NCBI RefSeq assembly: GCF_003143935.1
Contig: NZ_QFRX01000001.1
Location: 2,537,697-2,601,696 of the forward strand
Reading direction: 5' to 3'
Source of the DNA: Streptomyces sp. Act143
GTDB taxonomy: Bacteria; Actinomycetota; Actinomycetes; Streptomycetales; Streptomycetaceae
Length of the DNA stretch: 64,000 nt
The notes below the pieces were generated by a model. The model was not told where the DNA came from and did not search any database. It was given only the letters and a program-made list of their open reading frames with translations. The position numbers were made by a program, and so were the translations under genes. Every line of letters begins with the position of its first letter. Positions within the stretch are counted from its first letter, which is position 1. Of this stretch, positions 1-64,000 are shown piece by piece.

Positions 1-127
1 GGGCGAGCTCGGCGCGCATGAGCAGCGCCATCACGCCACCGATGCAGAAGAACGCGAACGACGTGATCAGATAGAGCGTTCCGATCGTTTTGTGATCCGT
101 GGTCGTCAGCCACTTCAGGTGCTTCAT
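1..127 (-). CDS. ctaD: Cytochrome c oxidase subunit I (aa3-type), N-terminal fragment
   Basis: Only the first 42 codons lie in the window; the gene runs off the left edge. The peptide begins [16 protein letters not shown] and continues into the first membrane helix ([19 protein letters not shown]), the signature start of haem-copper oxidase subunit I, the catalytic proton-pumping subunit of the respiratory terminal oxidase. The usual Streptomyces CtaD carries roughly 30 extra residues before this WLTTTDHK block; here the ATG sits directly in front of it, so this looks like a shorter paralogue rather than the housekeeping copy (inference). It is divergent from the ECF sigma gene at 235 and has a promoter-like element at 137-163 that mirrors the one in front of that sigma factor. 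Confidence 0.85.
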
Positions 128-136
128 GCCCCGCCT

Positions 137-163
137 GTGTCCGCGCCCCGGCCGGAGGTCACA
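137..163 (-). promoter_or_regulatory. Putative ECF-type promoter of the ctaD-like gene
   Basis: Read on the minus strand it is TGTGAC, 15 nt, GGACAC, followed after exactly 9 nt by the ATG at 127. The same two hexamers, with the same 15-nt spacing and the same 9-nt distance to the ATG, occur on the plus strand at 199-225 before the sigma gene. The identity of spacing on both sides is seen directly; recognition by the adjacent sigma factor is inference. Confidence 0.5.
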
Positions 164-198
164 GCGCGGGGGAGGCGACAAAATTCACGCAGGAGGGC

Positions 199-225
199 TG
201 TGACGATCCCGAGGGTGCCGGACAC
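199..225 (+). promoter_or_regulatory. Putative autoregulated ECF promoter of the sigma gene
   Basis: TGTGAC (199-204), 15 nt, GGACAC (220-225), then 9 nt to the ATG at 235. It mirrors the element at 137-163. The short distance to the start codon would give a very short leader. ECF sigma factors commonly read their own promoter, so this is a natural candidate for the recognition sequence of the sigma factor encoded next. Confidence 0.5.
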
Positions 226-234
226 GGACGGAAC

Positions 235-774
235 ATGAGCAACGACGACGACTTCGCCGCTGCCTATCGCGAGCACTACTGGGCGGTCAGCCGCTATGTC
301 GCGCGGCGACTGGACGGGCGCACGAGCGACGTGGAGGAAGTGGTGGCGGAGGTGTTCACCGTCGCCTGGCGGCGGCGCGCCGACCTGCCGCCGGTCCCGC
401 TGCCCTGGCTGTACGGCGTGGCACGCAACTGCCTGGCCAACGCGGTACGCGGGCAGGGGCGCCGGCGACGCCTGGTGAACCGGCTGGGCAATGACGACGC
501 GGCCCACGGGCGGCACATCGAGGCGGGGCCGGAGGCGGAGACCCCCGGCGCCTGGGTGCACGACGCGCTGGCCCGGCTCTCCCCGGCCGACCAGGAGGTG
601 CTGCGGCTGACGGCGTGGGAGGAACTCGGCATCGAGGAGGTCGCCGTCGTCCTCGGCTGCGGCCGTCGCGCCGCGTCGATGCGGCTGCACCGGGCCCGGC
701 GCCGGCTGAGAGCCGAGATCGACCGGATGTGCCCCAGTCCCACGACCCCCGCGAAGGAATACGGCCATGGCTGA
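235..774 (+). CDS. RNA polymerase ECF-subfamily sigma factor
   Basis: A 179-aa protein with the two-domain sigma-70 layout of ECF factors: region 2 at about residues 10-75 (AYREHYWAVSRYVARRL, VVAEVFTVAWRR, LPWLYGVARN) and region 4 at about 105-165 (LARLSPADQEVLRLTAWEEL, a helix-turn-helix with GIEEVAVVLGCG, then RLHRARRRLR). It directs RNA polymerase to a specific set of promoters. The stop overlaps the start of the next gene by 8 nt, so the two are translationally coupled. Partners of this type (CU044_5270 family) are often membrane proteins that may restrain the sigma factor. The mirrored promoter pair suggests that it also drives the divergent oxidase gene. Confidence 0.93.
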   Translation: MSNDDDFAAAYREHYWAVSRYVARRLDGRTSDVEEVVAEVFTVAWRRRADLPPVPLPWLYGVARNCLANAVRGQGRRRRLVNRLGNDDAAHGRHIEAGPEAETPGAWVHDALARLSPADQEVLRLTAWEELGIEEVAVVLGCGRRAASMRLHRARRRLRAEIDRMCPSPTTPAKEYGHG

Positions 775-1654
775 CGAACTCGAACTCCTGCGCCGCGCCA
801 ACCCGGTGCCCGCCGACGGCCCCCACTTCGGCGACGGGCCCCTGGGCCGTCACGCCGAGCTGGAGCTCGACCGGCTGATGCGGCGACCGGCCGTCCGCCG
901 CCCCAGGCTGTACTGGGGACTCGCGGCCACGGCAATCGTCGCCGCGCTGGTGTCGGCGCTGCTGTTCAGCGGCCGGACCACCGCCCCGGCGGTCGCGGCA
1001 CCGCGCCCGCTGGTGGTGCAGGCCGACGCCACCCCCGTCCCCCTCGCCACCCTGGCCGAGCGGGCGGCAGCCGCCGACGGGACCATGCTCCGCAAGGGCA
1101 CCCACGTGAAGACCTGGAGCCTGGGCATGAGCGACGACAAGCCGCCGATCACGTACCCGGAGGAGCGCATCGTCCGCTGGAACGCCGACGACAGCCACAC
1201 GGTGATCACCGACGACGGCCACGACCGTACCGAGCAGACCTACCCGCCCAGTTGGAGCGACGCCCCGCCGCAGTCCCCGCCCCCGCACGACGTCGCCCGC
1301 CTGCGCGCCTATCTCCAGGAGGCCACGTACACCAAGGAGAAGATGGACACGGGCCAACTGCTCGACGGCGTCAGGGTCCTCCTCGACACCTGGACCCTCG
1401 GCAGCCGCGAATCGGCGACGCTCGCCCGACTCCTCGCGGACACCGACCGGTTGCGGCCGGTCGGGCAGGTGATCGACCGGCTCGGGCGGCGCGGACTGGC
1501 GTACGTCTACGACCGGTCCGCCACCCGCCACATGCTGATCATGGACCCGGTCACCGGTGCCGTGCTCGGGCTGGAGACCACCTTCACGAAGGCGCAGCCC
1601 GAGTACGGCGTGAAAGCCGGTGACGTCATGGACTACAGCGCCTGGACGCGCTGA
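767..1654 (+). CDS. CU044_5270 family membrane protein, putative sigma partner
   Basis: A 295-aa protein overlapping the sigma gene by 8 nt. About 45 cytoplasmic residues precede one membrane helix (residues about 47-68, YWGLAATAIVAALVSALLF), followed by an extracytoplasmic domain rich in short beta-strand-like segments. This matches the actinobacterial CU044_5270 family, which regularly sits behind ECF sigma genes. The topology (short inside part, one helix, large outside part) is that of an anti-sigma or sensor protein, but I see no zinc-binding HxxxCxxC motif in the N-terminal part, so a classical ZAS anti-sigma role is not supported. The function therefore rests on gene order alone. Confidence 0.75.
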   Translation: MADELELLRRANPVPADGPHFGDGPLGRHAELELDRLMRRPAVRRPRLYWGLAATAIVAALVSALLFSGRTTAPAVAAPRPLVVQADATPVPLATLAERAAAADGTMLRKGTHVKTWSLGMSDDKPPITYPEERIVRWNADDSHTVITDDGHDRTEQTYPPSWSDAPPQSPPPHDVARLRAYLQEATYTKEKMDTGQLLDGVRVLLDTWTLGSRESATLARLLADTDRLRPVGQVIDRLGRRGLAYVYDRSATRHMLIMDPVTGAVLGLETTFTKAQPEYGVKAGDVMDYSAWTR

Positions 1655-1708
1655 CTCGGACCCCTGGGGCCTGTCGTCCGGCGGATCATGCCGCGGACGG
1701 CACCCCAC

Positions 1709-1739
1709 ATCAGGCGCCGCGGGTTTCCCGTGACCTGAT
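1709..1739. terminator. Hairpin between convergent genes
   Basis: An ATCAGG/CCTGAT pair (1709-1714 and 1734-1739) encloses a second stem CGGG-TTT-CCCG. It lies directly between the stop of the CU044_5270 gene and the stop of folD on the other strand. There is no strong U tract, so termination is plausible rather than shown. Confidence 0.35.
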
Positions 1740-2594
1740 CTACCGGACAGACCCCAGCTGCCGGGCCGCCGCCTCCACCGTCTGTTCCAGCAGCGTCGCG
1801 ATCGTCATCGGACCGACGCCGCCCGGCACCGGGGTGATCAGCGAGGCCCGCTCGACGGCGGAGTCGAAATCGACGTCGCCGATGTTGCCGGGGTTGTACC
1901 CGGCGTCGATCACGACCGCGCCGGGCTTGATGTCCTGGCCCGTGATGAGCTTCGGGCGGCCCACGGCGGCGACCACGATGTCCGCCTCCCGGACGGCCGC
2001 CGACAGGTCCGCCGTACGCGAGTGGCAGTACGTCACCGTCGCGTCCCGGGCGAGCAGCAGCATGCCCGCCGGCTTGCCGAGGATGGCGCTGCGGCCGACG
2101 ATCACGGCCCGCTTGCCGGACGGTTCGACGTCGTACTCGTCGAGCAGCCGCATGATGCCGCCGGGCGTGCAGGACACGAAGCCCGGCAGGCCGAAGCTCA
2201 TCGTCGCGAACGAGGCGAAGGTGACGCCGTCGACGTCCTTCTCGGGGGCGATCGCCTCGAACGCGGCGCGCTCGTCGATGTGGGCGCCCATGGGGTGCTG
2301 GAGCAGGATGCCGTGCACGGCCGGGTCGGCGGAGAGCTCCTGGAGCGTGCCCACCAGCTCCTCGGTCGTGGTGGCGGCGGGCAGCTCCACGTGCCGGGAG
2401 GCGATCCCGGCCTTGCGGCAGCGGTTCTGCTTCATACGGACATACGTCACGGAGGCGGGGTCCTCGCCGACCAGGACGGTCGCGAGACAGGGCGTCGTGC
2501 CGGTGCGCTCGGTGAGGCCGGTGGCGCGCTCGGCGGTGTCCTCGACGATCCGCCGGGCGAGCGCGGTGCCGTCCATGAGCCGGGCCTGAGACAT
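1740..2594 (-). CDS. folD: Bifunctional methylenetetrahydrofolate dehydrogenase/cyclohydrolase
   Basis: A 284-aa protein. FolD interconverts 5,10-methylene-THF, 5,10-methenyl-THF and 10-formyl-THF, supplying one-carbon units for purines and formyl-Met. Evidence: substrate-binding segment YVRMKQNRCRKAGI with the catalytic-type Tyr/Lys, HGILLQHPMGAHID, the NADP-binding turn GRSAILGKPAGMLL, and the family signature PVPGGVGPMTIATLLEQT near the C terminus. The start is the ATG at 2594; an in-frame extension to about 2690 is possible but falls inside the riboswitch and is rejected. The cofactor segment around the Lys is somewhat divergent (QNRCRKAGI), suggesting a second folD paralogue. Expression is probably controlled by the ZTP riboswitch immediately upstream. 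Confidence 0.93.
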   Translation of the reverse strand: MSQARLMDGTALARRIVEDTAERATGLTERTGTTPCLATVLVGEDPASVTYVRMKQNRCRKAGIASRHVELPAATTTEELVGTLQELSADPAVHGILLQHPMGAHIDERAAFEAIAPEKDVDGVTFASFATMSFGLPGFVSCTPGGIMRLLDEYDVEPSGKRAVIVGRSAILGKPAGMLLLARDATVTYCHSRTADLSAAVREADIVVAAVGRPKLITGQDIKPGAVVIDAGYNPGNIGDVDFDSAVERASLITPVPGGVGPMTIATLLEQTVEAAARQLGSVR

Positions 2595-2617
2595 GATCCA
2601 CTCCTGGGCTGGTAGTC

Positions 2618-2702
2618 GGTTGGCCCAGGCGCACGGCATCAGGTTCCTGCGGGCCGCTCCCCGGTGGTGCTCCACCTCAGCGCCAGTCACGGTCCGCCCT
2701 CA
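2618..2702 (-). ncRNA. ZTP (pfl) riboswitch upstream of folD
   Basis: On the minus strand the leader contains, in order, the conserved blocks of the pfl/ZTP motif: GUGACUGGCG (2681-2690), a GUGG...CCAC stem closed by CACCGGGGAGCG (about 2658-2680), a variable linker, and GCGCCUGGGC (2623-2632) in the pseudoknot-forming 3' block. ZTP riboswitches sense the purine intermediate ZMP/ZTP, which accumulates when 10-formyl-THF is short, and switch on folate one-carbon genes; folD is a known target. The motif is read by eye from primary sequence. I have not computed a covariance score. Confidence 0.85.
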
Positions 2703-2751
2703 GCCTAACCGAGCCGGTATGACGATCCGCATCCCGTCTGCCCTACGGCGG

Positions 2752-3591
2752 TCAGGACCCGTTCTCCGGCGGGGGCGCGGTCGGATCGGCCCCCGCCAGG
2801 AAGCCGGTCGCCTGAGCGTGCAGGTGGCCGGTGCCGATCGCCTCGGCCCAGCGGGCGATCTCCGTCGCCAGCGCGGTCGCGCCGCCCTCGTCACCGGCGT
2901 CCCGGGCCAGCACCGCCAGCAGCATCTGCTGGGAGAGCACACCGGGGACCATGCCCGCGCGTGCGCCCAGCGCCGTGGCCCGCCGCCAGCGCTCCAGGGC
3001 CCGCTCGTGATCACCGGCGTCGTGGTCGTGGTCGCCGAGGTGCCGCAGTGCCTCGCGGACCAGCAGGTCGTCGCCGCCCGACTCCCCGGCGCGCAGGGCG
3101 GCCTCGTAGTGGGCGGGCGCCGCGTCGCGCTCGCCGAAGAGGTTGTCCGCGATCAGCCCCAGGTACATCGAGGCCCAGCCCCGCCGGACCTCGTCGGGAG
3201 CGGCCTCGCGCAGGGTGTGCCCGCGGTGCCGGAGCCGCGTGAGCGCTTCCGGGGCCTTGCCGTCCGGTCCGTGCCGGGACACGCCGTCGGGGCGGAACAG
3301 CCGCAGGTAGTCGTGGCGCAGCCGCACGAAGTCCAGGTCCCAGTCGCCGTCCGGAGCTTCCTTCCCGGCCCGCTCGGCGCGCGCCGCGGTGAGCCGCGTA
3401 CCGCCGAACCAGTCGCTCTCCAGGGCGACTTCGGCCGCCGTCAGGGCGAGGCGTGCCCGGTCCTCGGGAGCCTCGCACCTCGTCGCGTCCAACAGGCGCA
3501 GCGCCCGGTCCCAGCGTCCCGCCAAGGACAAGTCCCGCGCGGAGGCCAGGAGTTCGCCGAGATCGACATAGGTACTGGTGGTGTCCGTCAT
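2752..3591 (-). CDS. TPR-like helical repeat protein
   Basis: A 279-aa cytoplasmic protein without signal or membrane segments. It is almost all alpha-helical, with repeated tetratricopeptide-like helix pairs: LASARDLSLAGRWDRALRLL, AAPAHYEAALRAGESGGDDL, and DHDHDAGDHERALERWRRAT are clear examples. Such proteins act as protein-binding scaffolds; the closest kinds are actinobacterial tetratricopeptide hypotheticals. It is divergent from the MarR gene at 3654 with only 62 nt between them, so it may be that regulator's target. No enzymatic motif is visible and no specific function can be given. Confidence 0.7.
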   Translation of the reverse strand: MTDTTSTYVDLGELLASARDLSLAGRWDRALRLLDATRCEAPEDRARLALTAAEVALESDWFGGTRLTAARAERAGKEAPDGDWDLDFVRLRHDYLRLFRPDGVSRHGPDGKAPEALTRLRHRGHTLREAAPDEVRRGWASMYLGLIADNLFGERDAAPAHYEAALRAGESGGDDLLVREALRHLGDHDHDAGDHERALERWRRATALGARAGMVPGVLSQQMLLAVLARDAGDEGGATALATEIARWAEAIGTGHLHAQATGFLAGADPTAPPPENGS

Positions 3592-3653
3592 GGCAGGGGA
3601 AGGTAGTCAGAGCGAAAACCATCCACAAGAAAACCACTGCGGGGAACAGACAT

Positions 3654-4187
3654 ATGGAGGACTCGGTCGACCGGCACGTCGCGGAGTGGTCGAAGGAACT
3701 CGCCTGGATGGACCCGGTGAAGGAGGCCATCTACGTACGGCTGGCGAAACTCGCCCGGCACGCGTCCCAGGCCCGCCGGGCCGCCCTCGACTCCGACGGG
3801 CTGCGGCACTGGCAGTACAAGGTGCTGCTGACGCTGCGCCGGCAGGGCCCGCCCTACACCGCGAGCCCCTCGGAGCTGGCCGACCGGCTCGGGCTGACCC
3901 GGGGCGCCCTGTCGGCCCGGCTGGCCCCGCTGGAGGAGGCCGGGCTGATCGCGCGCACGCACGAGAGCGCCGACCGGCGACGCGTGCGGGTCCGGCTCAC
4001 CGAGGCGGGTCATGCCGCCTTCGAACGGCACGCGGCCGTGGAGGAAGCGGACGAGGTCGCGCTTCTCGCGGTGCTGACCCCGGCGGAGCAGCGCACGCTG
4101 GCCGACCTGCTGCGGAAGCTGGTCGTGGCCGCGGAGCAGGGGCCGGAGCCGTCAGTGCCGCGAAGGCCCAGATCCGCCGAGTCGTGA
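3654..4187 (+). CDS. MarR-family transcriptional regulator
   Basis: A 177-aa DNA-binding protein. The winged helix is clear at about residues 60-125: SELADRLGLTRGALSARLAP is the recognition helix-turn-helix and ESADRRRVRVRLTEAG the wing. Flanking N- and C-terminal helices would form the dimer interface. Members usually repress a neighbouring divergent gene and release DNA on binding a small phenolic or other ligand. The start is the ATG at 3654 following GGGGAA; longer in-frame starts upstream run through the divergent gene and are unlikely. The likely targets are itself and the TPR gene divergent from it. Confidence 0.88.
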   Translation: MEDSVDRHVAEWSKELAWMDPVKEAIYVRLAKLARHASQARRAALDSDGLRHWQYKVLLTLRRQGPPYTASPSELADRLGLTRGALSARLAPLEEAGLIARTHESADRRRVRVRLTEAGHAAFERHAAVEEADEVALLAVLTPAEQRTLADLLRKLVVAAEQGPEPSVPRRPRSAES

Positions 4188-4211
4188 TCTGGACCTTCGG
4201 CAGCCGCCTCC

Positions 4212-4565
4212 TTACTCGTCCCACGCCTGGAGCATGACCTGTTCGGCGATCTTGCCGTCGCGCAGCGTGATCATGGACTCGGCGAACACCCGGACCCCGT
4301 CCGCGTACTCGCAGGACTCGGTGTAGGCGACCCGGTCGCCCTGGACGATGCACTCCTCCAGCTTGTGTGTCTTGATGTCGCGGCTGTAGACGTCCTCCAG
4401 GAGCTCGCCGATCTCGCTCCGGCCGTGCAGGACCCTGGGATTGCTGGGCTGGGTGTTGCGGTCCACGATCCGCAGCTCCGCGTCGTCCGCGTAGAGCGTC
4501 AGCAGATTCGCGGCCTTGTCTCCCTCGATGCCCCGGCGCAATGTCTCCGTGCTGAACTCGCCCAT
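4212..4565 (-). CDS. SnoaL/NTF2-like small protein
   Basis: A 117-aa protein with the cone-shaped NTF2-like fold pattern: an N-terminal helix with LRRGIEGDKAANLLTLYADD, a strand carrying AELRIVDR, the helix RSEIGELLEDVYS, and C-terminal strands ending RVFAESMITLRDGKIAEQVM. Families with this pattern include SnoaL-type cyclases, ketosteroid isomerases and many stress-related proteins of unknown substrate. A near-perfect Shine-Dalgarno (AGGAGG) sits in front of the ATG at 4565. It converges on the MarR gene with 24 nt between the stops. No catalytic residue assignment is attempted. Confidence 0.75.
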   Translation of the reverse strand: MGEFSTETLRRGIEGDKAANLLTLYADDAELRIVDRNTQPSNPRVLHGRSEIGELLEDVYSRDIKTHKLEECIVQGDRVAYTESCEYADGVRVFAESMITLRDGKIAEQVMLQAWDE

Positions 4566-4734
4566 GATGACCTCCTGTGAGGCCCGCGGCCCGGGGGAGG
4601 AGGGCCGCCCGGGTCTCACCTTCGAGACTCCTCCGCCCCGCTCGTCCCGGCAAGCGCAACCGGGCGCTGCGCCTGACGGGTGAGAGGAGTCCGGTGCCCG
4701 TGTCCGCGCCGGGCGCGCCGACGTTGCTGACAAC

Positions 4735-5022
4735 ATGATCTCCACTCGACGTATCGTCGCCGTCGTCGGCCTCGCCGCCGGTGTCACCGGTCTCGCCGCC
4801 CCGATGGCAAGCGCGGCCCCCCTCGACGACACCGCCAAGCTCAGCCCGATGGCCACGCTCGACTCGCTGTCCGTGAGCGACATCCCCGCGGAGCGCCAGG
4901 CCGAGATCCCGCGCCCGTCCGAGCAGCTGGCCCAGATGAACCGTCTCAACGACCTCAACCAGCTGTCGCAGGTGACCGACCTGGTCGCCCCCGTCACCGG
5001 GCTGCTGCCTGCCGTCCAGTAG
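4735..5022 (+). CDS. Small secreted protein of unknown function
   Basis: A 95-aa precursor with a clear Sec signal peptide: MISTRR, a hydrophobic core (VAVVGLAAGVTGLAAP), and the cleavage site MASA-AP near residue 28. The mature part, about 67 residues, is Asp/Leu/Pro-rich, with a predicted amphipathic helix containing EQLAQMNRLNDLNQLSQVTD, and has no cysteine. I recognise it only as one of the short exported proteins common in Streptomyces. No good Shine-Dalgarno precedes the ATG. A strong intrinsic terminator (5065-5095) follows, so it is probably a monocistronic unit. Confidence 0.7.
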   Translation: MISTRRIVAVVGLAAGVTGLAAPMASAAPLDDTAKLSPMATLDSLSVSDIPAERQAEIPRPSEQLAQMNRLNDLNQLSQVTDLVAPVTGLLPAVQ

Positions 5023-5064
5023 TCGTCGCATCCGCGTACGCCGTCGTACGCACCTGTCCACACC

Positions 5065-5095
5065 AAGGGCCGTCCGGGCAGACCGGGCGGCCCTT
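5065..5095 (+). terminator. Rho-independent terminator
   Basis: AAGGGCCGTCCGG (5065-5077) pairs with CCGGGCGGCCCTT (5083-5095) around a 5-nt loop with one G-U/mismatch position. It sits 42 nt after the stop of the small secreted protein and before the aldehyde dehydrogenase promoter region. Confidence 0.75.
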
Positions 5096-5133
5096 GACAT
5101 TGCCTCCGGCCGCACGGAGCATGCCTGAAAGAA

Positions 5134-5175
5134 GTGAATCTTGGTTCACATAGCGAACAAATTCACGAGGCGAAC
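5134..5175 (+). promoter_or_regulatory. Operator-like repeats upstream of the aldehyde dehydrogenase
   Basis: Two related 15-mers occur 17 nt apart: GTTCACATAGCGAAC (5144-5158, an imperfect palindrome GTTCRC-N3-GYGAAC) and ATTCACGAGGCGAAC (5161-5175). The first overlaps another inverted repeat, GTGAA-N6-TTCAC (5134-5149). The 15-bp palindrome length resembles operators of IclR-family regulators of aromatic catabolism, but no such regulator is encoded nearby. Confidence 0.45.
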
Positions 5176-5190
5176 GAAGAGGTCCGCATC

Positions 5191-6651
5191 ATGCCCATCA
5201 CGCGCGAACTGCTCATCGGCGGCAAGGACGTCCCCGCCGCCTCCGGCCGGACGACCGAGGACCTCAACCCCTACACCGGGGAGGTGTACGCGACCGTCGC
5301 GGCGGCCGGCCCCGAGGACGTGCGGCGGGCCGTGGACGCGGCCGACGCGGCGTTCGAGGAGTGGGCGGCGCTGGCCCCCTTCGCCCGGCGCGCGATCCTG
5401 CTCAAGGCGGCCGACCTGCTGGAGGGCAAGGGCGAGCAGGTCGCGGAACTGATGGCGGGCGAGGCGGGCGGCACCCGGCCGTGGGCCTACTTCAACGTGG
5501 CACTCGCGTCCAACATGCTGCGCGAGGCCGCGGCCGCGGTGACGGCCCCGCGCGGTGAGGTGCTCACCGCTCAGGAGCAGGGCGCGCTCGGCCTCGCGGT
5601 GCGCGAACCGGTGGGCGTGGTCGCCGCGTTCGCGCCCTGGAACGCCCCCGTCATCCTCGGCGTACGGGCGGTCGCGGCCCCGCTGGCCGCGGGCAACACG
5701 GTCGTCGTCAAGGCGAGCGAGGACGCGCCGCTTGCCTGCGGCCTGCTCGTGGCCGACGTGCTGCGCGAGGCCGGGCTGCCGGACGGCGTGCTGAACGTGA
5801 TCACCAACGACCGCGCGGACGCCGCCGAGATCGCCGAGGTACTGATCGCCGACGAGCGGGTCCGGGCCGTGAACTTCACCGGTTCCACCCACGTGGGCCG
5901 CATCATCGGCGAGCACGCGGCCCGCCATCTCAAGCCCGCCGTCCTGGAGTTGGGCGGCAAGAACGCGGTGATCGTGCTGGCCGACGCGGACGTGGACTAC
6001 GCCGTCGACGCCGTCACCTTCAGCGTGTTCATGAACGCCGGGCAGATCTGCATGTCCGGCGACCGCATCCTCGTCCACGAGTCCCTCGCCGAGGAGTTCA
6101 CGCGCAAGTTCGCCGCCAAGGCCGCCGCCCTTCCGTCCGGCGACCCGAGCGACCCGCACACCGTGGTCGGCCCGCTGGTCGCCGCGTCCGCCGCGCGGCG
6201 GGTGGCCGGGCTGGTCGAGGACGCGGTCGCGAAGGGCGCGAAGGTCCTCACCGGCGGCGGCGAACCGGACGGCGCCGTCCACCCGGCGACCGTGCTGACC
6301 GACGTGCCGAAGGACGCCGAGCTCTACCACGCGGAGGCCTTCGGGCCGGTGTGCGTGGTGGAGACGTTCGCCGACGACGACACCGCGGTGGCCGTGGCCA
6401 ACGACACGGAGAACGGCCTGACCTGCGGCATCATCACCGAGAACGCCACTCACGGCCTCGCGGTCGCGCGCCGCGTCCGCACCGGCATCGTGCACATCAA
6501 CGACCAGTCGGTGGCCGACGAACCGCAGGCCCCCTTCGGCGGCTTCAAGGCCTCCGGCTACGGCCGCTTCGGTGGCCGCTGGGGCATCGAGGCCTTCTCC
6601 AACACCCGCTGGGTGACCATCGCCACCCAGCAGGCGCACTACCCCTTCTAG
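5191..6651 (+). CDS. NAD(P)-dependent aldehyde dehydrogenase, vanillin/salicylaldehyde type
   Basis: A 486-aa soluble enzyme oxidising an aldehyde to its acid. It has the complete ALDH toolkit: NAD-binding FTGSTHVG, general-base Glu253 in LELGGKN, nucleophile Cys287 in GQICMSG, and the C-terminal PFGGFKASGYGRFGG. The MNAGQICMS sequence and overall arrangement resemble aromatic aldehyde dehydrogenases (vanillin, benzaldehyde or salicylaldehyde), which is an inference. The start is the ATG at 5191 (MPITRELLIGG); an in-frame upstream extension runs through the operator repeats. Regulation is probably through the repeats at 5134-5175. A long GC-rich hairpin follows the stop. The gene stands alone, with no ring-cleavage genes nearby. 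Confidence 0.9.
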   Translation: MPITRELLIGGKDVPAASGRTTEDLNPYTGEVYATVAAAGPEDVRRAVDAADAAFEEWAALAPFARRAILLKAADLLEGKGEQVAELMAGEAGGTRPWAYFNVALASNMLREAAAAVTAPRGEVLTAQEQGALGLAVREPVGVVAAFAPWNAPVILGVRAVAAPLAAGNTVVVKASEDAPLACGLLVADVLREAGLPDGVLNVITNDRADAAEIAEVLIADERVRAVNFTGSTHVGRIIGEHAARHLKPAVLELGGKNAVIVLADADVDYAVDAVTFSVFMNAGQICMSGDRILVHESLAEEFTRKFAAKAAALPSGDPSDPHTVVGPLVAASAARRVAGLVEDAVAKGAKVLTGGGEPDGAVHPATVLTDVPKDAELYHAEAFGPVCVVETFADDDTAVAVANDTENGLTCGIITENATHGLAVARRVRTGIVHINDQSVADEPQAPFGGFKASGYGRFGGRWGIEAFSNTRWVTIATQQAHYPF

Positions 6652-6656
6652 ACGCG

Positions 6657-6700
6657 GCCCCCGGGCCCGGCGTCCAGGAAAGGGAGGCCGGGCCGGGGGC
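6657..6700 (+). terminator. GC-rich terminator hairpin after the aldehyde dehydrogenase
   Basis: GCCCCCGGGCCCGGC (6657-6671) pairs with GCCGGGCCGGGGGC (6687-6700) apart from one bulged base. It starts 5 nt after the stop codon. There is no U tract, as is usual for Streptomyces terminators. Confidence 0.6.
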
Positions 6701-6703
6701 GCA

Positions 6704-6963
6704 TCAGGAAGTCGTGGTGGAGATGGTCCACGCGGAGGCACCCGCCGACGCGAACAGCACCCGGTCACCGGCCCGCAGCCCGGCCGCGGGCACCCGCCGG
6801 GGTCCGCAAGTGGTGGGTGCGCAGCGTCAGTCCCGGGTGCGCCGCGGTGAGCCGCGCGAGCCCGCTGCCGCAGGCCGCCCAGTCGCAGCGCCGCTCGGCG
6901 CGATCCGTCCGGCCGGGGCATGCTCCACCTGCCCGCGCACCGGCGACGCGGAACGGCTGCGCC
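6704..6963 (-). pseudogene. Possible decayed coding remnant
   Basis: This stretch between two genes shows protein-like reading on the minus strand that cannot be read continuously. One frame gives DWAACGSGLARLTAAHPGL and LTLRTHHLRTPAG; about 10 codons later a different frame continues as GLRAGDRVLFASAGASAWTI and ends at a TGA (6704-6706). The last part resembles the C-terminal strand of thiolase-fold ketosynthase III proteins (G-x-R-x-GD-x-V-x-F), but 25 residues are too few to be sure. A frameshift near 6795-6810 would join them. Without that, the segment is simply non-coding. Confidence 0.25.
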
Positions 6964-7027
6964 GCCTGGCGGGTTGAGGGCCTTACGGCCCCTGCCGGAG
7001 CAACGGCCTCCGGCCTACGGTGAGGCG

Positions 7028-7540
7028 ATGACCGCCGCCCGAGAGACCCCCGCGCCGTCGCCCGATCCCGGCGCAGCCCAGGAGACCCCCGCGCCCGCGC
7101 CGCCGGCCGGACCCGGCGCCGCCCAAGAGACCTCCGTCCCTGCCCCGTCGCCCGAACCGGGTGCCGCCCAAGCCTCCGTCACCCTGCTGGAGCGCCTCGC
7201 CGAGAAGCTCGGCGGAAAGGCCTCCGTCGGAGCCGTGTACGGCGAGCCGATCACCCGGGACGGCATCACGGTCGTCCCCGTCGCCCGCGTCGGCTTCGGG
7301 TTCGGCGGTGGCGCCGGGCGGGAGACCGGCACCGCGCGCACCGGTGAGGGCGGGGGCGGGGGAGGCGGCGTCGACGCCAGGCCGCTCGGCTACATCGAGA
7401 TCAAGAACGGTACGGCCGTCTACCGGCCGATCCGCGACCCCTGGGTGGACATCGCGCTCCCGCTCGCGGGCATGCTGGTCGGCATCGCCGGGTCCAGGTC
7501 GGCACGCGCCCTGACACGGAGGCGCAACCACCGCCACTGA
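7028..7540 (+). CDS. YtfJ/GerW-like protein with Pro/Ala repeat N terminus
   Basis: A 170-aa protein. The core (about 55-145) reads LLERLAEKLGGKASVGAVYG, GITVVPVARVGFGFGGG, a glycine-rich loop, then GYIEIKNGTAVYRPI: the pattern of the spore YtfJ/GerW family, many of which occur in actinobacteria outside endospore biology. The C terminus has one hydrophobic segment (IALPLAGMLVGIAGS) followed by basic residues, suggesting membrane attachment. The N-terminal 50 residues contain three imperfect copies of a Pro-Ala-rich unit with PGAAQET. Its role in Streptomyces is unknown. It converges on the ABC exporter at 7550 with only 9 nt between stops. Confidence 0.75.
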   Translation: MTAARETPAPSPDPGAAQETPAPAPPAGPGAAQETSVPAPSPEPGAAQASVTLLERLAEKLGGKASVGAVYGEPITRDGITVVPVARVGFGFGGGAGRETGTARTGEGGGGGGGVDARPLGYIEIKNGTAVYRPIRDPWVDIALPLAGMLVGIAGSRSARALTRRRNHRH

Positions 7541-7549
7541 GGCCGGCGT

Positions 7550-9304
7550 TCAGTCCGCCGTGGCGAGGAACTGCGTCGCCGCCAGCTCCGCGTACAGCGG
7601 ATCGGCCGCCACCAGTTCCCGGTGCGTGCCCACCGCCCGTACCCGACCCGCGTCCATCACCACGATCCGGTCGGCCATCGTCACGGTGGACAGCCGGTGG
7701 GCGACGACGAGCACGGTGGTGGTACGGGCCACGTCGGCGACCGTGTCGCGCAGGGCCGCCTCGTTCACCGCGTCCAGCTGCGAGGTCGCCTCGTCCAGAA
7801 GCAGCAGGCGCGGACGGCGCAGCAACGCGCGGGCGATGGCGACCCGTTGGCGTTCGCCGCCCGAGAGTTTGGTGCCGCGATGTCCCACGAGGGTGTCCAG
7901 TCCGCCGGGCAGCCGGGCCACCAGACCGTCGAGCCGGGTCGTCTTCAGCACGCGCGTCAGCGCGTCCTCGGCCGCCTCCGGGTTGCCCAGCAGCAGGTTG
8001 TCGCGCAGCGAACCGGACAGCACGGGCGCGTCCTGCTCGACGTACCCGATGGCCGAACGCAGCTGTGCCAGCGGCCAGTCGGCGAGATCGCGGCCGTCCA
8101 GGGCGATGGTGCCGGACTCGGGATCGTAGAAGCGCTCGATCAGGGAGAACACGGTCGTCTTGCCGGCGCCCGACGGGCCGACGAACGCGGTCATGCCCTG
8201 GGCCGGCACCGTGAACGTCACCCCGTGGTGGACGTACGGCAGATCGTCGGCGTAGCGGAAGCGGACGTCGGTGAAGGCGAGCGTGGCCGGTGCCGTGCCC
8301 GGCGTGGGCAACGGGGCGGGCAGACCGGCCGGCTCGGCGGGCAGCCGCAGCGCCTCCTGGATGCGGGACAGGGCTGCCGCGCCCGTCTGGTACTGGGTGA
8401 TCGCCCCGACGACCTGCTGGATCGGGGACATCAGATAGAAGACGTACAGCAGGAACGCCACCAGCGTGCCCACGTCGATCGCGCCGGTCGCCACCCGCGC
8501 CCCACCGACCGCGAGCACCGTGATGAAGGCGATCTGCATCGCCAGGCCCGCTGTGTTGCCCGCCGCCGCGGACCACTTGGCGGCGCGCACGCTCTGCCGC
8601 CAGGACTTCTCGGCGGCCTCGTGCAGCGTCCGCTCCTCGCGGTGCTCCGCACCGGACGCCTTCACCGTGCGCAGCGCACCGAGGATGCGCTCCAGCGAGG
8701 CCCCCATCACGCCGACCGCGTCCTGCGCCTGCCGGCTGGCCTTGTTGATGCGCGGCACGATCACACCGAGGACGGTTCCGGCGGCGGCGATCACGGCCAG
8801 GGTGACGCCCAGCAGCACCGGGTCGACGAGGCCCATCATGACGACCGTCGCCACGAGCGTCAGCCCGCCCGTGCCGAGGCCGACGAGCGAGTCGGTGGTG
8901 ACCTCGCGCAGCAGGGTGGTGTCCGAGGTGATGCGGGCCATCAGGTCGCCCGGCTCGCTGCGGTCCACGGCCGTGATGCGCAGCCGCAGCAGATACGACG
9001 ACAGCGACCGCCGCGCGCCGAGCACCACCGACTCGGCCGTGCGGCGCAGCACGTACGAACCGAGCGCTCCGACGGCCGCGTTGGCCACCACCAGGGCAGA
9101 CATGAGGAGCAACGCGCCGGTGACGGTGCGGTCGTGGGACAGGTCGTCGATCAACTCCCTTGCCACCAGCGGAAGCAGCAGCCCGGTGGCGCCCGTGAGC
9201 AGGGAGAGCGCGGCACCCAGCAGCAGCGCCCACCGGTGCGGCCGTACGTATCCCAGCAGCAGCCGCCAGGTGGGCGTGGCCGGCTCGGGCTCTGCGATGC
9301 TCAC
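7550..9304 (-). CDS. ABC exporter, fused membrane and ATPase domains
   Basis: A 584-aa half-transporter of the ABCB/MDR type. The first 310 residues carry six predicted membrane helices (for example [20 protein letters not shown] and [20 protein letters not shown]). The C-terminal nucleotide-binding domain has Walker [10 protein letters not shown] (about 378), the signature LSGGERQR (about 480), Walker [10 protein letters not shown] and the H-loop VVAHRLSTV. Such proteins dimerise and export lipids, peptides or drugs; the substrate cannot be told. The start is a GTG at 9304. Since it is a single gene, it probably works as a homodimer. The 220 nt between it and the divergent gene at 9526 contain no other gene. 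Confidence 0.92.
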
Positions 9305-9525
9305 GGCACTCCCTCGGCGTCGGGCGGAGCATTCAGGCTACGTCGGCCACCGCGTACGGGGCGCGTCGGTTCCGGGCCATGGCGCGCGTGAGCGGCCGGT
9401 GGGTGCCGCGCCGCCGCGTCCGCCTCGAACGCGCCCGGTACGGGCCCGGCGGTGTGTCCGTTACTGATCGGTCACCCGTAGGGTCGGGGTGAGCACGGAC
9501 AGGGCCGAAGGAAGGGTTCACCACC

Positions 9526-10611
9526 ATGGCGCAGGAAGTACGCGGCGTGATCGCACCCGGCAAGGACGAGCCGGTACGGGTGGAGACGATCGTGGTGCCC
9601 GACCCGGGCCCGGGCGAGGCCGTGGTGCAGGTCCAGGCGTGCGGGGTGTGCCACACCGACCTGCACTACAAGCAGGGCGGCATCAACGACGACTTCCCCT
9701 TCCTGCTCGGCCATGAGGCCGCGGGCGTGGTGGAGTCGGTGGGGGAGGGCGTCACCGACGTCGCGCCCGGTGACTTCGTGATCCTCAACTGGCGGGCGGT
9801 GTGCGGGCAGTGCCGGGCCTGTCTGCGCGGCCGGCCCTGGTACTGCTTCAACACGCACAACGCCAAGCAGAAGATGACCCTGACCGACGGCACCGAGCTG
9901 TCGCCCGCCCTGGGTATCGGGGCGTTCGCGGAGAAGACGCTGGTCGCGGCGGGGCAGTGCACCAAGGTGGACGCCTCCGTCGCCCCGCAGGTCGCGGGCC
10001 TGCTCGGCTGCGGGGTGATGGCCGGGATCGGCGCGGCCATCAACACCGGCAACGTCGGCCGGGGTGACACGGTCGCGGTCATCGGCTGCGGCGGGGTCGG
10101 GGACGCGGCGATCGCCGGGTCGAACCTCGCGGGCGCGGCGCGGATCATCGCCGTCGACATCGACGACCGCAAGCTGGAGAAGGCCCGCTCCATGGGCGCC
10201 ACGCACACCGTCAACTCGCGCGAGAGCGACCCGGTCGAGGCGATCCGGGAGCTGACCGGCGGCTTCGGCGCCGACGTCGTGATCGAGGCGGTCGGCCGTC
10301 CGGAGACGTACCGGCAGGCGTTCTACGCCCGTGACCTGGCCGGCACGGTCGTTTTGGTCGGCGTACCCACCCCGGAGATGAAGCTGGAGCTGCCGCTGCT
10401 GGACGTCTTCGGCCGCGGCGGGGCCCTGAAGTCCTCCTGGTACGGCGACTGCCTGCCCAGCCGCGACTTCCCCATGCTGATCGACCTGCACCTGCAAGGC
10501 CGCCTGGACCTGGGCGCGTTCGTGACCGAGACCATCGAACTCACCGACGTGGAGAAGGCCTTCGAGCGGATGCACGACGGTGACGTCCTGCGCTCGGTGG
10601 TGGTGCTGTGA
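9526..10611 (+). CDS. S-(hydroxymethyl)mycothiol dehydrogenase
   Basis: A 361-aa zinc-dependent medium-chain dehydrogenase. It oxidises the adduct of formaldehyde with mycothiol to S-formylmycothiol, the actinobacterial counterpart of the glutathione-dependent pathway. Evidence: catalytic zinc site CGVCHTD and GHEAAG, structural zinc cluster [15 protein letters not shown], and Rossmann turn [12 protein letters not shown]; the sequence from [17 protein letters not shown] to the C terminus follows the MscR/AdhE2-type proteins. The ATG at 9526 follows GAAGGAAGGG. It overlaps the following MBL-fold hydrolase gene by one base, a pairing characteristic of this detoxification pathway. Confidence 0.9.
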
Positions 10612-11240
10612 TGGGCGCCCGCATCGAACGCCTTGTCACCTCCGGCCAGTTCCGCCTCGACGGCGGCACCTGGGACGTCGACAACAACGTGTGGATCGTC
10701 GGCGACGACCACGAGGTCATCGTCATCGACGCCGCGCACGACGCCGAGGCGATCGCGGCGGCCGTGGGCGACCGGCGCCTGACGGCCATCGTGTGCACCC
10801 ACGCCCACAACGACCACATCGACGCGGCCCCGGCCCTTGCCGACCTCACCGGAGCCACGATCTGGCTGCACCCCGACGACCTGCCCCTGTGGAAGCAGAC
10901 CCACCCCGACCGCGACCCCGACGCCCACCTCCAGGACGGCCAGGTCATCGAGGCGGCGGGCGCCGATCTGCGGGTCCTGCACACACCCGGCCACGCGCCC
11001 GGCGCGGTCTGCCTGTACGACCCCGGGCTCGCCACCGTGTTCACGGGCGACACCCTGTTCGCCGGCGGACCGGGCGCGACGGGACGCTCGTACAGCCACT
11101 TCCCGACGATCATCGACTCGATCCGGGACCGGCTGCTGGCGCTGCCGCCGGAGACGAAGGTCCTGACCGGGCACGGGGACGCCACGACCATCGGGGCGGA
11201 AGCGCCCCACCTATCGGAGTGGATCGCCCGCGGCCACTGA
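10611..11240 (+). CDS. MBL-fold hydrolase linked to mycothiol-dependent detoxification
   Basis: A 209-aa metallo-beta-lactamase-fold protein with the binuclear metal motif THAHNDHID, a further metal His in HTPGHAPG, the bridging Asp in FTGDTLFAGG, and a terminal His in LTGHGD. It resembles glyoxalase II, which hydrolyses thioesters. Placed one base inside the end of the S-(hydroxymethyl)mycothiol dehydrogenase gene, it probably hydrolyses S-formylmycothiol to formate and mycothiol (inference from family and gene order). The ATG at 10611 overlaps the preceding TGA; a GTG one codon earlier is an alternative start. Confidence 0.85.
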   Translation: MGARIERLVTSGQFRLDGGTWDVDNNVWIVGDDHEVIVIDAAHDAEAIAAAVGDRRLTAIVCTHAHNDHIDAAPALADLTGATIWLHPDDLPLWKQTHPDRDPDAHLQDGQVIEAAGADLRVLHTPGHAPGAVCLYDPGLATVFTGDTLFAGGPGATGRSYSHFPTIIDSIRDRLLALPPETKVLTGHGDATTIGAEAPHLSEWIARGH

Positions 11241-11284
11241 AATCCCCCGGGGTCCGCGGCGTGCCGAGGCTAGGCTCACCTGCC

Positions 11285-11659
11285 ATGACCACCGACGAGC
11301 TCGTGAACATCCATGGCGTCACCGTCCTGCGCTGCACCCTCGACGGCCCTCCTCTCGACGGCGAGCGTGCCGCGCTGGATCTGATCGGTGACGCCATGGG
11401 ACGGGGTGCCGACGTGGTCGCCGTGCCTTCGGAGCGCGTACCGGAGGAGTTCTTCCGGCTGCGGTCGGGGGTCGCCGGGGCGGTCATGCAGAAGTTCGTG
11501 AACTACCGGGTGCGACTCGCCGTCGTGGGCGACGTCTCCCGCCACCTGGACGGGAGCCCGGCACTGCGGGACTTCGTCCACGAGACCAACCGGGGCGGAC
11601 ACGTCTGGATCGTCGCGGACCACGACGAACTGGGTGAGAGGCTGCGCGCGGCCGGGTGA
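11285..11659 (+). CDS. DUF4180 domain protein
   Basis: A 124-aa soluble protein with the layout of DUF4180 proteins: an N-terminal strand (VTVLRCTLDGPPL), a helix with ALDLIGDAMGRGADVVAVPS, the segment LRSGVAGAVMQKFVNYRVR, then VGDVSRHLDGSPALRDFVHE and a conserved end, ETNRGGHVWIVAD. The function of the family is unknown. It lies 44 nt after the MBL hydrolase gene and may share its transcript. No catalytic motif can be named. Confidence 0.8.
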   Translation: MTTDELVNIHGVTVLRCTLDGPPLDGERAALDLIGDAMGRGADVVAVPSERVPEEFFRLRSGVAGAVMQKFVNYRVRLAVVGDVSRHLDGSPALRDFVHETNRGGHVWIVADHDELGERLRAAG

Positions 11660-11752
11660 CCCGGCCCGACCCGGCCGTAAAAGACGACAGAAGATGTCCG
11701 GCTTACCGGGGACCGTGGAGTCGACACCAACGGTCGTACGAGAGGTTCGGAC

Positions 11753-12670
11753 ATGACAGCACAGCCGCTGAAGGGCAAGGTCGCGCTGGTCGCCGGGGCG
11801 ACACGGGGAGCCGGACGGGGCATCGCCGTGGAGCTCGGGGCGGCCGGCGCCACCGTCTACGTGACGGGACGCAGCACCCGGGAGCGCCGCTCGGAGTACG
11901 ACCGCCCCGAGACGATCGAGGACACCGCGGACCTGGTGACCGAGGCGGGCGGCACGGGGATCGCCGTCCCCACCGACCACCTCGACCCCGCACAGGTCCG
12001 CGCCCTCGTCGACCGCGTCGCCGACGAACAGGGCCGCCTCGACGTCCTCGTCAACGACGTCTGGGGCGGCGAGCGGCTCTTCGCTTGGGACAGCCCGGTG
12101 TGGGAGCACGACCTCGACGACGGCCTGCGCCTGCTCAGGCTCGCCGTCGAGACCCACGCGATCACCAGCCACCACGCCCTGCCCCTGCTGCTGAGGCATC
12201 CCGGCGGCCTGGTGGTCGAGATGACCGACGGCACCGCCGAGTACAACGGCGCGCACTACCGCAACACCTTCTTCTACGACCTCGCCAAGTCCTCCGTCCT
12301 GCGGATGGCCTTCGCCCTGGGCCATGAACTCGGCTCGCGCGGGGCCACCGCCGTCGCGCTCACGCCCGGCTGGCTGCGCTCGGAGATGATGCTCGACGGT
12401 TTCGGGGTGCGCGAGGACAACTGGCGCGACGCCCTCGCCGAGGTCCCGCACTTCGCCATCTCCGAGACCCCGCGCTACGTCGGCCGGGCGGTCGCGGCCC
12501 TCGCCGCCGACCCGGACGTGGCCCGTTTCAACGGACAGTCCCTCTCCAGCGGCGGCCTCGCCCAGGTCTACGGCTTCACCGACCTGGACGGCAGCCGCCC
12601 GGACGCCTGGCGCTACATCGTCGAGGTCCAGGACGCGGACAAGCCGGCGGACGTGACCGGCTACCGCTGA
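11753..12670 (+). CDS. Short-chain dehydrogenase/reductase
   Basis: A 305-aa SDR enzyme. The N-terminal cofactor turn is GATRGAGRGIAVEL, the NAG-like position reads VNDVWGG, and the catalytic Tyr-Lys pair lies in FYDLAKSSVL. The usual catalytic Ser before it is not clear: the segment reads EMTDGTAEYNG, so Thr may take its role. The length exceeds the typical 250 residues by about 50, mainly at the C terminus (SSGGLAQVYGFTDLDGSRPD). The substrate is unknown. A 7-bp inverted repeat, ATGTCCG/CGGACAT, brackets the 5' region (11694-11754). Confidence 0.85.
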   Translation: MTAQPLKGKVALVAGATRGAGRGIAVELGAAGATVYVTGRSTRERRSEYDRPETIEDTADLVTEAGGTGIAVPTDHLDPAQVRALVDRVADEQGRLDVLVNDVWGGERLFAWDSPVWEHDLDDGLRLLRLAVETHAITSHHALPLLLRHPGGLVVEMTDGTAEYNGAHYRNTFFYDLAKSSVLRMAFALGHELGSRGATAVALTPGWLRSEMMLDGFGVREDNWRDALAEVPHFAISETPRYVGRAVAALAADPDVARFNGQSLSSGGLAQVYGFTDLDGSRPDAWRYIVEVQDADKPADVTGYR

Positions 12671-12698
12671 CCGGCCGCGCCGCATACTGTGCGGCGGC

Positions 12699-13484
12699 AT
12701 GACACGTTTCCAGGGGTACGGAGTCCTCATCACCGGTGCCGCCCGCGGCATCGGCGCCGCCACCGCCCGCAGGTTCGCCGAGGAAGGCGCACGTGTGCTG
12801 GTGTCCGACCTGGACACCGCCGCGGCCGAGAAGACCGCGTCGGCCCTGCGGGCGGAGGGGTTGGCGGCGGAGGCGTACGGCTGTGACGTGGGCGACCGGG
12901 CGGCGGTGGAGGCGGCCGTGGCGCACGCGGTCGCCGCCTTCGGGCGCCTGGACGTCCTCGTCAACAACGCCTTCCACTGCACACCGGACGCGCCGCTCTT
13001 CGAGGACGAACCCGACGACGTGTGGGCAGCCGACCTGGACATCACCCTCACCGGCGCCTACCGCTGCTCCCGCGCCGCGCTGCCCCACCTGGCCGCCTCC
13101 GGCCGCGGCGCGATCGTCAACGTCGGCTCCGTCAACGGCCTCGCGGACTTCGGCAACCACGCCTACAGCGCCGCCAAGGCGGGCCTGGCCTCCCTCACCC
13201 GCACCCTCGCCGGACACGCCGCCGAGCGGGGCGTCCGCGTCAATCTCGTCGCCCCCGGCACCGTACGCACCACCGCCTGGGAGGGCCGGGACGACGAGCT
13301 CGCCCTCTTGACCGAGCTGTACCCCCTCGGCCGTGTCGGCGAGCCCGACGACATCGCCGCCGCCATCACCTTCCTCGCCTCCCGCGACGCCTCCTGGGTC
13401 ACCGGGACGACCCTCGTCGTGGACGGCGGGCTCACCGCGGGCGACTCGGGCTTCCGCCGGGCACGACGGCTGCCCGTCGACTAG
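12699..13484 (+). CDS. SDR-family oxidoreductase, FabG-like
   Basis: A 261-aa classical SDR with all signatures: GAARGIGAATARRFA for cofactor binding, NNAF at the central strand, the catalytic Ser in NVGSVNGLADFGNHAYSAAK together with Tyr and Lys of YSAAK, and VAPGTVRTTAW with the WVTGTTLVVDGGLTAG C terminus. It would catalyse NAD(P)H-linked reduction or oxidation of a keto/hydroxy substrate that the sequence does not identify. It starts 28 nt after the previous SDR gene and is probably co-transcribed with it. Confidence 0.88.
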   Translation: MTRFQGYGVLITGAARGIGAATARRFAEEGARVLVSDLDTAAAEKTASALRAEGLAAEAYGCDVGDRAAVEAAVAHAVAAFGRLDVLVNNAFHCTPDAPLFEDEPDDVWAADLDITLTGAYRCSRAALPHLAASGRGAIVNVGSVNGLADFGNHAYSAAKAGLASLTRTLAGHAAERGVRVNLVAPGTVRTTAWEGRDDELALLTELYPLGRVGEPDDIAAAITFLASRDASWVTGTTLVVDGGLTAGDSGFRRARRLPVD

Positions 13485-13597
13485 CTCGAAGTTTCACCGT
13501 TTCGTCACAGCCCCGGCCGACGTACAACTTCCGTCCCCGCGCACCGGTCAAAGCAGGTGGATCGCACCGGACACGTACAGGAAAGGCACGGCACATC

Positions 13598-14296
13598 ATG
13601 GGGGACATACGCAGACGAGGGGCCGTCGCCCTCGCGCTCACCGGACTGGTCGCACCGCTCACCCTCGCGCTGGGCACCGCGCCCGCGCAGGCCGCCACCA
13701 GCTGCACCACCCAGACCGGCCCGTACCAGAAGCAGGTCGAGAAGTTCCTCGGCCTGACGGTCGACGGCAAGCAGTCGTCCACCGACTGCAAGGCCATCCA
13801 GGCCTTCCAGAACAAGCACGGCATCAAGCCCAACGTCGGCTACGCCGGTCCCGTCACCTGGGGTGTGATGGACCTGATGCTGAAGCAGAAGGCCGTGGGC
13901 AACAACCCCAACAAGGACGGCAAGTGCCCGACCAACAAGGGCCGCATCGCCTGCGTCAACCTCACGCTCCAGCTGAGCTGGATCCAGGACGGCAGCAGGC
14001 TCGTCTACGGCCCGGTCCCGGTGCGCACCGGCCGTGACGGCTACGAGACCCGCACCGGCCTGAAGAAGATCTACTGGCGGGACATCGACCACGTCTCGAA
14101 CATCTACAACGTGCCCATGCCGTACAGCCAGTTCTTCGACGGCGGGCAGGCCTTCCACTCGGTGAACCTCAGCATGTGGAACCCGCCGGGCTCGCACGGC
14201 TGCGTCAACATGACGAAGACGACCGCCAAGAAGTACTGGTCGCTGCTGAAGAAGGGCGACGACGTCTTCGTGTACGGCCGCAAGCCGGGCACCTGA
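13598..14296 (+). CDS. Secreted L,D-transpeptidase with peptidoglycan-binding domain
   Basis: A 232-aa exported protein. The signal peptide (about 1-32) ends APAQAA. A PG_binding_1-like domain follows (YQKQVEKFLGL, AIQAFQNKHGIKPN), and the YkuD catalytic domain carries FHSVNLSM and SHGCVNM with nucleophile Cys202. L,D-transpeptidases make 3-3 crosslinks in peptidoglycan and act outside the membrane. The ATG at 13598 is chosen because it begins the signal peptide; reading further upstream passes through non-coding sequence and the previous gene. It converges on the Gfo/Idh gene with 29 nt between. Confidence 0.9.
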   Translation: MGDIRRRGAVALALTGLVAPLTLALGTAPAQAATSCTTQTGPYQKQVEKFLGLTVDGKQSSTDCKAIQAFQNKHGIKPNVGYAGPVTWGVMDLMLKQKAVGNNPNKDGKCPTNKGRIACVNLTLQLSWIQDGSRLVYGPVPVRTGRDGYETRTGLKKIYWRDIDHVSNIYNVPMPYSQFFDGGQAFHSVNLSMWNPPGSHGCVNMTKTTAKKYWSLLKKGDDVFVYGRKPGT

Positions 14297-14325
14297 TCGG
14301 CGACCCGGCTCACGGCGTACGCCGG

Positions 14326-15525
14326 TTACTGCGGCGCGTCCCCGAAGTCCGGGATCTCCAGCCGCACGCCACCCTGCCGCGCCGACTCGTGCGCGATGAT
14401 GCCCGGCAGGGTGTAGCGAGCGGCCACCCAGGCGTTGACGGACGGCAGCGTGCGGGAGTTGACCGCGGTGACGAAGTCGTCCACCAGGAAGTGGTGGCTG
14501 CCCTCATGGCCGTTGTGCAGGTGGTCGAACTCCCGCGGCAGCCGCGAGCGGTCGTGCACCGGCGCCGAGCCGGAGGTGAAGGCGGCCCGCAGGTCCGGCG
14601 CGATGTGCTGGAGTGACGGGTCGTCAGGAGGCAGCGTGGGCTTGGGCTCCAGCAGCTCACTGATGTCCTTCACGCCGTTCTTGTCCTGCCACAGCGCGAA
14701 CGTGGCGAGTTGCTCCATGCTCGCCTCCGTGCCGAAGAACCGGAAACGGGACTCGCGGATGTGCGAGGGGTAGCCCACCCGCCGGAACTCGTTGGTACGG
14801 AACGAACCGCCGCCCGCCACCTCGAACAGCGCGGTGGCGTTGGAGAAGTCGTTGCCGAACTGGCTGACCTCCTTGTCGAACACCCCGTCCCCGCGGTCGT
14901 CCACGACCCCGATCGCCGACACGCTCACCGCGTGCGTCCGCCAGGCGCCGAGCACCCCGCCCACCGAGTGCGTCGGGTACAGCAGCGGGGGATAGCTGGC
15001 GGTCGCCTTCCAGTTCTCGCCGCCGCTGTACTGGTACGCCTCGTAGAAGCCGAGGTCCATGTCGTGGACGTAGTCGCCCTCGGCGTAGAACAGCCGCCCG
15101 AAGGCGCCCTCGGCGATCTGGTTGCGGGCATGCACGGTCGCCGGGTTGTACTGGCTGGTCTCGCCCATCATGTACGTCAGCCCGGTCGCCTTGACCGCGT
15201 CGATGATCGCCGCGATCTCCTCGGTGGTGATCGCCATGGGGACCGCGGAGTAGACGTGCTTGCCGGCGTTCAGGCCCTGGAGGACCAGCGGGCCGTGCGT
15301 CCAGCGCTGGGTGAAGATCGCGACCGCGTCGACCGCCTCCGACTCCAGCATGGCCTGGTACGACGGGAAGGTGCCCGACAGGCCTTCGGCGGCGGCGAGT
15401 TGCTCGGCCCGCTCGGGCAGCAGGTCGGTGACGTAGACGTCGCGGACGCCGGGGTGGGCCAGGAACAGCTTGGCGAACTGGCCCGAGAACTGCCCGGCGC
15501 CGACGATGCCGAGGGAGAACGTCAT
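14326..15525 (-). CDS. Gfo/Idh/MocA-family oxidoreductase
   Basis: A 399-aa NAD(P)-dependent enzyme of the family acting on sugars, inositols and related polyols. The Rossmann start is GIVGAGQFSGQFAKLFL; the family's usual E-K-P active-site element is replaced by GKHVYSAVPMAI, and a large C-terminal alpha/beta domain follows (GENWKATASYPPLLYPTHSV). The ATG at 15525 is preceded by AAAGGCATCTCC. It is the last gene of an operon with a binding protein and two permeases, so it probably processes the imported sugar. The missing EKP Lys makes the exact chemistry uncertain. Confidence 0.88.
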   Translation of the reverse strand: MTFSLGIVGAGQFSGQFAKLFLAHPGVRDVYVTDLLPERAEQLAAAEGLSGTFPSYQAMLESEAVDAVAIFTQRWTHGPLVLQGLNAGKHVYSAVPMAITTEEIAAIIDAVKATGLTYMMGETSQYNPATVHARNQIAEGAFGRLFYAEGDYVHDMDLGFYEAYQYSGGENWKATASYPPLLYPTHSVGGVLGAWRTHAVSVSAIGVVDDRGDGVFDKEVSQFGNDFSNATALFEVAGGGSFRTNEFRRVGYPSHIRESRFRFFGTEASMEQLATFALWQDKNGVKDISELLEPKPTLPPDDPSLQHIAPDLRAAFTSGSAPVHDRSRLPREFDHLHNGHEGSHHFLVDDFVTAVNSRTLPSVNAWVAARYTLPGIIAHESARQGGVRLEIPDFGDAPQ

Positions 15526-15590
15526 GGAGGAGATGCCTTTCGCTACGGGGCTCATCGCCGGCTTCATCGCCGGCTTCACCACGGGCCTCA

Positions 15591-16934
15591 CTACTGGCCG
15601 AGGATGAAGTTGATCTGGTCGTTGGTCTTGGTCAGGCCGCTCACCGGGGCGTCGTTGGCGAAGACGTCCTGCATGGCCGGGCGCATCAGGGCGTACACGT
15701 CGGCCGCGTAGTCGGTGACGGGGAAGGAGAACGTCCTGGCGTGCCGCCTGTCGGTGACCGGGTCGGTGAAGGCGGACACGTCGATGCCCTTCTTCCGGTA
15801 CGCCGCCACGGCTGCCGCGGTGCCGTCGGGGGTGGCCGGGAAGACGATGCCGTACCGTCCGACCGTCGTCTGGCACGCGTTGGAGGCCAGGTACTTCACC
15901 CACTTCTTCGCGCCCTCCTTGTTGCGGGCGTTCTTGGTGACCGAGTCGGCGAGGCCGTTCATCATGGTGGCCCGCTTGCCGCTCGGGCCGGTCGGAGTGA
16001 GGGCGGTGCCGACGTCGAGGCCCTTGGTGCCGTAGTAGGTGGAGATCATCCAGGCGCCGTCGAAGGAGGCCGCTGCCTTGCCGGAGGCGACCTGGGCGTT
16101 GGCCGGGTTGGCGCCGTCGGTGTAGTCGGTGAAGGGCGCGAGATACCCCTTCTTCGCCAGCCCGAAGTACCAGTCGATCACCGACTGGAAGGTCTTGCTG
16201 TCGTACTCGTAGGCGTCGCCCCAACGGGCCCTGTTCGTGTAGTTCCAGCCCGCCGAGGCGGTGAACGGGCTCCAGGTGGTCTGCCCGTCGCTGTCGCCCG
16301 CGCCGCCGGTGGCGAGTCCGTACACCTTGACGTGGTTCTTGTCGAAGCCCGGTTCGTCGCCGCGCTTGCCGTTCCGGTCGACGGTCAGACGCGCGACGGC
16401 CTTCTCGAAGGTGCCGCCGTCCTCGGGGTTCCAGGACAGGGAGTTGAGCTGGCCGGCGGTGAGTCCGGCGGCCTCGGTCAGCTTCTTGTTGTAGAAGAGG
16501 GCGACGGTGTCCCAGTCCTTCGGTGCGCCGTAGCGGTGTCCGTCCTGCCCGACCCAGTTGGCGCCGAGCCCGGCCTGGTAGGCGGAGTCGTCGATGCCCA
16601 GGTCGTCCAGCGGTTCGAGAACGTTGAGGTCGGCGAACTGGCCGAACTTCTGGATGTGGTCGGTGAAGACGTCCGGTTCGGTGCCCGCGATGAAGCTCGC
16701 GGTGAGCTTGGTCCAGTAGTCGGCCCAGCCCATCTGGGTGATCTTGACGTCGAGGCCCGGGTTCTCCTTCTCAAAACCCTTCGCGCAGGCCTGGTAGGCG
16801 GGCAGCTGGTTGGCGTCCCACAGCCAGTACGTCACCGAGTGCGCGCCCGAACCGGCCGCACCCCCTTGCCCGCACCCGGAGACCAGGGACAGCGCCAGCG
16901 CTCCGGTGAGCGCCACGACGGTACGAATTCGCAT
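15591..16934 (-). CDS. Lipoprotein sugar-binding protein of an ABC importer
   Basis: A 447-aa extracellular solute-binding protein (family 1). The signal peptide MRIRTVVALTGALALSLVSG ends in lipobox Cys21, which would anchor the protein to the outer face of the membrane. Typical features of the family follow: TYWLWDANQLPAYQACAKGF, ITQMGWADYWTKLTASF, GTEPDVFTDH, YGAPKDWDTVALFYNKKL and SFDGAWMIS. It delivers a sugar or oligosaccharide to the two permeases encoded just upstream on the same strand (gap 10 nt). A shorter ATG is chosen over an in-frame upstream start because it begins the lipoprotein signal. Confidence 0.9.
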   Translation of the reverse strand: MRIRTVVALTGALALSLVSGCGQGGAAGSGAHSVTYWLWDANQLPAYQACAKGFEKENPGLDVKITQMGWADYWTKLTASFIAGTEPDVFTDHIQKFGQFADLNVLEPLDDLGIDDSAYQAGLGANWVGQDGHRYGAPKDWDTVALFYNKKLTEAAGLTAGQLNSLSWNPEDGGTFEKAVARLTVDRNGKRGDEPGFDKNHVKVYGLATGGAGDSDGQTTWSPFTASAGWNYTNRARWGDAYEYDSKTFQSVIDWYFGLAKKGYLAPFTDYTDGANPANAQVASGKAAASFDGAWMISTYYGTKGLDVGTALTPTGPSGKRATMMNGLADSVTKNARNKEGAKKWVKYLASNACQTTVGRYGIVFPATPDGTAAAVAAYRKKGIDVSAFTDPVTDRRHARTFSFPVTDYAADVYALMRPAMQDVFANDAPVSGLTKTNDQINFILGQ

Positions 16935-16944
16935 GCCGGTCCCC

Positions 16945-17880
16945 TTACTTGACGCCGGTGAAGCTGATGGTGCTGACGATGCGGCGCGCGAAGACACCGA
17001 AGAGCAGCAGCATGGGAAGGGCCGCGATCAGGGTGGCGGCCATCAGGCCGGACCAGTCGTACCCGGTCTGCGGGGTCTGCGCCCGGAAGATGGCGAGCGC
17101 CACCGTCAGCACCCGGGAGCTGTCGCTGTACGACACCATCAGCGGCCAGAAGTAGTCGTTCCAGGAGGTGATGTAGGTCAGGACGCCCAGCGTGAGGATC
17201 GGTGTGGACGCCATCGGCAGCATCACCCGGAAGAAGATCCTGACCTTGCCGGCGCCGTCCAGCAGCGCCGCCTCCTCGACCTCGCGGGGCACGTTCATGA
17301 AGAACTGCCGCAGGAAGAACACCGCGAACGGCGTCATGAACATCGTCGGCAGCGCGATGCCCAACAGGTTGTCGATCAGGCCGAGTTGCTTGATGAGCAC
17401 GAAGTTCGGCAGCAGTGTGAAGATGGTGGGCACCATCAGTCCGGCCAGGAACAGCCCGAAGACCTTGTCCCGACCGCGCCAGCGCAGGCGGGCGAAGGCG
17501 TAGGCGGCCATCGCGGAGAAGAAGATCTGGCAGACGGTGATCAGGGTCGACACGACCACCGAATTGATCAGATAGCGCCAGAACTTCAGCCCGCCGCCCG
17601 CGCCGCCCTGGGCGATCGCCTCCTCCGTGGACTGCAGCCCCAGCGCCCGCTCGAAGCCGCCGGTGGTGAAGTCGACGGGCAGTGGGTCGCCGGGGTGGGC
17701 GGCGAGCGCGGTGTTGGACGACAGCGCGGTGCGCAGGATCCAGTAGAACGGCAGCAGGGTCACGAGCACGATCGCGGCCATCACCGTCCAGGCCGCGATC
17801 CGCCCCGGGGAGGGGCGGCGTCCGAGCGGCCGCACGGGTGCGGGTGCCGTCGTGGTCGGTGTGGCGGTCACAGCAGCCAT
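16945..17880 (-). CDS. Carbohydrate ABC importer permease (MalG type)
   Basis: A 311-aa membrane protein with about six helices (AAWTVMAAIVLVTLLPFYWI is the first) and the cytoplasmic EAA loop EEAALLDGAGKVRIFFRVML, which docks the ATPase. The N-terminal 30 residues are Pro/Thr-rich and cytoplasmic. It pairs with the permease encoded 19 nt upstream; together they form the channel of a CUT1 sugar importer. No ATPase gene is present in the operon. Confidence 0.9.
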   Translation of the reverse strand: MAAVTATPTTTAPAPVRPLGRRPSPGRIAAWTVMAAIVLVTLLPFYWILRTALSSNTALAAHPGDPLPVDFTTGGFERALGLQSTEEAIAQGGAGGGLKFWRYLINSVVVSTLITVCQIFFSAMAAYAFARLRWRGRDKVFGLFLAGLMVPTIFTLLPNFVLIKQLGLIDNLLGIALPTMFMTPFAVFFLRQFFMNVPREVEEAALLDGAGKVRIFFRVMLPMASTPILTLGVLTYITSWNDYFWPLMVSYSDSSRVLTVALAIFRAQTPQTGYDWSGLMAATLIAALPMLLLFGVFARRIVSTISFTGVK

Positions 17881-17899
17881 GTCGGTGTCCTCCCTCTCC

Positions 17900-18865
17900 T
17901 CAGCCCAGGTCCGTCTGACCGGCGCGGGTGATCCGGTACTGCAGGACCGTGATGGCGCTGAGCACCACCAGCAGGGCCACCGACATCGCGGACGCGTAAC
18001 CGAACTGGAAGCGGCCGAAGGCGGAGCCGTAGATGTAGAACTGCAGGACGTTGGTGGCGTTCGCCGGACCGCCGTTGGTGGTCACGGCGACCGTGTCGAA
18101 CACCTGGAACGATCCGATCACCGTCATGATCAGCACGACCGCCAGGACGGGACGCAGCAGCGGCAGCGTGATCCGCCGGAACATCCGCCACTCGCTCGCG
18201 CCGTCCACCTTCGCGGCCTCGTACATGTCGTTCGGTATGGCCTGGAGCCCCGCGAACAGCAGCAGCGCCGTGTAGCCGACGTGCCGCCACACGTTGATCA
18301 GCGCGATGGTCGGGATCGCCCAGGTCTGGTCGTTGAGGAACGGGATGCGGTCGAGGCCGAGGCCCGCGATGATCTCGTTGCCGATGCCGAGCTGCGTGTC
18401 CAGGACCCAGAGCCAGACGATGCCCGCGACGACGTTCGACATCAGGTACGGGGTGAGCACGATGCCGCGCAGCACCGCCGACTGGGTCAGCCGCTGGAGC
18501 AGCACGGCGATGGCGAGGGCCGAGACCGTCTGCACACCGATGTTGATGACCACGTAGACGACGGTGACCCGCAGCGAGTCCCAGAAGATCGGGTCGTGGA
18601 CCATCCGGTCGTAGTTGTCGAGGCCGACCCACTCCGCGGGCGTCAGCAGGTTGAAGCGGGTGAAGCTCAGATAGATGCCGCGCAGCGTCGGCCAGAGCAG
18701 GAAGACCAGGAAGCCCAGCATCGCCGGGGCGAGGAACACCGCGGCGAGCCGGCCGTCCCCGCCGCCCTCCCGGGCTCTCGCCCTTGCCGTCCTCGGTGTC
18801 GTCCGGGCCCCCTCGGCGCCGCCCACGGGCAGGCGCGACGGAGGGCTGCTGGAGGCGATGGTCAT
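17900..18865 (-). CDS. Sugar ABC importer permease (MalF type)
   Basis: A 321-aa membrane protein, first gene of the operon. About 45 polar residues precede the first helix (LAAVFLAPAMLGFLVFLLWP), and the EAA loop is YEAAKVDGASEWRMFRRITL. The ATG at 18865 is preceded by GGGAG at a good distance; a start ten codons earlier is possible but lies closer to the operator region. Promoter and operator elements lie in 18866-19034, shared with the divergent ROK regulator, which is the likely controller. Confidence 0.9.
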   Translation of the reverse strand: MTIASSSPPSRLPVGGAEGARTTPRTARARAREGGGDGRLAAVFLAPAMLGFLVFLLWPTLRGIYLSFTRFNLLTPAEWVGLDNYDRMVHDPIFWDSLRVTVVYVVINIGVQTVSALAIAVLLQRLTQSAVLRGIVLTPYLMSNVVAGIVWLWVLDTQLGIGNEIIAGLGLDRIPFLNDQTWAIPTIALINVWRHVGYTALLLFAGLQAIPNDMYEAAKVDGASEWRMFRRITLPLLRPVLAVVLIMTVIGSFQVFDTVAVTTNGGPANATNVLQFYIYGSAFGRFQFGYASAMSVALLVVLSAITVLQYRITRAGQTDLG

Positions 18866-18900
18866 CGGGAGACTCCCTCGTCTGCGGCGGCTCATCCTCG

Positions 18901-18924
18901 CGCCACTTACTTTTGTGGCGAAAG
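18901..18924. promoter_or_regulatory. Operator-like inverted repeats before the importer operon
   Basis: CGCCAC-N8-GTGGCG (18901-18920) overlaps CTTT-N7-AAAG (18910-18924). Both lie 35-60 nt in front of the permease start at 18865 on the minus strand, in the interval shared with the divergent ROK regulator. Either could be the regulator's site; this is inference from position and symmetry. Confidence 0.45.
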
Positions 18925-18960
18925 AATAAGGGCGTCAAGAGGCGTGCGAACATGTTTTCC

Positions 18961-18989
18961 TGGCCACTCGGACCGATCTAGAGTGGCCA
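18961..18989. promoter_or_regulatory. Perfect 8-bp inverted repeat before the ROK regulator
   Basis: TGGCCACT (18961-18968) and AGTGGCCA (18982-18989) are exact reverse complements separated by 13 nt. The element lies 45 nt before the ROK gene start at 19035 and between the divergent promoters, a typical place for an autoregulatory operator. Confidence 0.5.
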
Positions 18990-19034
18990 TGTTGCTTTCA
19001 TTCCAAAAGAAACGAACGGGGGATACTGACCGTC

Positions 19035-20198
19035 ATGACCGCAGCAGCCGCCAGCTGGCACCCCTTGAGTCCCGGTGAGCGCTCGGTGGCGATCGAGGTG
19101 CTCGTCCACGGGCCGCTGTCGCGCACCGAGCTCGCCCGCCGCCTCGACCTGTCCGCGGGCAGCCTCACCCGGCTGACCAAGCCGCTCATCGAGTCGGGGC
19201 TGCTGATCGAGGTCCCCGAGGCCGGCGGGGCCACGGAGGTGCGCCAGGGCCGACCCTCACAGCCCCTCGACGTCGTCGCCGACTCCCGCTCCTTCATCGG
19301 CTTCAAGGTCACCGGCGACATGGCCTACGGCGTCGTCACCACCCTCCGCAGCGAGATCGTCGCCCGCCACGACCGCCCCCTGACCACCCATGACCCCGAC
19401 GAAGTCGCCGACCTGCTCGCGGAGATGGCGGACGAACTGGCGCGCGCCCACCCCTCACAGGTCGCCGGCATCGGCATCGGCGTGGGCGGCCTGGTCCAGG
19501 ACCGTGCCGTGGTGAGGGAATCGCAGTTCCTGCACTGGCGTGACGTCCCGCTCGCCGAACTCGTCGAGGACCGCACGGGATTGCCGGTCGTCGTGGAGAA
19601 CGACGTCGCCGCGCTGGTCGAGGCGGAGACCTGGTTCGGCGCCGGACGTGGCCTGGACCGCTTCGTCGTGCTGACCATCGGTGCCGGCATCGGCTACGGG
19701 CTCGTGCTGGGCGGCCGGCGGGTGCCCTACGCCGAGGAGGACCGCGGCTTCGGGCGGCACTGGATCGTGAACCCCAACGGCCCGCTCACCCCCGAGGGCG
19801 AACGGGGCAGCGCGGTCTCCTTGTTGACCATCCCCAGCATCCGCTACCAGGTCGGTGCCGCCACCGGCCGCGACCACACCTACGAGGAGATCCTCGCCCT
19901 CGCCGCCGCGGGCGATTCCATGGCGGCCCGGGTCGTCGACGAGGCCGCCCGCGCCCTCGGCACCCTCGTCGCACAGATCGCCAACTTCGCGATGCCGCAG
20001 AAGATCCTGCTCGCCGGTGAGGGGGTCGGACTGATGGACGTGGCGGGCAAGGCGGTGGACGACACCATCCGCTTCCACCGGCATCCGCTGGCCGCGCCGG
20101 TCGACCTGGAGACCAAGGTGTCCGACTTTCACGACTGGGCGCGCGGAGCGGCGGTCCTGGCGATCCAGGTGCTGGTGCTCGGTGCGGCGGAAGCGTGA
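19035..20198 (+). CDS. ROK-family transcriptional regulator
   Basis: A 387-aa protein: an N-terminal winged helix-turn-helix (RTELARRLDLSAGSLTRLTK, about 25-60) followed by a sugar-kinase-like ROK domain with AGIGIGVGGLVQD and PVVVENDVAALV. The zinc-binding Cys cluster usual in ROK kinases (CxCGxxGC) is absent; the region reads GRHWIVNPNGPLTPEGERGS. This fits a sugar-sensing repressor rather than an enzyme. It is divergent from the sugar importer and Gfo/Idh operon and probably represses it in the absence of the imported sugar. Confidence 0.9.
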   Translation: MTAAAASWHPLSPGERSVAIEVLVHGPLSRTELARRLDLSAGSLTRLTKPLIESGLLIEVPEAGGATEVRQGRPSQPLDVVADSRSFIGFKVTGDMAYGVVTTLRSEIVARHDRPLTTHDPDEVADLLAEMADELARAHPSQVAGIGIGVGGLVQDRAVVRESQFLHWRDVPLAELVEDRTGLPVVVENDVAALVEAETWFGAGRGLDRFVVLTIGAGIGYGLVLGGRRVPYAEEDRGFGRHWIVNPNGPLTPEGERGSAVSLLTIPSIRYQVGAATGRDHTYEEILALAAAGDSMAARVVDEAARALGTLVAQIANFAMPQKILLAGEGVGLMDVAGKAVDDTIRFHRHPLAAPVDLETKVSDFHDWARGAAVLAIQVLVLGAAEA

Positions 20199-20333
20199 GT
20201 TCCACCACGTCTGAACTGCGAACTCCCTGATCTGGGGGGACAGATGGACGTGATCAGCAACACGGTCCGAAATGTCCGCATTGCTCGTACTTACTCACGG
20301 CGTCTTCACGTCCGGGCCCGTATGCTTCACACC

Positions 20334-20498
20334 ATGTCCACCAGTGTTGAACCCGCATCCGAGAGGTCGGCGGACGAGGTCAACGAGGAGATCCGGGCCC
20401 TGTGGCTCCGGTCGGGCGGGACACTGAGCGGCGAGCAGCGCGAGGAATACCAGCGACTCGTCCTGGAGTGGGCCGCCGCGGCCCCGCAGCCGGCCTGA
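20334..20498 (+). CDS. Small conserved actinobacterial protein
   Basis: A 54-aa acidic cytoplasmic protein (MSTSVEPASERSADEVNEEI, then RALWLRSGGTLSGEQREEYQ and a short C terminus). It is mostly helical and contains no cysteine or membrane segment. I recognise the pattern VNEEIRALWLRSGG-x-L-x-x-E-x-R-x-EYQ as a widely conserved short Streptomyces protein of unknown role. The start is uncertain: no Shine-Dalgarno precedes this ATG, whereas an ATG at 20244 has GGGGGGA in front and would give an 84-aa protein. A strong terminator follows. Confidence 0.7.
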   Translation: MSTSVEPASERSADEVNEEIRALWLRSGGTLSGEQREEYQRLVLEWAAAAPQPA

Positions 20499-20554
20499 CA
20501 CCAGCCTCGTTTCCCGGCATCGGCCCGAGACCGGCGTCCGAGACCGCCGACCCT

Positions 20555-20582
20555 GAAGGCACCCGTTTCCCGGGTGCCTTTC
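20555..20582 (+). terminator. Rho-independent terminator
   Basis: GAAGGCACCCG (20555-20565) pairs with CGGGTGCCTTTC (20571-20582), with a short T-rich loop. It lies 57 nt beyond the stop of the 54-aa gene and just before the convergent protease gene, and could serve both strands. Confidence 0.8.
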
Positions 20583-20604
20583 GCATGTCCGGCAGCGGTA
20601 CGGG

Positions 20605-21984
20605 TCAGCCCCAGGTCGCCGAGTAGTACCGCTGATACGCCTTGCGGTCCTGCTCCGCCCGGATGTACCGGGTGGCCACCAACGCGATCAGACTCCCCCC
20701 GACGACCAGCAGCCCCGGACCGACATTGCGGGTGTCGGTGAGCCGCGCCAGCAGCGTCTCCCCGTCCGCGCCACCGGACGTCACGGGCGCCGACGACCCC
20801 GGTGTGGCCGCACCCGGAGCGATCGCGTCCTGCGAGGCGGACGCCGACGGCGCCGGCGAGGCACCCTGCTGCCCGCCCCCCGCGGGAGCCGCCACGAGGA
20901 GCTGCACCCCGAGCTGGTTCAGCGCCGCCGTCACCGGCTGGAAGAACGTCGTCCCGCCCGCCGTGCAGTCACCGCTGCCGCCCGACGTGACTCCGAGCGC
21001 GATCCCCTCGGAGAACAACGGCCCACCGCTGTCCCCGGGTTCGGCGCACACGTTCGTCTCGATCAGACCGGTCACCGTGCCCTCGGGGTAGTTCACCGTC
21101 GCGTTCAGCCCCGTCACCTCACCGTCGCGCAGCCCGCTCGTGCTGCCGCTGCGGAACACCCGCTGCCCGACGGCCGGATCGGCCGCCCCGGTGATCAGCA
21201 CCCCCTTGCCGCCGCCGACGGCCACGACGGCGGCACCGTCCCCGGCCCGGCCGCTGTCGTACTTCACCAGGGAGAAGTCGGCACCGGGGAAATTCTGCAC
21301 GGTCGTCTCGCCGAGCTGGGTGCGGCCCCGGTTGTCCGCGAACCAGACCGAGCCCGTGGGGCCGCAGTGCCCGGCCGTGAGGATGAAGTCCTGCTGCCCG
21401 TCGGTCACGTTGAAGCCCGCCGAGCAGCGACCGCCCGTCGACAGGATCGGCTGCGCGCCGTTGACCCGGGGGGTGAACGTGCCCTCGGTGCGCTCCATGC
21501 GCACGAACCCGCCGATGCCTTCGGCGACTTCACTGAGCCGGTTCCAGTCGGTCGCGGAGACGGTGCTGTCGGCCCGTACCACCACCTCGTTGGTCCGGTA
21601 GTCCACCGCCCACGCCGTCCCGGCCACCCGGGGCGCCGAACGCAGCGTCCCGGTCGCCGACTTGAGCTCGTTCATGCTGTGCGGGACGACCTTCGCCGTC
21701 GCGCCCGCCCGGCGCACCTCGGCCGCGGCGTCCTGGTCGGTGACGGCGACGACCTCACGCCCGTCGGCGCCGATCCAGCTGCCCGCCGTACGGGAGGTGC
21801 CCAGCCGGGCCACCAGGTCCGCGCCGGACTGCGCCGCGGACGCGGCGGTCGTACGGGGCAGGGCGGCGGGGCCCGCGGGTTCGCTCGCGACGGCGCGGGT
21901 CACCATCGTCCCGCCCAGCAGGAGTCCGCCGACCGCGGCCAGCCGTGTCACTCGCCGGACCATCCGTCGTCGTGCGTGCCTCAT
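20605..21984 (-). CDS. Streptogrisin-like serine protease with C-terminal membrane anchor
   Basis: A 459-aa S1-family (chymotrypsin/alpha-lytic) protease precursor. A signal peptide (about 1-35, MVRRVTRLAAVGGLLLGG) precedes a pro-region (GSWIGADGREVVAVTDQDAA) and the catalytic domain with His in LTAGHC, Asp in GADFSLVKY and Ser in EPGDSGGPLF; Cys pairs surround the active site as in streptogrisins. Unlike secreted streptogrisins it continues into a Ser/Pro/Ala-rich linker, one membrane helix (GPGLLVVGGSLIALVATRYI) and a short basic tail, YIRAEQDRKAYQRYYSATWG. It therefore probably stays on the cell surface. The ATG at 21984 is chosen as the start of the signal peptide. Confidence 0.88.
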   Translation of the reverse strand: MRHARRRMVRRVTRLAAVGGLLLGGTMVTRAVASEPAGPAALPRTTAASAAQSGADLVARLGTSRTAGSWIGADGREVVAVTDQDAAAEVRRAGATAKVVPHSMNELKSATGTLRSAPRVAGTAWAVDYRTNEVVVRADSTVSATDWNRLSEVAEGIGGFVRMERTEGTFTPRVNGAQPILSTGGRCSAGFNVTDGQQDFILTAGHCGPTGSVWFADNRGRTQLGETTVQNFPGADFSLVKYDSGRAGDGAAVVAVGGGKGVLITGAADPAVGQRVFRSGSTSGLRDGEVTGLNATVNYPEGTVTGLIETNVCAEPGDSGGPLFSEGIALGVTSGGSGDCTAGGTTFFQPVTAALNQLGVQLLVAAPAGGGQQGASPAPSASASQDAIAPGAATPGSSAPVTSGGADGETLLARLTDTRNVGPGLLVVGGSLIALVATRYIRAEQDRKAYQRYYSATWG

Positions 21985-22072
21985 GCATGGCTCCCGAACC
22001 CCGAACGTGCGGCGGCAACACCGCGGGGCCCTCGGGGAAGTCGAGTGCCCTCCCTTCATACGCGCCCCGGTG

Positions 22073-22093
22073 CTGTCGTGTTCACCACGACAG
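22073..22093. terminator. Hairpin after the methyltransferase gene
   Basis: CTGTCGTG (22073-22080), 5 nt, CACGACAG (22086-22093), 8 perfect pairs. It begins 4 nt after the stop of the minus-strand methyltransferase gene and is suitably placed to end its transcript before the protease gene downstream. Confidence 0.5.
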
Positions 22094-22096
22094 GGG

Positions 22097-22918
22097 TCAC
22101 TTCTTGCGGCCGACCCCGCCGTACAGGGCCACCTCGGGCGGCTCGGCCCCGTCGGCGCCCTCGGGCCGCCACCGTGAGCACGACACCACGCCCGGTGCCA
22201 GCACCTCCAGCCCCTCGAAGAAGCGGGCGACCGCCTCGGGCGTGCGCTGCGTCAGCCGGGGCGTGCCGTGCGCGTTCCAGAACTGGACGGCCGCGTCCAC
22301 GTCCGGCATCGCCGGATGGACGACGGTGTGCGACAGCACGAGGTGGCTGCCGGACGGCAGCGCGTCCATGAGGCGGCCGACGATGCCGTACGGGTCCTCG
22401 TCGTCGCCGACGAAGATGACCACGCCGAGCAGCAGCAGGGCGACCGGGCGGGTGAAGTCCAAGGTGGCGGCGGCCCGTTGGAGAACAGTGTCGACATGGC
22501 GCAGGTCCGCATCGAGGTGGTCGGTGCGGCCCTCGGGCGTACTGGTGAGCAGCGCGCGGGCATGCGCCAGCACGAGCGGGTCATTGTCGACGTAGACCAC
22601 CCGGGCGTCGGGCGCGAGGCGTTGGGCGACCTCATGGGTGTTGTCGGCGGTGGGCAGACCGGTGCCTATGTCGAGGAACTGCCGGACGCCCGCGTCGGCG
22701 ACGAGATGACGCACCGCGCGGCCCAGGAACTGCCGGTCGGCGCGCGCGTACTCGTCGATGGCGGGATGGAGTTCGCGGATGCGGTCGCCCGCGACCCGGT
22801 CCACCTCGTAGTAGTCCCCGCCGCCCAGCCAGTAGTTCCAGATCCGGGCCGTGTGCGGCTGGAGGGTGTTGATCCGGCCGCGCAGGGACGCGGCGGCAAT
22901 CGGCGAGTGGTCCGTCAC
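22097..22918 (-). CDS. DUF574/SAM-dependent methyltransferase (Methyltransf_19)
   Basis: A 273-aa cytoplasmic protein of the large Streptomyces-specific family once called DUF574. The conserved blocks are present: ARIWNYWLGGGDYYEVDR near the start, the SAM-binding loop QFLDIGTGLPTADNTHEVAQ, VVYVDNDPLVLAHARALL (second acidic residue), and LLLLGVVIFVGDDEDPYGIV. Many such genes occur per genome, often next to regulators, and substrates are mostly unknown. The start is the GTG at 22918 (VTDHSPIAAAS); further upstream the frame runs through the promoter region. A 9-bp inverted repeat lies at 22955-22991. Confidence 0.85.
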   Translation of the reverse strand: MTDHSPIAAASLRGRINTLQPHTARIWNYWLGGGDYYEVDRVAGDRIRELHPAIDEYARADRQFLGRAVRHLVADAGVRQFLDIGTGLPTADNTHEVAQRLAPDARVVYVDNDPLVLAHARALLTSTPEGRTDHLDADLRHVDTVLQRAAATLDFTRPVALLLLGVVIFVGDDEDPYGIVGRLMDALPSGSHLVLSHTVVHPAMPDVDAAVQFWNAHGTPRLTQRTPEAVARFFEGLEVLAPGVVSCSRWRPEGADGAEPPEVALYGGVGRKK

Positions 22919-22954
22919 GGGGGCTCTGTTCTCCTGGAAGGCCTGCGCGCATAC

Positions 22955-22991
22955 GACGTCAACGCGCAATCTAAACAGCAAAGTTGACGTC
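22955..22991. promoter_or_regulatory. Inverted repeat in the methyltransferase promoter
   Basis: GACGTCAAC (22955-22963) and GTTGACGTC (22983-22991) are perfect reverse complements separated by 19 nt. The AT-rich spacer contains TAGATT on the minus strand, a possible -10 element for the gene starting at 22918. The arms would then flank the core promoter, as expected of an operator. Confidence 0.45.
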
Positions 22992-23145
22992 TGCCGAGGG
23001 TGCGGAGGCAACTCCGGGCACGGCGTCCGGCGCGAGCACGGCCCAGCTGCGCAAGTCGGCCAGTTGCACGCGCGGATCCCACCGCGCCTGCGTCGGCCCC
23101 CACCTGGCGCGGGCGGGACCGCGGGGCGGCGCCTAGACTCCGGGC

Positions 23146-23532
23146 ATGAACGACACGCCGCTGGACCGGCTCGGCGCCGGCAGCTACCTGCTGATCACCA
23201 GCTTCCGCAAGAACGGCACCGGGGTACCCACCCCGGTATGGGTGGTCCGGGACGGGGACGGCCTCGGGGTGTGGACGGTGGCGGACTCCTGGAAGGTCAA
23301 GCGCATCCGGGCCCGCGCCGATGTCCTCGTCGGCCCCTGCGACCTGCGCGGCAACCCCACCGGCGAGCAGGTCCCCGGCACCGCGGAGATCTGCGACCCC
23401 GCCACCAGCGCCCGCTACCGCAAGCTCATCGCCCGCAAGTACGGCGTCGTCGGGCGCCTGAGCCTGCTCGGCAGCCGACTGCGCCGCGGCACGGACGGCA
23501 CCGTGGGGATCCGGATCACGCTCGCCGACTGA
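23146..23532 (+). CDS. PPOX-class F420/flavin-dependent oxidoreductase
   Basis: A 128-aa split-barrel protein. It reads YLLITSFRKNGTGVPTPVWV, GVWTVADSWKVKRIRARADV and VLVGPCDLRGNPTGEQVPGT, the layout of the short PPOX-class (pyridoxamine-oxidase-like) proteins that bind F420 or FMN and reduce small substrates. Such proteins are numerous in actinobacteria. It forms a single-gene unit between two minus-strand genes; the 227 nt in front hold the divergent promoter area and nothing else that I can identify. Confidence 0.85.
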   Translation: MNDTPLDRLGAGSYLLITSFRKNGTGVPTPVWVVRDGDGLGVWTVADSWKVKRIRARADVLVGPCDLRGNPTGEQVPGTAEICDPATSARYRKLIARKYGVVGRLSLLGSRLRRGTDGTVGIRITLAD

Positions 23533-23666
23533 GGCTCGACCCGCGGACGCTCATCGGCGGGCGGCGGGAGGGCGCTCATCGGCTGACGGCGGGAGTGAAC
23601 CGGGGGGTTCTCAGGGTGTGGGACTGGAGCGGCGGGACGCCGATCGCAGTCCGCCGGCCTCGGCCG

Positions 23667-24080
23667 TCAGGTCCAGGCGCGGTAGGGCTCGTCGAGCAGC
23701 TGGAAGACCGGCTCGCCGCGAACGGGGTCCTTGGCCGTCGACAGCCGCACCCGGTCCCCGCTGTGGATACCGATGGGCGGGCCCATCACCCGGCCGCGCA
23801 CGACGAAGCCCTCGGCCATCTCGATCATCGACACATTGCGCGCGGCGGGCGTGTTGCGGTGCACGACACTGGAGTGCCGGACGGTCCCGACCCCCTCGCT
23901 GCGCTCCGTGCGCAGGTCGCTGCCCTGGCAGACCGGACACAGCAGCCGGTGGTACATGGCGGTGCCGCACCAGTTGCAGCGCTGGAAGACGATGGCGTTC
24001 TGGTCCGGGGCCGCGGGTTCGAGGACCGCCGCCGCGGAAGCGGATACCTGCGGAGCAACGCTTCCTGAGTAGTGGTACAC
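23667..24080 (-). CDS. DUF35 Zn-ribbon/OB-fold protein
   Basis: A 137-aa protein. A zinc ribbon with four cysteines (QRCNWCGTAMYHRLLCPVCQ) is followed by an OB-fold (GVGTVRHSSVVHRNTP, FVVRGRVMGPPIGIHSGDRV). DUF35 proteins are usually partners of thiolases or hydratases in acyl-CoA metabolism, supplying the acyl-CoA-binding lid. Here no thiolase gene is adjacent, which is unusual. The GTG start at 24080 is preceded by AGGGAG with 8 nt spacing. Two copies of the palindromic GGCACTC-type operator (24181 and 24203) lie in its promoter region, so the TetR regulator at 24247 probably controls it. Confidence 0.82.
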   Translation of the reverse strand: MYHYSGSVAPQVSASAAAVLEPAAPDQNAIVFQRCNWCGTAMYHRLLCPVCQGSDLRTERSEGVGTVRHSSVVHRNTPAARNVSMIEMAEGFVVRGRVMGPPIGIHSGDRVRLSTAKDPVRGEPVFQLLDEPYRAWT

Positions 24081-24180
24081 CTGGTCAACTCCCTGCGCTC
24101 GACCGGAATCCCCCGTGCGCGGGTCACCCGGGCACGGACGTGCGCGGCGCTCCGTGCCACCGTGCACATCCGCAGCGTAT

Positions 24181-24215
24181 GGCACTCAGTGTCATCCGTA
24201 AAGGCACTCGGTACC
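24181..24215. promoter_or_regulatory. Paired TetR-type operators before the DUF35 gene
   Basis: GGCACTCAGTGTC (24181-24193) and GGCACTCGGTACC (24203-24215) are imperfect versions, 22 nt apart, of the perfect palindrome GGCACTCAGTGCC that stands before the TetR gene at 25035-25047. The first copy matches it at 12 of 13 positions, and the TATGGCACTCAGTG context is shared. They lie 100-135 nt before the DUF35 start. Confidence 0.65.
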
Positions 24216-24246
24216 CTGAATTTTCGAACAGGCGGCCATCGGCGAG

Positions 24247-25002
24247 TCAGTCCTGTCCCGGATCGCGCTCCAGCGTCGCCTCGATCTCCTGGACCACCCG
24301 CCACAGCGGCGCCCCGCGGCGGGACACCAGCACCACGACGTCCTCGGCCGCGTCGGCGCTTCCGGGGCCGGCGGGCGCGGGTGCCGGACCGAAGGCGGCG
24401 TGGACGTAGCCGAGCGCGTGGTCCATCTCGGTGCCCACGTCGCCCTTGCCGTCCGAGCGCAGCCAGGACCGCAGCGCGTTGTTGTGTGCCGCCGCGACGG
24501 CCGCCGCGATCACATCGGCCTGGAGGGAGCCGTCGCGCCGCCCGGCGAGGCGACGGCGGAGGTACTCGGCGAACGCCCGCTCGTAGCGCCACACCACGGA
24601 CAGCTCGTAAGCGCGCAGGCCGGGCACCTTCTTGGTGAGGCGGTAGCGCTGCACGGAGAAGGTCGGGTTCTCGGTGTACATCCGCAGGACCAGCCGGACC
24701 GCCTCGCAGACCCGCAGCACGGGGTCGTCCGCGTCGTCGCCGGCGGCGAGGAAGTCGGTGACGTCGGCCAGGGAGCGTTCGTGGTCGGGGAAGACCACGT
24801 CCTCCTTGGAGGGGAAGTAGCGGAAGAACGACCGCCGGCCCACCCCGGCCAGCGCCACGATGTCGTCGACCGTGGTCTGCTCGTACCCCCGCTCCAGGAA
24901 CAACTGGAACGCCGCCGCGACCAGGGCGTCGCGCATGGGCGGCTTGGCGGCCGCCGTTTCCGTCTTCTCGCCGCGCCGGGGCGCCGCGCTGCTGGAGCTC
25001 AT
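24247..25002 (-). CDS. TetR-family transcriptional regulator
   Basis: A 251-aa protein with an N-terminal TetR DNA-binding domain (about 25-75): ALVAAAFQLFLERGYEQTTV, DDIVALAGVGRRSFFRYFPS, then KEDVVF. The C-terminal 170 residues are helical and form the ligand pocket and dimer interface. The start is the ATG at 25002; an in-frame extension upstream runs into the operators and is rejected. Perfect and near-perfect palindromes before this gene and before the DUF35 gene indicate autoregulation and control of that gene. The ligand is unknown; acyl-CoA compounds are a reasonable guess given DUF35 (inference). Confidence 0.9.
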   Translation of the reverse strand: MSSSSAAPRRGEKTETAAAKPPMRDALVAAAFQLFLERGYEQTTVDDIVALAGVGRRSFFRYFPSKEDVVFPDHERSLADVTDFLAAGDDADDPVLRVCEAVRLVLRMYTENPTFSVQRYRLTKKVPGLRAYELSVVWRYERAFAEYLRRRLAGRRDGSLQADVIAAAVAAAHNNALRSWLRSDGKGDVGTEMDHALGYVHAAFGPAPAPAGPGSADAAEDVVVLVSRRGAPLWRVVQEIEATLERDPGQD

Positions 25003-25034
25003 GGACGGGAACGTAGCACCGGTACGTCCTGTAT

Positions 25035-25071
25035 GGCACTCAGTGCCCTCCGGTCGGGGGACTGAGTGCAC
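25035..25071. promoter_or_regulatory. TetR autoregulatory operators
   Basis: GGCACTCAGTGCC (25035-25047) is a perfect 13-bp palindrome. GGACTGAGTGCAC (25059-25071) is a second, inverted imperfect copy 24 nt further on (its reverse strand reads GTGCACTCAGTCC), and a weaker third, CGACTGAATGCGCT, lies near 25086. They stand 33-97 nt before the TetR start at 25002. Confidence 0.7.
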
Positions 25072-25134
25072 TGCGCTGAGCGGTTCGACTGAATGCGCTC
25101 TGCGGTCCTCTGGTGTGGCCCGCCGGTGCGGTTC

Positions 25135-25173
25135 TCCGCTACGGCCCTCCGCTACGGCCCTCCGCTACGGCCC
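25135..25173 (+). repeat. Tandem 13-bp repeat, three copies
   Basis: Three perfect consecutive copies of TCCGCTACGGCCC (25135-25147, 25148-25160, 25161-25173) followed by a partial fourth. It lies in the non-coding interval between the TetR operators and the DeoR/LacI-type regulator's promoter. Confidence 0.9.
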
Positions 25174-25194
25174 TCCGTGGGGCCGTGTCGCTGT

Positions 25195-25225
25195 GTGATC
25201 GTATTGAACGGAAGTGATCGATACG
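25195..25225. promoter_or_regulatory. Operator-like repeats before the DeoR/LacI-type regulator
   Basis: GTGATCG occurs at 25195-25201 and 25214-25220 (19-nt period), the second extending to GTGATCGATACG. The word AGTGATCGAT recurs at 26412-26421 before the binding-protein gene, and GATCGATACG recurs (minus strand) at about 36302-36311 before the PL8 lyase gene. A shared regulator is suggested. Confidence 0.5.
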
Positions 25226-25311
25226 CTTGTGGGCGTAGAGTGAGCGCGTCCGGATCACGCTCCGCGTCGGCCCGGGGAACGTTCGACCAGGCCTCGCACC
25301 AGGGGGATTCC

Positions 25312-26406
25312 ATGCGACTGCATGTCGACCAGCGTCATGAGCGGGTGCTCGAACTCGTCCGGCAGCGCGGCAGCCTCCGGGTCGCCGAACTCGCCGCCGA
25401 ACTAGGGGTGTCCGCGGTCACCCTGCGGCGTGACGTGGAGGCGCTGGCCGCGCAGGGGCGGGTCCACCGGCTGCACGGGGCGGTGGTGTGGCCGGGGGAC
25501 CCGGCGGCCGAGACCCGGGCGCGGCCGGACCGTGCCGAGGGCGCCGTGATCGGAATGATCGTGCCGAACACCCAGAACCTCTTCGCGGACATCGTGCACG
25601 GAGCCCGGGAGGCCGCCGCCGCGCAGGGCGCCCGGCTGGTGCTGGGGGTGACCGGATATGTCGAGGCCGAGGACGCGGTGCAGGCCGAACACCTGGTCGC
25701 GGGCGGTGCGGAGGGGCTGATCGTGGCCCCCAGCTGGTTCGACGGCGTCCCCGTGGACGGCCAGGAGAAGTGGCTGCTGGAAAACGGTGTGCCCGCCGTC
25801 CTGGTCGAACGCCTGGCCCCGCCCGCCAACCCGGCCGCCGTACTGGACCGCGTCCGCACCGACCGCGCGCACGGGGCGGCCGTGGCGGTCAGCCACTTCG
25901 CCGCCCTCGGCCACCGCAAGGTGGCCGCGGTGCTCCAGGAGGGCCCGCACGCCGCCCAGATCACGGCGGGCTACCGGGCCGCGGTGGAGTCGCTGGGGCT
26001 CGACGTGGCGACGGGCGCGCCGACCGTGCGGGAGCACGGGGACTACGAGGCAAGCGTCGACTACCTGGTCGAGGCGGTGAAGAAGCGCGGCGTCACCGCG
26101 GCGCTCGTGCACAGCGACGCCGACGCCATCGTGCTCGTGCCCCGCCTCCAGGCCTGCGGTATCCGGGTGCCCGACGACCTCGCGCTGATCGTGTACGAGG
26201 ACGAGGTGGCCGGCCTCGCCGACGTGCCCCTCACCGCTGTCGCGCCGCCCAAGCGGGCGGTGGGGGAGCTCGCCGCGAAGCTGCTGCTCCAGCGGCTCGC
26301 AGAGCGGGCGAGCGGGGCGGCGGACCCGGCGCCGCGTCAACACCTGGACCTGCTCCCGGAGTTGAAGATCCGAGCGTCCTGCGGTGGACACCGTGCCGCG
26401 CGTTGA
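25312..26406 (+). CDS. DeoR-type HTH/LacI-type sensor transcriptional regulator
   Basis: A 364-aa hybrid regulator. The N-terminal 60 residues are a DeoR-like winged helix (RHERVLELVRQRGSLRVAEL, AAELGVSAVTLRRDVEALAA), joined to a periplasmic-binding-protein-like LacI sensor domain (AVIGMIVPNTQNLFADIVHG, AEGLIVAPSWFDGVPVDGQ, VSHFAALGHRKVAAVL, PDDLALIVYEDEVAGLADVP). This fusion is a known type controlling sugar operons. The ATG at 25312 is preceded by AGGGGGA. It lies directly upstream of the sugar importer operon on the same strand and probably controls it and itself. Confidence 0.88.
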   Translation: MRLHVDQRHERVLELVRQRGSLRVAELAAELGVSAVTLRRDVEALAAQGRVHRLHGAVVWPGDPAAETRARPDRAEGAVIGMIVPNTQNLFADIVHGAREAAAAQGARLVLGVTGYVEAEDAVQAEHLVAGGAEGLIVAPSWFDGVPVDGQEKWLLENGVPAVLVERLAPPANPAAVLDRVRTDRAHGAAVAVSHFAALGHRKVAAVLQEGPHAAQITAGYRAAVESLGLDVATGAPTVREHGDYEASVDYLVEAVKKRGVTAALVHSDADAIVLVPRLQACGIRVPDDLALIVYEDEVAGLADVPLTAVAPPKRAVGELAAKLLLQRLAERASGAADPAPRQHLDLLPELKIRASCGGHRAAR

Positions 26407-26412
26407 GGTGGA

Positions 26413-26445
26413 GTGATCGATCGCTGAGCGATGTTCGATCGTTTT
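26413..26445. promoter_or_regulatory. Operator cluster before the sugar-import operon
   Basis: GTGATCG (26413-26419) is followed by the perfect 13-bp palindrome ATCGCTGAGCGAT (26420-26432) and then TCGATCGTTTT (26435-26445). The last 11-mer is found again, exactly, at 36306-36316 before the PL8 lyase gene. These words stand directly upstream of the putative promoter at 26467. Confidence 0.55.
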
Positions 26446-26466
26446 GATTGTCTTGCGCGAACGCTC

Positions 26467-26495
26467 TTGACTCTGATCGTCCGCGCACAAAAGAT
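26467..26495 (+). promoter_or_regulatory. Putative -35/-10 promoter of the import operon
   Basis: TTGACT (26467-26472), 17 nt, AAAGAT (26490-26495), about 48 nt before the ATG at 26543. The operator cluster at 26413-26445 adjoins it upstream. The match to the vegetative consensus is partial. Confidence 0.4.
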
Positions 26496-26542
26496 GTCCT
26501 GCGACCGCCTCTTCCCGTACGAGGTCTCGTAGGAGACGTGCC

Positions 26543-27853
26543 ATGACGCGCACTTCACGTTCGTTCCGTAACGCTTCCCTCGCCGCTGTCGCGGCCCTCG
26601 GCCTGCTGGCCACCGCCACCGCCTGTGGCGGCGACGACTCGCCGGGCGCCGCGTCCGACGGCAAGCCGGTCACCCTGAAGTACTGGACCTGGACGCTCGG
26701 CGCCAAGTCGACCGTCGAGGCGTTCAACAGAACGCACAAGGACATCAAGGTCGAGTTCACGGAGATACCGGGCGGCACCGAGGGCTACAGCAAGCTCGCC
26801 AACGCGGTGAAGGCGGGCAACGCGCCCGACGTGGCCACGATCGAGTACCAAATGGTCCCCGAGTTCGCGAGCCAGGGAAACCTGATCGATTTGAGCGAGT
26901 ACGCCGGTGAAACGGTCAAGTCGAAGTTCCCGGAGTCCGTGCAGAGCCTCGTGACCTTCGGCGGCAAGACCTGGACGGTGCCCTACGACGTCGCCCCGCA
27001 GCTGTACTACTACCGCACCGACCTGTTCAAGAAGTACGGCATCGAAGTCCCCAAGACCTGGAGCGAGTTCAAGACCGCCGCGCAGAAGGTCAAGAAGCAG
27101 GACAAGAACGTCCGCCTCGCCTCCATGCCGAAGAGCGACCCGGCGCTGCTGGCCGCGCTGTCCTGGCAGGCCGGCGGCAAGTGGTTCACGACCGAGGGCG
27201 ACGCCTGGAAGCCCGGCGTGAACGACGCGGCCACCAAGAAGGTCGCCGCCTACTGGGACGGCCTCGTCAACGACGACCTCGTGCAGTCCTTCGCCGGCTG
27301 GAGCCCCGAGGAGACCAAGGCCCGCACCGACGGCAAGACCCTCTCCTTCCTCGGCGCGTCCTGGTCCGCGGGCGGCATGAAGACCTCCATGCCCGACCTC
27401 TCCGGCAAGTGGGCGGCAGCGCCCATGCCCAACTGGGGCACCGCGGCGAGCGGCAACTACGGCGGCACCTCCTACGGCGTCCTCAAGGGCAGTGACCACG
27501 CAGAGGCCGCGGCCGAGTTCATCACCTGGCTCACCACGAACAAGGCCGGCGTCGAGGCCCGGCTCGCCGACCTGGAGTCACCCAGCAGCGCCCTGCCGGC
27601 CAACCCCGAGATGCGTGCGGTGGCCGCCGCCGAGTTCGACACCGCGTACCTGAACGGCCAGGACCTCTACGCGCTCGCCTCCGCACAGGTCGACACCATC
27701 GTGCCCGGCTGGACGTGGGGCCCGAACCAGATGGACGTCTACACCGCCGTCCAGGACACCACCGCCAAGTCCGGCTTCGCGGCGGGCGTCGACGCCGGCC
27801 AGGAGAAGGCGGAGTCCGGCATCGAGGACCGGGGCCTCAAGCTCGCGAAGTAA
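26543..27853 (+). CDS. Lipoprotein sugar-binding protein of an ABC importer
   Basis: A 436-aa family-1 solute-binding protein. The signal (MTRTSRSFRNASLAAVAALG and following) ends in lipobox ATAC with Cys28. Family features: TLKYWTWTLGAKSTVEAFNR, NAPDVATIEYQMVPEFASQG, TWTVPYDVAPQLYYYRTDLF and LSFLGASWSAGGM. It is the receptor for the permeases at 28308 and 29285. The 454-nt gap to the first permease, with a repeat array and a hairpin, suggests that it is made in excess over the permeases by partial termination (inference). Confidence 0.9.
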   Translation: MTRTSRSFRNASLAAVAALGLLATATACGGDDSPGAASDGKPVTLKYWTWTLGAKSTVEAFNRTHKDIKVEFTEIPGGTEGYSKLANAVKAGNAPDVATIEYQMVPEFASQGNLIDLSEYAGETVKSKFPESVQSLVTFGGKTWTVPYDVAPQLYYYRTDLFKKYGIEVPKTWSEFKTAAQKVKKQDKNVRLASMPKSDPALLAALSWQAGGKWFTTEGDAWKPGVNDAATKKVAAYWDGLVNDDLVQSFAGWSPEETKARTDGKTLSFLGASWSAGGMKTSMPDLSGKWAAAPMPNWGTAASGNYGGTSYGVLKGSDHAEAAAEFITWLTTNKAGVEARLADLESPSSALPANPEMRAVAAAEFDTAYLNGQDLYALASAQVDTIVPGWTWGPNQMDVYTAVQDTTAKSGFAAGVDAGQEKAESGIEDRGLKLAK

Positions 27854-27902
27854 CGCCGCGCCCCTGCCCGCGCACCGCACCGAGCCACCCACGACCGGCA
27901 CC

Positions 27903-28105
27903 ACGCCACACGGCGCCCCACTGCGGCACACGGCGGTACAAGGTGTCCCGCAGCCGCAGCCGCAGCCGCAGCCGCAGCCGCAGCCGCAGCCGCAGCCGCA
28001 GCCTGCAACTCGTAGCTCGCACCTCGCACCTCGCAGCTCGAAAGCGCACCCTGCGCAGGGCAGTCCGCACCCCGCACAGCGCACCCCGCACCCCGCATCG
28101 AGTCG
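27903..28105 (+). repeat. Low-complexity repeat array with (CCGCAG)9
   Basis: Nine perfect tandem copies of CCGCAG run from 27948 to 28001 (54 bp). They are followed by degenerate 7-mers of the type CTCGCAC/CTCGCAG (28012-28042) and then a run of GCACCCC-type units (about 28066-28100). The stretch is non-coding by context: it lies after the binding-protein stop and before the terminator hairpin. The sequence alone does not say whether it is functional or the product of slippage. Confidence 0.9.
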
Positions 28106-28110
28106 GGCAA

Positions 28111-28137
28111 GGGGCCGTGTCCGGGTGACACGGCCCC
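28111..28137 (+). terminator. Perfect hairpin between binding protein and permease genes
   Basis: GGGGCCGTGTC (28111-28121), 5-nt loop, GACACGGCCCC (28127-28137): 11 perfect pairs. Its place between the binding-protein gene and the permease genes is typical of an intra-operon attenuating or RNA-stabilising structure in sugar importers. Confidence 0.65.
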
Positions 28138-28307
28138 GCCTCTCCCACGCGAACGTCCTCCCTCTCACCACCACGACAAGGCCGCCGCTCCCAGGCGAAG
28201 GCCACCTCGCCGTGTGCCCCGTACGGCACACGCCGGGCCGTCCCTTCGTCCGGCCGGCCTCGGCCCCCGTCCGCCCCTCCACCCGCCCCGCCCGTCAAGG
28301 AGCCCCC

Positions 28308-29288
28308 GTGGCACTCTCCTCCGCCCGGCCCGCGAGTCGGCAGGCCGTGCGGCGCCGGTCCCCGGCGCCGGACCAGGCGCCGGGCGCCTCGCCGCTCCGC
28401 CGCGGTCAGCGCCGTACCGCCGCCCTCCTCATCGTTCCGTTCTTCGTCCTGTTCGCCGTGGTCATGGTGGCGCCGATCGGCTACGCGCTCTGGATGAGCC
28501 TGTTCCGGGAGCAGTCCTCGGGCCTCGGATTCGGCGGCGCCGAACGGGTCTTCGCGGGCTTCGGCAACTACGCCGACGCCCTGGCCGACGACGGCTTCCG
28601 GTCCTCCTTCGCGCACATCGCGCTCTACTGCGCCCTCTACATCCCGGTCATGATCGGCGGCTCGCTCGGTCTGGCACTCCTCGTCGACTCGGCCCTGGCC
28701 CGCGCCAAGCGGTTCTTCCAGCTCGCCCTGTTCCTGCCGCACGCGATCCCCGGACTGATCGCCTCGATCATCTGGATCTACCTCTACACGCCGGGTCTGA
28801 GTCCGGTGCTCGACTGGATCGGCGCGCTCGGCGGGTCCTGGGACTTCTACCGTGACGACCATGTGCTCACGTCCATGGTCAATCTGTGCGCCTGGCAGTG
28901 GACCGGCTACAACATGGTCATCTTCTACGCCGCCCTCCAGGCCGTGCCGCGCGAAGTGATCGAAGCGGCCGTCGTGGACGGCGCCGGAGCCCTGCGCACT
29001 GCCCTGCGGATCAAGGTCCCGATGATCGCCTCCGCGGTCGTCATGACCGTTCTGTTCACCTGCGTCGGCGCGATCCAGATCTTCACCGAGCCGAAACTCC
29101 TCAACCAGCGGGGCGCGCCCTCCATCGACACCGAGTGGTCGCCGACGCTCTTCATCTGGAAGGCAGGGTTCGTGCAGCACGACTACGGGCTCGCCGCCGC
29201 CGCGTCCCTGATGCTCGCCGCGCTCGGCATCGCCCTCTCCTACCTCGTCACCCGGCTCGGCAACCGGTGGAAGGCGGCCACGTCATGA
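28308..29288 (+). CDS. Sugar ABC importer permease (MalF type)
   Basis: A 326-aa membrane protein. After about 40 polar residues the first helix is AALLIVPFFVLFAVVMVAPI, and the EAA loop is IEAAVVDGAGALRTALRIKV. The GTG at 28308 has AAGGAG 5 nt upstream and is preferred to in-frame starts near 28125 that lie in the terminator hairpin. The stop overlaps the next permease gene by 4 nt (ATGA), so the pair is translated together. It imports the sugar bound by the lipoprotein at 26543; no ATPase gene is present. Confidence 0.9.
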   Translation: MALSSARPASRQAVRRRSPAPDQAPGASPLRRGQRRTAALLIVPFFVLFAVVMVAPIGYALWMSLFREQSSGLGFGGAERVFAGFGNYADALADDGFRSSFAHIALYCALYIPVMIGGSLGLALLVDSALARAKRFFQLALFLPHAIPGLIASIIWIYLYTPGLSPVLDWIGALGGSWDFYRDDHVLTSMVNLCAWQWTGYNMVIFYAALQAVPREVIEAAVVDGAGALRTALRIKVPMIASAVVMTVLFTCVGAIQIFTEPKLLNQRGAPSIDTEWSPTLFIWKAGFVQHDYGLAAAASLMLAALGIALSYLVTRLGNRWKAATS

Positions 29289-30223
29289 GCACCCTCACCC
29301 ACGACACCCCGCCCACCCCCGCGCCCGCTCCCCGAGGCGCACCCGACCCGCGGCCCACGCGGGCCACCGCCGGGCGCCGCGCCTCCGCGAGCGTCCTGCT
29401 CTCCAAGGGCGTCGTCAACGGCATCCTGCTCGTCGCCGCGTTCTACACGCTCATGCCGGTCAGCTGGCTGCTGTTCGCCGCCACCAAGAACCACCGCGAC
29501 CTGTTCGCCACCTCGGGCTTCGCCTTCGGCGACTTCAACCTCCTCCACAACCTCGAACGCGTCGTCACCTTCGACGACGGCATCTATCTGCGCTGGTTCG
29601 GCAACAGCGTCCTCTACTCCGTCGTCGGTTCCGCCGTCTCCACGCTCCTGTGCGTGGCCACGGGCTACGCCTTCGACAAGTACGACTTCCGCGGCAAGGA
29701 GAAGCTGTTCGGTCTGGTGCTCGGCGGCGTCCTCGTCCCCACCACCGTGATCCAACTGCCGATGTACCTGCTGGCCAGCAAGGCGGGCATCGTCAACACC
29801 TACTGGGCGCTGCTGCTCCCGGCCCTGGTCAACCCGTTCGGCGTCTACCTGGCCCGCGTCTTCTCGGAGGGCTATGTGCCCAACGAGGTCCTGGAGGCGG
29901 CCCGCGTCGACGGAGCCGGCGAACTGCGCATGTTCGCAAGGATCTCCCTGCCCATGCTGGCACCGGGCTTCATGACGATCTTCCTGTTCTCGTTCACCGC
30001 CAGCTGGAACAACTTCTTCGGCGCCCTCGTCATGCTCAACGACGACTCGCTCTACCCGGTCAACCTGGGTCTGTTCATGTGGAACAGCGTCACCCAGCAG
30101 CAGCCCGAGTACTACTCCCTGGTCATCACGGGCTCCCTCGTCGCCGTCGTCCCGCTGATCGTCGCGTTCGTGTGCCTCCAGCGCTTCTGGCGCTCCGGCC
30201 TGACCGCGGGCGCGGTCAAGTGA
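29285..30223 (+). CDS. Carbohydrate ABC importer permease (MalG type)
   Basis: A 312-aa membrane protein with a Pro/Ala-rich cytoplasmic N terminus and about six helices (NGILLVAAFYTLMPVSWLLF first), and the EAA loop LEAARVDGAGELRMFARISL. Start and stop both overlap neighbours by 4 nt (ATGA and GTGA junctions), which shows a tightly coupled operon: permease, permease, hydroxyacid dehydrogenase. Confidence 0.9.
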   Translation: MSTLTHDTPPTPAPAPRGAPDPRPTRATAGRRASASVLLSKGVVNGILLVAAFYTLMPVSWLLFAATKNHRDLFATSGFAFGDFNLLHNLERVVTFDDGIYLRWFGNSVLYSVVGSAVSTLLCVATGYAFDKYDFRGKEKLFGLVLGGVLVPTTVIQLPMYLLASKAGIVNTYWALLLPALVNPFGVYLARVFSEGYVPNEVLEAARVDGAGELRMFARISLPMLAPGFMTIFLFSFTASWNNFFGALVMLNDDSLYPVNLGLFMWNSVTQQQPEYYSLVITGSLVAVVPLIVAFVCLQRFWRSGLTAGAVK

Positions 30224-31308
30224 CGATCCCGACGGCCCCCGCACCGGAAGGCACCCTCCTGAACGCCACCCGCCCCCCGTCCACCGCGCCCCGGCCCCGC
30301 CCGCACACCCTGCTCGCGATGGGCGCCGACATCCACCGCCGCCTGCTCACCGAAGGCGCCCTCGACCGACTGGACTCCGTGGCCCGCGTCGACACGGCCA
30401 CCGCCGTCACCGACCTCACCACCCCGGACCGGCTGCCCCCGGCGGACCAACTCGCCCGCACCGAAGTGCTGTTCACCCACTGGGGCGCACCCGAGCTGAC
30501 CGATGAGGCGCTGCGCCGACTGCCCCGTCTGCGGGCGGTCGTGCACGCGGCCGGCTCCGTCAAGCACCACGTCACCGAAGCCGTCTGGCGGCGCCGCATC
30601 GCGGTCTCCTCCGCGGCCGCCGCCAACGCCGTGCCCGTCGCCGAATTCACCCTGGCGGCCATCCTGTTCGCCGGCAAACGCGTCCTCGACATTGCCCAGG
30701 TCTACGCGACCACCCGCACCCGGCCCGACCTGCTCCCGTACTACAGCGGCCACGGAAACTACCGGCGCACCGTCGGCATCGTCGGCGCCTCCCGCATCGG
30801 ACGCCGGGTCATCGACCTGCTGCGCCCGCACGACTTCGACGTCCTGCTGCACGACCCGTACGTCGACGCCGCCGAGGCCCGGGCGCTCGGGGTGACGTCG
30901 GTGGCGCTCGACGAACTCGTCCGCCGCAGCGACGTCGTCTCCATCCATGCCCCTCAACTCCCCGAGACCCGGCACATGTTCGACGCCCGCCGTATCGCCC
31001 TGCTGAAGGACGGCGCCACGCTCGTCAACACCGCGCGCGGCTCGCTCGTCGACACCACCGCCCTGACCGCCCATCTGGTCACCGGCCGTGTCCACGCCGT
31101 CCTCGACGTCACCGAACCGGACGTGCCGCCCGCCGACTCGCCCCTGTACACGCTGCCCAACGTCCTGCTCACCCCGCACATCGCGGGCTCCCTCGGCAAC
31201 GAACTGCACCGGACGACCGACTGGGCCATCGACGAGGTCGCCCGCTACGCGCAGGGGCTGCCGTTCGTGTACGAGGTCGGCCCGGAGGAGCTGGCCCGCT
31301 CGGCCTGA
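30220..31308 (+). CDS. D-2-hydroxyacid dehydrogenase family protein
   Basis: A 362-aa NAD(P)-dependent enzyme. The Rossmann turn is GIVGASRIGRRVIDLL, the substrate-binding Arg is in NTARGSLVDTTAL, the catalytic Glu in DVTEPDVPP and the catalytic His in LTPHIAGS. The family interconverts 2-hydroxy and 2-keto acids (phosphoglycerate, glyoxylate and others). The N-terminal 30 residues are a nonconserved Pro-rich stretch, so the true start may be later. It overlaps the permease gene by 4 nt (GTGA), so its substrate probably derives from the imported compound, for example a sugar acid (inference). Confidence 0.87.
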   Translation: MTIPTAPAPEGTLLNATRPPSTAPRPRPHTLLAMGADIHRRLLTEGALDRLDSVARVDTATAVTDLTTPDRLPPADQLARTEVLFTHWGAPELTDEALRRLPRLRAVVHAAGSVKHHVTEAVWRRRIAVSSAAAANAVPVAEFTLAAILFAGKRVLDIAQVYATTRTRPDLLPYYSGHGNYRRTVGIVGASRIGRRVIDLLRPHDFDVLLHDPYVDAAEARALGVTSVALDELVRRSDVVSIHAPQLPETRHMFDARRIALLKDGATLVNTARGSLVDTTALTAHLVTGRVHAVLDVTEPDVPPADSPLYTLPNVLLTPHIAGSLGNELHRTTDWAIDEVARYAQGLPFVYEVGPEELARSA

Positions 31309-31448
31309 CGATGCACGAGCGGCACCCGACTCCAGGACCCTGTCGAGCCACGCCCCCGACAACCCCGGAACCCAGGCGAGCCGAGCCCCGGCTCTCCGAC
31401 TCCGCGACTCCCCGACTGCGCAACTCCCGACCCTTGAAAGGACGTTCC

Positions 31449-32894
31449 ATGCAGGGCCGTGTCCTCGTCGTCGGTATCGACGGCGTACGCCTCGACGTAC
31501 TGCGCCGCCTGCCCACCCCGCACCTCGACGCCCTGGCCGCCGACGGCTTCCTCGCCCCCGTCGAGGTGGACGCGGACACCCCCACCATGTCCGGACCGTG
31601 CTGGGCGACGATCGTCACCGGCGTCCGCCCGGCCAAACACGGCGTGTGGAGCAACGACTTCACCGGGCACCGCCTCGACGTCTTCCCCGACTTCGCCACC
31701 CGGCTCGCCGAACAGGACGGCCACCGCACCTTCGTCGCCGCCGCTTGGCGCCCGTTGCTGCAAGTGCGCGACGGAGGACCGCTGTTCCGGGCCCCGTCCA
31801 GGAGCGTGTTCATCGCACCGGCCGCGGACACCCCCGAGGCGTGGGAACGCTGCGACGAACAGATCACCGACGCGGCCGCGCACGTCCTCGCCGCCGACGA
31901 CGTGGCGGCCGCGTTCGTCTACCTCGGCGCTCCCGACGAGACGGCCCACTTCCTGGGCTGCGGCGAGGCGTACGAGGCGTCCGTACGACGGGCCGACGCC
32001 CGCCTCGGCAGACTGCTGGCCACGCTGCGCGCCCGCCCCGCCCACGCGGACGAACGCTGGACCGTCCTCGTCGTCACCGACCACGGCCATGTCGACGCGG
32101 GCGGCCATGGCGGCCGTACGCCGGCGGAGCGCACGGCGTGGCTGGCCGCGGCCGGTCCCGGCATCGGCGCCGCACCCGGCGCACTCCGCCAGGTGGACAT
32201 CGCCGCCCAGGCGTTCGCGGCAGTCGGCCGTCACCCCGACCGGCACTGGACCCTGGACGGGCGCCCGTTCGCCGCCGCCCCGCACGCCGTGCTCCTCGAC
32301 ATGGACGGCACCCTCGTCGACACCGAGTCCCTGTGGCTGCGCACGGTCCGCGAGACCGCGCCCGAGGCCGACGTGGCCCACGTCCTGGGCCGTTCGGTCT
32401 CCGACACCGCCGCCCACCTCCACACCCTCACCGGCGACGATCCGCGGGAACTGGCCGCCGACCTGGAGACACGCTTCCTGGCCGCCGTCCGCCAGGAGGC
32501 GACCCCACTGCCGGGCGCACTCGAACTCCTTGACCTGCTGCGGGAGTTCGGCATCCCGGCGGGCCTGGTCTCCGCCTCCTCCCGCCCCGTCATGGACGCC
32601 GTCCTCGACCTCCTCGGCACCGACCGGTTCGGCACCACGGTCGCCGAGGGTGAGACGCCCCGCACGAAACCCGCCGCGGACCCCTACCTCGCCGCGGCCC
32701 GGCGACTCGGCGTCGACCCCGCGGCCTGTCTCGCCGTCGAGGACTCGCCCACCGGCATCACCGCCGCCGAGGCGGCGGGCTGCAGGGTCCTCGCCGTCCC
32801 CTCGTACACCCCTGTCGCTCCCGCACCCCGCCGCACGGTGCTCCCCGACCTGAAGGGAATCGGCCCGCGCGAGCTGTGGACGGCAGGTCTGTGA
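31449..32894 (+). CDS. Fusion of nucleotide-pyrophosphatase/phosphodiesterase and HAD phosphatase
   Basis: A 481-aa two-domain protein. Residues about 1-275 belong to the alkaline-phosphatase superfamily, phosphodiesterase branch: metal Asp in VVGIDGVRLDVL, the nucleophile region PTMSGPCWATIVTG, metal ligands in GAPDETAHFLG and VVTDHGHVDAGGHGG. Residues about 280-481 are a HAD-IA phosphatase/phosphomutase: LLDMDGTLVDTES, SASSRP, a Lys in TKPAADPYLAAARR, and AVEDSPTGITAAEAAG. All key residues of both halves are present, so it may split a phosphodiester and then the monoester. ATG 31449 follows GAAAGGA. It belongs to the importer operon; a combination of this kind is unfamiliar to me. Confidence 0.85.
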   Translation: MQGRVLVVGIDGVRLDVLRRLPTPHLDALAADGFLAPVEVDADTPTMSGPCWATIVTGVRPAKHGVWSNDFTGHRLDVFPDFATRLAEQDGHRTFVAAAWRPLLQVRDGGPLFRAPSRSVFIAPAADTPEAWERCDEQITDAAAHVLAADDVAAAFVYLGAPDETAHFLGCGEAYEASVRRADARLGRLLATLRARPAHADERWTVLVVTDHGHVDAGGHGGRTPAERTAWLAAAGPGIGAAPGALRQVDIAAQAFAAVGRHPDRHWTLDGRPFAAAPHAVLLDMDGTLVDTESLWLRTVRETAPEADVAHVLGRSVSDTAAHLHTLTGDDPRELAADLETRFLAAVRQEATPLPGALELLDLLREFGIPAGLVSASSRPVMDAVLDLLGTDRFGTTVAEGETPRTKPAADPYLAAARRLGVDPAACLAVEDSPTGITAAEAAGCRVLAVPSYTPVAPAPRRTVLPDLKGIGPRELWTAGL

Positions 32895-32985
32895 CCTGCC
32901 GATCCGGCATTTTGTTCGACGCGCACCGGCCGCATACGATCGCCTCCCGGCGCCGTCGGGGAGAAGGGCCGAGAGGAAGACCCGC

Positions 32986-33810
32986 ATGCCGCGCATCCTG
33001 TACGTCACCGACCTCGCCTACGAGGCACGCGGGCGGCGGTACTGCGACGAGGACATCTTCCTGACCGCACGACTGCGTGAGGACTTCGACCTCGCCCTGT
33101 GCAACCCGAGGGACGCCGCGGCGCTGATGGACGCCTTCGACGCGGTCGTCGTACGCAACAGCGGTCCCGTCCTCACCCACCAGGAGGCCTACGACGCCTT
33201 CCGCGAACGCGCGCTCGCCACCGGGGCGCGCGTCTACAACCCGCTCTGCGGCCAGGCCGACATGGCCGGCAAGCAGTACCTGCTCGACCTCTGCGCGGCG
33301 GGCCACCCGGTCATCCCCACCGTCGACCGGGCCGAGGACCTGCACCGGCTGCCGGACACGGACCGGTACGTCGTCAAGCCGAAGCTCGGCGCCGACTCGA
33401 TGGGCCTGAAGATCGTCCCCGCCGACGAGGCACGCGCCCTCGCGACCGGGGACGTCCTCGTCCAGCCCTGTGTCGACTTCGCCTACGAGGTGTCCTTCTA
33501 CTACGTCGACCACGACTTCCAGTACGCCCTGTACGCGCCGCATCCCGACCGGCGCTGGCAACTGGAGGTGTACGAACCCACCGCGGCCGACCTGGAGTTC
33601 GCCCGCCGGTTCATCGACTGGAACACTCTCGACCACGGCATCCAGCGCGTCGACGCCTGCCGCGCCCCGGACGGCGAACTGCTGCTGGTCGAACTGGAGG
33701 ACCTGAACCCGTACCTCTCGCTGGACGTGCTGGAGGACGAGGCGAGGGACGCCTTCGTGACCGCGCTGAAGACGTCCCTGCACCGGTTCCTGGCGGCTAG
33801 CCCAGCCTGA
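32986..33810 (+). CDS. ATP-grasp-fold protein of unknown substrate
   Basis: A 274-aa cytoplasmic protein with ATP-grasp features: an N-terminal Rossmann-like part (ILYVTDLAYEARGRRYCDED, VVVRNSGP), the central ATP-binding segment RYVVKPKLGADSMGLKIVPA, and a metal-binding end with ELLLVELEDLNPYLSLD. ATP-grasp enzymes join an acid to an amine or thiol through an acyl phosphate. The substrate is not deducible. It lies 91 nt after the phosphodiesterase-HAD gene on the same strand, and its last 14 nt overlap the convergent PL8 lyase gene. Confidence 0.75.
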   Translation: MPRILYVTDLAYEARGRRYCDEDIFLTARLREDFDLALCNPRDAAALMDAFDAVVVRNSGPVLTHQEAYDAFRERALATGARVYNPLCGQADMAGKQYLLDLCAAGHPVIPTVDRAEDLHRLPDTDRYVVKPKLGADSMGLKIVPADEARALATGDVLVQPCVDFAYEVSFYYVDHDFQYALYAPHPDRRWQLEVYEPTAADLEFARRFIDWNTLDHGIQRVDACRAPDGELLLVELEDLNPYLSLDVLEDEARDAFVTALKTSLHRFLAASPA

Positions 33811-36244
33811 CCGTGATCTTCTGGGTGGCCCCGGCCGTTCCGCTCAGATCGCCGAACGTCAGCCGGAGCGAGGAACCCGTCGTCGCCGAGGTCACGGTGG
33901 ACGGCTTCGACAGCACGGCGGAGACCGCCCGGTTCCAGGTGAGGGTCAGGCTCGTCCGCATGCGCATCGGGTCGCTGACGCAGATCACCGCCGTGCCGTC
34001 GCTCCTCTCGCTGATCATCACGCAGCACGGGTCGCTCGCCACCAGGTCGCCGACCGTGCCGCCGAACCAGAAGTTGACGCCGGTGAAGCCGAGCGAGGGC
34101 ACGGTGACGCCCTGCTGGTCGTCCGTGTTGGCGAGGACGGTCAGCCAGCCCGTGGCCGCCGCCCGCGCCTGGGTCTGCGCCGCCGTGGCGCCCGGCAGGA
34201 GCAGATACGCGTAGGTGCCGTTCACCGGGTTCGTGCCGTGGTCGACGTACAGGGTCAGGTACTTGCGGTTGACGACCGTCGTGGAGCCGCCCTTGTTGAT
34301 GTCGCTCCACTTGCCGTCACGGGAGTCCCGGACGGCGTTGAACGTCGCGCCGCCGGGGAAGACGTAGCCGCCCATGCCGCCGATGTGCGCCCAGCCGGCC
34401 CCGGTGAACGTCCCCGACCAGGGATAGGCGGCGGAGTAGCCCGTGCCGTCGACGGTGAAGGTGTGGCTCCCGGTGGGGCCGAGGTTGCGGTTGTCGACGA
34501 TCGACTCGACCGCGGTGCCGTCGGTGCACTTGATGCCCGCGCCGAGGCAGACGATCGAGTCGTCCAGGCAGAACCACGACTTCTTCGCCATGAGGGTGGA
34601 CTGAAGTCCCTTGAGGTACTGGCCGATCGCGGCCCGCTGCCCGTCCGTCGCGCCGCCGACCCAGTTCACGTCCGGCAACGACGCGCCCCAGTCGCCGCCG
34701 GCCGCGTCCGCGAGCACCTTGCGGGAGGCGGTGGTGCCCGGCAGGCGATACGGGTCGACGGTGGGCCAGAAGGCGTCGCTGTACTGGCCGTTGGCGTAGG
34801 TGTCGCCCCACCAGTAGAGCATTCCGGAGCCGGTGTGCCAGCCGCGCAGATTCTCGCCGTTGCCGGTCTCGTAGTACGTGATCCTGCGGTCGGCCATGCT
34901 GATCGACGCGGCCCAGCCGGGTCTGCGGTGGGTGGCCCGGGCCATGCCGGTGAACAGGCGGTGGCCGGTCGGCTCGGCGACCGCGGTGACCGTCGTGTCG
35001 TCGACGACGCCCTGGAGACGGGCGAGGCCCGTCAGGCCGAGCGACGGGTCGCTCATCGGCGGGCTGTAGTAGTCGCGCTGGATCCAGCCCTTCACCAGAC
35101 CGCGCCAGCGCGCGTTCTCGGTGGCGCTCGCGCTCTGCCCGAGCAGGACGATCGACGCGAGGATCGGATGACCGCGCAGATGGTCGTTCTGCTGGATCTG
35201 CTTGGCGTCGGTCGCGGAGACACCCCGGCTGACGGCCCGGCCCGAGACCCCGTCCATCACCAGCCCGTTGTAGAGGAAGGGCGCCCAGGCGTTCTCCACG
35301 GCGTCGAACACGATCTGCCGGTTCGCGTCGGTGACCTGCCAGGTCGACCCGGCCAGCAGCGCGAACAGCATGCCGAGCCCGCCGAGCAGGACGGAGCCGT
35401 ACGAGCCGGTGTAGGGCACGGTCGTGTGCTGGACGAACGAGCCGTCGGCGTACAGGCCGTCGCCGCTCGTGACGTACGGGAAGACGGGGGAGAGCGCGTC
35501 CCGGGCCAGCGCCACCTTCGCGGAGTTCGCGCCGACGATCCCGCGCAGCGCCAGCACGCGGCACAGGTCGACCCGGTTGGCGCCGGTGCTGGTACCGCTG
35601 TAGCTCGCGACCGCCGAGTCGGGCACGAAGTGGTCCACCGCGGCGACGTAGTTCGCGATCTGCGTCGCCGACAGCGAGTCGTACATCAGCACACACACGT
35701 CGAGCAGGGCCTGCGGGGCGCCGATCTGCCAGCTGTACCAGTTGCCGTAGCGGGTCTGGCCGGCGTTGTAGACCTCGGAGTGCAGGTGGTCGAGCCCGGT
35801 GAGGATCGCGGACCTGAGGGCCGTGTCGCCGGTGAGGCCCGTGCCCTGCTGGCAGTAGGCCTGGGCGAGGGTGTTGAGGCGGTTGTAGCTGCTGTTGAGG
35901 TTGCCCGAGTAGCCGTACGACTCCTGGTCGGTGTCGGGTTCCGGGTCCGCGTAGACCAGGTCCGGCCACAGCGAACCGGACGTCGGTGCCATGGCGGACT
36001 GCCACTGGGCGGCGGTGGTGCCCAGTTCGGTGAGCCGGCTCTTGAAGGGCTCGGCGGTGGGGCTGAAGCCCTCCCCGAGGATGAGCGCCCGCCACTTCGC
36101 CCGCAGCGTCGCGAACTCGTCCGCCTCCGCGGCCGGCGCGGCGGACAGCGGGGCGGCGGTACTCGGCTGCGCGGGGAGGCCCAGCGCGACAGCCGTTCCG
36201 GTGCTTGCGGCCAGAAAGCCGCGACGTGACCAAGGAGTCGTCAT
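33797..36244 (-). CDS. Tat-exported polysaccharide lyase family 8 enzyme
   Basis: An 815-aa exported enzyme. The signal is of Tat type (WSRRGFLAASTGTAVALGL). An (alpha/alpha) toroid comes first, with the catalytic Asn in RYGNWYSWQIGAPQALLDV and the His/Tyr motif DGSFVQHTTVPYTGSYG. Beta-sandwich domains typical of PL8 follow (MARATHRRPGWAASISMADR, ETGNGENLRGWHTGSGMLYW). PL8 enzymes cleave hyaluronan, chondroitin or xanthan by beta-elimination. The ATG at 36244 is the signal-peptide start; a much longer reading upstream is spurious. Its promoter carries words shared with the import operon ending next to it, so import and degradation may be linked. Confidence 0.9.
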   Translation of the reverse strand: MTTPWSRRGFLAASTGTAVALGLPAQPSTAAPLSAAPAAEADEFATLRAKWRALILGEGFSPTAEPFKSRLTELGTTAAQWQSAMAPTSGSLWPDLVYADPEPDTDQESYGYSGNLNSSYNRLNTLAQAYCQQGTGLTGDTALRSAILTGLDHLHSEVYNAGQTRYGNWYSWQIGAPQALLDVCVLMYDSLSATQIANYVAAVDHFVPDSAVASYSGTSTGANRVDLCRVLALRGIVGANSAKVALARDALSPVFPYVTSGDGLYADGSFVQHTTVPYTGSYGSVLLGGLGMLFALLAGSTWQVTDANRQIVFDAVENAWAPFLYNGLVMDGVSGRAVSRGVSATDAKQIQQNDHLRGHPILASIVLLGQSASATENARWRGLVKGWIQRDYYSPPMSDPSLGLTGLARLQGVVDDTTVTAVAEPTGHRLFTGMARATHRRPGWAASISMADRRITYYETGNGENLRGWHTGSGMLYWWGDTYANGQYSDAFWPTVDPYRLPGTTASRKVLADAAGGDWGASLPDVNWVGGATDGQRAAIGQYLKGLQSTLMAKKSWFCLDDSIVCLGAGIKCTDGTAVESIVDNRNLGPTGSHTFTVDGTGYSAAYPWSGTFTGAGWAHIGGMGGYVFPGGATFNAVRDSRDGKWSDINKGGSTTVVNRKYLTLYVDHGTNPVNGTYAYLLLPGATAAQTQARAAATGWLTVLANTDDQQGVTVPSLGFTGVNFWFGGTVGDLVASDPCCVMISERSDGTAVICVSDPMRMRTSLTLTWNRAVSAVLSKPSTVTSATTGSSLRLTFGDLSGTAGATQKITVRLG

Positions 36245-36266
36245 GACGGCGGTTTCTAGCACGGTA

Positions 36267-36316
36267 ACGCTCAAACGCTCAATACATCGCGTCAAAATGA
36301 ACGTATCGATCGTTTT
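36267..36316 (-). promoter_or_regulatory. Promoter/operator region of the PL8 lyase
   Basis: A perfect tandem 8-mer (ACGCTCAA at 36267-36274 and 36275-36282), TTGACGC on the minus strand (36289-36295) and TCGATCGTTTT (36306-36316) lie 23-72 nt before the lyase start. The last 11-mer is identical to 26435-26445 before the sugar-import operon; its reverse strand also contains GATCGATACG, found before the DeoR/LacI-type regulator. Confidence 0.5.
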
Positions 36317-36430
36317 CTTTCGGGAAGAGTGGATGAACCCGCCGGACCGCGGCCCCGTATCACTCCCCGAAGCATGGTTCCGCGCCCCCGGGGGCGCGGC
36401 CCCAGCTGAACGGGACGGAAGGAGAACGAC

Positions 36431-37261
36431 GTGCCGACACCGCCCGAGCCAGGGCAGCCGCACGAGCGCCCGGTCCTCGAACCGATCCGCGTCCTGCGCC
36501 CACGCCGCACCGACGCCCTCGCGGAACTGCTCAAGGACCTCCCCGCACGCACCACGGGCCACGAGTCCCTGGTGATGCCGCGGCGGCTCTCCGACGACGA
36601 GGACTTCAGCCACGAGGACTTCAGTCACGAGGACTTCAGCCACGAGGACTTCAGTCACGAGAACTTCGGTCGCGAGAGCTTCAGTGACCGGGACTGTGCC
36701 GCGGAGGACGCCACGCAGGAACTGCCGCCCGTCCCCGGCAGCCCCGGTGCGAGGCGCCCTCGGGCCCACCCGCGCACCCGTCCCGTCGGCGGCCCAGCCC
36801 CAGCCCCAGGCCCGGCCCCAGCCTTGGGCCCCGGCTTCGGATTCGGTCCGGGCCTGCGCCGCGCCGCCATCGTGGTCGCCGTCGGCGCGGCGGCCCTCGT
36901 CGGCTTCGGCTGCGCCCTGCTCCTCCCGGGCCGGGCGGACGGCACCGCCGTACCCCCGCCGTCCCCTACGCCCTCCACCTCACCGTCCGCGTCGCCCGCG
37001 CCCGCCACCATCGACCCCGACGGTGCCGGGACCCTCCGCGAAGGTGACAGCGGCCCCGAGGTGACCGACCTCCAACAGCGCCTGCTGCGCGTCCCGAACG
37101 TCTACGAGCACGGCTCCACCGACGGCACCTACGATTCCGACCTCACCGAGGCAGTGGCCCGCTTCCAGCTCTGGTACGGCATCCGGGGCGACGAGAGCGG
37201 GGTCTACGGCGACGACACCCGGCGCGACCTGGAGTCCCGGACGAGCACCGGCCAGGGGTGA
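36431..37261 (+). CDS. Membrane protein with DFSHE repeats and peptidoglycan-binding domain
   Basis: A 276-aa protein. The cytoplasmic N terminus contains five imperfect copies of a 5-residue unit (E-DFSH, about residues 56-83), then a Pro/Ala/Gly-rich stretch and one membrane helix (AAIVVAVGAAALVGFGCALL, about 144-165). Outside are a Pro/Ser/Thr-rich spacer and a C-terminal PG_binding_1 domain (LREGDSGPEVTDLQQRLLRV, EAVARFQLWYGIRG). This suggests an envelope protein that touches peptidoglycan. The GTG at 36431 follows GGAAGGAGA. Streptomyces has several such proteins of unknown role. Confidence 0.8.
   Translation: MPTPPEPGQPHERPVLEPIRVLRPRRTDALAELLKDLPARTTGHESLVMPRRLSDDEDFSHEDFSHEDFSHEDFSHENFGRESFSDRDCAAEDATQELPPVPGSPGARRPRAHPRTRPVGGPAPAPGPAPALGPGFGFGPGLRRAAIVVAVGAAALVGFGCALLLPGRADGTAVPPPSPTPSTSPSASPAPATIDPDGAGTLREGDSGPEVTDLQQRLLRVPNVYEHGSTDGTYDSDLTEAVARFQLWYGIRGDESGVYGDDTRRDLESRTSTGQG
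36598..36682 (+). repeat. 15-bp in-frame coding repeats
   Basis: Four to six consecutive 15-mers of the type GAGGACTTCAGCCAC/GAGGACTTCAGTCAC encode the DFSHE units of the PG-binding membrane protein. Copies alternate C and T in the third position of the Ser codon, and the last ones have diverged. The alternation suggests a 30-bp duplication (inference). Confidence 0.9.
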
Positions 37262-37403
37262 TCCCCGGGGTCATCCCAGGGGCGGCCCCCAAGGGCGGTT
37301 CCTGTCGAACGCCCGGCAAGGCACGGCAAAAGAAGCACGGACGGCGCGGCGAGCGGCGTCATCATGGGGGGCTCAGCGCACCTTGCCAGCGAAGGCCACG
37401 CCG

Positions 37404-37511
37404 ATGACCCTCTCCCGCGTCCCGGGCCTCGTCCTGCCGGCGGTCTTCCTGCTGGCCGTCGTCAGCGGAGCGATCTGGTACTGGCGGCACCGCGACGACG
37501 ACGGGCCTTGA
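37404..37511 (+). CDS. Possible 35-aa single-pass membrane peptide
   Basis: A short reading frame from ATG at 37404 to TGA encodes MTLSRVPGLVLPAVFLLAVV, continuing SGAIWYWRHRDDDGP. It is one hydrophobic helix followed by a charged tail, typical of small membrane proteins. CGAAGG lies 9 nt before the ATG. It is too short for homology by eye and could be chance, but the amino-acid pattern and the position between two genes favour a real gene. Confidence 0.4.
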   Translation: MTLSRVPGLVLPAVFLLAVVSGAIWYWRHRDDDGP

Positions 37512-37544
37512 CCGGCGCCGCCCCGCTCATGCTCGGGCCGGACG

Positions 37545-39902
37545 TCAGATCTCGTCCTCCGGCACCCGGATGTCCAGCACGCACACGTCGTCGCGCCGCT
37601 CCCCTTCGAGCAGCTCCGCGAGCAGCGGGCGCAGTGAGCCGGGGCCGTCGGCCTGGTGGCTGACGACCGCTTCGGAGAGCCTTTCGAGGCCCCGGTCGAT
37701 GCCCTCCGGCGGCCGTTCCACCAGCCCGTCCGTGTACAGCAGGAGCCGGTCGCCGGGTTCGAGCAGGCACTCGGCCTCCTCGAAGGCCGGTGAACCGCTC
37801 GCCCCGAGCAGCATGCCGCTCGGCCGTTGCAGATAGCGGACCTCGCCCGCGCGGTGCAGCAGCGGCGGCGGGTGCCCCGCCTGGGCCCACACCAGACGGT
37901 GGGCGGCGGGGGAGTAGCGGGCCAGGACCATGGTGGCCGTGCCGTGCGAGTCGCGGGAGTGCAGCAACAGGGTGTTGAGCCGGGCCAGCGCACCGGTCAG
38001 CGACGAGCCCGTGATGACCATGCCCTTGGCGGTGAACCGGAGTTGGGCCATGGTGGCGACGGCGTCGACGCCGTGCCCGGCGACGTCGCCGACCACGAAC
38101 AGGGCGTCGCCGTCAGGCAGTTCGATGGCGCTGAACCAGTCGCCGCCGACGTGGACCCCCGACTGGGCCGGCAGATAGGCGACTTCGACGCGCAGTCCGG
38201 CCAACCGCAGGGGCCGGGTGGGCAGCGGGAGCAGCGCGTGCTGGAGCCGGGAGGCGAGGGTGCGTTCGGCACGCAGGTCGTCGTGCTGCGTGAGGATGGC
38301 CTGTTCGCTCTCGACGAGGGCCAGCTCGGCGCTGCGCTGCGCGGTGAGGTCCTGGAGGAAGCCGTGCACCTCGACCGGGCTGCCCTGGACGTCGGTGACC
38401 GCCTCGGCCACGATCCGCAGGTGGCGGACGCCGTCCGCGGCCCTGATCCGGAAGGGCAGGGAGAGCGGCCGGCCGCGGCGCACGAGTTCCCCGACGGCAC
38501 GGGTCAGCGCGGGCACGTCCTCGGCCAGCGCCAGCTCCGGCAGCGCGGTGATCCGCAGGGGGCCGTCGGCGGGATCGCGGTCGAGGACGGCGTAGACCTG
38601 GGAGGACCAGGCGGCTTCGTGGCTCAGCAAATTCCAGTTCGCCCAGCCGAGATTGCCCAGTCGCTGCACGTCCGCGAGCCGCTGCTCCTGGAGGTCGGAG
38701 GAGTCGTGCCGGACCCAGGTGACGGCGAGCGCGCCGCCCAGCCTCGCCACCCGCACCGTGTAGGTGGACAGTTCGGCGACCCCGGCCACCATCGCCTGCT
38801 GCGCGAACGGCTCACCCTCGTACGGTTCCCCGGTGGCCAGTGTGCGCAGACATCCGTGCCACAGCGGCTCGCCCGCGAGGTCCGGGAAGCACTCCAGGAG
38901 CCGCAGGCCGACCATGTCGCGGCCGGTGCGGCCGAGGGCGTCGAACGCCTCCGCGGTCGCGGCGACGATGCGGTAGTCCTCGACCTCGCCGGACGCCGAA
39001 CGCAGCGGTGTGAGCAGCAGGCTGGCGCCGGGCAGCGTGTCGAACACCTGCTGCACGGCCCGGTCGGCCGCCGGTTCGGCGCGTGCGTCGAACGCGCGCA
39101 GCCGGCCCGCGCACAGTCGGGAGACCGCCAGCAGGTGCTCCCGTTCATGCGCGGCGAACGGCCCGCCCCGGGCGCGCAGGAAGCCGATGCAGACCTCGGC
39201 GGTGTCCCGCGTGACCACGGGCACCCAGGCCCGGGACCGCCAGCGGTCGGGAGGGTCGCCGATCAGGAGGTGCCGCTCGCTGTCCGCGCCGAGGTCCTCC
39301 AGCCAGCGCGGTTCCCGGCTCCGGAGCGCTTCGAGGGCGGCGATCCCGCTGACCGGCGGCACCTGGCGCCACTGTGCGGCGAGCCGGTCGTCGATCCCGG
39401 CGTGCCCGATCAGTTCCAGGCCCCCGGCGGGCAGCCGCGCGAAGATCATGACCGCGTCCGCCTCGGTGCCCGGGGACACATGCTCCAGCAGACACCGTGC
39501 CAGGTCCTGAGGGGTGCCCACCCGCACCAGGGCCTTGCCGAGCCGGCCGAGGTCGGCGGTGTCCCGCAGGACGAAGGGGACCTCGGGCACGGTGGTGCTC
39601 AGATGCGTCCCGGACGGCGCGGCGGTGAGGGGCGGCTCCAGGGTGCCGAGGGTGAGCCAGCACTCCTCCAGGAGGGTGCGGTGGGATTCCTTGGCGCGTT
39701 TGGCCAGTTCCTCCCCGGCGGCGTCCGGGGAGCAGCCCGTCAGGGCCATCACCGCGCCCTTCGCCCGCTCCACGACGGCCGAGGTCGCAGCCTGGTCCCG
39801 CAACCGGTCCATCTCGGCGCGCTGCCTGGCGACGATCTTGGCCAGGGCGACCGTGTCGGGTGCGGCACCGGACTCCGCTGGGATGGCGGGCTCGCTCGTC
39901 AC
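37545..39902 (-). CDS. ANTAR-GAF-PAS-SpoIIE-type protein phosphatase
   Basis: A 785-aa multidomain signalling protein. An N-terminal ANTAR-like RNA-binding helical domain (QRAEMDRLRDQAATSAVVER, AKGAVMALTGCSPDAAGEEL, about 15-70) is followed by a GAF-like sensor (115-250), PAS regions (about 270-510) and a C-terminal PP2C/SpoIIE serine phosphatase (about 550-780) with VHVGGDWFSAIELPDGDALF, VGDVAGHGVDAVATMAQLR, and GDRLLLYTDGLVERP. Such proteins dephosphorylate anti-anti-sigma factors to control stress sigma factors. No HPK-like kinase domain is seen. The start is GTG 39902, though a GTG 9 codons earlier is possible. ANTAR at the N terminus is the notable feature. Confidence 0.88.
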   Translation of the reverse strand: MTSEPAIPAESGAAPDTVALAKIVARQRAEMDRLRDQAATSAVVERAKGAVMALTGCSPDAAGEELAKRAKESHRTLLEECWLTLGTLEPPLTAAPSGTHLSTTVPEVPFVLRDTADLGRLGKALVRVGTPQDLARCLLEHVSPGTEADAVMIFARLPAGGLELIGHAGIDDRLAAQWRQVPPVSGIAALEALRSREPRWLEDLGADSERHLLIGDPPDRWRSRAWVPVVTRDTAEVCIGFLRARGGPFAAHEREHLLAVSRLCAGRLRAFDARAEPAADRAVQQVFDTLPGASLLLTPLRSASGEVEDYRIVAATAEAFDALGRTGRDMVGLRLLECFPDLAGEPLWHGCLRTLATGEPYEGEPFAQQAMVAGVAELSTYTVRVARLGGALAVTWVRHDSSDLQEQRLADVQRLGNLGWANWNLLSHEAAWSSQVYAVLDRDPADGPLRITALPELALAEDVPALTRAVGELVRRGRPLSLPFRIRAADGVRHLRIVAEAVTDVQGSPVEVHGFLQDLTAQRSAELALVESEQAILTQHDDLRAERTLASRLQHALLPLPTRPLRLAGLRVEVAYLPAQSGVHVGGDWFSAIELPDGDALFVVGDVAGHGVDAVATMAQLRFTAKGMVITGSSLTGALARLNTLLLHSRDSHGTATMVLARYSPAAHRLVWAQAGHPPPLLHRAGEVRYLQRPSGMLLGASGSPAFEEAECLLEPGDRLLLYTDGLVERPPEGIDRGLERLSEAVVSHQADGPGSLRPLLAELLEGERRDDVCVLDIRVPEDEI

Positions 39903-39992
39903 GCCATGAGCATCGCACACCGAGCGCACCGCGACGGTGGTCTTGCCGGGACCGGCTTCACTCGCAGGTGAGCGGCTGCCGGGGAGCTCTCG

Positions 39993-40376
39993 TCAGCGGC
40001 CGGCGTTGTGGTCGGTGAGGGCGCGGGTGACCGCGCGGACGCTGCGCGCGATGTGCTGGAGCTGCAGCACCTCCGCCGCGTACAGCTTGATCGTGTGTTC
40101 GATGACCGACTCGGGGAGTCCGAGGCCGGGCAGATCGGCGCGGGCCGTCTGCAGGGCGGTGCGGGCGACCCGGATCTCGTGCTGGACCTGGATCTGCGCG
40201 TGCCGGGCGAGCAGCACGGGGTGGCGGATGAGTGCCGGGTAGCTGGCGTAGCGCGCCGGCACCAGCTCGCGCAGCCACTTGGCGGCCGAGCGTTCCCAGT
40301 CGTAGGAGCCGGGCGTCTTGACCTGGCAGGGCCAGTCCTGGCTGATGCGCGTCGTCGTCGTCACAGTCATGGTCAT
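39993..40376 (-). CDS. Conserved Streptomyces hypothetical protein
   Basis: A 127-aa cytoplasmic protein, mostly alpha-helical: WPCQVKTPGSYDWERSAAKW near the start, then LRELVPARYASYPALIRHPV and a long helix with HAQIQVQHEIRVARTALQTA. I recognise the general type as a conserved Streptomyces hypothetical but know no function. ATG at 40376 (or two codons later, better spaced from GGAAG). Its leader is long: the 477 nt to the next gene contain two strong hairpins and an AT-rich promoter-like region (40731-40780). Confidence 0.65.
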   Translation of the reverse strand: MTMTVTTTTRISQDWPCQVKTPGSYDWERSAAKWLRELVPARYASYPALIRHPVLLARHAQIQVQHEIRVARTALQTARADLPGLGLPESVIEHTIKLYAAEVLQLQHIARSVRAVTRALTDHNAGR

Positions 40377-40421
40377 CGCTTCCGGGTGTGCGGCGTCGTG
40401 TGGGGTGGTCCGACGGTTTTG

Positions 40422-40491
40422 GGCGGCCCCGGCCTAGGGGATGACCGGGGCCGCCACGGGCGCTCGCGCAAGCGATGCCCGACCGGGCATC
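40422..40491 (-). other. Two strong hairpins in the long leader of the 127-aa gene
   Basis: GGCGGCCCCGG (40422-40432) pairs perfectly with CCGGGGCCGCC (40445-40455), and GATGCCC (40474-40480) pairs perfectly with GGGCATC (40485-40491) around a 4-nt loop. They are adjacent, 46-115 nt before the start of the gene on the minus strand. Neither has a U tract on that strand. A cis-acting leader structure is possible. Apart from these hairpins and the AT-rich patch, the interval 40377-40853 shows no gene I can support. Confidence 0.5.
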
Positions 40492-40730
40492 CGAGGCACC
40501 GACGCGGGTAGGTGACGGCGGCTTCGGATGTCCGTGCAGGGGCCCGGGACCGCAGACGGTGCCCACGCGGCTGGTACGGCGTGTGCATGGGCGGACCGTT
40601 GGCTTTCCACGGGCGGAAATGCGGGGTGTGGCGGATGGGGGAGTGGGGAGAGGGGGTGTGGGGGGTGCGGGGCAGTTGGGGACGGGGGTGCGGAACGGGT
40701 CCCGGGAGCGGTCCGGTCGCGATCCGTGAG

Positions 40731-40779
40731 CAGTATTTATATATGCCGTCCTCTTTGCAAGACGTATGAAAACATTCAT
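40731..40779 (-). promoter_or_regulatory. AT-rich promoter and 14-bp palindrome
   Basis: An island of AT-rich DNA: TTGCAA on the minus strand (40755-40760) followed by CATATATAAATAC as a possible -10, and ATGAA-AACA-TTCAT (40766-40779), a perfect 5-bp inverted repeat. It would drive the minus-strand 127-aa gene through the hairpin leader. The palindrome resembles operators of RpiR-type regulators, one of which ends 74 nt away. Confidence 0.45.
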
Positions 40780-40853
40780 GCGGGATTTGGGCCGGTTGAT
40801 CCCTTTGTGAGGGCGTTCGACGGGAGTGGCCGGAAGGGCCGGGGAGGGCGGGG

Positions 40854-41777
40854 TCAGTCCCGCAGGAAGAACTGGTGCTGCTCGGAGATCTGCTCGTACT
40901 CCTCGAGCCGCGCCTGGGTGCGCTCGGGGTCGGCGTCGGTCATGGCCTGGAGCAGCGCGGCGGCCATCACCCCGGGGGCGGCGTAGGAGTCGAACACCAG
41001 GCGGGAGCCGGTGCCGGTGGCGAAGACGACGTCCGCCTCGTCGGCGACCGGGCCGAGCGCCAGGTCCGTGATGAGGGCGACCTTCAGGCCCGCGCTGCGC
41101 GCCACGCGCACGGCGGTGAGCGTCTCCTGCGCGTGCCGGGGCATCGAGAACGCCAGCACCCAGGTGCCGCCCGCCTCGCGGGACTGAAGCAGCGCGTCGT
41201 AGGCGACGCTGCCGCCCAGCGTCACCAGCCGCACGTCGGGGTGGACGCGCCGCGCCGCGTAGGCGAAGTACTCCGCCAGCGACACCGAGATGCGCACGCC
41301 GAGAACGGTCAGCGGCGTCGACGCCGACAACTCGCGGCCGATGTCGATGACCTGGTCGGGGTCGGCGAAGTCGCGGCGCAGGTTCTCCAGGTTCTCGATC
41401 TCGGCGTCGACCGCGGCCTGCAACTCGTTGCCGCGGTTCTCCTCGGCCGCCGCGGGCCCGCCCGCCAGGGTCCCCAGCGCGATCGACTGGAGCTTCTCGC
41501 GCAGCGCCGGGTAGCCGCTGAACCCCACCGCCGCGGCGAACCGCGTCACCGACGGCTGGCTGACGCCGACGCGCTCCGCGAGATCGGTGATCGAAAGAAA
41601 CGCCGCCTCGGTGATGTGCTCGATCAGATACTGCGCGATCCGGCGCTGTCCCGGCGACAGTCGGGGCCGGTCGAAGAGGGTCCTGAGCTGGGAAGTCGGT
41701 GCGGCCTCCGCTTCCGGAACCGACTTGCCCGAGGTGATCGCGGATGCCTGCGCGCGTGCCTGCTGGAGCGAGGGCAC
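40854..41777 (-). CDS. MurR/RpiR-family transcriptional regulator with SIS domain
   Basis: A 307-aa protein. The N-terminal HTH_6 domain (SPGQRRIAQYLIEHITEAAF, ERVGVSQPSVTRFAAAVG) is followed by a SIS sugar-phosphate-binding domain (PLTVLGVRISVSLAEYFAYA, AFSMPRHAQETLTAVRVARS). The GTG at 41777 is chosen because AAAGGAG stands 8 nt before it; an earlier GTG at 41801 has no such site. RpiR regulators sense phosphosugars. Target genes are not obvious here; possible targets are the 127-aa gene or genes outside the window. Confidence 0.9.
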   Translation of the reverse strand: MPSLQQARAQASAITSGKSVPEAEAAPTSQLRTLFDRPRLSPGQRRIAQYLIEHITEAAFLSITDLAERVGVSQPSVTRFAAAVGFSGYPALREKLQSIALGTLAGGPAAAEENRGNELQAAVDAEIENLENLRRDFADPDQVIDIGRELSASTPLTVLGVRISVSLAEYFAYAARRVHPDVRLVTLGGSVAYDALLQSREAGGTWVLAFSMPRHAQETLTAVRVARSAGLKVALITDLALGPVADEADVVFATGTGSRLVFDSYAAPGVMAAALLQAMTDADPERTQARLEEYEQISEQHQFFLRD

Positions 41778-41901
41778 GGCTGCGTCTCCTTTGTCTTCCA
41801 CAGTGCCTCAACATAGCTCACGCACCGCCGTGACCAGGGGTTGTGGACCGGCCCCGGCCACCCGCCGGACGCCTGCCCAAGTGGCTCACCAGGGACGGGT
41901 G

Positions 41902-43731
41902 TCACCGCCGATAGAGGGTGATCGAATGACCGACCTGATCGATCGGACGGGCGCTGTCGATCAGTTCGGCCAGTCGGCCGGTGGCCTTCGCGACCGACGA
42001 GTCCGACACGACGAGGAGTCCGCGCACCGCACCCGGTGGCGCCGTGCGCGGATCGGACGCCTCGATGCCGTAGAAGGAGGGCACCCCGGAGCCCTTGTAC
42101 ACGAGCCAGATCCGTTCGCCCGGATACCGGTCCCGCAGCCGGTGGGCCAGCCGGCCGAGGTCCTGTCCCCAGTCCACGTTGGAGTCGTGCAGTCGCAGAC
42201 GCGTCTTGTCCGGCCCGCCGAACGCCTCGTTGGAGTACGGCAGATAGAAGGGGTACGTCCGCAGTGAACTGACCGCGACGAACAGCACCAGCGCCCCGGT
42301 CACCGCCGCGGCCCACCGCCTGCGCACCGCGAGGACCCCGGCCGCCGCCACCGCCAGGAACATCGGCACGAACACCGCGTACCGGGTGCCGAAGTCCCGC
42401 GACCCGGTCATGGCCGAGCCGAGCAGCACGGCGGTGGGCACCAGCAGATAGGGCCCCGCAGGCCGCAGCCGCCGTACCGTCACCACGGCGACGGCACCGG
42501 CCGCCCACAGCGCGAGCATGCCCAGCGGTGTCTTCACCAGCAGCGCGGCCGGCAGGTAGTACCAGAGGGACCCGGTGTAGAGCCGGCCGAACAGGAACCC
42601 CTGCCAGGGGAGGTCCTCGAACCCGAACTGCACCCGCATCCCGTCCCGGTAGGCCTCCGGGAACGGCAGCAGGTCGACGACCAGCGCGCGCAGCCCGTGC
42701 ACGGCCGGCACCTGCGGCGGCGGAGTCCAGCGCAGCCGCGGATCGACCGCGAGATACGACGCCCATACGACGACCAGGGCGACCAGCGCGAGGACCGCGG
42801 CCCCGCCGAGGGCACGGGCGGCCGCCCTGCGCCGGTTCGCCGCGACCGGTGCCACGCCGGCCGCGACGGAGGCCGACTCCGCGCCGTCCGCGCCCAGTTC
42901 ACCGGCGTCGGCGTCCGTCTGGGCCTCGGCGTCGGCGTCCGCGCGGGCACCGGCCTCGACGTCGGCGTCCGCGTGGGCACCGGCTTCGGCGTCCGCGTGG
43001 CCATCGGCACCGGCCCGCCACACCGACCAGGCCGCCAGCGCCAGCAGCACCGGAACAGCCGCCAGCGTGCTCATCTTCGTGGCCAGGGCCGCCCCGGCCG
43101 CCACCCCGGCGAGCGGGACGTACCGACGTGGCCGCCGCCGGGCCCCCCACAGCAGCCACGCCGACGTCAGCAGGAACCCGGCCGCCGGCACGTCCAGCGT
43201 GGCCAGCGAACCATGGGCGATGACGTCGGGGGAGAAGGCGTACAGGGCGAGCGCGACCACCCCGCCCGCCGGGCCCATGAGGTCCCGCGCGAACGCGAAC
43301 ACCACCAGGCCGAACGCCAGCGTCAGCACGATCACCGGCAGCCGGGCCCACAGCATCACCCGCCAGGGATCGTTGCCCGACTCGTACAGCAGATGCCGTC
43401 CCGCCTCCCCCTGGCCGCCCGTGAACGACGGGTCGTAGTGCGGGTCGGCGAACGCCACGCCGACCGCGACGAGCAGCTTTCCGAGCGGCGGGTGCTCGGG
43501 GTTGTAGCGGAGACGGTGCTCGTGGAGATAGTCGGTGGCCGTCGCCACGTACACCGGCTCGTCGATCGTCGGCGTCTGCTGCACCGCGGCCGTCACCATC
43601 GCGACGGCCATCTGGGCGAGCAGCACGCACACCAGGAGCGGCACGAGCCAGGGCCGCCGTCGCGTCGCGCGCGCGGGGGCGCCGGGCAGGGGCTTGCGGT
43701 CCAGGACCGTGTGCAGTGCGCGCGCCATCAT
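41902..43731 (-). CDS. GT-C-type membrane glycosyltransferase (GT39/ArnT-like)
   Basis: A 609-aa protein with about 11 membrane helices. The first extracytoplasmic loop has the acidic motif PTIDEPVYVATATDYLHEH and YNPEHPPLGKLLVAVG, the hallmark of dolichyl-phosphate-mannose/ArnT-type transferases that use a lipid-linked sugar outside the membrane. A cytoplasmic or loop insertion (about 240-285) is a run of Ala-Asp-Ala-Glu repeats. The C-terminal 160 residues form an outside domain (SNEAFGGPDKTRLRLHDSNV). Acceptor and donor are unknown. It is a single gene flanked by an RpiR regulator and the PAP2 protein. Confidence 0.85.
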   Translation of the reverse strand: MMARALHTVLDRKPLPGAPARATRRRPWLVPLLVCVLLAQMAVAMVTAAVQQTPTIDEPVYVATATDYLHEHRLRYNPEHPPLGKLLVAVGVAFADPHYDPSFTGGQGEAGRHLLYESGNDPWRVMLWARLPVIVLTLAFGLVVFAFARDLMGPAGGVVALALYAFSPDVIAHGSLATLDVPAAGFLLTSAWLLWGARRRPRRYVPLAGVAAGAALATKMSTLAAVPVLLALAAWSVWRAGADGHADAEAGAHADADVEAGARADADAEAQTDADAGELGADGAESASVAAGVAPVAANRRRAAARALGGAAVLALVALVVVWASYLAVDPRLRWTPPPQVPAVHGLRALVVDLLPFPEAYRDGMRVQFGFEDLPWQGFLFGRLYTGSLWYYLPAALLVKTPLGMLALWAAGAVAVVTVRRLRPAGPYLLVPTAVLLGSAMTGSRDFGTRYAVFVPMFLAVAAAGVLAVRRRWAAAVTGALVLFVAVSSLRTYPFYLPYSNEAFGGPDKTRLRLHDSNVDWGQDLGRLAHRLRDRYPGERIWLVYKGSGVPSFYGIEASDPRTAPPGAVRGLLVVSDSSVAKATGRLAELIDSARPIDQVGHSITLYRR

Positions 43732-43823
43732 CCGCCCCGCGACGACAGGGACCGCGCGGGCGCGGGAGCGATGCGAGGACGCCTCATGCGCCTACTCTGC
43801 ATCAGCTCCCGCCCCGCGGGACG

Positions 43824-45758
43824 TCACCGCTTCAGGAGTCGTACCGACAGACCTTCCGCCGTGTAGACGGGTACGGCCCGCAGCGTCTCGGAGTTCAGCT
43901 CCACCCGGTCGAACCGGCCGCGCAGGCCCGCCGCGCCCAGCACCCGGACCACACTGCCGGCGACCGGCGGCTTCTCGGCGTCCAGGTGCAGCGAGAGCAC
44001 GCTGTCCCTGCCGAGCACCGCGCGCCGCGTGACCTCCAGAGCGGGGCCGCGGCCCGCGCGCAGGGTCACGTCGAGGGTGGCGGACTCCTGGGCGTAACCG
44101 CCGTGGATCTGCACCGACCTGCTCGTCGCCACCTTCAGCGTGCCGCCCGAGACGCGTACGTCGCCGTGGCCGAGGGCGTGCGCGGAGGCCGCGCCCAGCA
44201 CGCCCGCCTTCACCACGGTGCCGCCCGTGTACCGGTTGTGGCCGGTCAGGGTCAGCGTGCCGGAGCCGAGCTTGGTCAGGACGCCGTCGCCGTCGATGTC
44301 GTTGCGCCAGCTGTCGGCCGCCCGGAAACCGCCGGCCGAGGCGTCGAGCGTGACGGTGACGTCGGCGTCGAAGGAGCCGTAACCGTCCGCCGCGGCGAAC
44401 AGGTTGAGGCGGCCCCACTGCTCCCAGCCGTCCAGCAGGACGTACCCCGAGGGCAGGGCGGTCGTGCGCAGCACCTCGCGGCGCTGGGCCGCGTCCAGGT
44501 AGGGCAGCCGCGTCTCCAGCAGCACCTCGGCGCCCTTGGGCACGGTCAGCGGCTCGCTGCGGCCCTGCCGGGTGAGGACGTACGTCAACTTGGGCGCGAC
44601 CAGGCAGGAGTTGGCGTCGCGGTCGGCGTAGGCGTCGCTCGCGTCGGAGTGGGCGTAGTCGATGAGGGTGTCGGCCGTGGTGCCGGTCCTGGCCTGGAAG
44701 TAGGCGAGGGCCTGGGCGCGGGCGGCCGTCTTGAGGTCGGCGTTGGCGGGGTCGGCCAGGGCGGCGGCGGCCAGGGCCGTGGCCATGACGCGCCCGCCGA
44801 GCACGTCGACCGTGGAGTGCATGCCGGACATGATCCGGGTGTGGCTGAGCTCGAAGGCGCGGGTCACCAGCTCCTGGAAGCGCTCCGGCACCGCGTACGC
44901 GAACGCCAGCGCGGCCAGGTGGAAGGCGTTGGTGTGGCCGCTGGGGAAACCGCCGTCCTCGGCCGGGTTGGTGCTGCGCTGGCGCAGCAGTTGCGGCGCC
45001 ACGACGACGTCCGAGTCGTAGACCGGGTAGCCGAGCGCGTCGGTCTTCCCCGTGTCGACGACTTCGCTGTCCTCGTTCATGCGCCACGGACGCGGGTACT
45101 GGAAGGCGAACTTGGCCGGGTTGCCGGAGGCGTACGGGCCGCGCACGGTGTCCACCAGCTTGGCCACCAGGCCGAGGTCCGAGGTGTACGAACCGGCGCC
45201 GAGCGCGGAACCGGCGGGCGCGTCGGCCGGGACGGCGTCGCTGATCGTCGTCGCGGGCGTGGTGTCGGGGGCGCCGGTGATCGAAGTGACCGCCTTGGCG
45301 CCCGACTTGTACAGGTCGGTGAGCGGACCGAGCGCGCCGATCATCGCGTAGCTCTGGTGCTGGCGGTCGTAGACGAACGCCTCCTTCGCCTGAGCCTCGG
45401 TGCGGGCGTTCGTCAGACGCGCGCAGTAACGCATGTTGGCGCGCAGGATCTCGGGCCGCAGCGGGGTGCCGGTGTTCCAGGCGCCGCCGGTCTTCCAGAT
45501 CTCGGCGAAGCCGCCGAGGGCCCTGATGACGGCGTTGGTCTCGGGCGTCTGGTTCGCCACGACGTTGGTCCGGTAGTCGTCGACGAACGCGGCGTAGGCC
45601 GTGGCGGCCTTGGCGTCGGCGGCGCCCAGCCAGGAGGCGAAGGTGGGCGCGGCCAGCACGCCGGCCGAGAGGCCGAGGGAGGTGCGGAGGAACCCCCTTC
45701 TGTTCACGGCGAGTTCGGTGACCGGCGTGTGCGAGCGGTGCCCGGCGGTGGACGGCAT
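43824..45758 (-). CDS. Tat-exported PAP2 phosphatase/haloperoxidase-related protein with beta-strand repeat domain
   Basis: A 644-aa exported protein. The Tat signal (NRRGFLRTSLGLSAGVLAAP) precedes a PAP2-type domain with all three active-site motifs: KFAFQYPRP (K-x6-RP), PSGHT, and RIMSGMHSTVD (R-x5-H-x3-D), hence either a phosphatase or a vanadium-haloperoxidase relative. The C terminus (about 500-600) is unusual: GSGTLTLTGHNRYTGGTVVK and DVRVSGGTLKVATSR match the autotransporter-associated beta-strand (PATR) repeat. ATG at 45758, RBS AGAGAGG. The substrate is unknown; a cell-surface phosphatase is the best guess. Confidence 0.85.
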   Translation of the reverse strand: MPSTAGHRSHTPVTELAVNRRGFLRTSLGLSAGVLAAPTFASWLGAADAKAATAYAAFVDDYRTNVVANQTPETNAVIRALGGFAEIWKTGGAWNTGTPLRPEILRANMRYCARLTNARTEAQAKEAFVYDRQHQSYAMIGALGPLTDLYKSGAKAVTSITGAPDTTPATTISDAVPADAPAGSALGAGSYTSDLGLVAKLVDTVRGPYASGNPAKFAFQYPRPWRMNEDSEVVDTGKTDALGYPVYDSDVVVAPQLLRQRSTNPAEDGGFPSGHTNAFHLAALAFAYAVPERFQELVTRAFELSHTRIMSGMHSTVDVLGGRVMATALAAAALADPANADLKTAARAQALAYFQARTGTTADTLIDYAHSDASDAYADRDANSCLVAPKLTYVLTRQGRSEPLTVPKGAEVLLETRLPYLDAAQRREVLRTTALPSGYVLLDGWEQWGRLNLFAAADGYGSFDADVTVTLDASAGGFRAADSWRNDIDGDGVLTKLGSGTLTLTGHNRYTGGTVVKAGVLGAASAHALGHGDVRVSGGTLKVATSRSVQIHGGYAQESATLDVTLRAGRGPALEVTRRAVLGRDSVLSLHLDAEKPPVAGSVVRVLGAAGLRGRFDRVELNSETLRAVPVYTAEGLSVRLLKR

Positions 45759-45925
45759 GCGGCTGCCTCTCTTGAGTTCTTCGGCCGTGAGGGCCGGGGG
45801 AGTCGTGCGAAGGACTGCCGTGGAGCGCGGGAGGACGGACGGGCCGTATGCGCTTTCTGCGGCTACGAGCGAAGATCTACGGGCGAGTTGTGTCGGACGG
45901 GGGTGGGCCCGGCGTCCGGTGGGTG

Positions 45926-46834
45926 TCACAGAAGTGAACGCGCCAGCGCCACCGCGCCCTCGACCGGCGGCACCCGCAGCGGCTGCGGCCGGGCTGCCGG
46001 GACGCTGTCCGCGAGGGCGGTGGTGAAGGCGTCGTACAGCAGGGGTTGGGCGAGGATCGTGCCGCCCGCCACCACCACGTCGTCGACCGCGACGCCGCGT
46101 GCGGCGAGGCGTTCGACCAGGGCGGCGAGTGCGCGGCCGCCGTCGGCGATCACCGTGCGGGCGAGGTGCGAGCCCGCGTCGGCCGCGGCGAACACGGCCG
46201 GGGCGTGCCGGCCCCATGCGGCGGAGACGTCCTGGGCGCGTTCGAGTGCCGCGCCGAGGGCGGGTACTTCGGGAACCTCGAAGGCGGCGACGAGTCCGGC
46301 GGCGAGCGCGTCGGGCTCCTCCCCGCGGTCGTGGGCGGCCCATACGGCGCGGGCGGCCTCGCGGACCAGACCGGCCGAGCCGCCCTCGTCGCCGAGGACC
46401 GCGCCCCATCCGCCGACCTGGACGAGCGAGCCGTCGGCGGTCCTGCCCACCGCGACCGAACCGGTCCCGGCGACCAGGCCGACGCCCTTGTCCGTACCGG
46501 CTGCGGGGGCGAGGAGTTCGGCGTCCCCCACGACCAGCGCGGGGACGTCGAAGTGGAGTTGCAGGGCGGTGCGGATCTGGGCGCACTGGCGAGGGGTCTC
46601 GCAGGCGTGCCCGCCCACGGCGAGCGCGGAGGGACGCACGCCCGGCGGCAGGGCTTCGGCGATCAGCGCGGCCAGCCAGCCGGCGGCGGCCACGGGGTCG
46701 TGGGGCCGCCAGCCGGCGCTGAAGCGGACGTGGTCGGCCACCGGGGTGTCTCCCGCGAGCGCACGCAGGTGCGTCTTGGTGCCGCCCACGTCGATGCCGA
46801 GCACGAGAGGGCCGGAAAACGAGGCTTCCTGCAC
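45926..46834 (-). CDS. BadF/BadG-type sugar (N-acetylglucosamine) kinase
   Basis: A 302-aa ATPase of the ASKHA fold: GIDVGGTKTHLRALAGD (phosphate 1), GLVAGTGSVAVGRTADG (phosphate 2), GGWGAVLGDEGGSAGLVREA, and the C-terminal VVVAGGTILAQPLLY (adenosine). The arrangement is that of the BadF/BadG/BcrA family, most of which in Streptomyces are N-acetylglucosamine kinases. GTG start at 46834, RBS AGAGGAT. It is divergent from the ROK regulator at 47152 with a perfect 24-bp operator between them, so that regulator probably controls it. Confidence 0.85.
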   Translation of the reverse strand: MQEASFSGPLVLGIDVGGTKTHLRALAGDTPVADHVRFSAGWRPHDPVAAAGWLAALIAEALPPGVRPSALAVGGHACETPRQCAQIRTALQLHFDVPALVVGDAELLAPAAGTDKGVGLVAGTGSVAVGRTADGSLVQVGGWGAVLGDEGGSAGLVREAARAVWAAHDRGEEPDALAAGLVAAFEVPEVPALGAALERAQDVSAAWGRHAPAVFAAADAGSHLARTVIADGGRALAALVERLAARGVAVDDVVVAGGTILAQPLLYDAFTTALADSVPAARPQPLRVPPVEGAVALARSLL

Positions 46835-46962
46835 GGATCCTCTTTCGTCGTTGCGTGGTGCTGCGACGGCGGGCGAACCGTGCCTGGAGGAAGGGCAGTT
46901 CAGGAGTAGGGAAGCCCCGGGACGGGCCTCTGGACGGACCACGGCAGGCGAGTACCGTGACG

Positions 46963-46986
46963 TTCGTTAGGAAGTTAACTAACGAA
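46963..46986. promoter_or_regulatory. ROK-type operator, perfect inverted repeat
   Basis: TTCGTTAG (46963-46970), 8 nt, CTAACGAA (46979-46986): the arms are exact reverse complements. The AT-rich core GAAGTTAACTAACGAA resembles known ROK repressor sites with GTTAGTTAACTAAC. It lies between the kinase gene (start 46834) and the ROK regulator gene (start 47152). Confidence 0.7.
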
Positions 46987-47151
46987 GTACAGTGCGTCAA
47001 GAGGCATCACACACTCGACCCCTGGGTAGCCCGTCCGGGCCGCCGCGGGGGCGGGGAACGTGTGCTGCCCGTGCCATCCCATCGCCGCCTCCCGCCGAGT
47101 CGATCGAACGCGATCGAACCGGGGGCGCGGCCCGTGACCTGTGGGGGATAT

Positions 47152-48294
47152 GTGGAACACGACGTGGCGATCGCCCCCCGTCTGACCGAGAGCGCGAACG
47201 CCGTATTCACCGTGCTGGCCCGGGCGGGCAGCGCGACACGGCCGCAGCTGGCGAGCCTTGCGGGTCTGTCCAAACCGACGGTGTCCTCCGCCGTCGCCGA
47301 GCTGGAGAACGCGGGCCTCGCGGCCCACTCCGGCACCGCGTCCAGCGGAACGGGGCGCAACGCCGCCGTCTACCGGCTCGGACCGGCCGCCGGTGCCGTC
47401 CTCGCCGTCGACCTCGGCCCGGCCCTCACGCGGGTCCGTGGCTGCGCCCTGGACGGTTCCCTGCTGGCCGAGGCCACCGGCTCCCGGGCCGACGCCGCCG
47501 ACGTGGTCCGCGAGGCGCTCTTCACGCTGCCCGCCGACGCGCCGATCCGTTCCATCGTCGTCGCCGTCGGTGACGTCGCCGCCCAGCAGGACGGCGCCGG
47601 GATGCGGCCCGCCACCGCCAAGGCCGGGCCGGTCTTCGACGCGGTGGCCGTCACGCTGCCCCGCGGCGTGCCCGTCCACCTGGAGAACAACGTCAACTGC
47701 GCCGCCCTCGCCGAGCTGCACGAGGGTGCCGCCCGGGGCCGCGACACCTTCGGCTACCTGCGGATCGGCGTCGGTATCGGTCTCGGCATCGTCGTCGGCG
47801 GCCGGGTGCTCAGCGGCGCCAACGGGGCCGCCGGAGAGGTCGCCCGGCTGCCCTACCCGTGGGACGACGACCAGGAGCCCCGCCACGAGGCGCTGGAGGA
47901 GTACATCGGCGCCCGCTCGCTGCTGCGCCGGGCCGCCGAGGCCTGGCAGGACGCAGAGGGACCCTGCCCGGACACCGCGGAGCGGCTCTTCGCGCTGGCC
48001 GGCGAGGGGCGGGCGGCGGCCCGTGCCGTCGTCGACCGGCACGCCAGGGACGTGGGCCGGCTGGCCGCCGCCGTGACCGCCGTACTCGACCCCGGACTGA
48101 TCGTTCTCGGCGGCAGCACGGGCTCGGACCCGCAGCTCCTGCCGGGGGTGCAGGCCGAGCTGGAGCGGCTCAGCTGGCCCACCGAGGTCGTCAGCAGCAC
48201 CGTGGGTGAGCTGGGCACTGTCGTGGGTGCCGCGCGGCTCGCGGTGGCCCGGGGAGTCCAAACCGTGACCCACGCCGTGCGGGCGAAGGATTGA
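47152..48294 (+). CDS. ROK-family transcriptional regulator
   Basis: A 380-aa protein. Winged HTH: SATRPQLASLAGLSKPTVSS, AVAELENAGL (about 20-55). ROK domain: AVLAVDLGPALTRVRG, VPVHLENNVNCAALAELHEG and LRIGVGIGLGIVVGGRVLSG, followed by GANGAAGEVARLPYPW. The Cys cluster for zinc is missing, as in many regulatory ROK proteins. GTG at 47152 is taken as the start (weak GGGGGA before it; GTG 47164 is an alternative). The perfect inverted repeat at 46963 and its position between the kinase and the import operon make it the likely regulator of both. Confidence 0.9.
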   Translation: MEHDVAIAPRLTESANAVFTVLARAGSATRPQLASLAGLSKPTVSSAVAELENAGLAAHSGTASSGTGRNAAVYRLGPAAGAVLAVDLGPALTRVRGCALDGSLLAEATGSRADAADVVREALFTLPADAPIRSIVVAVGDVAAQQDGAGMRPATAKAGPVFDAVAVTLPRGVPVHLENNVNCAALAELHEGAARGRDTFGYLRIGVGIGLGIVVGGRVLSGANGAAGEVARLPYPWDDDQEPRHEALEEYIGARSLLRRAAEAWQDAEGPCPDTAERLFALAGEGRAAARAVVDRHARDVGRLAAAVTAVLDPGLIVLGGSTGSDPQLLPGVQAELERLSWPTEVVSSTVGELGTVVGAARLAVARGVQTVTHAVRAKD

Positions 48295-48316
48295 CGGTTT
48301 CGCATCGGTCTGCCAA

Positions 48317-48333
48317 TGTCCGGACAAGCGCTT
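48317..48333. promoter_or_regulatory. Palindromic LacI-like operator before the import operon
   Basis: TGTCCGGACA (48317-48326), a perfect 10-bp palindrome, overlaps AAGCGCTT (48326-48333), a perfect 8-bp palindrome with an AAGCGCTTTCT context like LacI-family sugar operators. It stands 237 nt before the binding-protein ATG. The remaining 48334-48569 shows no other feature that I can name. Confidence 0.5.
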
Positions 48334-48569
48334 TCTAAGCCGGTCGGGACACCGGCTCAGGGTGAGCGTCCCGCCGGTACGCGACGTACGGCAGCCGCAC
48401 GAGGGTGAGCTCGTGCGACGACGGCCCTCATGGCCGGGGATCCCACCCGTCGAGGCGACGCGGCCGGGCGAGGCCGCGCCCTCGGAAAGCGAACCCTCTT
48501 GCACAATGCACCCGTGCCGCCCTCTGTCGGCGCCGTGCTCCGTCCCCTAACCACGAAATGGGATCGAAG

Positions 48570-49892
48570 ATGACCACTGTGGGTGTGCGGCGCTCTCGCC
48601 GACTCGGCCGCGGCGGTGTGCGCCGCCTGGTTCCCCTCGCTGCCGTGGCGTCGGCCGGCGCCCTGCTGCTGACCGCCTGCGGCGGGGGTTCCGACTCGGG
48701 CGGCACCTCGAAGTCGCTGACGTTCTGGATCTCCACGGTTCCGGGGCAGGACGCGGGCTGGAAGAAGATGGTGGCGCAGTACAAGAAGGAGACCGGCGTC
48801 GCCGTCAAGCTCGTCAACATCCCCTACGACGGCTACACCACGAAGCTGCACAACGCCGCGCAGGCCAACTCCCTGCCCGACGTGGCCGCCGTCCCGGCGC
48901 TGGACCCGATCTGGTCGAACAAGCTGCTCGACCTGGGCTCCATCGCCAACAACAAGACCAACAAGATCAACGGCAACTTCGTCGCGAAGGACTCGTCGGG
49001 GAAGGTGCTGTCCATCCCCTCGGACGTCACCGCCTCCGGCATGTTCATCAACAAGTCGCTGTTCGAGAAGGCCGGCGTCGACTACCCGACCTCGCCCGAC
49101 AAGACCTGGACCTGGGACGAGTTCATCAAGTCGGCCAACGAGGTGCGCGAGAAGACCGACGCCAAGTACTCCCTGACGTTCGACCAGTCGCCGTCGCGGC
49201 TGCGCGCCATGGTGTACGAGATGGGCGGCAAGTACGTCCACGCCGACGACTCCGGCACGTTCTCGGTGGACGCGGCCACCAAGAAGGCCGTGAACACCTT
49301 CGTCGGCTGGAACGACGACAAGACCATGCCGAAGTCGGTGTGGACCAGCGGCGCCGACCCGTCCGCCATGTTCCAGAGCGGTGACGTCGTCGCCTACTGG
49401 TCCGGCGTGTGGCAGGTGCCCGCCTTCGCCGACAGCATCAAGAAGTTCGAGTGGGCGAGCGTCCCGACCCCCGCCCAGCCGGTGCAGGCCAGTGACGTCA
49501 ACAGCGGCGGCATGGTGGTCGGCTTCAACAACAACGGCGATGCCGCCAAGGCCACCACGAAGTTCCTGTCCTGGCTGTACGAGCCGGCCCACTACAAGGC
49601 GCTGTGCGAGGCGTCCGGCTTCCTGCCGGTCGAGAGCGGCCTGAACCCGGAGTACCCCTTCAAGTCAGAGGCGGCGCAGGCGGCGTTCAAGCTCTACAAC
49701 GAGGAGATCCCGCTCTACGACCCGATCTCCGGCTACTTCAACAACGCGCAGACCAACTGGGTGCTGAAGGGCAAGAGCCTCACCGAGGACCCGACCAAGA
49801 CCGAGCTCGGCAAGGCGATCAACGGCCAGCAGTCGGCCGACAAGGCCCTGCAGAACATCGTGGACGGCTACAACCAGCAGGTCGGCGGCTGA
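48570..49892 (+). CDS. Lipoprotein sugar-binding protein of an ABC importer
   Basis: A 440-aa family-1 solute-binding protein; the lipoprotein signal ends LLLTAC with Cys37. Features: LTFWISTVPGQDAGWKKMVA, NIPYDGYTTKLHNAAQANSL, PDVAAVPALDPIWSN, GDVVAYWSGVWQVPAFADSI and FLSWLYEPAHYKALCEASGF. ATG at 48570 is chosen as the lipoprotein start; an earlier ATG at 48558 is also possible. It is the first gene of an operon of two permeases and two lyase-like enzymes, so it probably carries oligosaccharides from a polysaccharide. Confidence 0.9.
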   Translation: MTTVGVRRSRRLGRGGVRRLVPLAAVASAGALLLTACGGGSDSGGTSKSLTFWISTVPGQDAGWKKMVAQYKKETGVAVKLVNIPYDGYTTKLHNAAQANSLPDVAAVPALDPIWSNKLLDLGSIANNKTNKINGNFVAKDSSGKVLSIPSDVTASGMFINKSLFEKAGVDYPTSPDKTWTWDEFIKSANEVREKTDAKYSLTFDQSPSRLRAMVYEMGGKYVHADDSGTFSVDAATKKAVNTFVGWNDDKTMPKSVWTSGADPSAMFQSGDVVAYWSGVWQVPAFADSIKKFEWASVPTPAQPVQASDVNSGGMVVGFNNNGDAAKATTKFLSWLYEPAHYKALCEASGFLPVESGLNPEYPFKSEAAQAAFKLYNEEIPLYDPISGYFNNAQTNWVLKGKSLTEDPTKTELGKAINGQQSADKALQNIVDGYNQQVGG

Positions 49893-50019
49893 GCGCAGGC
49901 CACCCCAGGCCCGGGCGGCGGGGTCGAGACACCGCCGCCCGGCCCCGGAAACCCCCTGTGACGCCGGGCCCCTGGCCTGAGCCGACCGCAACCCATTCCA
50001 CCAGCACGGAGTCAGGAAG

Positions 50020-50931
50020 ATGACAAAACGCGCCTCGGACGTGTCCGTGAGCCCGCCCAGGCGACGCAGCAAGTACACGCTCGCGCCGCTCGTCCTCATC
50101 GCACCCAACGTCGCGCTCTTCGGGCTGTTCTTCGTCTGGCCGGCGGTGATCGGGCTCGTCTACTCGTTCACGAACTACACGGGCGTGGGGGCGTTCCAGT
50201 TCATCGGACTGGACAACTACAGCAACCTGTTCGGGGACTCCACCTTCTACGACGCGCTCACCCGGACGCTGCTGTACACGGTGCTCGTCGTCCCGCTCAA
50301 CTTCGTGCTCTCGCTGCTCGTCGCCAACCTGGTGGTGAGCAAGCAGGCCAAGGGCGCCTCGATCGCCCGTGTCGTCTTCTTCGTGCCGTGGCTCATCTCG
50401 CCCATCGTCGTGGGTGTCCTGTGGCGGTGGCTGTTCGGTGAGAACTTCGGACTGATCAACTACGTCATCGAGAAGCTCGGCGGCGACGCGATCGCGTGGC
50501 AGTCCAACGCGGACCTGTCGCTGGGCGTCGTGGTGATGGCCGGCGCCTGGTGGGGAACGGCCTTCTCGATGCTGCTGTTCATCGCGGCGATCAAGAACGT
50601 GCCCGCCTCCTACTACGAGGCGGCCGCGCTCGACGGGGCGGGCCCCTGGCGCCAGTTCTTCAGCATCACGCTGCCGAGCATCGCGCCCACCTCCTTCATC
50701 GTCATCCTGCTCACCACGATCAACGCGATGAAGGAATACCCGCTCTTCCTCGCCCTCAACAACGGCGGACCGGGCACGTCGAACAACCTGCTGGTCCAGT
50801 ACATCTACCAAACCGGCTTCAAAACGGGCCAGATCGGCTATGCGAGCGCCGCGTCGTTCGTGCTCATGCTCATCCTGATGGCCGTCGCGATCATCCAGCT
50901 GATCGTCAACCGGCGGATGGAGAACCGATGA
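50020..50931 (+). CDS. Sugar ABC importer permease (MalF type)
   Basis: A 303-aa membrane protein with six or more helices (APLVLIAPNVALFGLFFVWP is the first) and the EAA loop YEAAALDGAGPWRQFFSITL. It follows the binding-protein gene by 127 nt and overlaps the next permease by 4 nt (ATGA), forming the channel of a CUT1-type importer. No ATPase gene is in the operon. Confidence 0.9.
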   Translation: MTKRASDVSVSPPRRRSKYTLAPLVLIAPNVALFGLFFVWPAVIGLVYSFTNYTGVGAFQFIGLDNYSNLFGDSTFYDALTRTLLYTVLVVPLNFVLSLLVANLVVSKQAKGASIARVVFFVPWLISPIVVGVLWRWLFGENFGLINYVIEKLGGDAIAWQSNADLSLGVVVMAGAWWGTAFSMLLFIAAIKNVPASYYEAAALDGAGPWRQFFSITLPSIAPTSFIVILLTTINAMKEYPLFLALNNGGPGTSNNLLVQYIYQTGFKTGQIGYASAASFVLMLILMAVAIIQLIVNRRMENR

Positions 50932-51830
50932 CCACCACAGAAACGCCGCGCAAGGTCGACACCGGTTCCGTCCGGACGCCTGCCAAGAAGCAGCCGCGCA
51001 GCGGGCGACGCGGCGGGCTGCGGTCCGCGGTGTCCGCGACGACCCTGCTGTGGATTCTGGCGGCCCTCTACGGGATCCCGGTGCTGTGGTTCGTCCTCAG
51101 CTCCTTCAAGCCGGCCGGGGACCTGTTCTCCCTGCCGCTGACGCTGCTTCCGCACAACCCCACCCTGTCGGGTTACAAGGAGGCGTGGGACAGCGCCAAC
51201 TTCTCCCAGTACTTCATCAACACCGCCTTCGTGTGCGTGATCACCACGATCCTCACGGTGGGCGCCAGCTGCTGCACCGGCTACGCCCTGGCGAAGTACG
51301 ACAACAAGTGGCTCAAGTTCTTCTTCCTGTGCATCCTGGCCACCACGATGCTGCCGTCCGAGGTCATGCTCGCCCCGGAGTTCCTGGTCGTCCGTGACCT
51401 CGGCCTCTACAACTCCTTCGGCGGCATCATCCTCCCGGCGGTGCTCACCGCCACCGGATGCTTCATGTTCCGCCAGTTCTTCCTGACGGTCCCCGACGAA
51501 CTCGTCGAGGCCGCCCGTATCGACGGCGCCCGCGAACTGTCCATCTTCCTGCGGATCATGGTGCCGATCTCCCGGCCCATCATGCTGACGCTCGCCATTC
51601 TGTCGTTCCAGTGGCGGTGGAACGACTACATCTGGCCGCTGCTGATGCTCAACGACCCCGAGAAGTTCACCGTGCAGATCGGCATCCAGAGCCTCGTCGG
51701 CGCACAGAACATCAACTGGTCGGTGCTGCTGGGCGGTTCGGTCATCTCGATGATCCCGCTGATCGCCGTCTTCCTGGTGTTCCAGCGGTACGTCATGAAC
51801 GCCGACATCAACGCCGGACTGAAGGACTGA
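50928..51830 (+). CDS. Carbohydrate ABC importer permease (MalG type)
   Basis: A 300-aa membrane protein. A polar N terminus of about 37 residues is followed by VSATTLLWILAALYGIPVLW and five more helices; the EAA loop is VEAARIDGARELSIFLRIMV. It ends 2 nt before the TTG start of the lyase-like gene, whose Shine-Dalgarno (GAAGG) lies within its own last codons, so the genes are coupled. Confidence 0.9.
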   Translation: MTTTETPRKVDTGSVRTPAKKQPRSGRRGGLRSAVSATTLLWILAALYGIPVLWFVLSSFKPAGDLFSLPLTLLPHNPTLSGYKEAWDSANFSQYFINTAFVCVITTILTVGASCCTGYALAKYDNKWLKFFFLCILATTMLPSEVMLAPEFLVVRDLGLYNSFGGIILPAVLTATGCFMFRQFFLTVPDELVEAARIDGARELSIFLRIMVPISRPIMLTLAILSFQWRWNDYIWPLLMLNDPEKFTVQIGIQSLVGAQNINWSVLLGGSVISMIPLIAVFLVFQRYVMNADINAGLKD

Positions 51831-51832
51831 CC

Positions 51833-53551
51833 TTGCTCCTCCCGCTCGACCACGACTTCGTCCGCGCGGCGGCGCACGCCGCCGACCGGTCGGCCGTCCC
51901 GCTCGCGGCCGACCCGGACGGGGAACCGGCCGGTGTGCCCCACCGTGCCCTGGCCCGGCGGGTGAAGACCCTGGTCGCGGCGTACCGTTCCCCGGAGTCG
52001 GCACTGCACGGCAGCAAGCAGGCCGTCGCCGCCGCGACGACCCACCTCCGCGCCCTGCGGGCCGTGCAGACCTCCACCGGTCTCTTCGCGGGCGGCGACA
52101 ACGTCCAGTCACCCCCGGACTCCGCGTTCACCGTCAACGACGTGTGCGACGCGCACGTCCTCGCCGCGGGCGCCGGACCGGAACTGGCCGAGGCCACGGC
52201 CGCGCTCGCCGAGATCGCGGCCGCAGCCACCGGTCCCCTCCTGACCGGCGGCGTACACACCCCGAACCACCGCTGGGAACTGTGCGCGGCGCTGGCCCGG
52301 CTGCACCGGTCGTTCCCCGACGACCGGCTGCTCGGCCGTGTCGAGCAGTGGCTCGCCGAAGGCGTCGACATCGACGCGGAGGGCCTGTACTCGGAACGCA
52401 GTGCCGTCTACGCGTCCCACGTGACCAACCCGTCGCTGCTCCTGCTGGCCGAGGTCCTCGACCGCGCCGACCTGAGCGACGCCGTCGCCCGCAACCTCAC
52501 CACCACCCTGGACCTCATCAGGCCGGACGGCACGGTGGAGACCGTCCACTCGCGACGCCAGGACCAGAGGCACCCGTACCCGCTGGGGCACTACCTGCCG
52601 CACTACCGCCTCCTCGCGATCCGCACCGGCCGCGGCGACTTCGCCCGGGCGGCACGGCTGGCGGCGGCGGCCGGCATCGACGACCCCGACCTGCTCGCCC
52701 AGACGCTCCTCACCCCGGACCTGTGCCGTGCCCTGCCGGACCCGGACGCGGAGACGCTGCCACGCGCCCGGTACCTCACCACCGCACGCCTCGCCACCCG
52801 CGCCTCGGCCGACGCGCACACCGTGGTGTACGGCGGCTCCGACGTGCCCGAGCACCGGCGCATCCGCTCCGGGCTCGCCTGCAACCCCACCTTCCTGCGC
52901 CTGTTCGCCGGCGACGCCGTCCTCGACGCGGTCCGCCTCTCCCGGGGCTTCTTCGACCTGGGCCCGTTCCGCGCCGCCGCCATGGACCCGCTCGGAGACC
53001 ACCGCTACCGGCTCACCCAGACCCTCACCGCCGCCTACTACCAGCCGCTCCCGGCGGAGCGGCGGCGGGACGACGGCGCCTACCGGCTGGTGGACGAGGG
53101 ACGCTTCTCCGCCGCCATGGCCTTCCCGGACCGGCCTCAGGACGAGGTCTCGCACACCACCCGGGTCGAGGTGGACCTGCGGGAGGACGGCGCCGACCTG
53201 CGGATCGACCTCAGCGGACCACCGGTGCCCTGGGCCCTGGAGCTGACCTTCCGGCCGGGCGGCGTGCCGGAGGGCGCCGTGCCGCTCGGCGGCGAACGCT
53301 GGTGCCTGACGACCAGCCCGGTCACCTACCGGGCCGGCGGCGACGAGATCCGTGTCGCGGCCGCCGTCGAGACGGGCGAGGCGCTCGCCGGACCGGACCG
53401 GAGCGAGATACTGCGGTACGACCCGGGCCAGGACCACACCGTGGTGGGCGGCACCGACGCGACCACCGGGAACCGCGTCTACCTCGGCGGGCTCGGCCCG
53501 CACACGCTGACCGTCGCCCTGCGCGCCCACCGGCCCGCCCCCGCCACGTGA
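51833..53551 (+). CDS. Putative polysaccharide lyase, heparinase II/III-like
   Basis: A 572-aa cytoplasmic enzyme with no signal peptide. The first 300 residues look like an (alpha/alpha) toroid (TPNHRWELCAALARLHRSFP, SERSAVYASHVTNPSLLLLA, TVHSRRQDQRHPYPLGHYLP), and the C-terminal part is beta-rich (SHTTRVEVDLREDGADLRID). This is the architecture of heparinase/alginate-lyase-like enzymes acting on imported oligosaccharides. The start is a rare TTG at 51833, with GAAGG at 51821-51825 and 7-nt spacing; no ATG or GTG fits. Exact family and substrate are uncertain. Confidence 0.6.
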   Translation: MLLPLDHDFVRAAAHAADRSAVPLAADPDGEPAGVPHRALARRVKTLVAAYRSPESALHGSKQAVAAATTHLRALRAVQTSTGLFAGGDNVQSPPDSAFTVNDVCDAHVLAAGAGPELAEATAALAEIAAAATGPLLTGGVHTPNHRWELCAALARLHRSFPDDRLLGRVEQWLAEGVDIDAEGLYSERSAVYASHVTNPSLLLLAEVLDRADLSDAVARNLTTTLDLIRPDGTVETVHSRRQDQRHPYPLGHYLPHYRLLAIRTGRGDFARAARLAAAAGIDDPDLLAQTLLTPDLCRALPDPDAETLPRARYLTTARLATRASADAHTVVYGGSDVPEHRRIRSGLACNPTFLRLFAGDAVLDAVRLSRGFFDLGPFRAAAMDPLGDHRYRLTQTLTAAYYQPLPAERRRDDGAYRLVDEGRFSAAMAFPDRPQDEVSHTTRVEVDLREDGADLRIDLSGPPVPWALELTFRPGGVPEGAVPLGGERWCLTTSPVTYRAGGDEIRVAAAVETGEALAGPDRSEILRYDPGQDHTVVGGTDATTGNRVYLGGLGPHTLTVALRAHRPAPAT

Positions 53552-53605
53552 CCCCGAGGCCCGACGCCCAGGCCCTCTCCTCCGGCACGAAGGACTGATC
53601 CACCC

Positions 53606-55435
53606 GTGTACCTGCCTCACCAGCGCGGCCCGCTGCACGACCTGCCGGACACCCCGGAGGCCTACGACGCCGTCCTCGCCGACGTCACCGAGCAGGCCCT
53701 GGCCCGCCTGACGCCGGAGGGCAACCTCGAACACCCCGACTGCGTCGACGACATCGGCGACACCTCCCTCGGCATCACCTCGCTGCTGGCGTTCGCCTGG
53801 CAGCGGACCAAGGACCCACGGCTGCCGGAAGCGGTACGGCGCAGTCTCGGCTTCCATCTGCGGGAGCGGGTGTACGTCGACGACAACCCCGGCTACCCGA
53901 ACCTCGCGGTCCGCAACTCCGGCCTGCCGTACGCCCGTTACACCCTGGCCGCCGGAGCGCACCCCATCGGCGACTGGCCGAGCACGGTGTGGGCGCTGCT
54001 CCAGGCGGTGAACCTCCTCGACGCGGCCGAAGGGCTGGTCGACGACGGGCAGCGCGCCGCACTCCTCGACGTGGCCCACGGCTACTGGCGCTGGCTGACC
54101 GAGGCGACCTTCTTCAACCCGCAGGAGGCGGGCAACCAGGCGATCGGCTGTGTCGTCGGCGGCCTGATGCTCGCCCGGCATCTGCCGCCCGGACACGGGG
54201 AGTCGGTCAGGGCCCGCGCGATCGAGCTGTACACCGAGAAGATCCGCGCCCACCGGGTCGCCGACCGGGGCGCGCTGCTGCCCCCCGAACACGGCGGGGC
54301 GTACGACAACAACTACGGCCCGATCTCCCTGTCGTTCCTCGCCCAGGCCCACCGGGTCAGCGGCGAGGAGATCTTCGCGCAGGACGGCGACGCGCTCGCC
54401 CGCTACCTCGACGCCCGCCTGACCAACGGCGGCTTCGACAACGGCGGCCCGCGCTACAGCGAACAGCACTCCGCCTTCGAATCGGTCCTGGGGCTGCGCT
54501 ACTTCGGCGCCCGCATCGGCTCCGACCTCGGCCGCTACCGGGGCGACAGCCGCTGGGCCCGGCACGCGGTCAAGGCGGACGGCGGGGTCGACGGCCACTT
54601 CGCGTGGATGCTGGTCTGGCAGATCCAGGACACCACACGCTGGCACCGGCAGCCGTCCGAGGCCCCCGCCCGGCACCAACTGCGCGCCGGGACGGTGTCG
54701 GTGGCCTTCGACGACCGGATGACCCCGGCCGTGGTCGAGGCGGCGGGCACCTACTGCCTGCCCGCCGCCGTGAACCGGCAGCACGGCTTCGGCCCGGTCG
54801 TCGACGGCTTCCTGCTGTGCCGCCCGATGGGCGAGGTCCGGGTCCGTGACCTGCGTGTCGACGGCCTCGCGGCCAAACTCGTCACCAAGCCGGTCGTCGC
54901 CCGCGACCACGTCCTGCGCCATGTGCGGTCCCTGTACGTCACCGACGGCACGAGCCTGTGGGTGACGGTCGCCGTGGAGCGCCTCCCGGGTACGCCCTAC
55001 CTGCTCGCCGGGATGCCGTACGCCGCCGACGACGGCGACCGGGTGCGCCGTACCGCCGTCGCCGAGGTCGCCGCCGCCGGGGAACTGCGGCTGACGCACC
55101 CCGAGTCGGAGGGCGCCGACCACTTCGACGCCCGCTCGGAGCAGACCCAGGAGCAGGCGGCGTTCGCACTGGCCGCCGACCCCCGGGGCTACGGCAACCC
55201 CGACGAGGGCTGGCGGCATCTGGTGTCCTCGACGGCCCTGGAGGCCGGTCCGCTGCCGGACGCCCCGGAGGACCTGCACGTCTTCGCCGTGCGCTACGGC
55301 CCCGGCCGGGAGTTCGCCCCTGTCGTCCGGTACGGCGAGGACGGGCTGACCGTGCGCACCGAGGCCTTCACCGCCGTCGTCGGCGATCCCGCCGGAGACG
55401 CCCACGGGGAACCGGAGTTGGCGTTGCGCGCCTGA
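53606..55435 (+). CDS. Large toroid-fold enzyme of unknown function (lyase/hydrolase-like)
   Basis: A 609-aa protein with no signal peptide. The N-terminal 380 residues are helical with repeated aromatic-rich segments (GYWRWLTEATFFNPQEAGNQ, EHGGAYDNNYGPISLSFLAQ, GGPRYSEQHSAFESVLGLRY), typical of an (alpha/alpha) toroid; the rest is beta-sandwich-like (ATYCLP-type strands, LLCRPMGEVRVRDLRVDG). It lies 54 nt downstream of the lyase-like gene, so a linked polysaccharide-degrading role is likely. I do not recognise the family. GTG start at 53606; a GAAGGACTGAT element 8-12 nt before it resembles the one before the preceding gene. Confidence 0.6.
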   Translation: MYLPHQRGPLHDLPDTPEAYDAVLADVTEQALARLTPEGNLEHPDCVDDIGDTSLGITSLLAFAWQRTKDPRLPEAVRRSLGFHLRERVYVDDNPGYPNLAVRNSGLPYARYTLAAGAHPIGDWPSTVWALLQAVNLLDAAEGLVDDGQRAALLDVAHGYWRWLTEATFFNPQEAGNQAIGCVVGGLMLARHLPPGHGESVRARAIELYTEKIRAHRVADRGALLPPEHGGAYDNNYGPISLSFLAQAHRVSGEEIFAQDGDALARYLDARLTNGGFDNGGPRYSEQHSAFESVLGLRYFGARIGSDLGRYRGDSRWARHAVKADGGVDGHFAWMLVWQIQDTTRWHRQPSEAPARHQLRAGTVSVAFDDRMTPAVVEAAGTYCLPAAVNRQHGFGPVVDGFLLCRPMGEVRVRDLRVDGLAAKLVTKPVVARDHVLRHVRSLYVTDGTSLWVTVAVERLPGTPYLLAGMPYAADDGDRVRRTAVAEVAAAGELRLTHPESEGADHFDARSEQTQEQAAFALAADPRGYGNPDEGWRHLVSSTALEAGPLPDAPEDLHVFAVRYGPGREFAPVVRYGEDGLTVRTEAFTAVVGDPAGDAHGEPELALRA

Positions 55436-55439
55436 CGTT

Positions 55440-56285
55440 CTACTTGAAGGCGGCGGCGTACCGTCGCGCCCAGTCCGCGAAGGTGCCCGGCGCCCGTCCG
55501 GTGACGCGCTCGACATCGGGGCTGACACGCTGCTCGACCGGGGTGGGCGCGCCGAGGAGTTCGAGGGTCGTGTCGGCCACCTGCTCGGGCATGAACCGCA
55601 GCAGCCGTGCCCGGGCCTCGTCGCGCCGCAGCTCGACGAACCGGACCTCCTCGCCCAGCGCCTCCCCGAGGGCGGCGGCCTGCTGGCGGGGCGTCACAAC
55701 GGCCGGCCCGGTCAACTCGTAAGCCTGGCCCGCGTGTTCGCTGCCACCCAGGGCGACCGCGGCCACCGCTGCGATGTCGGCCGGGTCGACCGTGGGCAGG
55801 CCGACATCGCCGAACGGCGCGGCGACGGTCCGCTGTTCCCGTACGGACTCCGCCCACTGGAACGCGTTGGAGTGGAAGCCGCCCGGCCGCAGCAGCGTCC
55901 ACTCCAGGCCGGACCCCCGCACGGCCTCCTCGATGGCGCGGCCCGTGCCGCCGTGCGAGGCCGACTCCGGCCTGGTCACCACGCCCAGCGAGGACAGCAG
56001 GACGACTCGCCGCACTCCGCCGGCCCTGGCCGCGTCCAGCAGACGCGGCACGTCGAGCAGATGCGCGACGGGGCCGCCGTCGTGCAGGAACAGCGCCTCC
56101 GCCCCGTCGAACACGGGCCTGAGGCTCTCGGGGTCCGTCAACTCCGCCCGCCGCGGCCGGACGCCGTCCGGCACGTCCGTCTCGGCGATCCGCCGGGACG
56201 TCGCCGTCACCTGAGCCCCCGACCCGGCCAGCGTCCGGACCAGTTCCCGGCCGACGTTCCCCGTCGCCCCCGTCACCACGATCAT
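55440..56285 (-). CDS. NmrA-like NAD(P)-binding protein
   Basis: A 281-aa atypical SDR: MIVVTGATGNVGRELVRTLA at the start, VRRVVLLSSLGVVTRPESAS in the middle, WTLLRPGGFHSNAFQWAESV, and a C-terminal half typical of NmrA/HSCARG-like NAD(P)H sensors or isoflavone-reductase-like proteins. No YxxxK catalytic pair is evident, so a sensor or reductase role cannot be decided. ATG at 56285 with AAGGGAG. It is divergent from the HxlR regulator at 56389 with a 10-bp palindrome between; 4 nt separate its stop from the preceding convergent gene. Confidence 0.85.
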   Translation of the reverse strand: MIVVTGATGNVGRELVRTLAGSGAQVTATSRRIAETDVPDGVRPRRAELTDPESLRPVFDGAEALFLHDGGPVAHLLDVPRLLDAARAGGVRRVVLLSSLGVVTRPESASHGGTGRAIEEAVRGSGLEWTLLRPGGFHSNAFQWAESVREQRTVAAPFGDVGLPTVDPADIAAVAAVALGGSEHAGQAYELTGPAVVTPRQQAAALGEALGEEVRFVELRRDEARARLLRFMPEQVADTTLELLGAPTPVEQRVSPDVERVTGRAPGTFADWARRYAAAFK

Positions 56286-56348
56286 GAGCAACTCCCTTGT
56301 GAGACCGGCTCTGTTGCCGATGAAGGGACGCTAACACCGTGGATATAG

Positions 56349-56358
56349 TAGGTACCTA
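56349..56358. promoter_or_regulatory. Palindromic operator for the HxlR regulator
   Basis: TAGGTACCTA is a perfect 10-bp palindrome in the 103-nt interval between the divergent NmrA-like and HxlR genes. HxlR proteins bind short AT/GTAC-type palindromes in such intervals. It lies 30 nt before the HxlR ATG. Confidence 0.6.
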
Positions 56359-56388
56359 GAGGAAAGTGACTACCCCGGAGGGATGCGG

Positions 56389-56757
56389 ATGCGGGTCACC
56401 GACACCGCCACGGAGCCTGAACTCGCCTGCCCCATAGGCCCGGTGGTGGACATCGTGTTCAGCCGCTGGACCACCCCGATCCTGTGGAGCCTGCACGCGC
56501 ACGGCCGGCAGCGCTTCGTCGAGCTGGAGCGGCGCATCACCAGGATCACGCCGAAGGTGCTGACCCAGCGGCTGCGCCAGCTGGAACGGGACGGCCTGGT
56601 CGTGCGGACGTACCACCCGGAGGTGCCGCCGCGGGTCGAGTACGAGATCAGCGAACTGGGCCGCAGCCTGGCGCCGCTCTTCGCGCACCTGGCCGAGTGG
56701 TCGACCGAGCACCTCGACGAGGTCGAGAAGGCCAGGCAGGCCTACGACACGGCCTGA
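56389..56757 (+). CDS. HxlR-family transcriptional regulator
   Basis: A 122-aa winged-helix protein. The family pattern is clear: ACPIGPVVDIVFSRWTTPIL, WSLHAHGRQRFVELERRI, TPKVLTQRLRQLERDGLV, RTYHPEVPPRVEYEISELGR, and SLAPLFAHLAEW. HxlR regulators respond to aldehydes and redox-active small molecules through a Cys near the N terminus; one Cys (in ACPIGP) is present. The ATG at 56389 follows GGAGG by 7 nt; an earlier ATG (56383) is too close to it. It probably controls the divergent NmrA-like gene. Confidence 0.9.
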   Translation: MRVTDTATEPELACPIGPVVDIVFSRWTTPILWSLHAHGRQRFVELERRITRITPKVLTQRLRQLERDGLVVRTYHPEVPPRVEYEISELGRSLAPLFAHLAEWSTEHLDEVEKARQAYDTA

Positions 56758-56844
56758 CGGGACTACGGCACGGCCTGACAGGGCCTACGGCACGGCCTGA
56801 CAGGCATACGACATCGCCTGACGGGCCTACGGCACCGCTTGACG
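56741..56844 (+). repeat. Five imperfect 21-bp tandem repeats across two convergent gene ends
   Basis: Units begin at 56741, 56762, 56784, 56805 and 56826, each about 21 bp and like CCTACGGCACGGCCTGACGGG. The first copy contains the HxlR stop; the last overlaps the end of the kinase gene on the minus strand. Each copy contains the word CCTGAC or CTTGAC, so each carries a TGA. The array may act as a spacer or as a termination region. Confidence 0.8.
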
Positions 56845-57498
56845 CCCCGGGACGGCGAGTGCGGCGACCGGCACGACCAGGTCCGCCCGTTCCCGGGTCG
56901 CCGCGACCAGCTCGGCGTTGCGCTGGTCCGTGCGCAGCACCCAGGCCACGGCCTCCTCGTGCCCCTTGCCGAACTCCTCGTGACGGGCCACCAGGCGCCG
57001 GACCCGTTCGCCCTCCGCCAGCTCGCAGAACCACACCTCGTCCAACTGCTCCCGCACCCGCGCCCACGCGCCCGTGCCGAGCAGCAGATAGTTCCCCTCG
57101 GTCACCACCAGCCGGGCCGACGCGGGCACCGGCACCGCCCCGGCGATCGGCTGCTCCAGCACCCGCTCGAAGCCCGGCGCGTACACCACGTCGGTACCGT
57201 CCTCCTCGGCGCGCAGCCGCCGCAGCAGCGCCGCATAGCCCGCCGCGTCGAAGGTGGCGGGCGCGCCCTTGCGGTCCCGCAGCCCCAGCCGGTCCAGTTC
57301 GACGTCGGCGAGGTGGAAGCCGTCCATGGGAACGTGCGCCACCCACGGCTCGCCGCCCGCGTTGAGCTCCCGCACCAGCGCCTCGGCGAGCGTCGTCTTG
57401 CCCGCGCCGGGGCTGCCCGCGATGCCCAGGAGCGCGCGCCGGTCGCCCCGCGCGAGGGAGCGGGCGCGCGCGAGCAGGTCGTCGAATGTCAGCGGCAC
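56827..57498 (-). CDS. P-loop nucleoside/nucleotide kinase family protein
   Basis: A 223-aa soluble kinase. Walker A GIAGSPGAGKTTLAEAL near residue 25, then WVAHVPMDGFHLADVELDRL, ATFDAAGYAALLRRLRAEED, VVYAPGFERVLEQPIAG and VVTEGNYLLLGTGAWARVRE. The pattern matches the uridine/pantothenate-kinase-like actinobacterial nucleoside/nucleotide kinase family. The substrate is uncertain. Start GTG 57498 has no good Shine-Dalgarno; a longer in-frame region upstream on the minus strand is spurious. It converges on the HxlR gene over the 21-bp repeats. Confidence 0.8.
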   Translation of the reverse strand: MPLTFDDLLARARSLARGDRRALLGIAGSPGAGKTTLAEALVRELNAGGEPWVAHVPMDGFHLADVELDRLGLRDRKGAPATFDAAGYAALLRRLRAEEDGTDVVYAPGFERVLEQPIAGAVPVPASARLVVTEGNYLLLGTGAWARVREQLDEVWFCELAEGERVRRLVARHEEFGKGHEEAVAWVLRTDQRNAELVAATRERADLVVPVAALAVPGRQAVP

Positions 57499-57579
57499 AC
57501 TGGAGAGTGTGCCACCCGGCCGGGCCGTGATCCTGGCCCGGAACACAGGGAGAGGGGGACGCAGGAGGGAGCCGCCACC

Positions 57580-58029
57580 GTGCCGGACGAGCCAGACGTG
57601 CCAGACGAGTCCGAGGTGTCCGCCGAGCCGGACGGGGCCGACGACGCCGCACAGATCCGCACGCTGATCACGAAGTGGGCCGAAGCCGTCCACCGGGGCG
57701 ACCTCGACGGCGTCGTCGCGGACCACGCCGACGACATCGTCATGTACGACGTACCGCCGCCCCACCACGGCATCCACGGGCTCGCCGCCTACAGCGCGGC
57801 CTGGCCGCCGTTCTTCGTCTGGCAGGCCCAGGGCGCCTGCTTCGACATCGAGTCCCTCGACGTGACCGCGGGCGCCGACGTGGCCTACGCCCACGCGCTG
57901 CTGCGCTGCGCGACCCCCGAGGAACTCGCCGTGCATCCGGGCCTCCGGCTGCGGCTGACCTTCGGCCTGCGCAAGGAGAACGGCCGCTGGCTGGTCGCGC
58001 ACGAGCACCACTCGTTCCCCCACGACTGA
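57580..58029 (+). CDS. SnoaL/NTF2-like protein
   Basis: A 149-aa protein. After an acidic, disordered N terminus the NTF2-like fold is clear: IRTLITKWAEAVHRGDLDGV, VADHADDIVMYDVPPPHHGI, HGLAAYSAAWPPFFVWQAQG, and RLRLTFGLRKENGRWLVAHE. Related proteins are annotated as SnoaL-like or as DUF4440-type stress proteins. The start is a GTG at 57580, with AGGAGG upstream. It is divergent from the P-loop kinase. Confidence 0.75.
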   Translation: MPDEPDVPDESEVSAEPDGADDAAQIRTLITKWAEAVHRGDLDGVVADHADDIVMYDVPPPHHGIHGLAAYSAAWPPFFVWQAQGACFDIESLDVTAGADVAYAHALLRCATPEELAVHPGLRLRLTFGLRKENGRWLVAHEHHSFPHD

Positions 58030-58095
58030 CCGGCCCCACCCGGAACCTGCACGCCGGGCCGGTCGTCATACACCTGGGCGAACTTCGCACCGCAC

Positions 58096-58128
58096 GAGCA
58101 CGGACTGCGGGTTATTTTGTCCGTGCTC
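58096..58128. terminator. Perfect 10-bp hairpin after the NTF2-like gene
   Basis: GAGCACGGAC (58096-58105) pairs perfectly with GTCCGTGCTC (58119-58128) around a T-rich 13-nt loop. It lies 67 nt past the stop of the NTF2-like gene and 70 nt before the next ATG. It may end that transcript or act as a 5' structure of the next. Confidence 0.45.
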
Positions 58129-58197
58129 CAGTTCGTTTTCACGGCTCCCGACCAGGGCCGAGCACCTCCATGGCATACACGGGGTAAGGGGTGGACG

Positions 58198-59670
58198 ATG
58201 GCGCACGGCATGAATGCCCTGCTCGCCGAAGTACGACGGATCGACTGGGTGACCATGCCCGTCGCGTCCCGGCGCCGGCGGGGCGATGTCCTGCTCGCCG
58301 CCGTCGCCGGGGTCTTCGTCCTGGCTCAGCTGCTCCTCGTACGGCCGGGCATGGGCCTCGGCTGGGACGAGACCGTGTACGTCAGCCAGGTCGGGACCCA
58401 GGCGCCGCCCGCCTTCTTCAGCGCACCACGCGCGCGGGGGGTCTCCCTGCTGGTGGCACCCGTCGCGTCCTGGTCCACCTCCACCGAACTGCTGCGCGTC
58501 TACCTCGCCGTGCTCTCCGGGCTCGGTCTCTACGTCGGCCTGCGCGTGTGGCACGGACTGTTCCGGTACCGCGTCCTGGCGGGCGCGGGGGCGCTGTTCG
58601 CCACCCTGTGGGTGACACTCTTCTACGGCCCGCAGGCCATGCCCAACTACTGGGTCGCCATCGGCGCGCTGGTCACCGTGGGCTGCTTCCTGAAGGGCCG
58701 TGTGTGGGGTGTGCTGGCGGGCGCCGCCCTCATGGCGTGGATGCGGCCCACGGACGCGGTCTGGGTGACGGTGCCGCTGTTCGTGTTCGCGGTGGCGGCC
58801 CGGCGGTGGCGGCCGCTCGCCGCCCTCGCCACGGGGCTCGCCCTCGGCGCCGTGCAGTGGGTGATCGAGGCGTACGTCTCGTTCGGCGGCCTGACCGAGC
58901 GACTTGATGAGGCCTCCCGCATCCAGGGCGGACTCGGCTGGAACATCGCCGTCGACGACCAGATGCGCAGTCAGGTGGGACGCGCGCTGTGCCGTCCGTG
59001 CGACGGATCGATGCCGAACCCGCTGATCACGGCATGGCTGTACGTCCTTCCGGTACTCGCCGTCCTCGGTCTCGTCGTCGCCGTCCGCGCGGGCCGCACC
59101 ACGCGCACCCTGGTCCCGTTCGCCTGCGCCGTCACGGCGGCCGTCCCCTACCTGTTCATGATCGGATACGCCGCGCCGCGCTTCCTGCTGCCCGCCTACG
59201 CGCTGCTCGCGCTCCCGGTCGCCGACGCGCTGCTCCACCTGGCCATCAGGCCGAACGGCACGTGGCGGCCCGTGGCCGCGACCTTGGTGGCGCTCGGCCT
59301 GACCGCGCATCTGGCCGTCCAGATGAACGTCCTGGACCGCGCGGTCTCCAACGCCACCGCCGCCCGCGACGGCTGGGAGCGGACCGCGGCCGAACTGCAC
59401 CGCCTCGGTGTCCGCCCGCCCTGTCTGCTCACCGGGCACGAGGCCATCCCCGTGGCCTACTACACCGGCTGCTCCTCCGCGGCGACCGGCGGCCACAACG
59501 CCAACTCCACCACCGCCGAGATCCACGAGACGGCCCGTCACATCCCGGTCGCGTACCTCACCCCGCCGGAGGGCGGCACGGCCGGGTACGCCCACGACTG
59601 GACGCCCCACCAGGCCGGCGGGGTGCTCGTGCGGCTGGCGCCGCCGGGTGCGGCGGGCGGTGGCGGATGA
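58198..59670 (+). CDS. Polytopic membrane protein, GT-C glycosyltransferase-like
   Basis: A 490-aa membrane protein with about 10 helices (LLAAVAGVFVLAQLLLVRPG is the first). The first large loop contains GMGLGWDETVYVSQVGTQAP, an acidic DE site like the catalytic Asp of lipid-linked GT-C transferases. A cysteine pair (RALCRPCDGSMPNPLI) and a C-terminal outside domain (RPPCLLTGHEAIPVAYYTGC) follow. ATG at 58198 with AAGGGG. The stop overlaps the next gene by 4 nt, so the two probably act together on a lipid-linked sugar. Confidence 0.75.
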   Translation: MAHGMNALLAEVRRIDWVTMPVASRRRRGDVLLAAVAGVFVLAQLLLVRPGMGLGWDETVYVSQVGTQAPPAFFSAPRARGVSLLVAPVASWSTSTELLRVYLAVLSGLGLYVGLRVWHGLFRYRVLAGAGALFATLWVTLFYGPQAMPNYWVAIGALVTVGCFLKGRVWGVLAGAALMAWMRPTDAVWVTVPLFVFAVAARRWRPLAALATGLALGAVQWVIEAYVSFGGLTERLDEASRIQGGLGWNIAVDDQMRSQVGRALCRPCDGSMPNPLITAWLYVLPVLAVLGLVVAVRAGRTTRTLVPFACAVTAAVPYLFMIGYAAPRFLLPAYALLALPVADALLHLAIRPNGTWRPVAATLVALGLTAHLAVQMNVLDRAVSNATAARDGWERTAAELHRLGVRPPCLLTGHEAIPVAYYTGCSSAATGGHNANSTTAEIHETARHIPVAYLTPPEGGTAGYAHDWTPHQAGGVLVRLAPPGAAGGGG

Positions 59671-60602
59671 CGTCCGAACCGGTCGTCCTCAGCCCCCCTC
59701 GAAAACGGGTCTACTGGCACGCCGCCGTGACCCTCGCCGTGCTGGTGGGCATCGCCTGTCTGGCACGGCGGCACTGGCCGGTGCTGGAACGCGGGGCCGT
59801 GCGGCTCGCCGTCGCGGACCAGGGCTGGCTGCTCGTGGGCGGGGTCGCGGCCGCCGCGACCTGGGTGTGCGCCGCGCTGGCCCAGCAGGGCGCGGTCGTG
59901 CCCCGGTTGCCCCAAGGGAGGCTGGTGGCCGCGCAGTTCGCCGCCGGTTCCGCCAACCACCTGATGCCCGCCGGGCTCGGCGCCGGCGCGGTGAACCTCC
60001 GCTTCCTGATGCGCTGCGGTCTGCCCGCCGGGCGGGCCGCGAGCGCCCTCGCCGTCAAGGGGACCGCCGCCGCGATCGTCCGCGCCCTCCTGATCGTCGC
60101 CCTGGCGGCGGCCTGCCCGGGCGTGCTGCGGATGCCGCGGCCGGACCTGCGCATCCTGGCCGCCCTGTGCGCCGCCGTCGTCTGTGTGACCGTCCTCCTC
60201 GCCTGGCCGCGCTGCCGCCGCGCTCTCGCGGTCGTCCTCGCGGACATCAGAGCCGTCCACGCCAACCCGCCCCGGGCAGCGGCCCTGTGGGGCGGACAGC
60301 TGGCCTTCGCCGCCCTGCACGCGCTCGTGCTGATCGCCGTCAGCCAGGCCGTCGCCCTCCCCCTGCCGCCGGCCCGGGTGGCGCTCCTCTACGTCGCCGC
60401 CAGCAGCGCCGCCGCCCTGCTGCCCACCCCCGGCGGCCTCGGCTCCCTCGACGCCGCCCTCGCCTTCGCCCTCACCGCGAGCGGCGCCCCGGGCACCGCC
60501 GCCGCGTCCGCGGTGCTCGGCTACCGCCTCCTGACGGTGTGGCTGCCCCTGGTCCCGGGGCTGGTGGTGCTGGCCGTACTGGTACGCCGTAAAGCCCTCT
60601 GA
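59667..60602 (+). CDS. Lysylphosphatidylglycerol-synthase-TM/UPF0104-like membrane protein
   Basis: A 311-aa membrane protein with 7-8 helices (YWHAAVTLAVLVGIACLARR, WLLVGGVAAAATWVCAALAQ). The conserved pattern GSANHLMPAGLGAGAVNLRF and TPGGLGSLDAALAFAL belongs to the family of MprF-type flippase domains (UPF0104/LPG_synthase_TM). It probably moves or presents a lipid, perhaps the carrier used by the GT-C-type partner encoded just upstream with a 4-nt overlap (inference). Confidence 0.8.
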   Translation: MTSEPVVLSPPRKRVYWHAAVTLAVLVGIACLARRHWPVLERGAVRLAVADQGWLLVGGVAAAATWVCAALAQQGAVVPRLPQGRLVAAQFAAGSANHLMPAGLGAGAVNLRFLMRCGLPAGRAASALAVKGTAAAIVRALLIVALAAACPGVLRMPRPDLRILAALCAAVVCVTVLLAWPRCRRALAVVLADIRAVHANPPRAAALWGGQLAFAALHALVLIAVSQAVALPLPPARVALLYVAASSAAALLPTPGGLGSLDAALAFALTASGAPGTAAASAVLGYRLLTVWLPLVPGLVVLAVLVRRKAL

Positions 60603-60727
60603 GCCCGACCGGCGCACGCCTTCCGAGCCTGCCCGGAGTGAGCCGTCCGAGCCCGAACGGTGTTTCCGCCGCATGGACTTCAGGTAGGACTGGTGCGTCG
60701 GCCCGGAGACGACCGAGGGGGAACACG

Positions 60728-61582
60728 ATGACGGCGAACGACCAGGGCGGACGGCTGGGTGAGGAGTTCTTCACCCCCGGGACCTCGTCCTTCACCGAGT
60801 TCCTGACCGCCCACCGGCCCGCGCTGCTGCCCACCCGCAAGCCCTTCCCGGACCACGTCCGCGCCGCGCCCGGCCGCTTCCCGCACGGCACCACCGTGCT
60901 CGCCCTCGCCTACCGCGACGGTGTGCTCATCGCGGGCGACCGCAGGGCCACGATGGGCAACCTCATCGCCCAGCGCGACCTGGAGAAGGTGCACCCCGCC
61001 GACGACTACACCGCCGTCGCCTTCGCGGGCACCGTCGGTCTCGCCCTCGACATGGTGAAGCTGTACCAGGTCGAGCTGACGCACTTCGAGAAGATCGAGG
61101 GCATCCCGATGACCCTCAACGCCAAGGCGCGGCGCCTCGCGGGCATGATCCGGCAGAACCTCGGCCAGGCCATGCAGGGCCTCGCCGTCGTCCCTCTCCT
61201 CACCGGCTACGACGACACGGCGCCCGAGGGGGAGCGGGGCCGCATCTTCAGCTTCGACGTCGCCGGGGGCCTGTACGAGAAGAAGGGCTTCCACGCCGAG
61301 GGCTCCGGTTCGCCCTATGCCCGGGGTGCGCTGAAGAAGCTGTTCCGGCGGGGCATGACCCGGCGCGAGGCCGCGCTCGCCGCTCTCCAGGCGCTGTACG
61401 ACGCGGCGGACGACGACTCCGCGACCGGCGGCCCCGACATCAACCGGCGGATCTTCCCGATCGTCTCGGTCATCACCGAGGACGGCTTCGAGCGGCTGGC
61501 GGAGCCGGAGACGGAGGAGCTCAGCCGCGAGATGGTCGAGCAGCGCCGCACCCGCCCGGACGGCCCCAGCGCGACGCCGTGA
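60728..61582 (+). CDS. prcB: Proteasome beta subunit, stand-alone paralogue
   Basis: A 284-aa peptidase precursor of family T1. A propeptide of 54 residues ends RFPHG, releasing the catalytic Thr55 (TTVLALAYRDGVLIAGDRRA); Asp17 and Lys33 of the mature protein are in place (AGDRRATMGN and QRDLEKV). Strong proteasome features follow: YTAVAFAGTVGLALDMVKLY, QALYDAADDDSATGGPDINR, FPIVSVITEDGFERL. The canonical genes lie in a pup-prcB-prcA operon; here there is neither pup nor prcA nearby, so this is a second, unlinked beta subunit. ATG at 60728. Confidence 0.92.
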   Translation: MTANDQGGRLGEEFFTPGTSSFTEFLTAHRPALLPTRKPFPDHVRAAPGRFPHGTTVLALAYRDGVLIAGDRRATMGNLIAQRDLEKVHPADDYTAVAFAGTVGLALDMVKLYQVELTHFEKIEGIPMTLNAKARRLAGMIRQNLGQAMQGLAVVPLLTGYDDTAPEGERGRIFSFDVAGGLYEKKGFHAEGSGSPYARGALKKLFRRGMTRREAALAALQALYDAADDDSATGGPDINRRIFPIVSVITEDGFERLAEPETEELSREMVEQRRTRPDGPSATP

Positions 61583-61629
61583 GAAGGCGCGCGACGTCCT
61601 GAGGGTGCGCGCCATGCCGTGACCACGCT

Positions 61630-61650
61630 CTTTCCCCTCCCGTGGGAAAG
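61630..61650 (+). terminator. Hairpin after prcB
   Basis: CTTTCCC (61630-61636), 7 nt, GGGAAAG (61644-61650): seven perfect pairs. It lies 48 nt past the prcB stop and before the nickel permease promoter. No U tract follows. Confidence 0.4.
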
Positions 61651-61666
61651 ATCTGCCACGGCCTTT

Positions 61667-61685
61667 ACTGCACATGAGTTGCAGT
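61667..61685. promoter_or_regulatory. Possible Nur/Fur-family operator before the nickel permease
   Basis: ACTGCA (61667-61672), 7 nt, TGCAGT (61680-61685), perfect 6-bp arms with TTGCAG inside. Nickel-uptake regulator (Nur) sites in Streptomyces contain TGCA-type half-sites; this one lies 62 nt before the ATG of a nickel/cobalt permease. Confidence 0.5.
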
Positions 61686-61746
61686 TACCGGAGGATGGCA
61701 CAAGGCTGCCTGTCGCGGCCGCTTCGCCGAACGAAAGATCCTCCCG

Positions 61747-62886
61747 ATGCCGGTCGCCCCTGACTCCGCTCCGCCCCTCCCCGCGCCGGACACCGCAGTC
61801 ACCGGGGTCCGGCAACGCGTCCGCGGCTCCATGACGCGTGAGGAGTGGATCAGGGTCGGGGGGATGGCCGCGTTCATCCTGGCCCTGCACGTGATCGGCT
61901 GGTTCACCCTGGTCGCCCTCGTCGCACCCCAGCACCACAGCGTCGGCACGAAGTCCTTCGGGGTCGGCATCGGCGTGACCGCGTACACGCTCGGCATGCG
62001 GCACGCCTTCGACGCGGACCACATCGCGGCGATCGACAACACCACCCGCAAGCTGATGGGGGAGGGGAAACGGCCGCTGTCGGTGGGCTTCTGGTTCTCG
62101 CTGGGCCACTCCAGCGTCGTCTTCGGCCTGACGTTCCTGCTCTCCCTGGGCGTGAAGGCCCTCGCCGGCCCCGTCCGCGACGACGGCTCCTCCCTGCACG
62201 ACGTCACGGGCCTCATCGGTACGACGGTCTCCGGGACCTTCCTGTACGTCATCGCCGGCATCAACCTCGTGATCCTGGCCGGGATCTGGAAGGTGTTCCG
62301 GCGGATGCGTACGGGCAGCTTCGACGAGGCCGCTCTGGAGGAGCACCTGAACAACCGGGGTTTCATGAACCGGCTGCTGGGCCGGGTGACGGGGGCGATC
62401 ACCAAGCCCTGGCAGATGTATCCGCTCGGTCTCCTCTTCGGCCTCGGCTTCGACACCGCCACCGAGGTCGCCCTGCTCGTGCTGGCGGGTTCGGGCGCGG
62501 CCTCCGGGCTGCCCTGGTACGCGATCCTGTGCCTGCCCGTCCTGTTCGCCGCCGGCATGTCCCTGCTGGACACGATCGACGGCACGTTCATGAACTTCGC
62601 CTACGGCTGGGCGTTCTCCCAGCCGGTCCGCAAGGTCTACTACAACCTCACCGTCACCGGCCTCTCCGTCGCCGTCGCCCTGCTGATCGGCACCGTCGAA
62701 CTCCTCGGTCTGCTCGGCGAGAAGCTCGGCCTGCACGGCCCGTTCTGGACCTGGATCGCCGGCCTCGACCTCAACACCCTCGGCTTCGCCGTCGTAGGCC
62801 TGTTCGTCCTGACCTGGGTCGTCGCCCTGGTGATCTGGAAGGCCGGCCGGATCGAGGAGAAGTGGACGGCGGATCTCGCGGACTGA
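61747..62886 (+). CDS. HoxN/NixA-family nickel/cobalt permease (NiCoT)
   Basis: A 379-aa membrane protein with eight helices, the single-component secondary transporter NiCoT. The family signature R-H-A-x-D-A-D-H-I is exact: LGMRHAFDADHIAAIDNTTR; the second motif GFWFSLGHSSVVFGL and the third LGLLFGLGFDTATEVALLVL are also present. It takes up Ni2+ or Co2+ for urease, NiSOD or B12. The ATG at 61747 begins an N-terminal Pro-rich tail; MTREEWIRVGG at residue 29 is a possible internal start. A Nur-like site precedes it. Confidence 0.92.
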   Translation: MPVAPDSAPPLPAPDTAVTGVRQRVRGSMTREEWIRVGGMAAFILALHVIGWFTLVALVAPQHHSVGTKSFGVGIGVTAYTLGMRHAFDADHIAAIDNTTRKLMGEGKRPLSVGFWFSLGHSSVVFGLTFLLSLGVKALAGPVRDDGSSLHDVTGLIGTTVSGTFLYVIAGINLVILAGIWKVFRRMRTGSFDEAALEEHLNNRGFMNRLLGRVTGAITKPWQMYPLGLLFGLGFDTATEVALLVLAGSGAASGLPWYAILCLPVLFAAGMSLLDTIDGTFMNFAYGWAFSQPVRKVYYNLTVTGLSVAVALLIGTVELLGLLGEKLGLHGPFWTWIAGLDLNTLGFAVVGLFVLTWVVALVIWKAGRIEEKWTADLAD

Positions 62887-62907
62887 CCCGTCGGCGGTGC
62901 CCCCTGC

Positions 62908-63861
62908 TCACAGCCGAAGTTCCTTGCGCCACTTGAGGATCTGTCTGTCCGGGTCGCCCGTGTACGACCACGGCGTGCGCGTGGCGCGGGCACCCTGGAT
63001 GCGCAGCAGTGCGCCCGCGACGTCCGTCAGCCCCGCCTGACAGGCCGCGTGCGTCAGGTAGTTGAGGTCGCGCAGCTCGCCGGGCGCGATGCCGCCGCCG
63101 GGGCGGTCGGCCAGCCAGCGCTGCCAGGTGCGGCGTACGTCGCTGACCGCGCCGTCGTGGGTCCAGTGCTCGGCGAGACCGACCGCGGACTGGCGCCCCT
63201 TGGCCGCGTCCAGCGCGTAGCGGTACTCCTCGACCCGGGCGTACTGGACCAGCACCGGCAGCGCGCAGCCGGGCGGCGCCACACCGGCCGCGTCGCGGGC
63301 GAAGTCGTACATCAGTCCGTGCGTGCCGTGCCAGCGGTTGGAGTAGTAGTGGAGTATCTGGAGGTGGCCCTCCACGCTGTAGGGGTCGCGCCGGTGCAAC
63401 TCGTCCCACCAGCGCGCCAGTTCCTGTCTGCGCACGCCCGACGGGTACAGCCGGGCGACGGAGATCAGGGAGATCCACGGCGTCGGGTCGTCCGGGCAGG
63501 CGTCGGCGGCCTGGAGGCAGGCCAGCACGGCGGTGTCGATGCGCTGCTGTTCGATCGGCACGCCACGGCCCGCGGCGATCGCCAGCTGGAACGCCCGGGC
63601 CGTCTCCGTGGCCGCCCGCAGCACCAGCGCGTCACCGCTGTGCGGCTCGGCGGCCAGCCATGACTCGGCCGTCGAACTGCCCGCGCAGGCCTGCGCGAGC
63701 AGCCGGACCCGGTGCCCGCGACTGAGCCAGTCGGGGCCGGTGGCCCGGAGCAGATCGCGCAGCCCCTGCCAGCGGCCGATGACGATGTCGTGGCGGGCGT
63801 CGGTGAGGGGGGCGTCCCCGCAGTCGGGGTCGAAGTCGAGGGTGAAGCGGTCTCGCACCAT
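62908..63861 (-). CDS. Conserved actinobacterial hypothetical protein
   Basis: A 317-aa soluble, mostly alpha-helical protein. It shows segments such as LTDARHDIVIGRWQGLRDLL, TPWISLISVARLYPSGVRRQ, RDPYSVEGHLQILHYYSNRW, HGTHGLMYDFARDAAGVAPP, and ends KWRKELRL. The helix pairs and repeated aromatic residues suggest a TPR/SEL1-like scaffold. I know no function. ATG at 63861, RBS GAGGGGG. It follows the truncated gene at the right edge by 11 nt, so the two form an operon, and converges on the nickel permease gene. Confidence 0.65.
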   Translation of the reverse strand: MVRDRFTLDFDPDCGDAPLTDARHDIVIGRWQGLRDLLRATGPDWLSRGHRVRLLAQACAGSSTAESWLAAEPHSGDALVLRAATETARAFQLAIAAGRGVPIEQQRIDTAVLACLQAADACPDDPTPWISLISVARLYPSGVRRQELARWWDELHRRDPYSVEGHLQILHYYSNRWHGTHGLMYDFARDAAGVAPPGCALPVLVQYARVEEYRYALDAAKGRQSAVGLAEHWTHDGAVSDVRRTWQRWLADRPGGGIAPGELRDLNYLTHAACQAGLTDVAGALLRIQGARATRTPWSYTGDPDRQILKWRKELRL

Positions 63862-63872
63862 GGCCGGCCCCC

Positions 63873-64000
63873 TCAGAAGTCGGTGGGGAGACCCTCATGG
63901 GCACGGGACTGCGCGACCACGAGGCGGTCGGGGACGTAGTCCGTCTCGATGGTGTGCGAGGCGTCGAGCCTGGCCGGCCGGTAGTAGTCGCTGCCCTGCT
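63873..64000 (-). CDS. C-terminal fragment of a hypothetical protein
   Basis: Only the last 42 codons are in the window. The peptide reads QGSDYYRPARLDASHTIETD, then YVPDRLVVAQSRAHEGLPTD and F before the stop. It is hydrophilic with no recognisable domain. It lies 11 nt upstream of the conserved hypothetical gene on the same strand, so the two are probably co-transcribed. The remainder lies beyond the right edge. Confidence 0.6.
   Translation of the reverse strand, partial: QGSDYYRPARLDASHTIETDYVPDRLVVAQSRAHEGLPTDF

Follow-up and report, generated by a model that had tools for sequence, protein, structure and literature searches.

In the 64,000-nt stretch of the Streptomyces sp. Act143 genome (9.6 Mb) analyzed here, hereafter the window, a gene for a TetR-family regulator lies upstream of a gene for a DUF35 protein, and palindromic sequences of one design stand before both. 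An earlier note, made from the sequence of the window, read this arrangement as a two-target regulon and expected that further GGCACTC sites would reveal a partner for the DUF35 protein. The locus raises the question of whether these sites are real operators and, if so, which genes they govern and which regulator reads them. We consider it fairly probable that the tetR gene (tetR1) and the DUF35 gene form a self-regulated operon within a Streptomyces-wide regulon of acetyl-CoA assimilation and PEP synthesis, with a paralogous protein, TetR_ccr, as its main regulator. The genes of such a regulon are relevant to how acyl-CoA precursors are supplied for polyketide antibiotics, and a defined operator with two candidate repressors would offer a handle for precursor engineering.

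Operators at the tetR1–DUF35 locus

Both genes lie on the minus strand. Named here, as elsewhere, by Pfam and NCBIfam, tetR1 (24247-25002) encodes a 251-aa MftR-like regulator with TetR_N (58 bits) and the MftR C-terminal domain TetR_C_14 (41.3 bits), both above their cut-offs. The DUF35 gene (23667-24080) encodes a 137-aa protein of the zf-ChsH2 plus OB-fold type, with a GTG start after GGGAG. The likely starts, GTG at 24080 for DUF35 and ATG at 25002 for tetR1, were judged from the sequence; the mechanically listed long-ORF starts, 24185 and 25071, would extend the frames through the operators.

A perfect copy of the palindrome, GGCACTCAGTGCC, occupies 25035-25047, with 32 nt separating it from the likely tetR1 ATG (25002-25000), and an inverted copy, TGCACTCAGTCCC (minus strand; 25058-25070), lies 23 bp upstream of it. 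Before DUF35, GGCACTCAGTGTC (24181-24193) matches at 12 of 13 letters and GGCACTCGGTACC (24203-24215) lies 22 bp upstream of it. The perfect and the 12/13 copies are as the earlier note described them; the further copies that it reported before DUF35 and, inverted, before tetR1 are likewise present, but each matches at 11/13 letters rather than 10/13. A possible third, weaker site, GGCGCTCCGTGCC (24146-24158), lies 35 bp from the first DUF35 operator, and a weak site at this offset is present in 61 of 109 related loci.

Allowing up to two mismatches, with C or G at the center, five of the six sites in the window fall within 24146-25070, where the rate outside predicts 0.015, and 5000 rounds of single-base shuffling of the two gaps never reached the observed five. 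At up to three mismatches, the window as a whole holds no excess (35 sites found vs. 42 expected). The remaining doubt is removed by conservation in 110 related loci, comprising the best 80 of 383 TetR loci from named Streptomyces genomes and 30 loci from 61 genomes of the same genus. DUF35 follows tetR1 in 109 of these loci, of which 106 are distinct, three upstream sequences being common to both sets. Counted loosely (up to three of ten core letters off, with a background of ~2.5%), a second site recurs at 22-bp spacing in 97/109 DUF35 promoters (94/106 distinct) and at 23-bp spacing in 78/109 tetR1 promoters (75/106 distinct). The palindromic operators of tetR1 and DUF35 are confirmed as real and conserved, and the sharing of operators between the two genes, which the earlier note had proposed, extends to the related loci, at promoter position. 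At the one locus without DUF35 (L077, 1492-3454, in genome G055), tetR1 is divergent to a gene assigned by Pfam as an acyl-CoA dehydrogenase, and two operators lie between them.

The main DUF35 operator occupies the 17 nt between a TTTAC(G) box and a TAnnnT box, represented in the window by TTTACG (24197-24202) and TACGCT (24174-24179), both on the minus strand. TTTAC stands at the −35 place in 97/109 loci and TAnnnT at the −10 place in 107/109, with both boxes in 97/109. Scanning 23500-25400 with a strict sigma-70 consensus gave no promoters; it is by conservation that these boxes are taken as likely −35 and −10 elements. An operator filling the spacer would be the arrangement expected for a repressor that blocks RNA polymerase. 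TetR dimers may bind the operator pairs, which lie two helical turns apart, through a core of GGCAC-N3-GTGCC with TSA as the preferred center; at DUF35, one operator of the pair would fill the likely promoter spacer, and TetR1 would also regulate its own gene.

Recurrence of the operator across Streptomyces

The scan with up to two mismatches that the earlier note had recommended is near noise in a single genome: in the window genome it returned 347 matches on both strands vs. 283 for the reversed pattern. A further mismatch scan gave 324 vs. 298, and a relaxed-core scan 84 vs. 130. Within a single genome, plain counts of the motif exceed those of the reversed pattern slightly or not at all, and conservation between species is needed. 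Two sites were set aside by eye, a hairpin-like copy downstream of lipA in the window genome (L014) and a tandem repeat (L022). Also in the window genome, the site TGGCACTCAGTGCCT (L011, 1501-1515) stands before a TetR_C_11 regulator gene adjoining methylmalonyl-CoA mutase.

Between species, the pattern is clearer. The exact 14-mer TGGCACTCAGTGCC is present in 104 of 150 Streptomyces genomes; its reversed control occurs in 12, at 13 sites. Among the matches listed, 150 sites were read (30 loci from the match listing, 116 fetched loci, and L008, L010, L011, and L335) and classed by homologous genes within 1-1.5 kb of the site in any orientation, with promoters not mapped. Seven gene classes adjoin 135 of these listed sites: ppdk (44), tetR1/DUF35 (35), ccr with its own TetR (30), aceA (14), citrate synthase (10), aceB (1), and a methylmalonyl-CoA mutase/TetR locus (1). 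Of the 15 others, four adjoin a CoA-transferase family III gene, one adjoins PEP carboxylase, and one adjoins 3-hydroxyacyl-CoA dehydrogenase; the remaining nine are without explanation and were counted against the regulon reading. With perfect sites before or beside it at four loci (L039, L449, L465, and L468), the CoA-transferase family III gene is likely a further member.

A search that began from the genes, scoring the closest match to GGCACTSAGTGCC in roughly 400-500 nt of upstream sequence, recovered the same associations; this search and the census overlap in the genomes used, all of one genus, and their counts are not independent. The site occurs at up to one mismatch before ppdk in 35/40 cases and at up to two in 39/40; for ccr the corresponding counts are 30/39 and 38/39, the single miss lying at a contig edge. 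For aceA the count is 13/14 at up to one mismatch, the miss being a partial match. The malate synthase gene aceB has the exact core GGCAC-N3-GTGCC before it in 27 of the 30 best of 41 genomes. At these aceB loci (L366-L395), a second site is found further upstream, at a distance of 140-142 bp in 20/30 and of 151-163 bp in 5/30; the 140-142 bp spacing could suit DNA looping. Two gene classes were counted against the regulon reading: citrate synthase (22/39 at up to one mismatch, 25/39 at up to two) and thiolase, for which 6/30 orthologues have the site upstream at up to one mismatch. Sixty shuffled palindromes, applied to the first 134 loci, gave one mismatch in 0-0.4% and two mismatches in 1.5-3.5%, and paralogous genes, serving as internal controls, had the site at up to two mismatches in 0/6 cases for ccr and 0/13 for ppdk (0/19 in total). 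A two-target regulon is therefore too small a description, the operator being also found before ppdk, ccr, aceA, aceB, citrate synthase, and others; the expectation that further copies elsewhere in the genome would be informative was borne out. The same operator would thereby mark the ethylmalonyl-CoA pathway (ccr), the glyoxylate cycle (aceA and aceB), ppdk, and citrate synthase, and in some species the regulon may also take in thiolase and other genes.

At the threshold used, no aceA was found in the window genome, which is therefore probably dependent on the ethylmalonyl-CoA route. In another genome (G010, L318), no ccr was found at the threshold used; this genome keeps tetR_ccr and the operator GGCACGCAGTGCC, with an HpcH/HpaI (citrate-lyase-like) gene nearby.

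Dyad-symmetric sequences of this kind could in principle be transcription terminators or hairpins rather than operators, a reading that we regard as highly improbable. The palindrome at ppdk reaches a length of 21-25 bp in many species and the lipA-downstream copy resembles a hairpin, as such a reading would have it; yet the sites keep conserved distances upstream of genes, recur in pairs of fixed spacing, and lie between −35/−10-like boxes. At ccr, the second operator is again 22 bp away in 28/30 loci, and TAnnnT follows in 28/30. A terminator scan of 23500-25400 placed its only two matches within tetR1, away from the operators.

Apparently, a large regulon governed by this operator has not previously been described. 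Searches of the open-licence literature listed neither a paper with this operator or regulon nor a Streptomyces regulator that links ccr and ppdk with the glyoxylate genes, an absence that is not proof. For an alphaproteobacterium, the accessible part of one report describes as enigmatic how the ethylmalonyl-CoA pathway is upregulated (PMC10370305).

Two TetR paralogues as candidate readers of the site

The protein encoded upstream of ccr, TetR_ccr, is a paralogue of TetR1 (about 40-48% identical) and is weakly MftR-like by Pfam, with TetR_C_14 at 20.0 bits, below the cut-off of 22.7. A tetR_ccr-type match is found in 59/61 genomes, and in 36 of the 38 genomes compared no more than 4 kb separates a gene of this type from ccr; tetR1, at no less than 58% identity, is found in 34/61. 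We take SCO6474 to be the ccr-side TetR of Streptomyces coelicolor. In the literature searched, this tag was met in one report only, which gives its expression as unchanged in its own experiment, as far as the accessible part goes (PMC7324645).

Sequence comparison suggests that TetR_ccr is probably the main regulator and the window TetR1 an accessory paralogue. Genomes without tetR1 keep the site at ppdk (12/15 at up to one mismatch) and at ccr (13/13 at up to two), and therefore TetR1 cannot be its sole reader. The same persistence would be expected if TetR1 controlled itself and DUF35 only, the identical sites elsewhere belonging to TetR_ccr alone with no cross-talk, and ppdk sites are indeed no better where tetR1 is present (23/25 vs. 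12/15, p = 0.35). We nonetheless think this narrower reading unlikely, as both TetRs share the same operator core and the same recognition-helix residues: R56, R57, F59, F60, and R61 are invariant in 26 TetR1 sequences and one TetR_ccr. Sites at ccr (24/25 vs. 6/13, p = 0.0009) and citrate synthase (18/24 vs. 4/15, p = 0.007) are also nearer consensus where tetR1 is present, which hints at shared use of the sites, though common ancestry may explain it instead. On the preferred reading, the near-universal TetR_ccr would most likely be the main regulator, and TetR1 would read the same sites where it is present.

Both proteins invite comparison with MftR. The structural model of TetR1 (mean pLDDT 86.1) has as its closest folds SCO0337 (2dg7) and Mycobacterium tuberculosis MftR (8x0a), and the recognition helix is similar, Rhodococcus MftR (2rae) having ARRTLFRYF there. 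According to the accessible part of the report, the operator that M. smegmatis MftR protects spans 27 bp and contains the palindrome T-N2-GGCA-N5-TGCC-N2-A, and long-chain acyl-CoA releases the protein (PMC8728441). The window operator beside tetR1, GGCA-CTCAG-TGCC, has the same half-sites and the same N5 spacing as that published palindrome (PMC8728441). Neither TetR reaches the score of an MftR equivalog, however: TetR1 scores 101.8 bits and TetR_ccr 91.8 bits against TIGR03968, whose cut-off is 224.9. The putative targets here also differ, being acetyl-CoA assimilation genes. In a scan of five other proteins encoded in the window, no product of a mycofactocin gene was recognized. MftR His68, described in the accessible text as needed for oleoyl-CoA binding (PMC8728441), aligns in our own reading with Ser77 of TetR1; with this replacement, the ligand of TetR1 may therefore differ from that of MftR. 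By analogy, an acyl-CoA is probably the ligand of TetR1 and TetR_ccr, and the repressors are probably released when acyl-CoA builds up during growth on acetate or on fatty acids.

The likeness to MftR bears on a further alternative, that another regulator, such as the RamB-like XRE protein beside aceA, reads the palindrome and the TetR genes are merely its targets. A RamB-like gene, so named from its sequence, lies beside aceA around the site in three of the four aceA loci listed, and RamB of Paracoccus, a protein of the ScfR family and not a TetR, controls acetyl-CoA assimilation, including the glyoxylate cycle, according to the accessible part of the report (PMC10370305). RamB-like genes were noticed at aceA only, however, whereas the site has dyad symmetry, adjoins both of the paralogous TetR genes, and agrees with the MftR operator defined by footprinting, as given in the accessible text (PMC8728441); we consider the alternative quite improbable. 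Other known TetR regulators share features with the pair favored here. AccR of S. avermitilis is a Streptomyces TetR repressor of short-chain acyl-CoA metabolism; in the accessible part of a review, its motif is GTTAA-N6-TTAAC and its targets are accD1A1-hmgL-fadE4, echA8, echA9, and fadE2 (PMC10933834). As an identity for the window TetR it was rejected on motif, the operator here being GGCAC-N3-GTGCC. SCO3201 of S. coelicolor is a TetR with a GGCA/TGCC palindrome, TGGCAGATTCTGCCA, but its half-sites are separated by N7, not N5, and it has other targets in the accessible portion of the report (PMC7324645). CcrR of Methylobacterium extorquens, known here from the title of its report, is a TetR-family protein acting on an ethylmalonyl-CoA pathway gene; it differs in being, by that title, an activator, and in coming from an alphaproteobacterium.

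Published expression data are of mixed bearing. From its chromosomal position, we take SCO2494 to be the operator-bearing type of ppdk in S. coelicolor, and SCO0208 is probably the operator-less type. In the accessible part of one report, ppdk2 SCO2494 was 30-fold up on Tween, the other PPDK, SCO0208, was 11-fold up too, and isocitrate lyase (ICL) and both malate synthases were unchanged between Tween and glucose (PMC7494193). Expression of the ethylmalonyl-CoA pathway is described in another, likewise partly accessible, as generally acetate-induced (PMC4606968). The S. coelicolor Tween data, to the extent that the report is accessible, are a partial support and a partial contradiction of the regulon.

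A broader proposal can be put forward tentatively: one operator code may decide throughout Streptomyces whether acetyl-CoA is burned or assimilated. Two paralogous MftR-like TetRs, one universal on the ccr side and one accessory on the DUF35 side, would respond to different acyl-CoAs and compete for shared operator pairs at ccr, aceA, aceB, citrate synthase, and ppdk. On this view the DUF35 protein would be a regulated helper of this metabolic state, not a stray thiolase subunit.

The DUF35 protein and its neighbors

The DUF35 protein has a zf-ChsH2 match of 32.2 bits and an OB_ChsH2_C match of 20.7 bits, the latter below its cut-off of 27.1, and its zinc-ribbon cysteines, C35, C38, C48, and C51, are invariant in 30 homologues. 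Its structural model (mean pLDDT 79.5) matches the DUF35 folds 6htj, 6ok1, and 6esq by Foldseek. Sulfolobus Trf, titled translation recovery factor, ranks best, followed by ChsH2, with the archaeal thiolase/HMG-CoA synthase subunit among the top matches; all three combine a zinc ribbon and an OB fold, as the window protein does.

As the earlier note had observed, no thiolase accompanies the gene: its neighbors include no partner gene of the thiolase/aldolase kind. Five other zf-ChsH2 genes are present in the window genome; three adjoin an ORF with a thiolase Pfam match above the cut-off, one lies beside a sub-cut-off thiolase match, and the fifth case is unclear. The hope that GGCACTC sites elsewhere would reveal the partner of the window DUF35 was not realized. 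The window genome has one operator-bearing thiolase gene (L019); it is acetyl-CoA acetyltransferase-like and was rejected as the partner, the site being kept in only the 6/30 orthologues noted above.

Two further genes near the locus may be recorded. One, at 25312-26406 of the window, encodes a regulator in which a DeoR-type HTH is joined to a LacI-type sugar-binding domain, and it adjoins sugar ABC transporter-like genes. At 23146-23532 lies a gene for a PPOX-class F420-dependent oxidoreductase (TIGR03666, 154.9 bits), a homologue of which is also found near DUF35 in four other loci (L034, L036, L045, and L051).

Follow-up and report, generated by a model that had tools for sequence, protein, structure and literature searches.

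In Streptomyces sp. Act143, a regulator gene, a sugar import operon and the gene of a secreted polysaccharide lyase very probably form a dedicated three-promoter regulon with a putative activator-type regulator for the use of an acidic (uronic-acid-containing) polysaccharide. The genes lie within one stretch of 64,000 nucleotides, hereafter called the window, and the sequence provided the operator, its conservation, specificity and fixed spacing, its loss together with the regulator, and the domains of the encoded proteins. The proposal of the initial annotation that the adjacent regulator jointly controls polymer cleavage and uptake is strongly supported by comparative evidence, namely the conserved operator, its fixed spacing, the co-loss and a site in trans in one relative. 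A search of the open literature found neither the locus nor the operator described. The following genes and associated elements were considered:

25312 to 26406, forward strand: regulator (REG) with a DeoR-type helix-turn-helix (HTH) and a LacI-type sugar-sensing domain
26543 to 27853, forward strand: sugar-binding lipoprotein of an ABC importer (SBP_bac_1, 1.9e-41)
28236 to 29288, forward strand: ABC permease 1 (PF00528, 3.1e-13), start uncertain, the true start maybe near 28347
29285 to 30223, forward strand: ABC permease 2 (PF00528, 1.4e-11), overlapping permease 1 by 4 nt
30220 to 31308, forward strand: D-isomer-specific 2-hydroxyacid dehydrogenase (PF02826, 8.6e-47), overlapping permease 2 by 4 nt
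31449 to 32894, forward strand: fusion of a type I phosphodiesterase/nucleotide-pyrophosphatase (PDE) and a HAD-IA sugar phosphatase, an accessory module
32897 to 32909, forward strand: terminator-like hairpin behind the fusion gene, with TTTTG following it, a weak feature (4 in the region, 2.7 expected)
32986 to 33810, forward strand: DcsG-like ATP-grasp protein, assigned by weak sequence matches and predicted fold; probably a bystander, judged from synteny and the absent operator
33797 to 36244, reverse strand: secreted PL8 polysaccharide lyase (PF08124, 5.6e-93; PF02278, 1.2e-74; PF02884, 3.1e-17)

The domain assignments proposed earlier from the letters alone were borne out. The regulator, previously called DeoR/LacI-type, is a hybrid in which a DeoR HTH (PF08220, 1.8e-14, residues 8–59) is fused to a LacI-type periplasmic-binding domain (PF13377, 5.4e-28, residues 193–357); it reached no NCBIfam equivalog cut-off. 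It thus shares the N-terminal HTH with DeoR-family sugar regulators of the GlpR/AgaR/FucR type and the ligand domain with LacI-family sensors, but differs from both families in being a hybrid and in its operator, which consists of two GATC cores spaced 9 bp apart. The calls of a binding protein, two permeases, a D-2-hydroxyacid dehydrogenase and a PF01663-HAD fusion hold as well. Like Streptomyces CUT1-type sugar importers that lack an ATPase gene of their own, the operon encodes a binding protein and two permeases and no ATPase; in contrast to those importers, a specific operator links it to a lyase and a dehydrogenase.

The PL8 call is likewise sustained by a three-domain architecture, with N-terminal alpha-helical, super-sandwich and C-terminal beta-sandwich domains scoring far above cut-off. 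This architecture is shared with the S. coelicolor PL8 lyase (2wco/2wda/2x03), the strongest solved-structure match (residues 37–796), although the enzyme of the window belongs to another Streptomyces clade. The regions of the catalytic Asn, His and Tyr (GANRVDLC, SFVQHT and YTGSYG) can be aligned to those of 2wco and of chondroitin AC lyase; at the Tyr of the last one, 2x03 differs from 2wco. The N-terminus carries a Tat-type motif (SRRGFLA). The reported 14-nt overlap of the lyase gene with the operon end is correct, as the end points are 33810 for the ATP-grasp reading frame and 33797 for the lyase.

Unseeded expectation maximization on 50 orthologous promoters yielded a single operator, AAACGATCGATACGATCAAT, with two GATC cores 9 bp apart. 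The words that had been noticed as shared between promoters are real: AGTGATCGAT is restricted to 25213 and 26412 (0.05 expected), the 11-mer TCGATCGTTTT is confined to 26435 and 36306 (0.00 expected), and GATCGATACG, common to the regulator and lyase promoters, is found only at 25216 and, on the minus strand, at 36302–36311 (0.07 expected). All three are partial views of one operator with two GATC-like cores 9 bp apart, which is placed as follows relative to the predicted promoters:

25194 to 25230, no strand assigned: operator region before the regulator gene, TGTGATCGTATTGAACGGAAGTGATCGATACGCTTG, where GATC-like cores 9 bp apart form two pairs
26434 to 26453, no strand assigned: operator for the importer genes, TTCGATCGTTTTGATTGTCT, 13 nt upstream of the −35 box
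26467 to 26495, forward strand: predicted importer promoter, TTGACT, 17 nt, AAAGAT, read from the sequence
36253 to 36282, reverse strand: predicted lyase promoter, TTGAGC, 18 nt, TAGAAA, read from the sequence and kept in orthologues
36296 to 36315, reverse strand: operator of the lyase, AAACGATCGATACGTTCATT, 13 nt before the −35 box

The regulator promoter contains operator copies at 25194–25213 and 25213–25230, and the importer promoter has an additional TGATCGATCG copy at 26414–26423. Median best-site scores were 25.1 for regulator, 25.5 for importer and 25.7 for lyase promoters, with a 99th percentile of 10.1 for shuffled sequences, the training promoters scoring high by construction. For ATP-grasp promoters and for the sequence before the dehydrogenase the medians were below zero. 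In the 9.6-Mb genome of the strain, zero-mismatch matches to a degenerate three-site pattern were found only at the regulator, importer and lyase promoters, and in 13 relatives all nine exact matches fell at one of these promoters, the promoter of a PL8 gene 1.2 Mb from the regulator among them; these genome-wide scans are pattern searches, with patterns built from the very sites they recover. Reversed patterns gave 0 and 1 matches in the strain's genome even when one mismatch was allowed. The one-mismatch matches outside the locus in this genome were mostly intragenic or scored far lower, and their examination revealed no convincing further regulon member. A simpler guess with fixed spacing, GATCGATC-N10-GATCG, was discarded as unspecific (37 matches vs. 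23 expected).

Several observations from sequence comparison point to the adjacent regulator as the protein that probably binds this operator. The operator is present at all member promoters, is kept in orthologues across dozens of related species and tracks the regulator: among lyase orthologues at least 68% identical, it was found in 17/17 genomes with the regulator and in 0/6 without it (Fisher test, 1e-5, shared ancestry ignored; because the sequences share ancestry, such counts overstate independence). Regulators whose loci bear the operator have the recognition helix VTLRRD, whereas VTV, VTI, ETA or ETVRRD is found where the operator is missing. This correlation is imperfect, because the distant regulators L174 and L175 have VTVRRD and yet keep operator-like importer sites (24.6 and 25.0). 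As the tie between regulator and motif is purely comparative, the motif might instead be the site of another DNA-binding protein or a general promoter element, with the adjacent regulator being incidental. We consider this highly unlikely, since the motif disappears with the regulator, is confined to regulon promoters in whole genomes, is also found in front of the regulator gene and varies along with the recognition helix.

Comparison of loci defines a core of regulator, importer, 2-hydroxyacid dehydrogenase and PL8 lyase. Counted by hand, 37 of 53 lyases of the same clade have a regulator homologue no more than 25 kb away. Several genomes (L177, L179 and L193) retain the lyase in the absence of both regulator and importer, which would fit a mere neighbour without functional tie to the importer. 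Against this very improbable reading, the lyase is convergent with, divergent from or adjacent to the regulator depending on the lineage, and the same operator precedes it at the same spacing, in one relative even before a second PL8 gene 1.2 Mb away from the regulator. In most loci of the L162–L171 type the lyase lacks its own operator and appears to lie within another operon.

The claim that enzymes of conversion belong to the same regulon holds for the dehydrogenase and has to be restricted for the other two genes. The PDE-HAD fusion is an optional accessory module; 14 orthologues show no variation at the catalytic-type residues of either half, and the predicted structure is of mixed confidence (pLDDT 72.5, PDE half poor). 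The ATP-grasp protein has no Pfam match; weak sequence matches and the predicted fold, for which Foldseek gave DcsG as best match (6jil, 8e-13; moderate-confidence model, pLDDT 65.8), link it to DcsG and ATP-grasp ligases, in agreement with the original call. Its membership in the operon was rejected on the basis of synteny, the absent operator and the terminator-like hairpin before the gene. Loci that have lost regulator and importer still pair it with PL8, others that have lost PL8 and importer pair it with the regulator, and it is probably a bystander outside the regulon.

The gap between the operator and the −35 box downstream of it is exactly 13 nt in 27/29 promoters of importers and in 22/26 of lyases, and importer orthologues keep both TTGAC and its distance from the operator. 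Relative to predicted transcription starts, the operator centre is near −59 at both promoters, which would correspond to a class-I-type activator position; position alone does not prove activation. At the regulator promoter, the operator region is upstream of a conserved −10-like TAGAGT, and the sites run toward the −35/spacer, therefore probably causing autorepression. We infer that the regulator is probably a local activator that also binds its own promoter. DeoR and LacI families consist mostly of repressors, and this, together with the course of the sites at its own promoter, would favour a classical repressor that sits upstream of −35, hinders RNA polymerase and is released by a sugar ligand. 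Such a repressor acting on the same regulon is possible but the less probable reading, as the 13-nt distance is fixed in two unrelated promoters across many genomes, which fits polymerase contact better than a roadblock, and the −35 box itself is left uncovered.

In the scheme that we infer for an activator, its inducer, the polymer and the intracellular reactions, the secreted PL8 enzyme would cut the polymer by beta-elimination and the importer, energized by an ATPase encoded elsewhere, would take up the product for processing by cytoplasmic enzymes. A sugar released by the lyase would bind the sensor of the DeoR-HTH/LacI-sensor hybrid on its paired GATC cores, so that lyase, importer and dehydrogenase would rise together.

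The route from PL8 products via import, unsaturated glucuronyl hydrolase and isomerase has been reviewed (PMC11669647). As in hyaluronan/glycosaminoglycan (GAG) loci such as that of Vibrio alginolyticus LWW-9 (PMC8222515), PL8 lyase, importer and catabolic genes are clustered here, but the importer is of the ABC (CUT1-like) type, the regulator is a DeoR/LacI hybrid and a 2-hydroxyacid dehydrogenase belongs to the core. Furthermore, the hydrolase and isomerase of the canonical pathway were not found: GH88/GH105 (PF07470) is absent from the Act143 genome and from 22 of 27 locus-bearing relatives, and a search with NF002091 detected no KduI in the Act143 genome. Downstream catabolism is non-canonical or unrecognised.

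The lyase resembles hyaluronan, chondroitin and xanthan lyases. Some related loci contain additional genes, for GH35/GH2 beta-galactosidases, for a second lyase or for SIS and aldolase proteins. By analogy with known PL8 enzymes, hyaluronan or chondroitin can be named as polymer only tentatively: among solved structures, the S. coelicolor PL8 (2wco, 4e-245) is the best match, followed by chondroitin AC lyase, and SIS/deaminase-like and class II aldolase genes beside some loci would fit an amino sugar, yet a second PL8 (54% identical) is encoded elsewhere in the genome, outside the locus, the hydrolase and isomerase are missing, and the GH35/GH2 beta-galactosidases beside related loci fit neither polymer simply. 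Rather unlikely, though in keeping with the missing GH88/GH105, is a xanthan-lyase-like action by which a glucuronate side chain loses a terminal sugar or an oligosaccharide, with a product devoid of unsaturated uronate that needs no GH88. Xanthan lyases are close relatives, and both the accessory beta-galactosidases and the likeness of the importer to galactoside binders speak for this action (nearest solved relatives of the importer's binding protein are the sugar ABC binding proteins 6q5g/6h0h and the galacto-N-biose/lacto-N-biose binder 2z8d; the ligand of 6h0h is beta-1,6-galactobiose), but sequence alone does not separate PL8 specificities here. A further, doubtful option is an undescribed PL8-product route that bypasses GH88/GH105 and KduI by means of the conserved dehydrogenase and optional PDE-HAD, GH35/GH2 or SIS/aldolase modules, acting on a polysaccharide not yet known as PL8 substrate, perhaps a polymer of microbial walls or capsules that contains phosphodiesters.

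Taken together, PL8 loci exist without the two textbook enzymes, hydrolase and isomerase, and a widespread, uncharacterised carbohydrate system of Streptomyces is provided with a precise, testable operator and regulon, so that its polymer and catabolic pathway can now be traced by induction tests on a defined promoter.

The locus under study lies in a genome of 9.6 Mb, and its closest related loci are from Streptomyces. The initial annotation had proposed that one regulator governs extracellular cleavage, uptake and conversion of a polysaccharide, and its gene identities were confirmed:

25312-26406, forward strand: regulator with a DeoR-type HTH and a LacI-type sensor
26543-30223, forward strand: importer, consisting of a solute-binding protein (SBP) and two ABC permeases
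30220-31308, forward strand: D-2-hydroxyacid dehydrogenase
31449-32894, forward strand: phosphodiesterase (PDE)-HAD phosphatase fusion
32986-33810, forward strand: DcsG-like ATP-grasp protein
36244-33797, reverse strand: secreted PL8 lyase, convergent with the ATP-grasp gene and, as described, overlapping it by 14 nt

The three sequence words said to be shared pairwise among the regulator, importer and lyase promoters are present, occur nowhere else in the window and exceed chance expectation. Unseeded expectation-maximisation on 50 regulator, SBP and PL8 gene promoters from related loci yielded the motif AAACGATCGATACGATCAAT, with two GATC cores 9 bp apart. Since GATC is its own reverse complement, this 20-bp operator reads similarly on either strand, which explains why different words had been noted initially. 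Median best-site scores were about 25 in all three promoter classes, as compared to 10 for the shuffled 99th percentile, with the training promoters scoring high by construction; high scores were also obtained at regulator, importer or lyase promoters of untrained loci (e.g., L162-L167, L169-L171, L174-L175, L189, L201). The same scoring across related loci found no operator at ATP-grasp promoters or in the sequence preceding the dehydrogenase. Within the entire own genome, a degenerate pattern derived from the three sites matched, at zero mismatch, those three places only. In 13 relatives, a related pattern gave nine places, every one at a regulator, importer or lyase promoter. One of these (genome G159) belongs to a second PL8 gene 1.2 Mb away from the regulator, which is the best evidence of action in trans.

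The operator also follows the regulator through the relatives. Among lyase orthologues of at least 68% identity, it is kept in 17/17 genomes with the regulator and gone in all six without it (p = 1e-5, ancestry ignored); some of the latter (L177, L178) nevertheless retain -35-like and -10 boxes. Regulators with the operator at their promoters have MR-HVDQRH and VTLRRD in common in their HTH, with minor variants. Those of 48% identity or less carry VTVRRD, VTIRRD, ETARRD or ETVRRD, and their promoter sequences differ, the exceptions being L174 and L175, whose importer sites are still operator-like. By hand count, a regulator homolog lies within 25 kb of 37 of the 53 lyases in the clade of the window enzyme. 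Judged from these sequence comparisons, the locus is with high probability a regulon, as initially proposed.

At importer promoters, the 3′ edge of the operator lies exactly 13 nt upstream of TTGAC in 27/29 cases, and at lyase promoters with a site exactly 13 nt upstream of TTGAG in 22/26, which would place the operator center at about -59 given the predicted -10 boxes. This fixed distance in otherwise unrelated promoters suggests contact with RNA polymerase, and the regulator is therefore likely to act as an activator there. Its own promoter contains two core pairs reaching toward the -35/spacer, which suggests autorepression. This promoter shares its intergenic stretch, including the operator, with that of a divergent MftR-like TetR regulator (24247-25002), a pairing conserved in several relatives. 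A perfect 13-bp repeat, CTCCGCTACGGCC (3.4 copies, 25134-25177), lies directly ahead of the regulator's own promoter. The upstream region holding the lyase operator is shared with a divergent gene for a peptidoglycan-binding-domain protein, whose acidic repeat is encoded by a 15-bp repeat (5.9 copies, 36597-36685). The long gap between SBP and permease 1 contains a perfect CCGCAG repeat (9.3 copies, 27948-28003), adjoined by more short repeats.

Membership of the ATP-grasp gene was not borne out: in the window, no operator was found upstream by best-site scoring, and a weak terminator-like hairpin precedes it. The gene adjoins PL8 in L177, L179, and L193, where regulator and importer are missing, and in L188, where these two lie at greater distance. 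In L117 (11731-12567) and L120 (2556-3410) it follows the regulator, with importer and lyase missing, and a weaker operator-like site lies ahead of it (scores 16.1 and 11.5), as if a deletion had placed it behind the importer promoter. L119 represents a decayed intermediate with permease, dehydrogenase and lyase fragments. We treat the ATP-grasp gene as a probable neighbor outside the regulon.

With regard to conversion, the dehydrogenase belongs to the constant set regulator-SBP-permease-permease-dehydrogenase, with PL8 convergent, divergent or adjacent; the PDE-HAD fusion occurs in only a fraction of loci. The PDE half stands alone in L008, L114, L122, and L128, and in L169, where two tandem regulator homologs (6065-8451) adjoin a PL8 gene, HAD and PDE are separate genes downstream, which supports that the two halves would act sequentially. 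All residues expected from the two superfamilies to be metal-binding or of catalytic type are invariant in both halves across 14 orthologues.

Among solved structures, the lyase comes closest to the PL8 enzyme of S. coelicolor, to chondroitin AC lyase and to xanthan lyases, and the SBP to a set that includes galactoside-type binders. GH88/GH105 and KduI are both absent from the own genome, and GH88/GH105 also from 22 of 27 relatives bearing the locus. Either the lyase frees a sugar without unsaturated uronate, like xanthan lyases, or an unsaturated uronate is processed by unrecognised enzymes. A second PL8 lyase (G000:C1:3423941-3426205 of the own genome, outside the window, 54% identical to the window enzyme), not linked to the locus, is possibly the S. 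coelicolor-type enzyme.

Other loci carry further genes: 12 encode a GH35 beta-galactosidase, 11 a PF14099 lyase-type protein and nine SIS together with class II aldolase, and seven have a module of seven genes that includes GFO/IDH/MocA and two AP_endonuc_2 proteins; L114 has a GH2 LacZ within the operon and L121 an added GH89. Paralogous regulator-importer-dehydrogenase cassettes in L219-L222 and L227 are inserted at one conserved chromosomal neighborhood, some with a DUF2264 or beta-helix protein, and show another GATC-containing promoter pattern ahead of TTGAC. Similar cassettes lacking PL8 sit with a DUF2264, a beta-helix or a PF14099 protein, and their promoter patterns differ; the cassette thus appears to have been combined repeatedly with different enzymes for polysaccharide cleavage.
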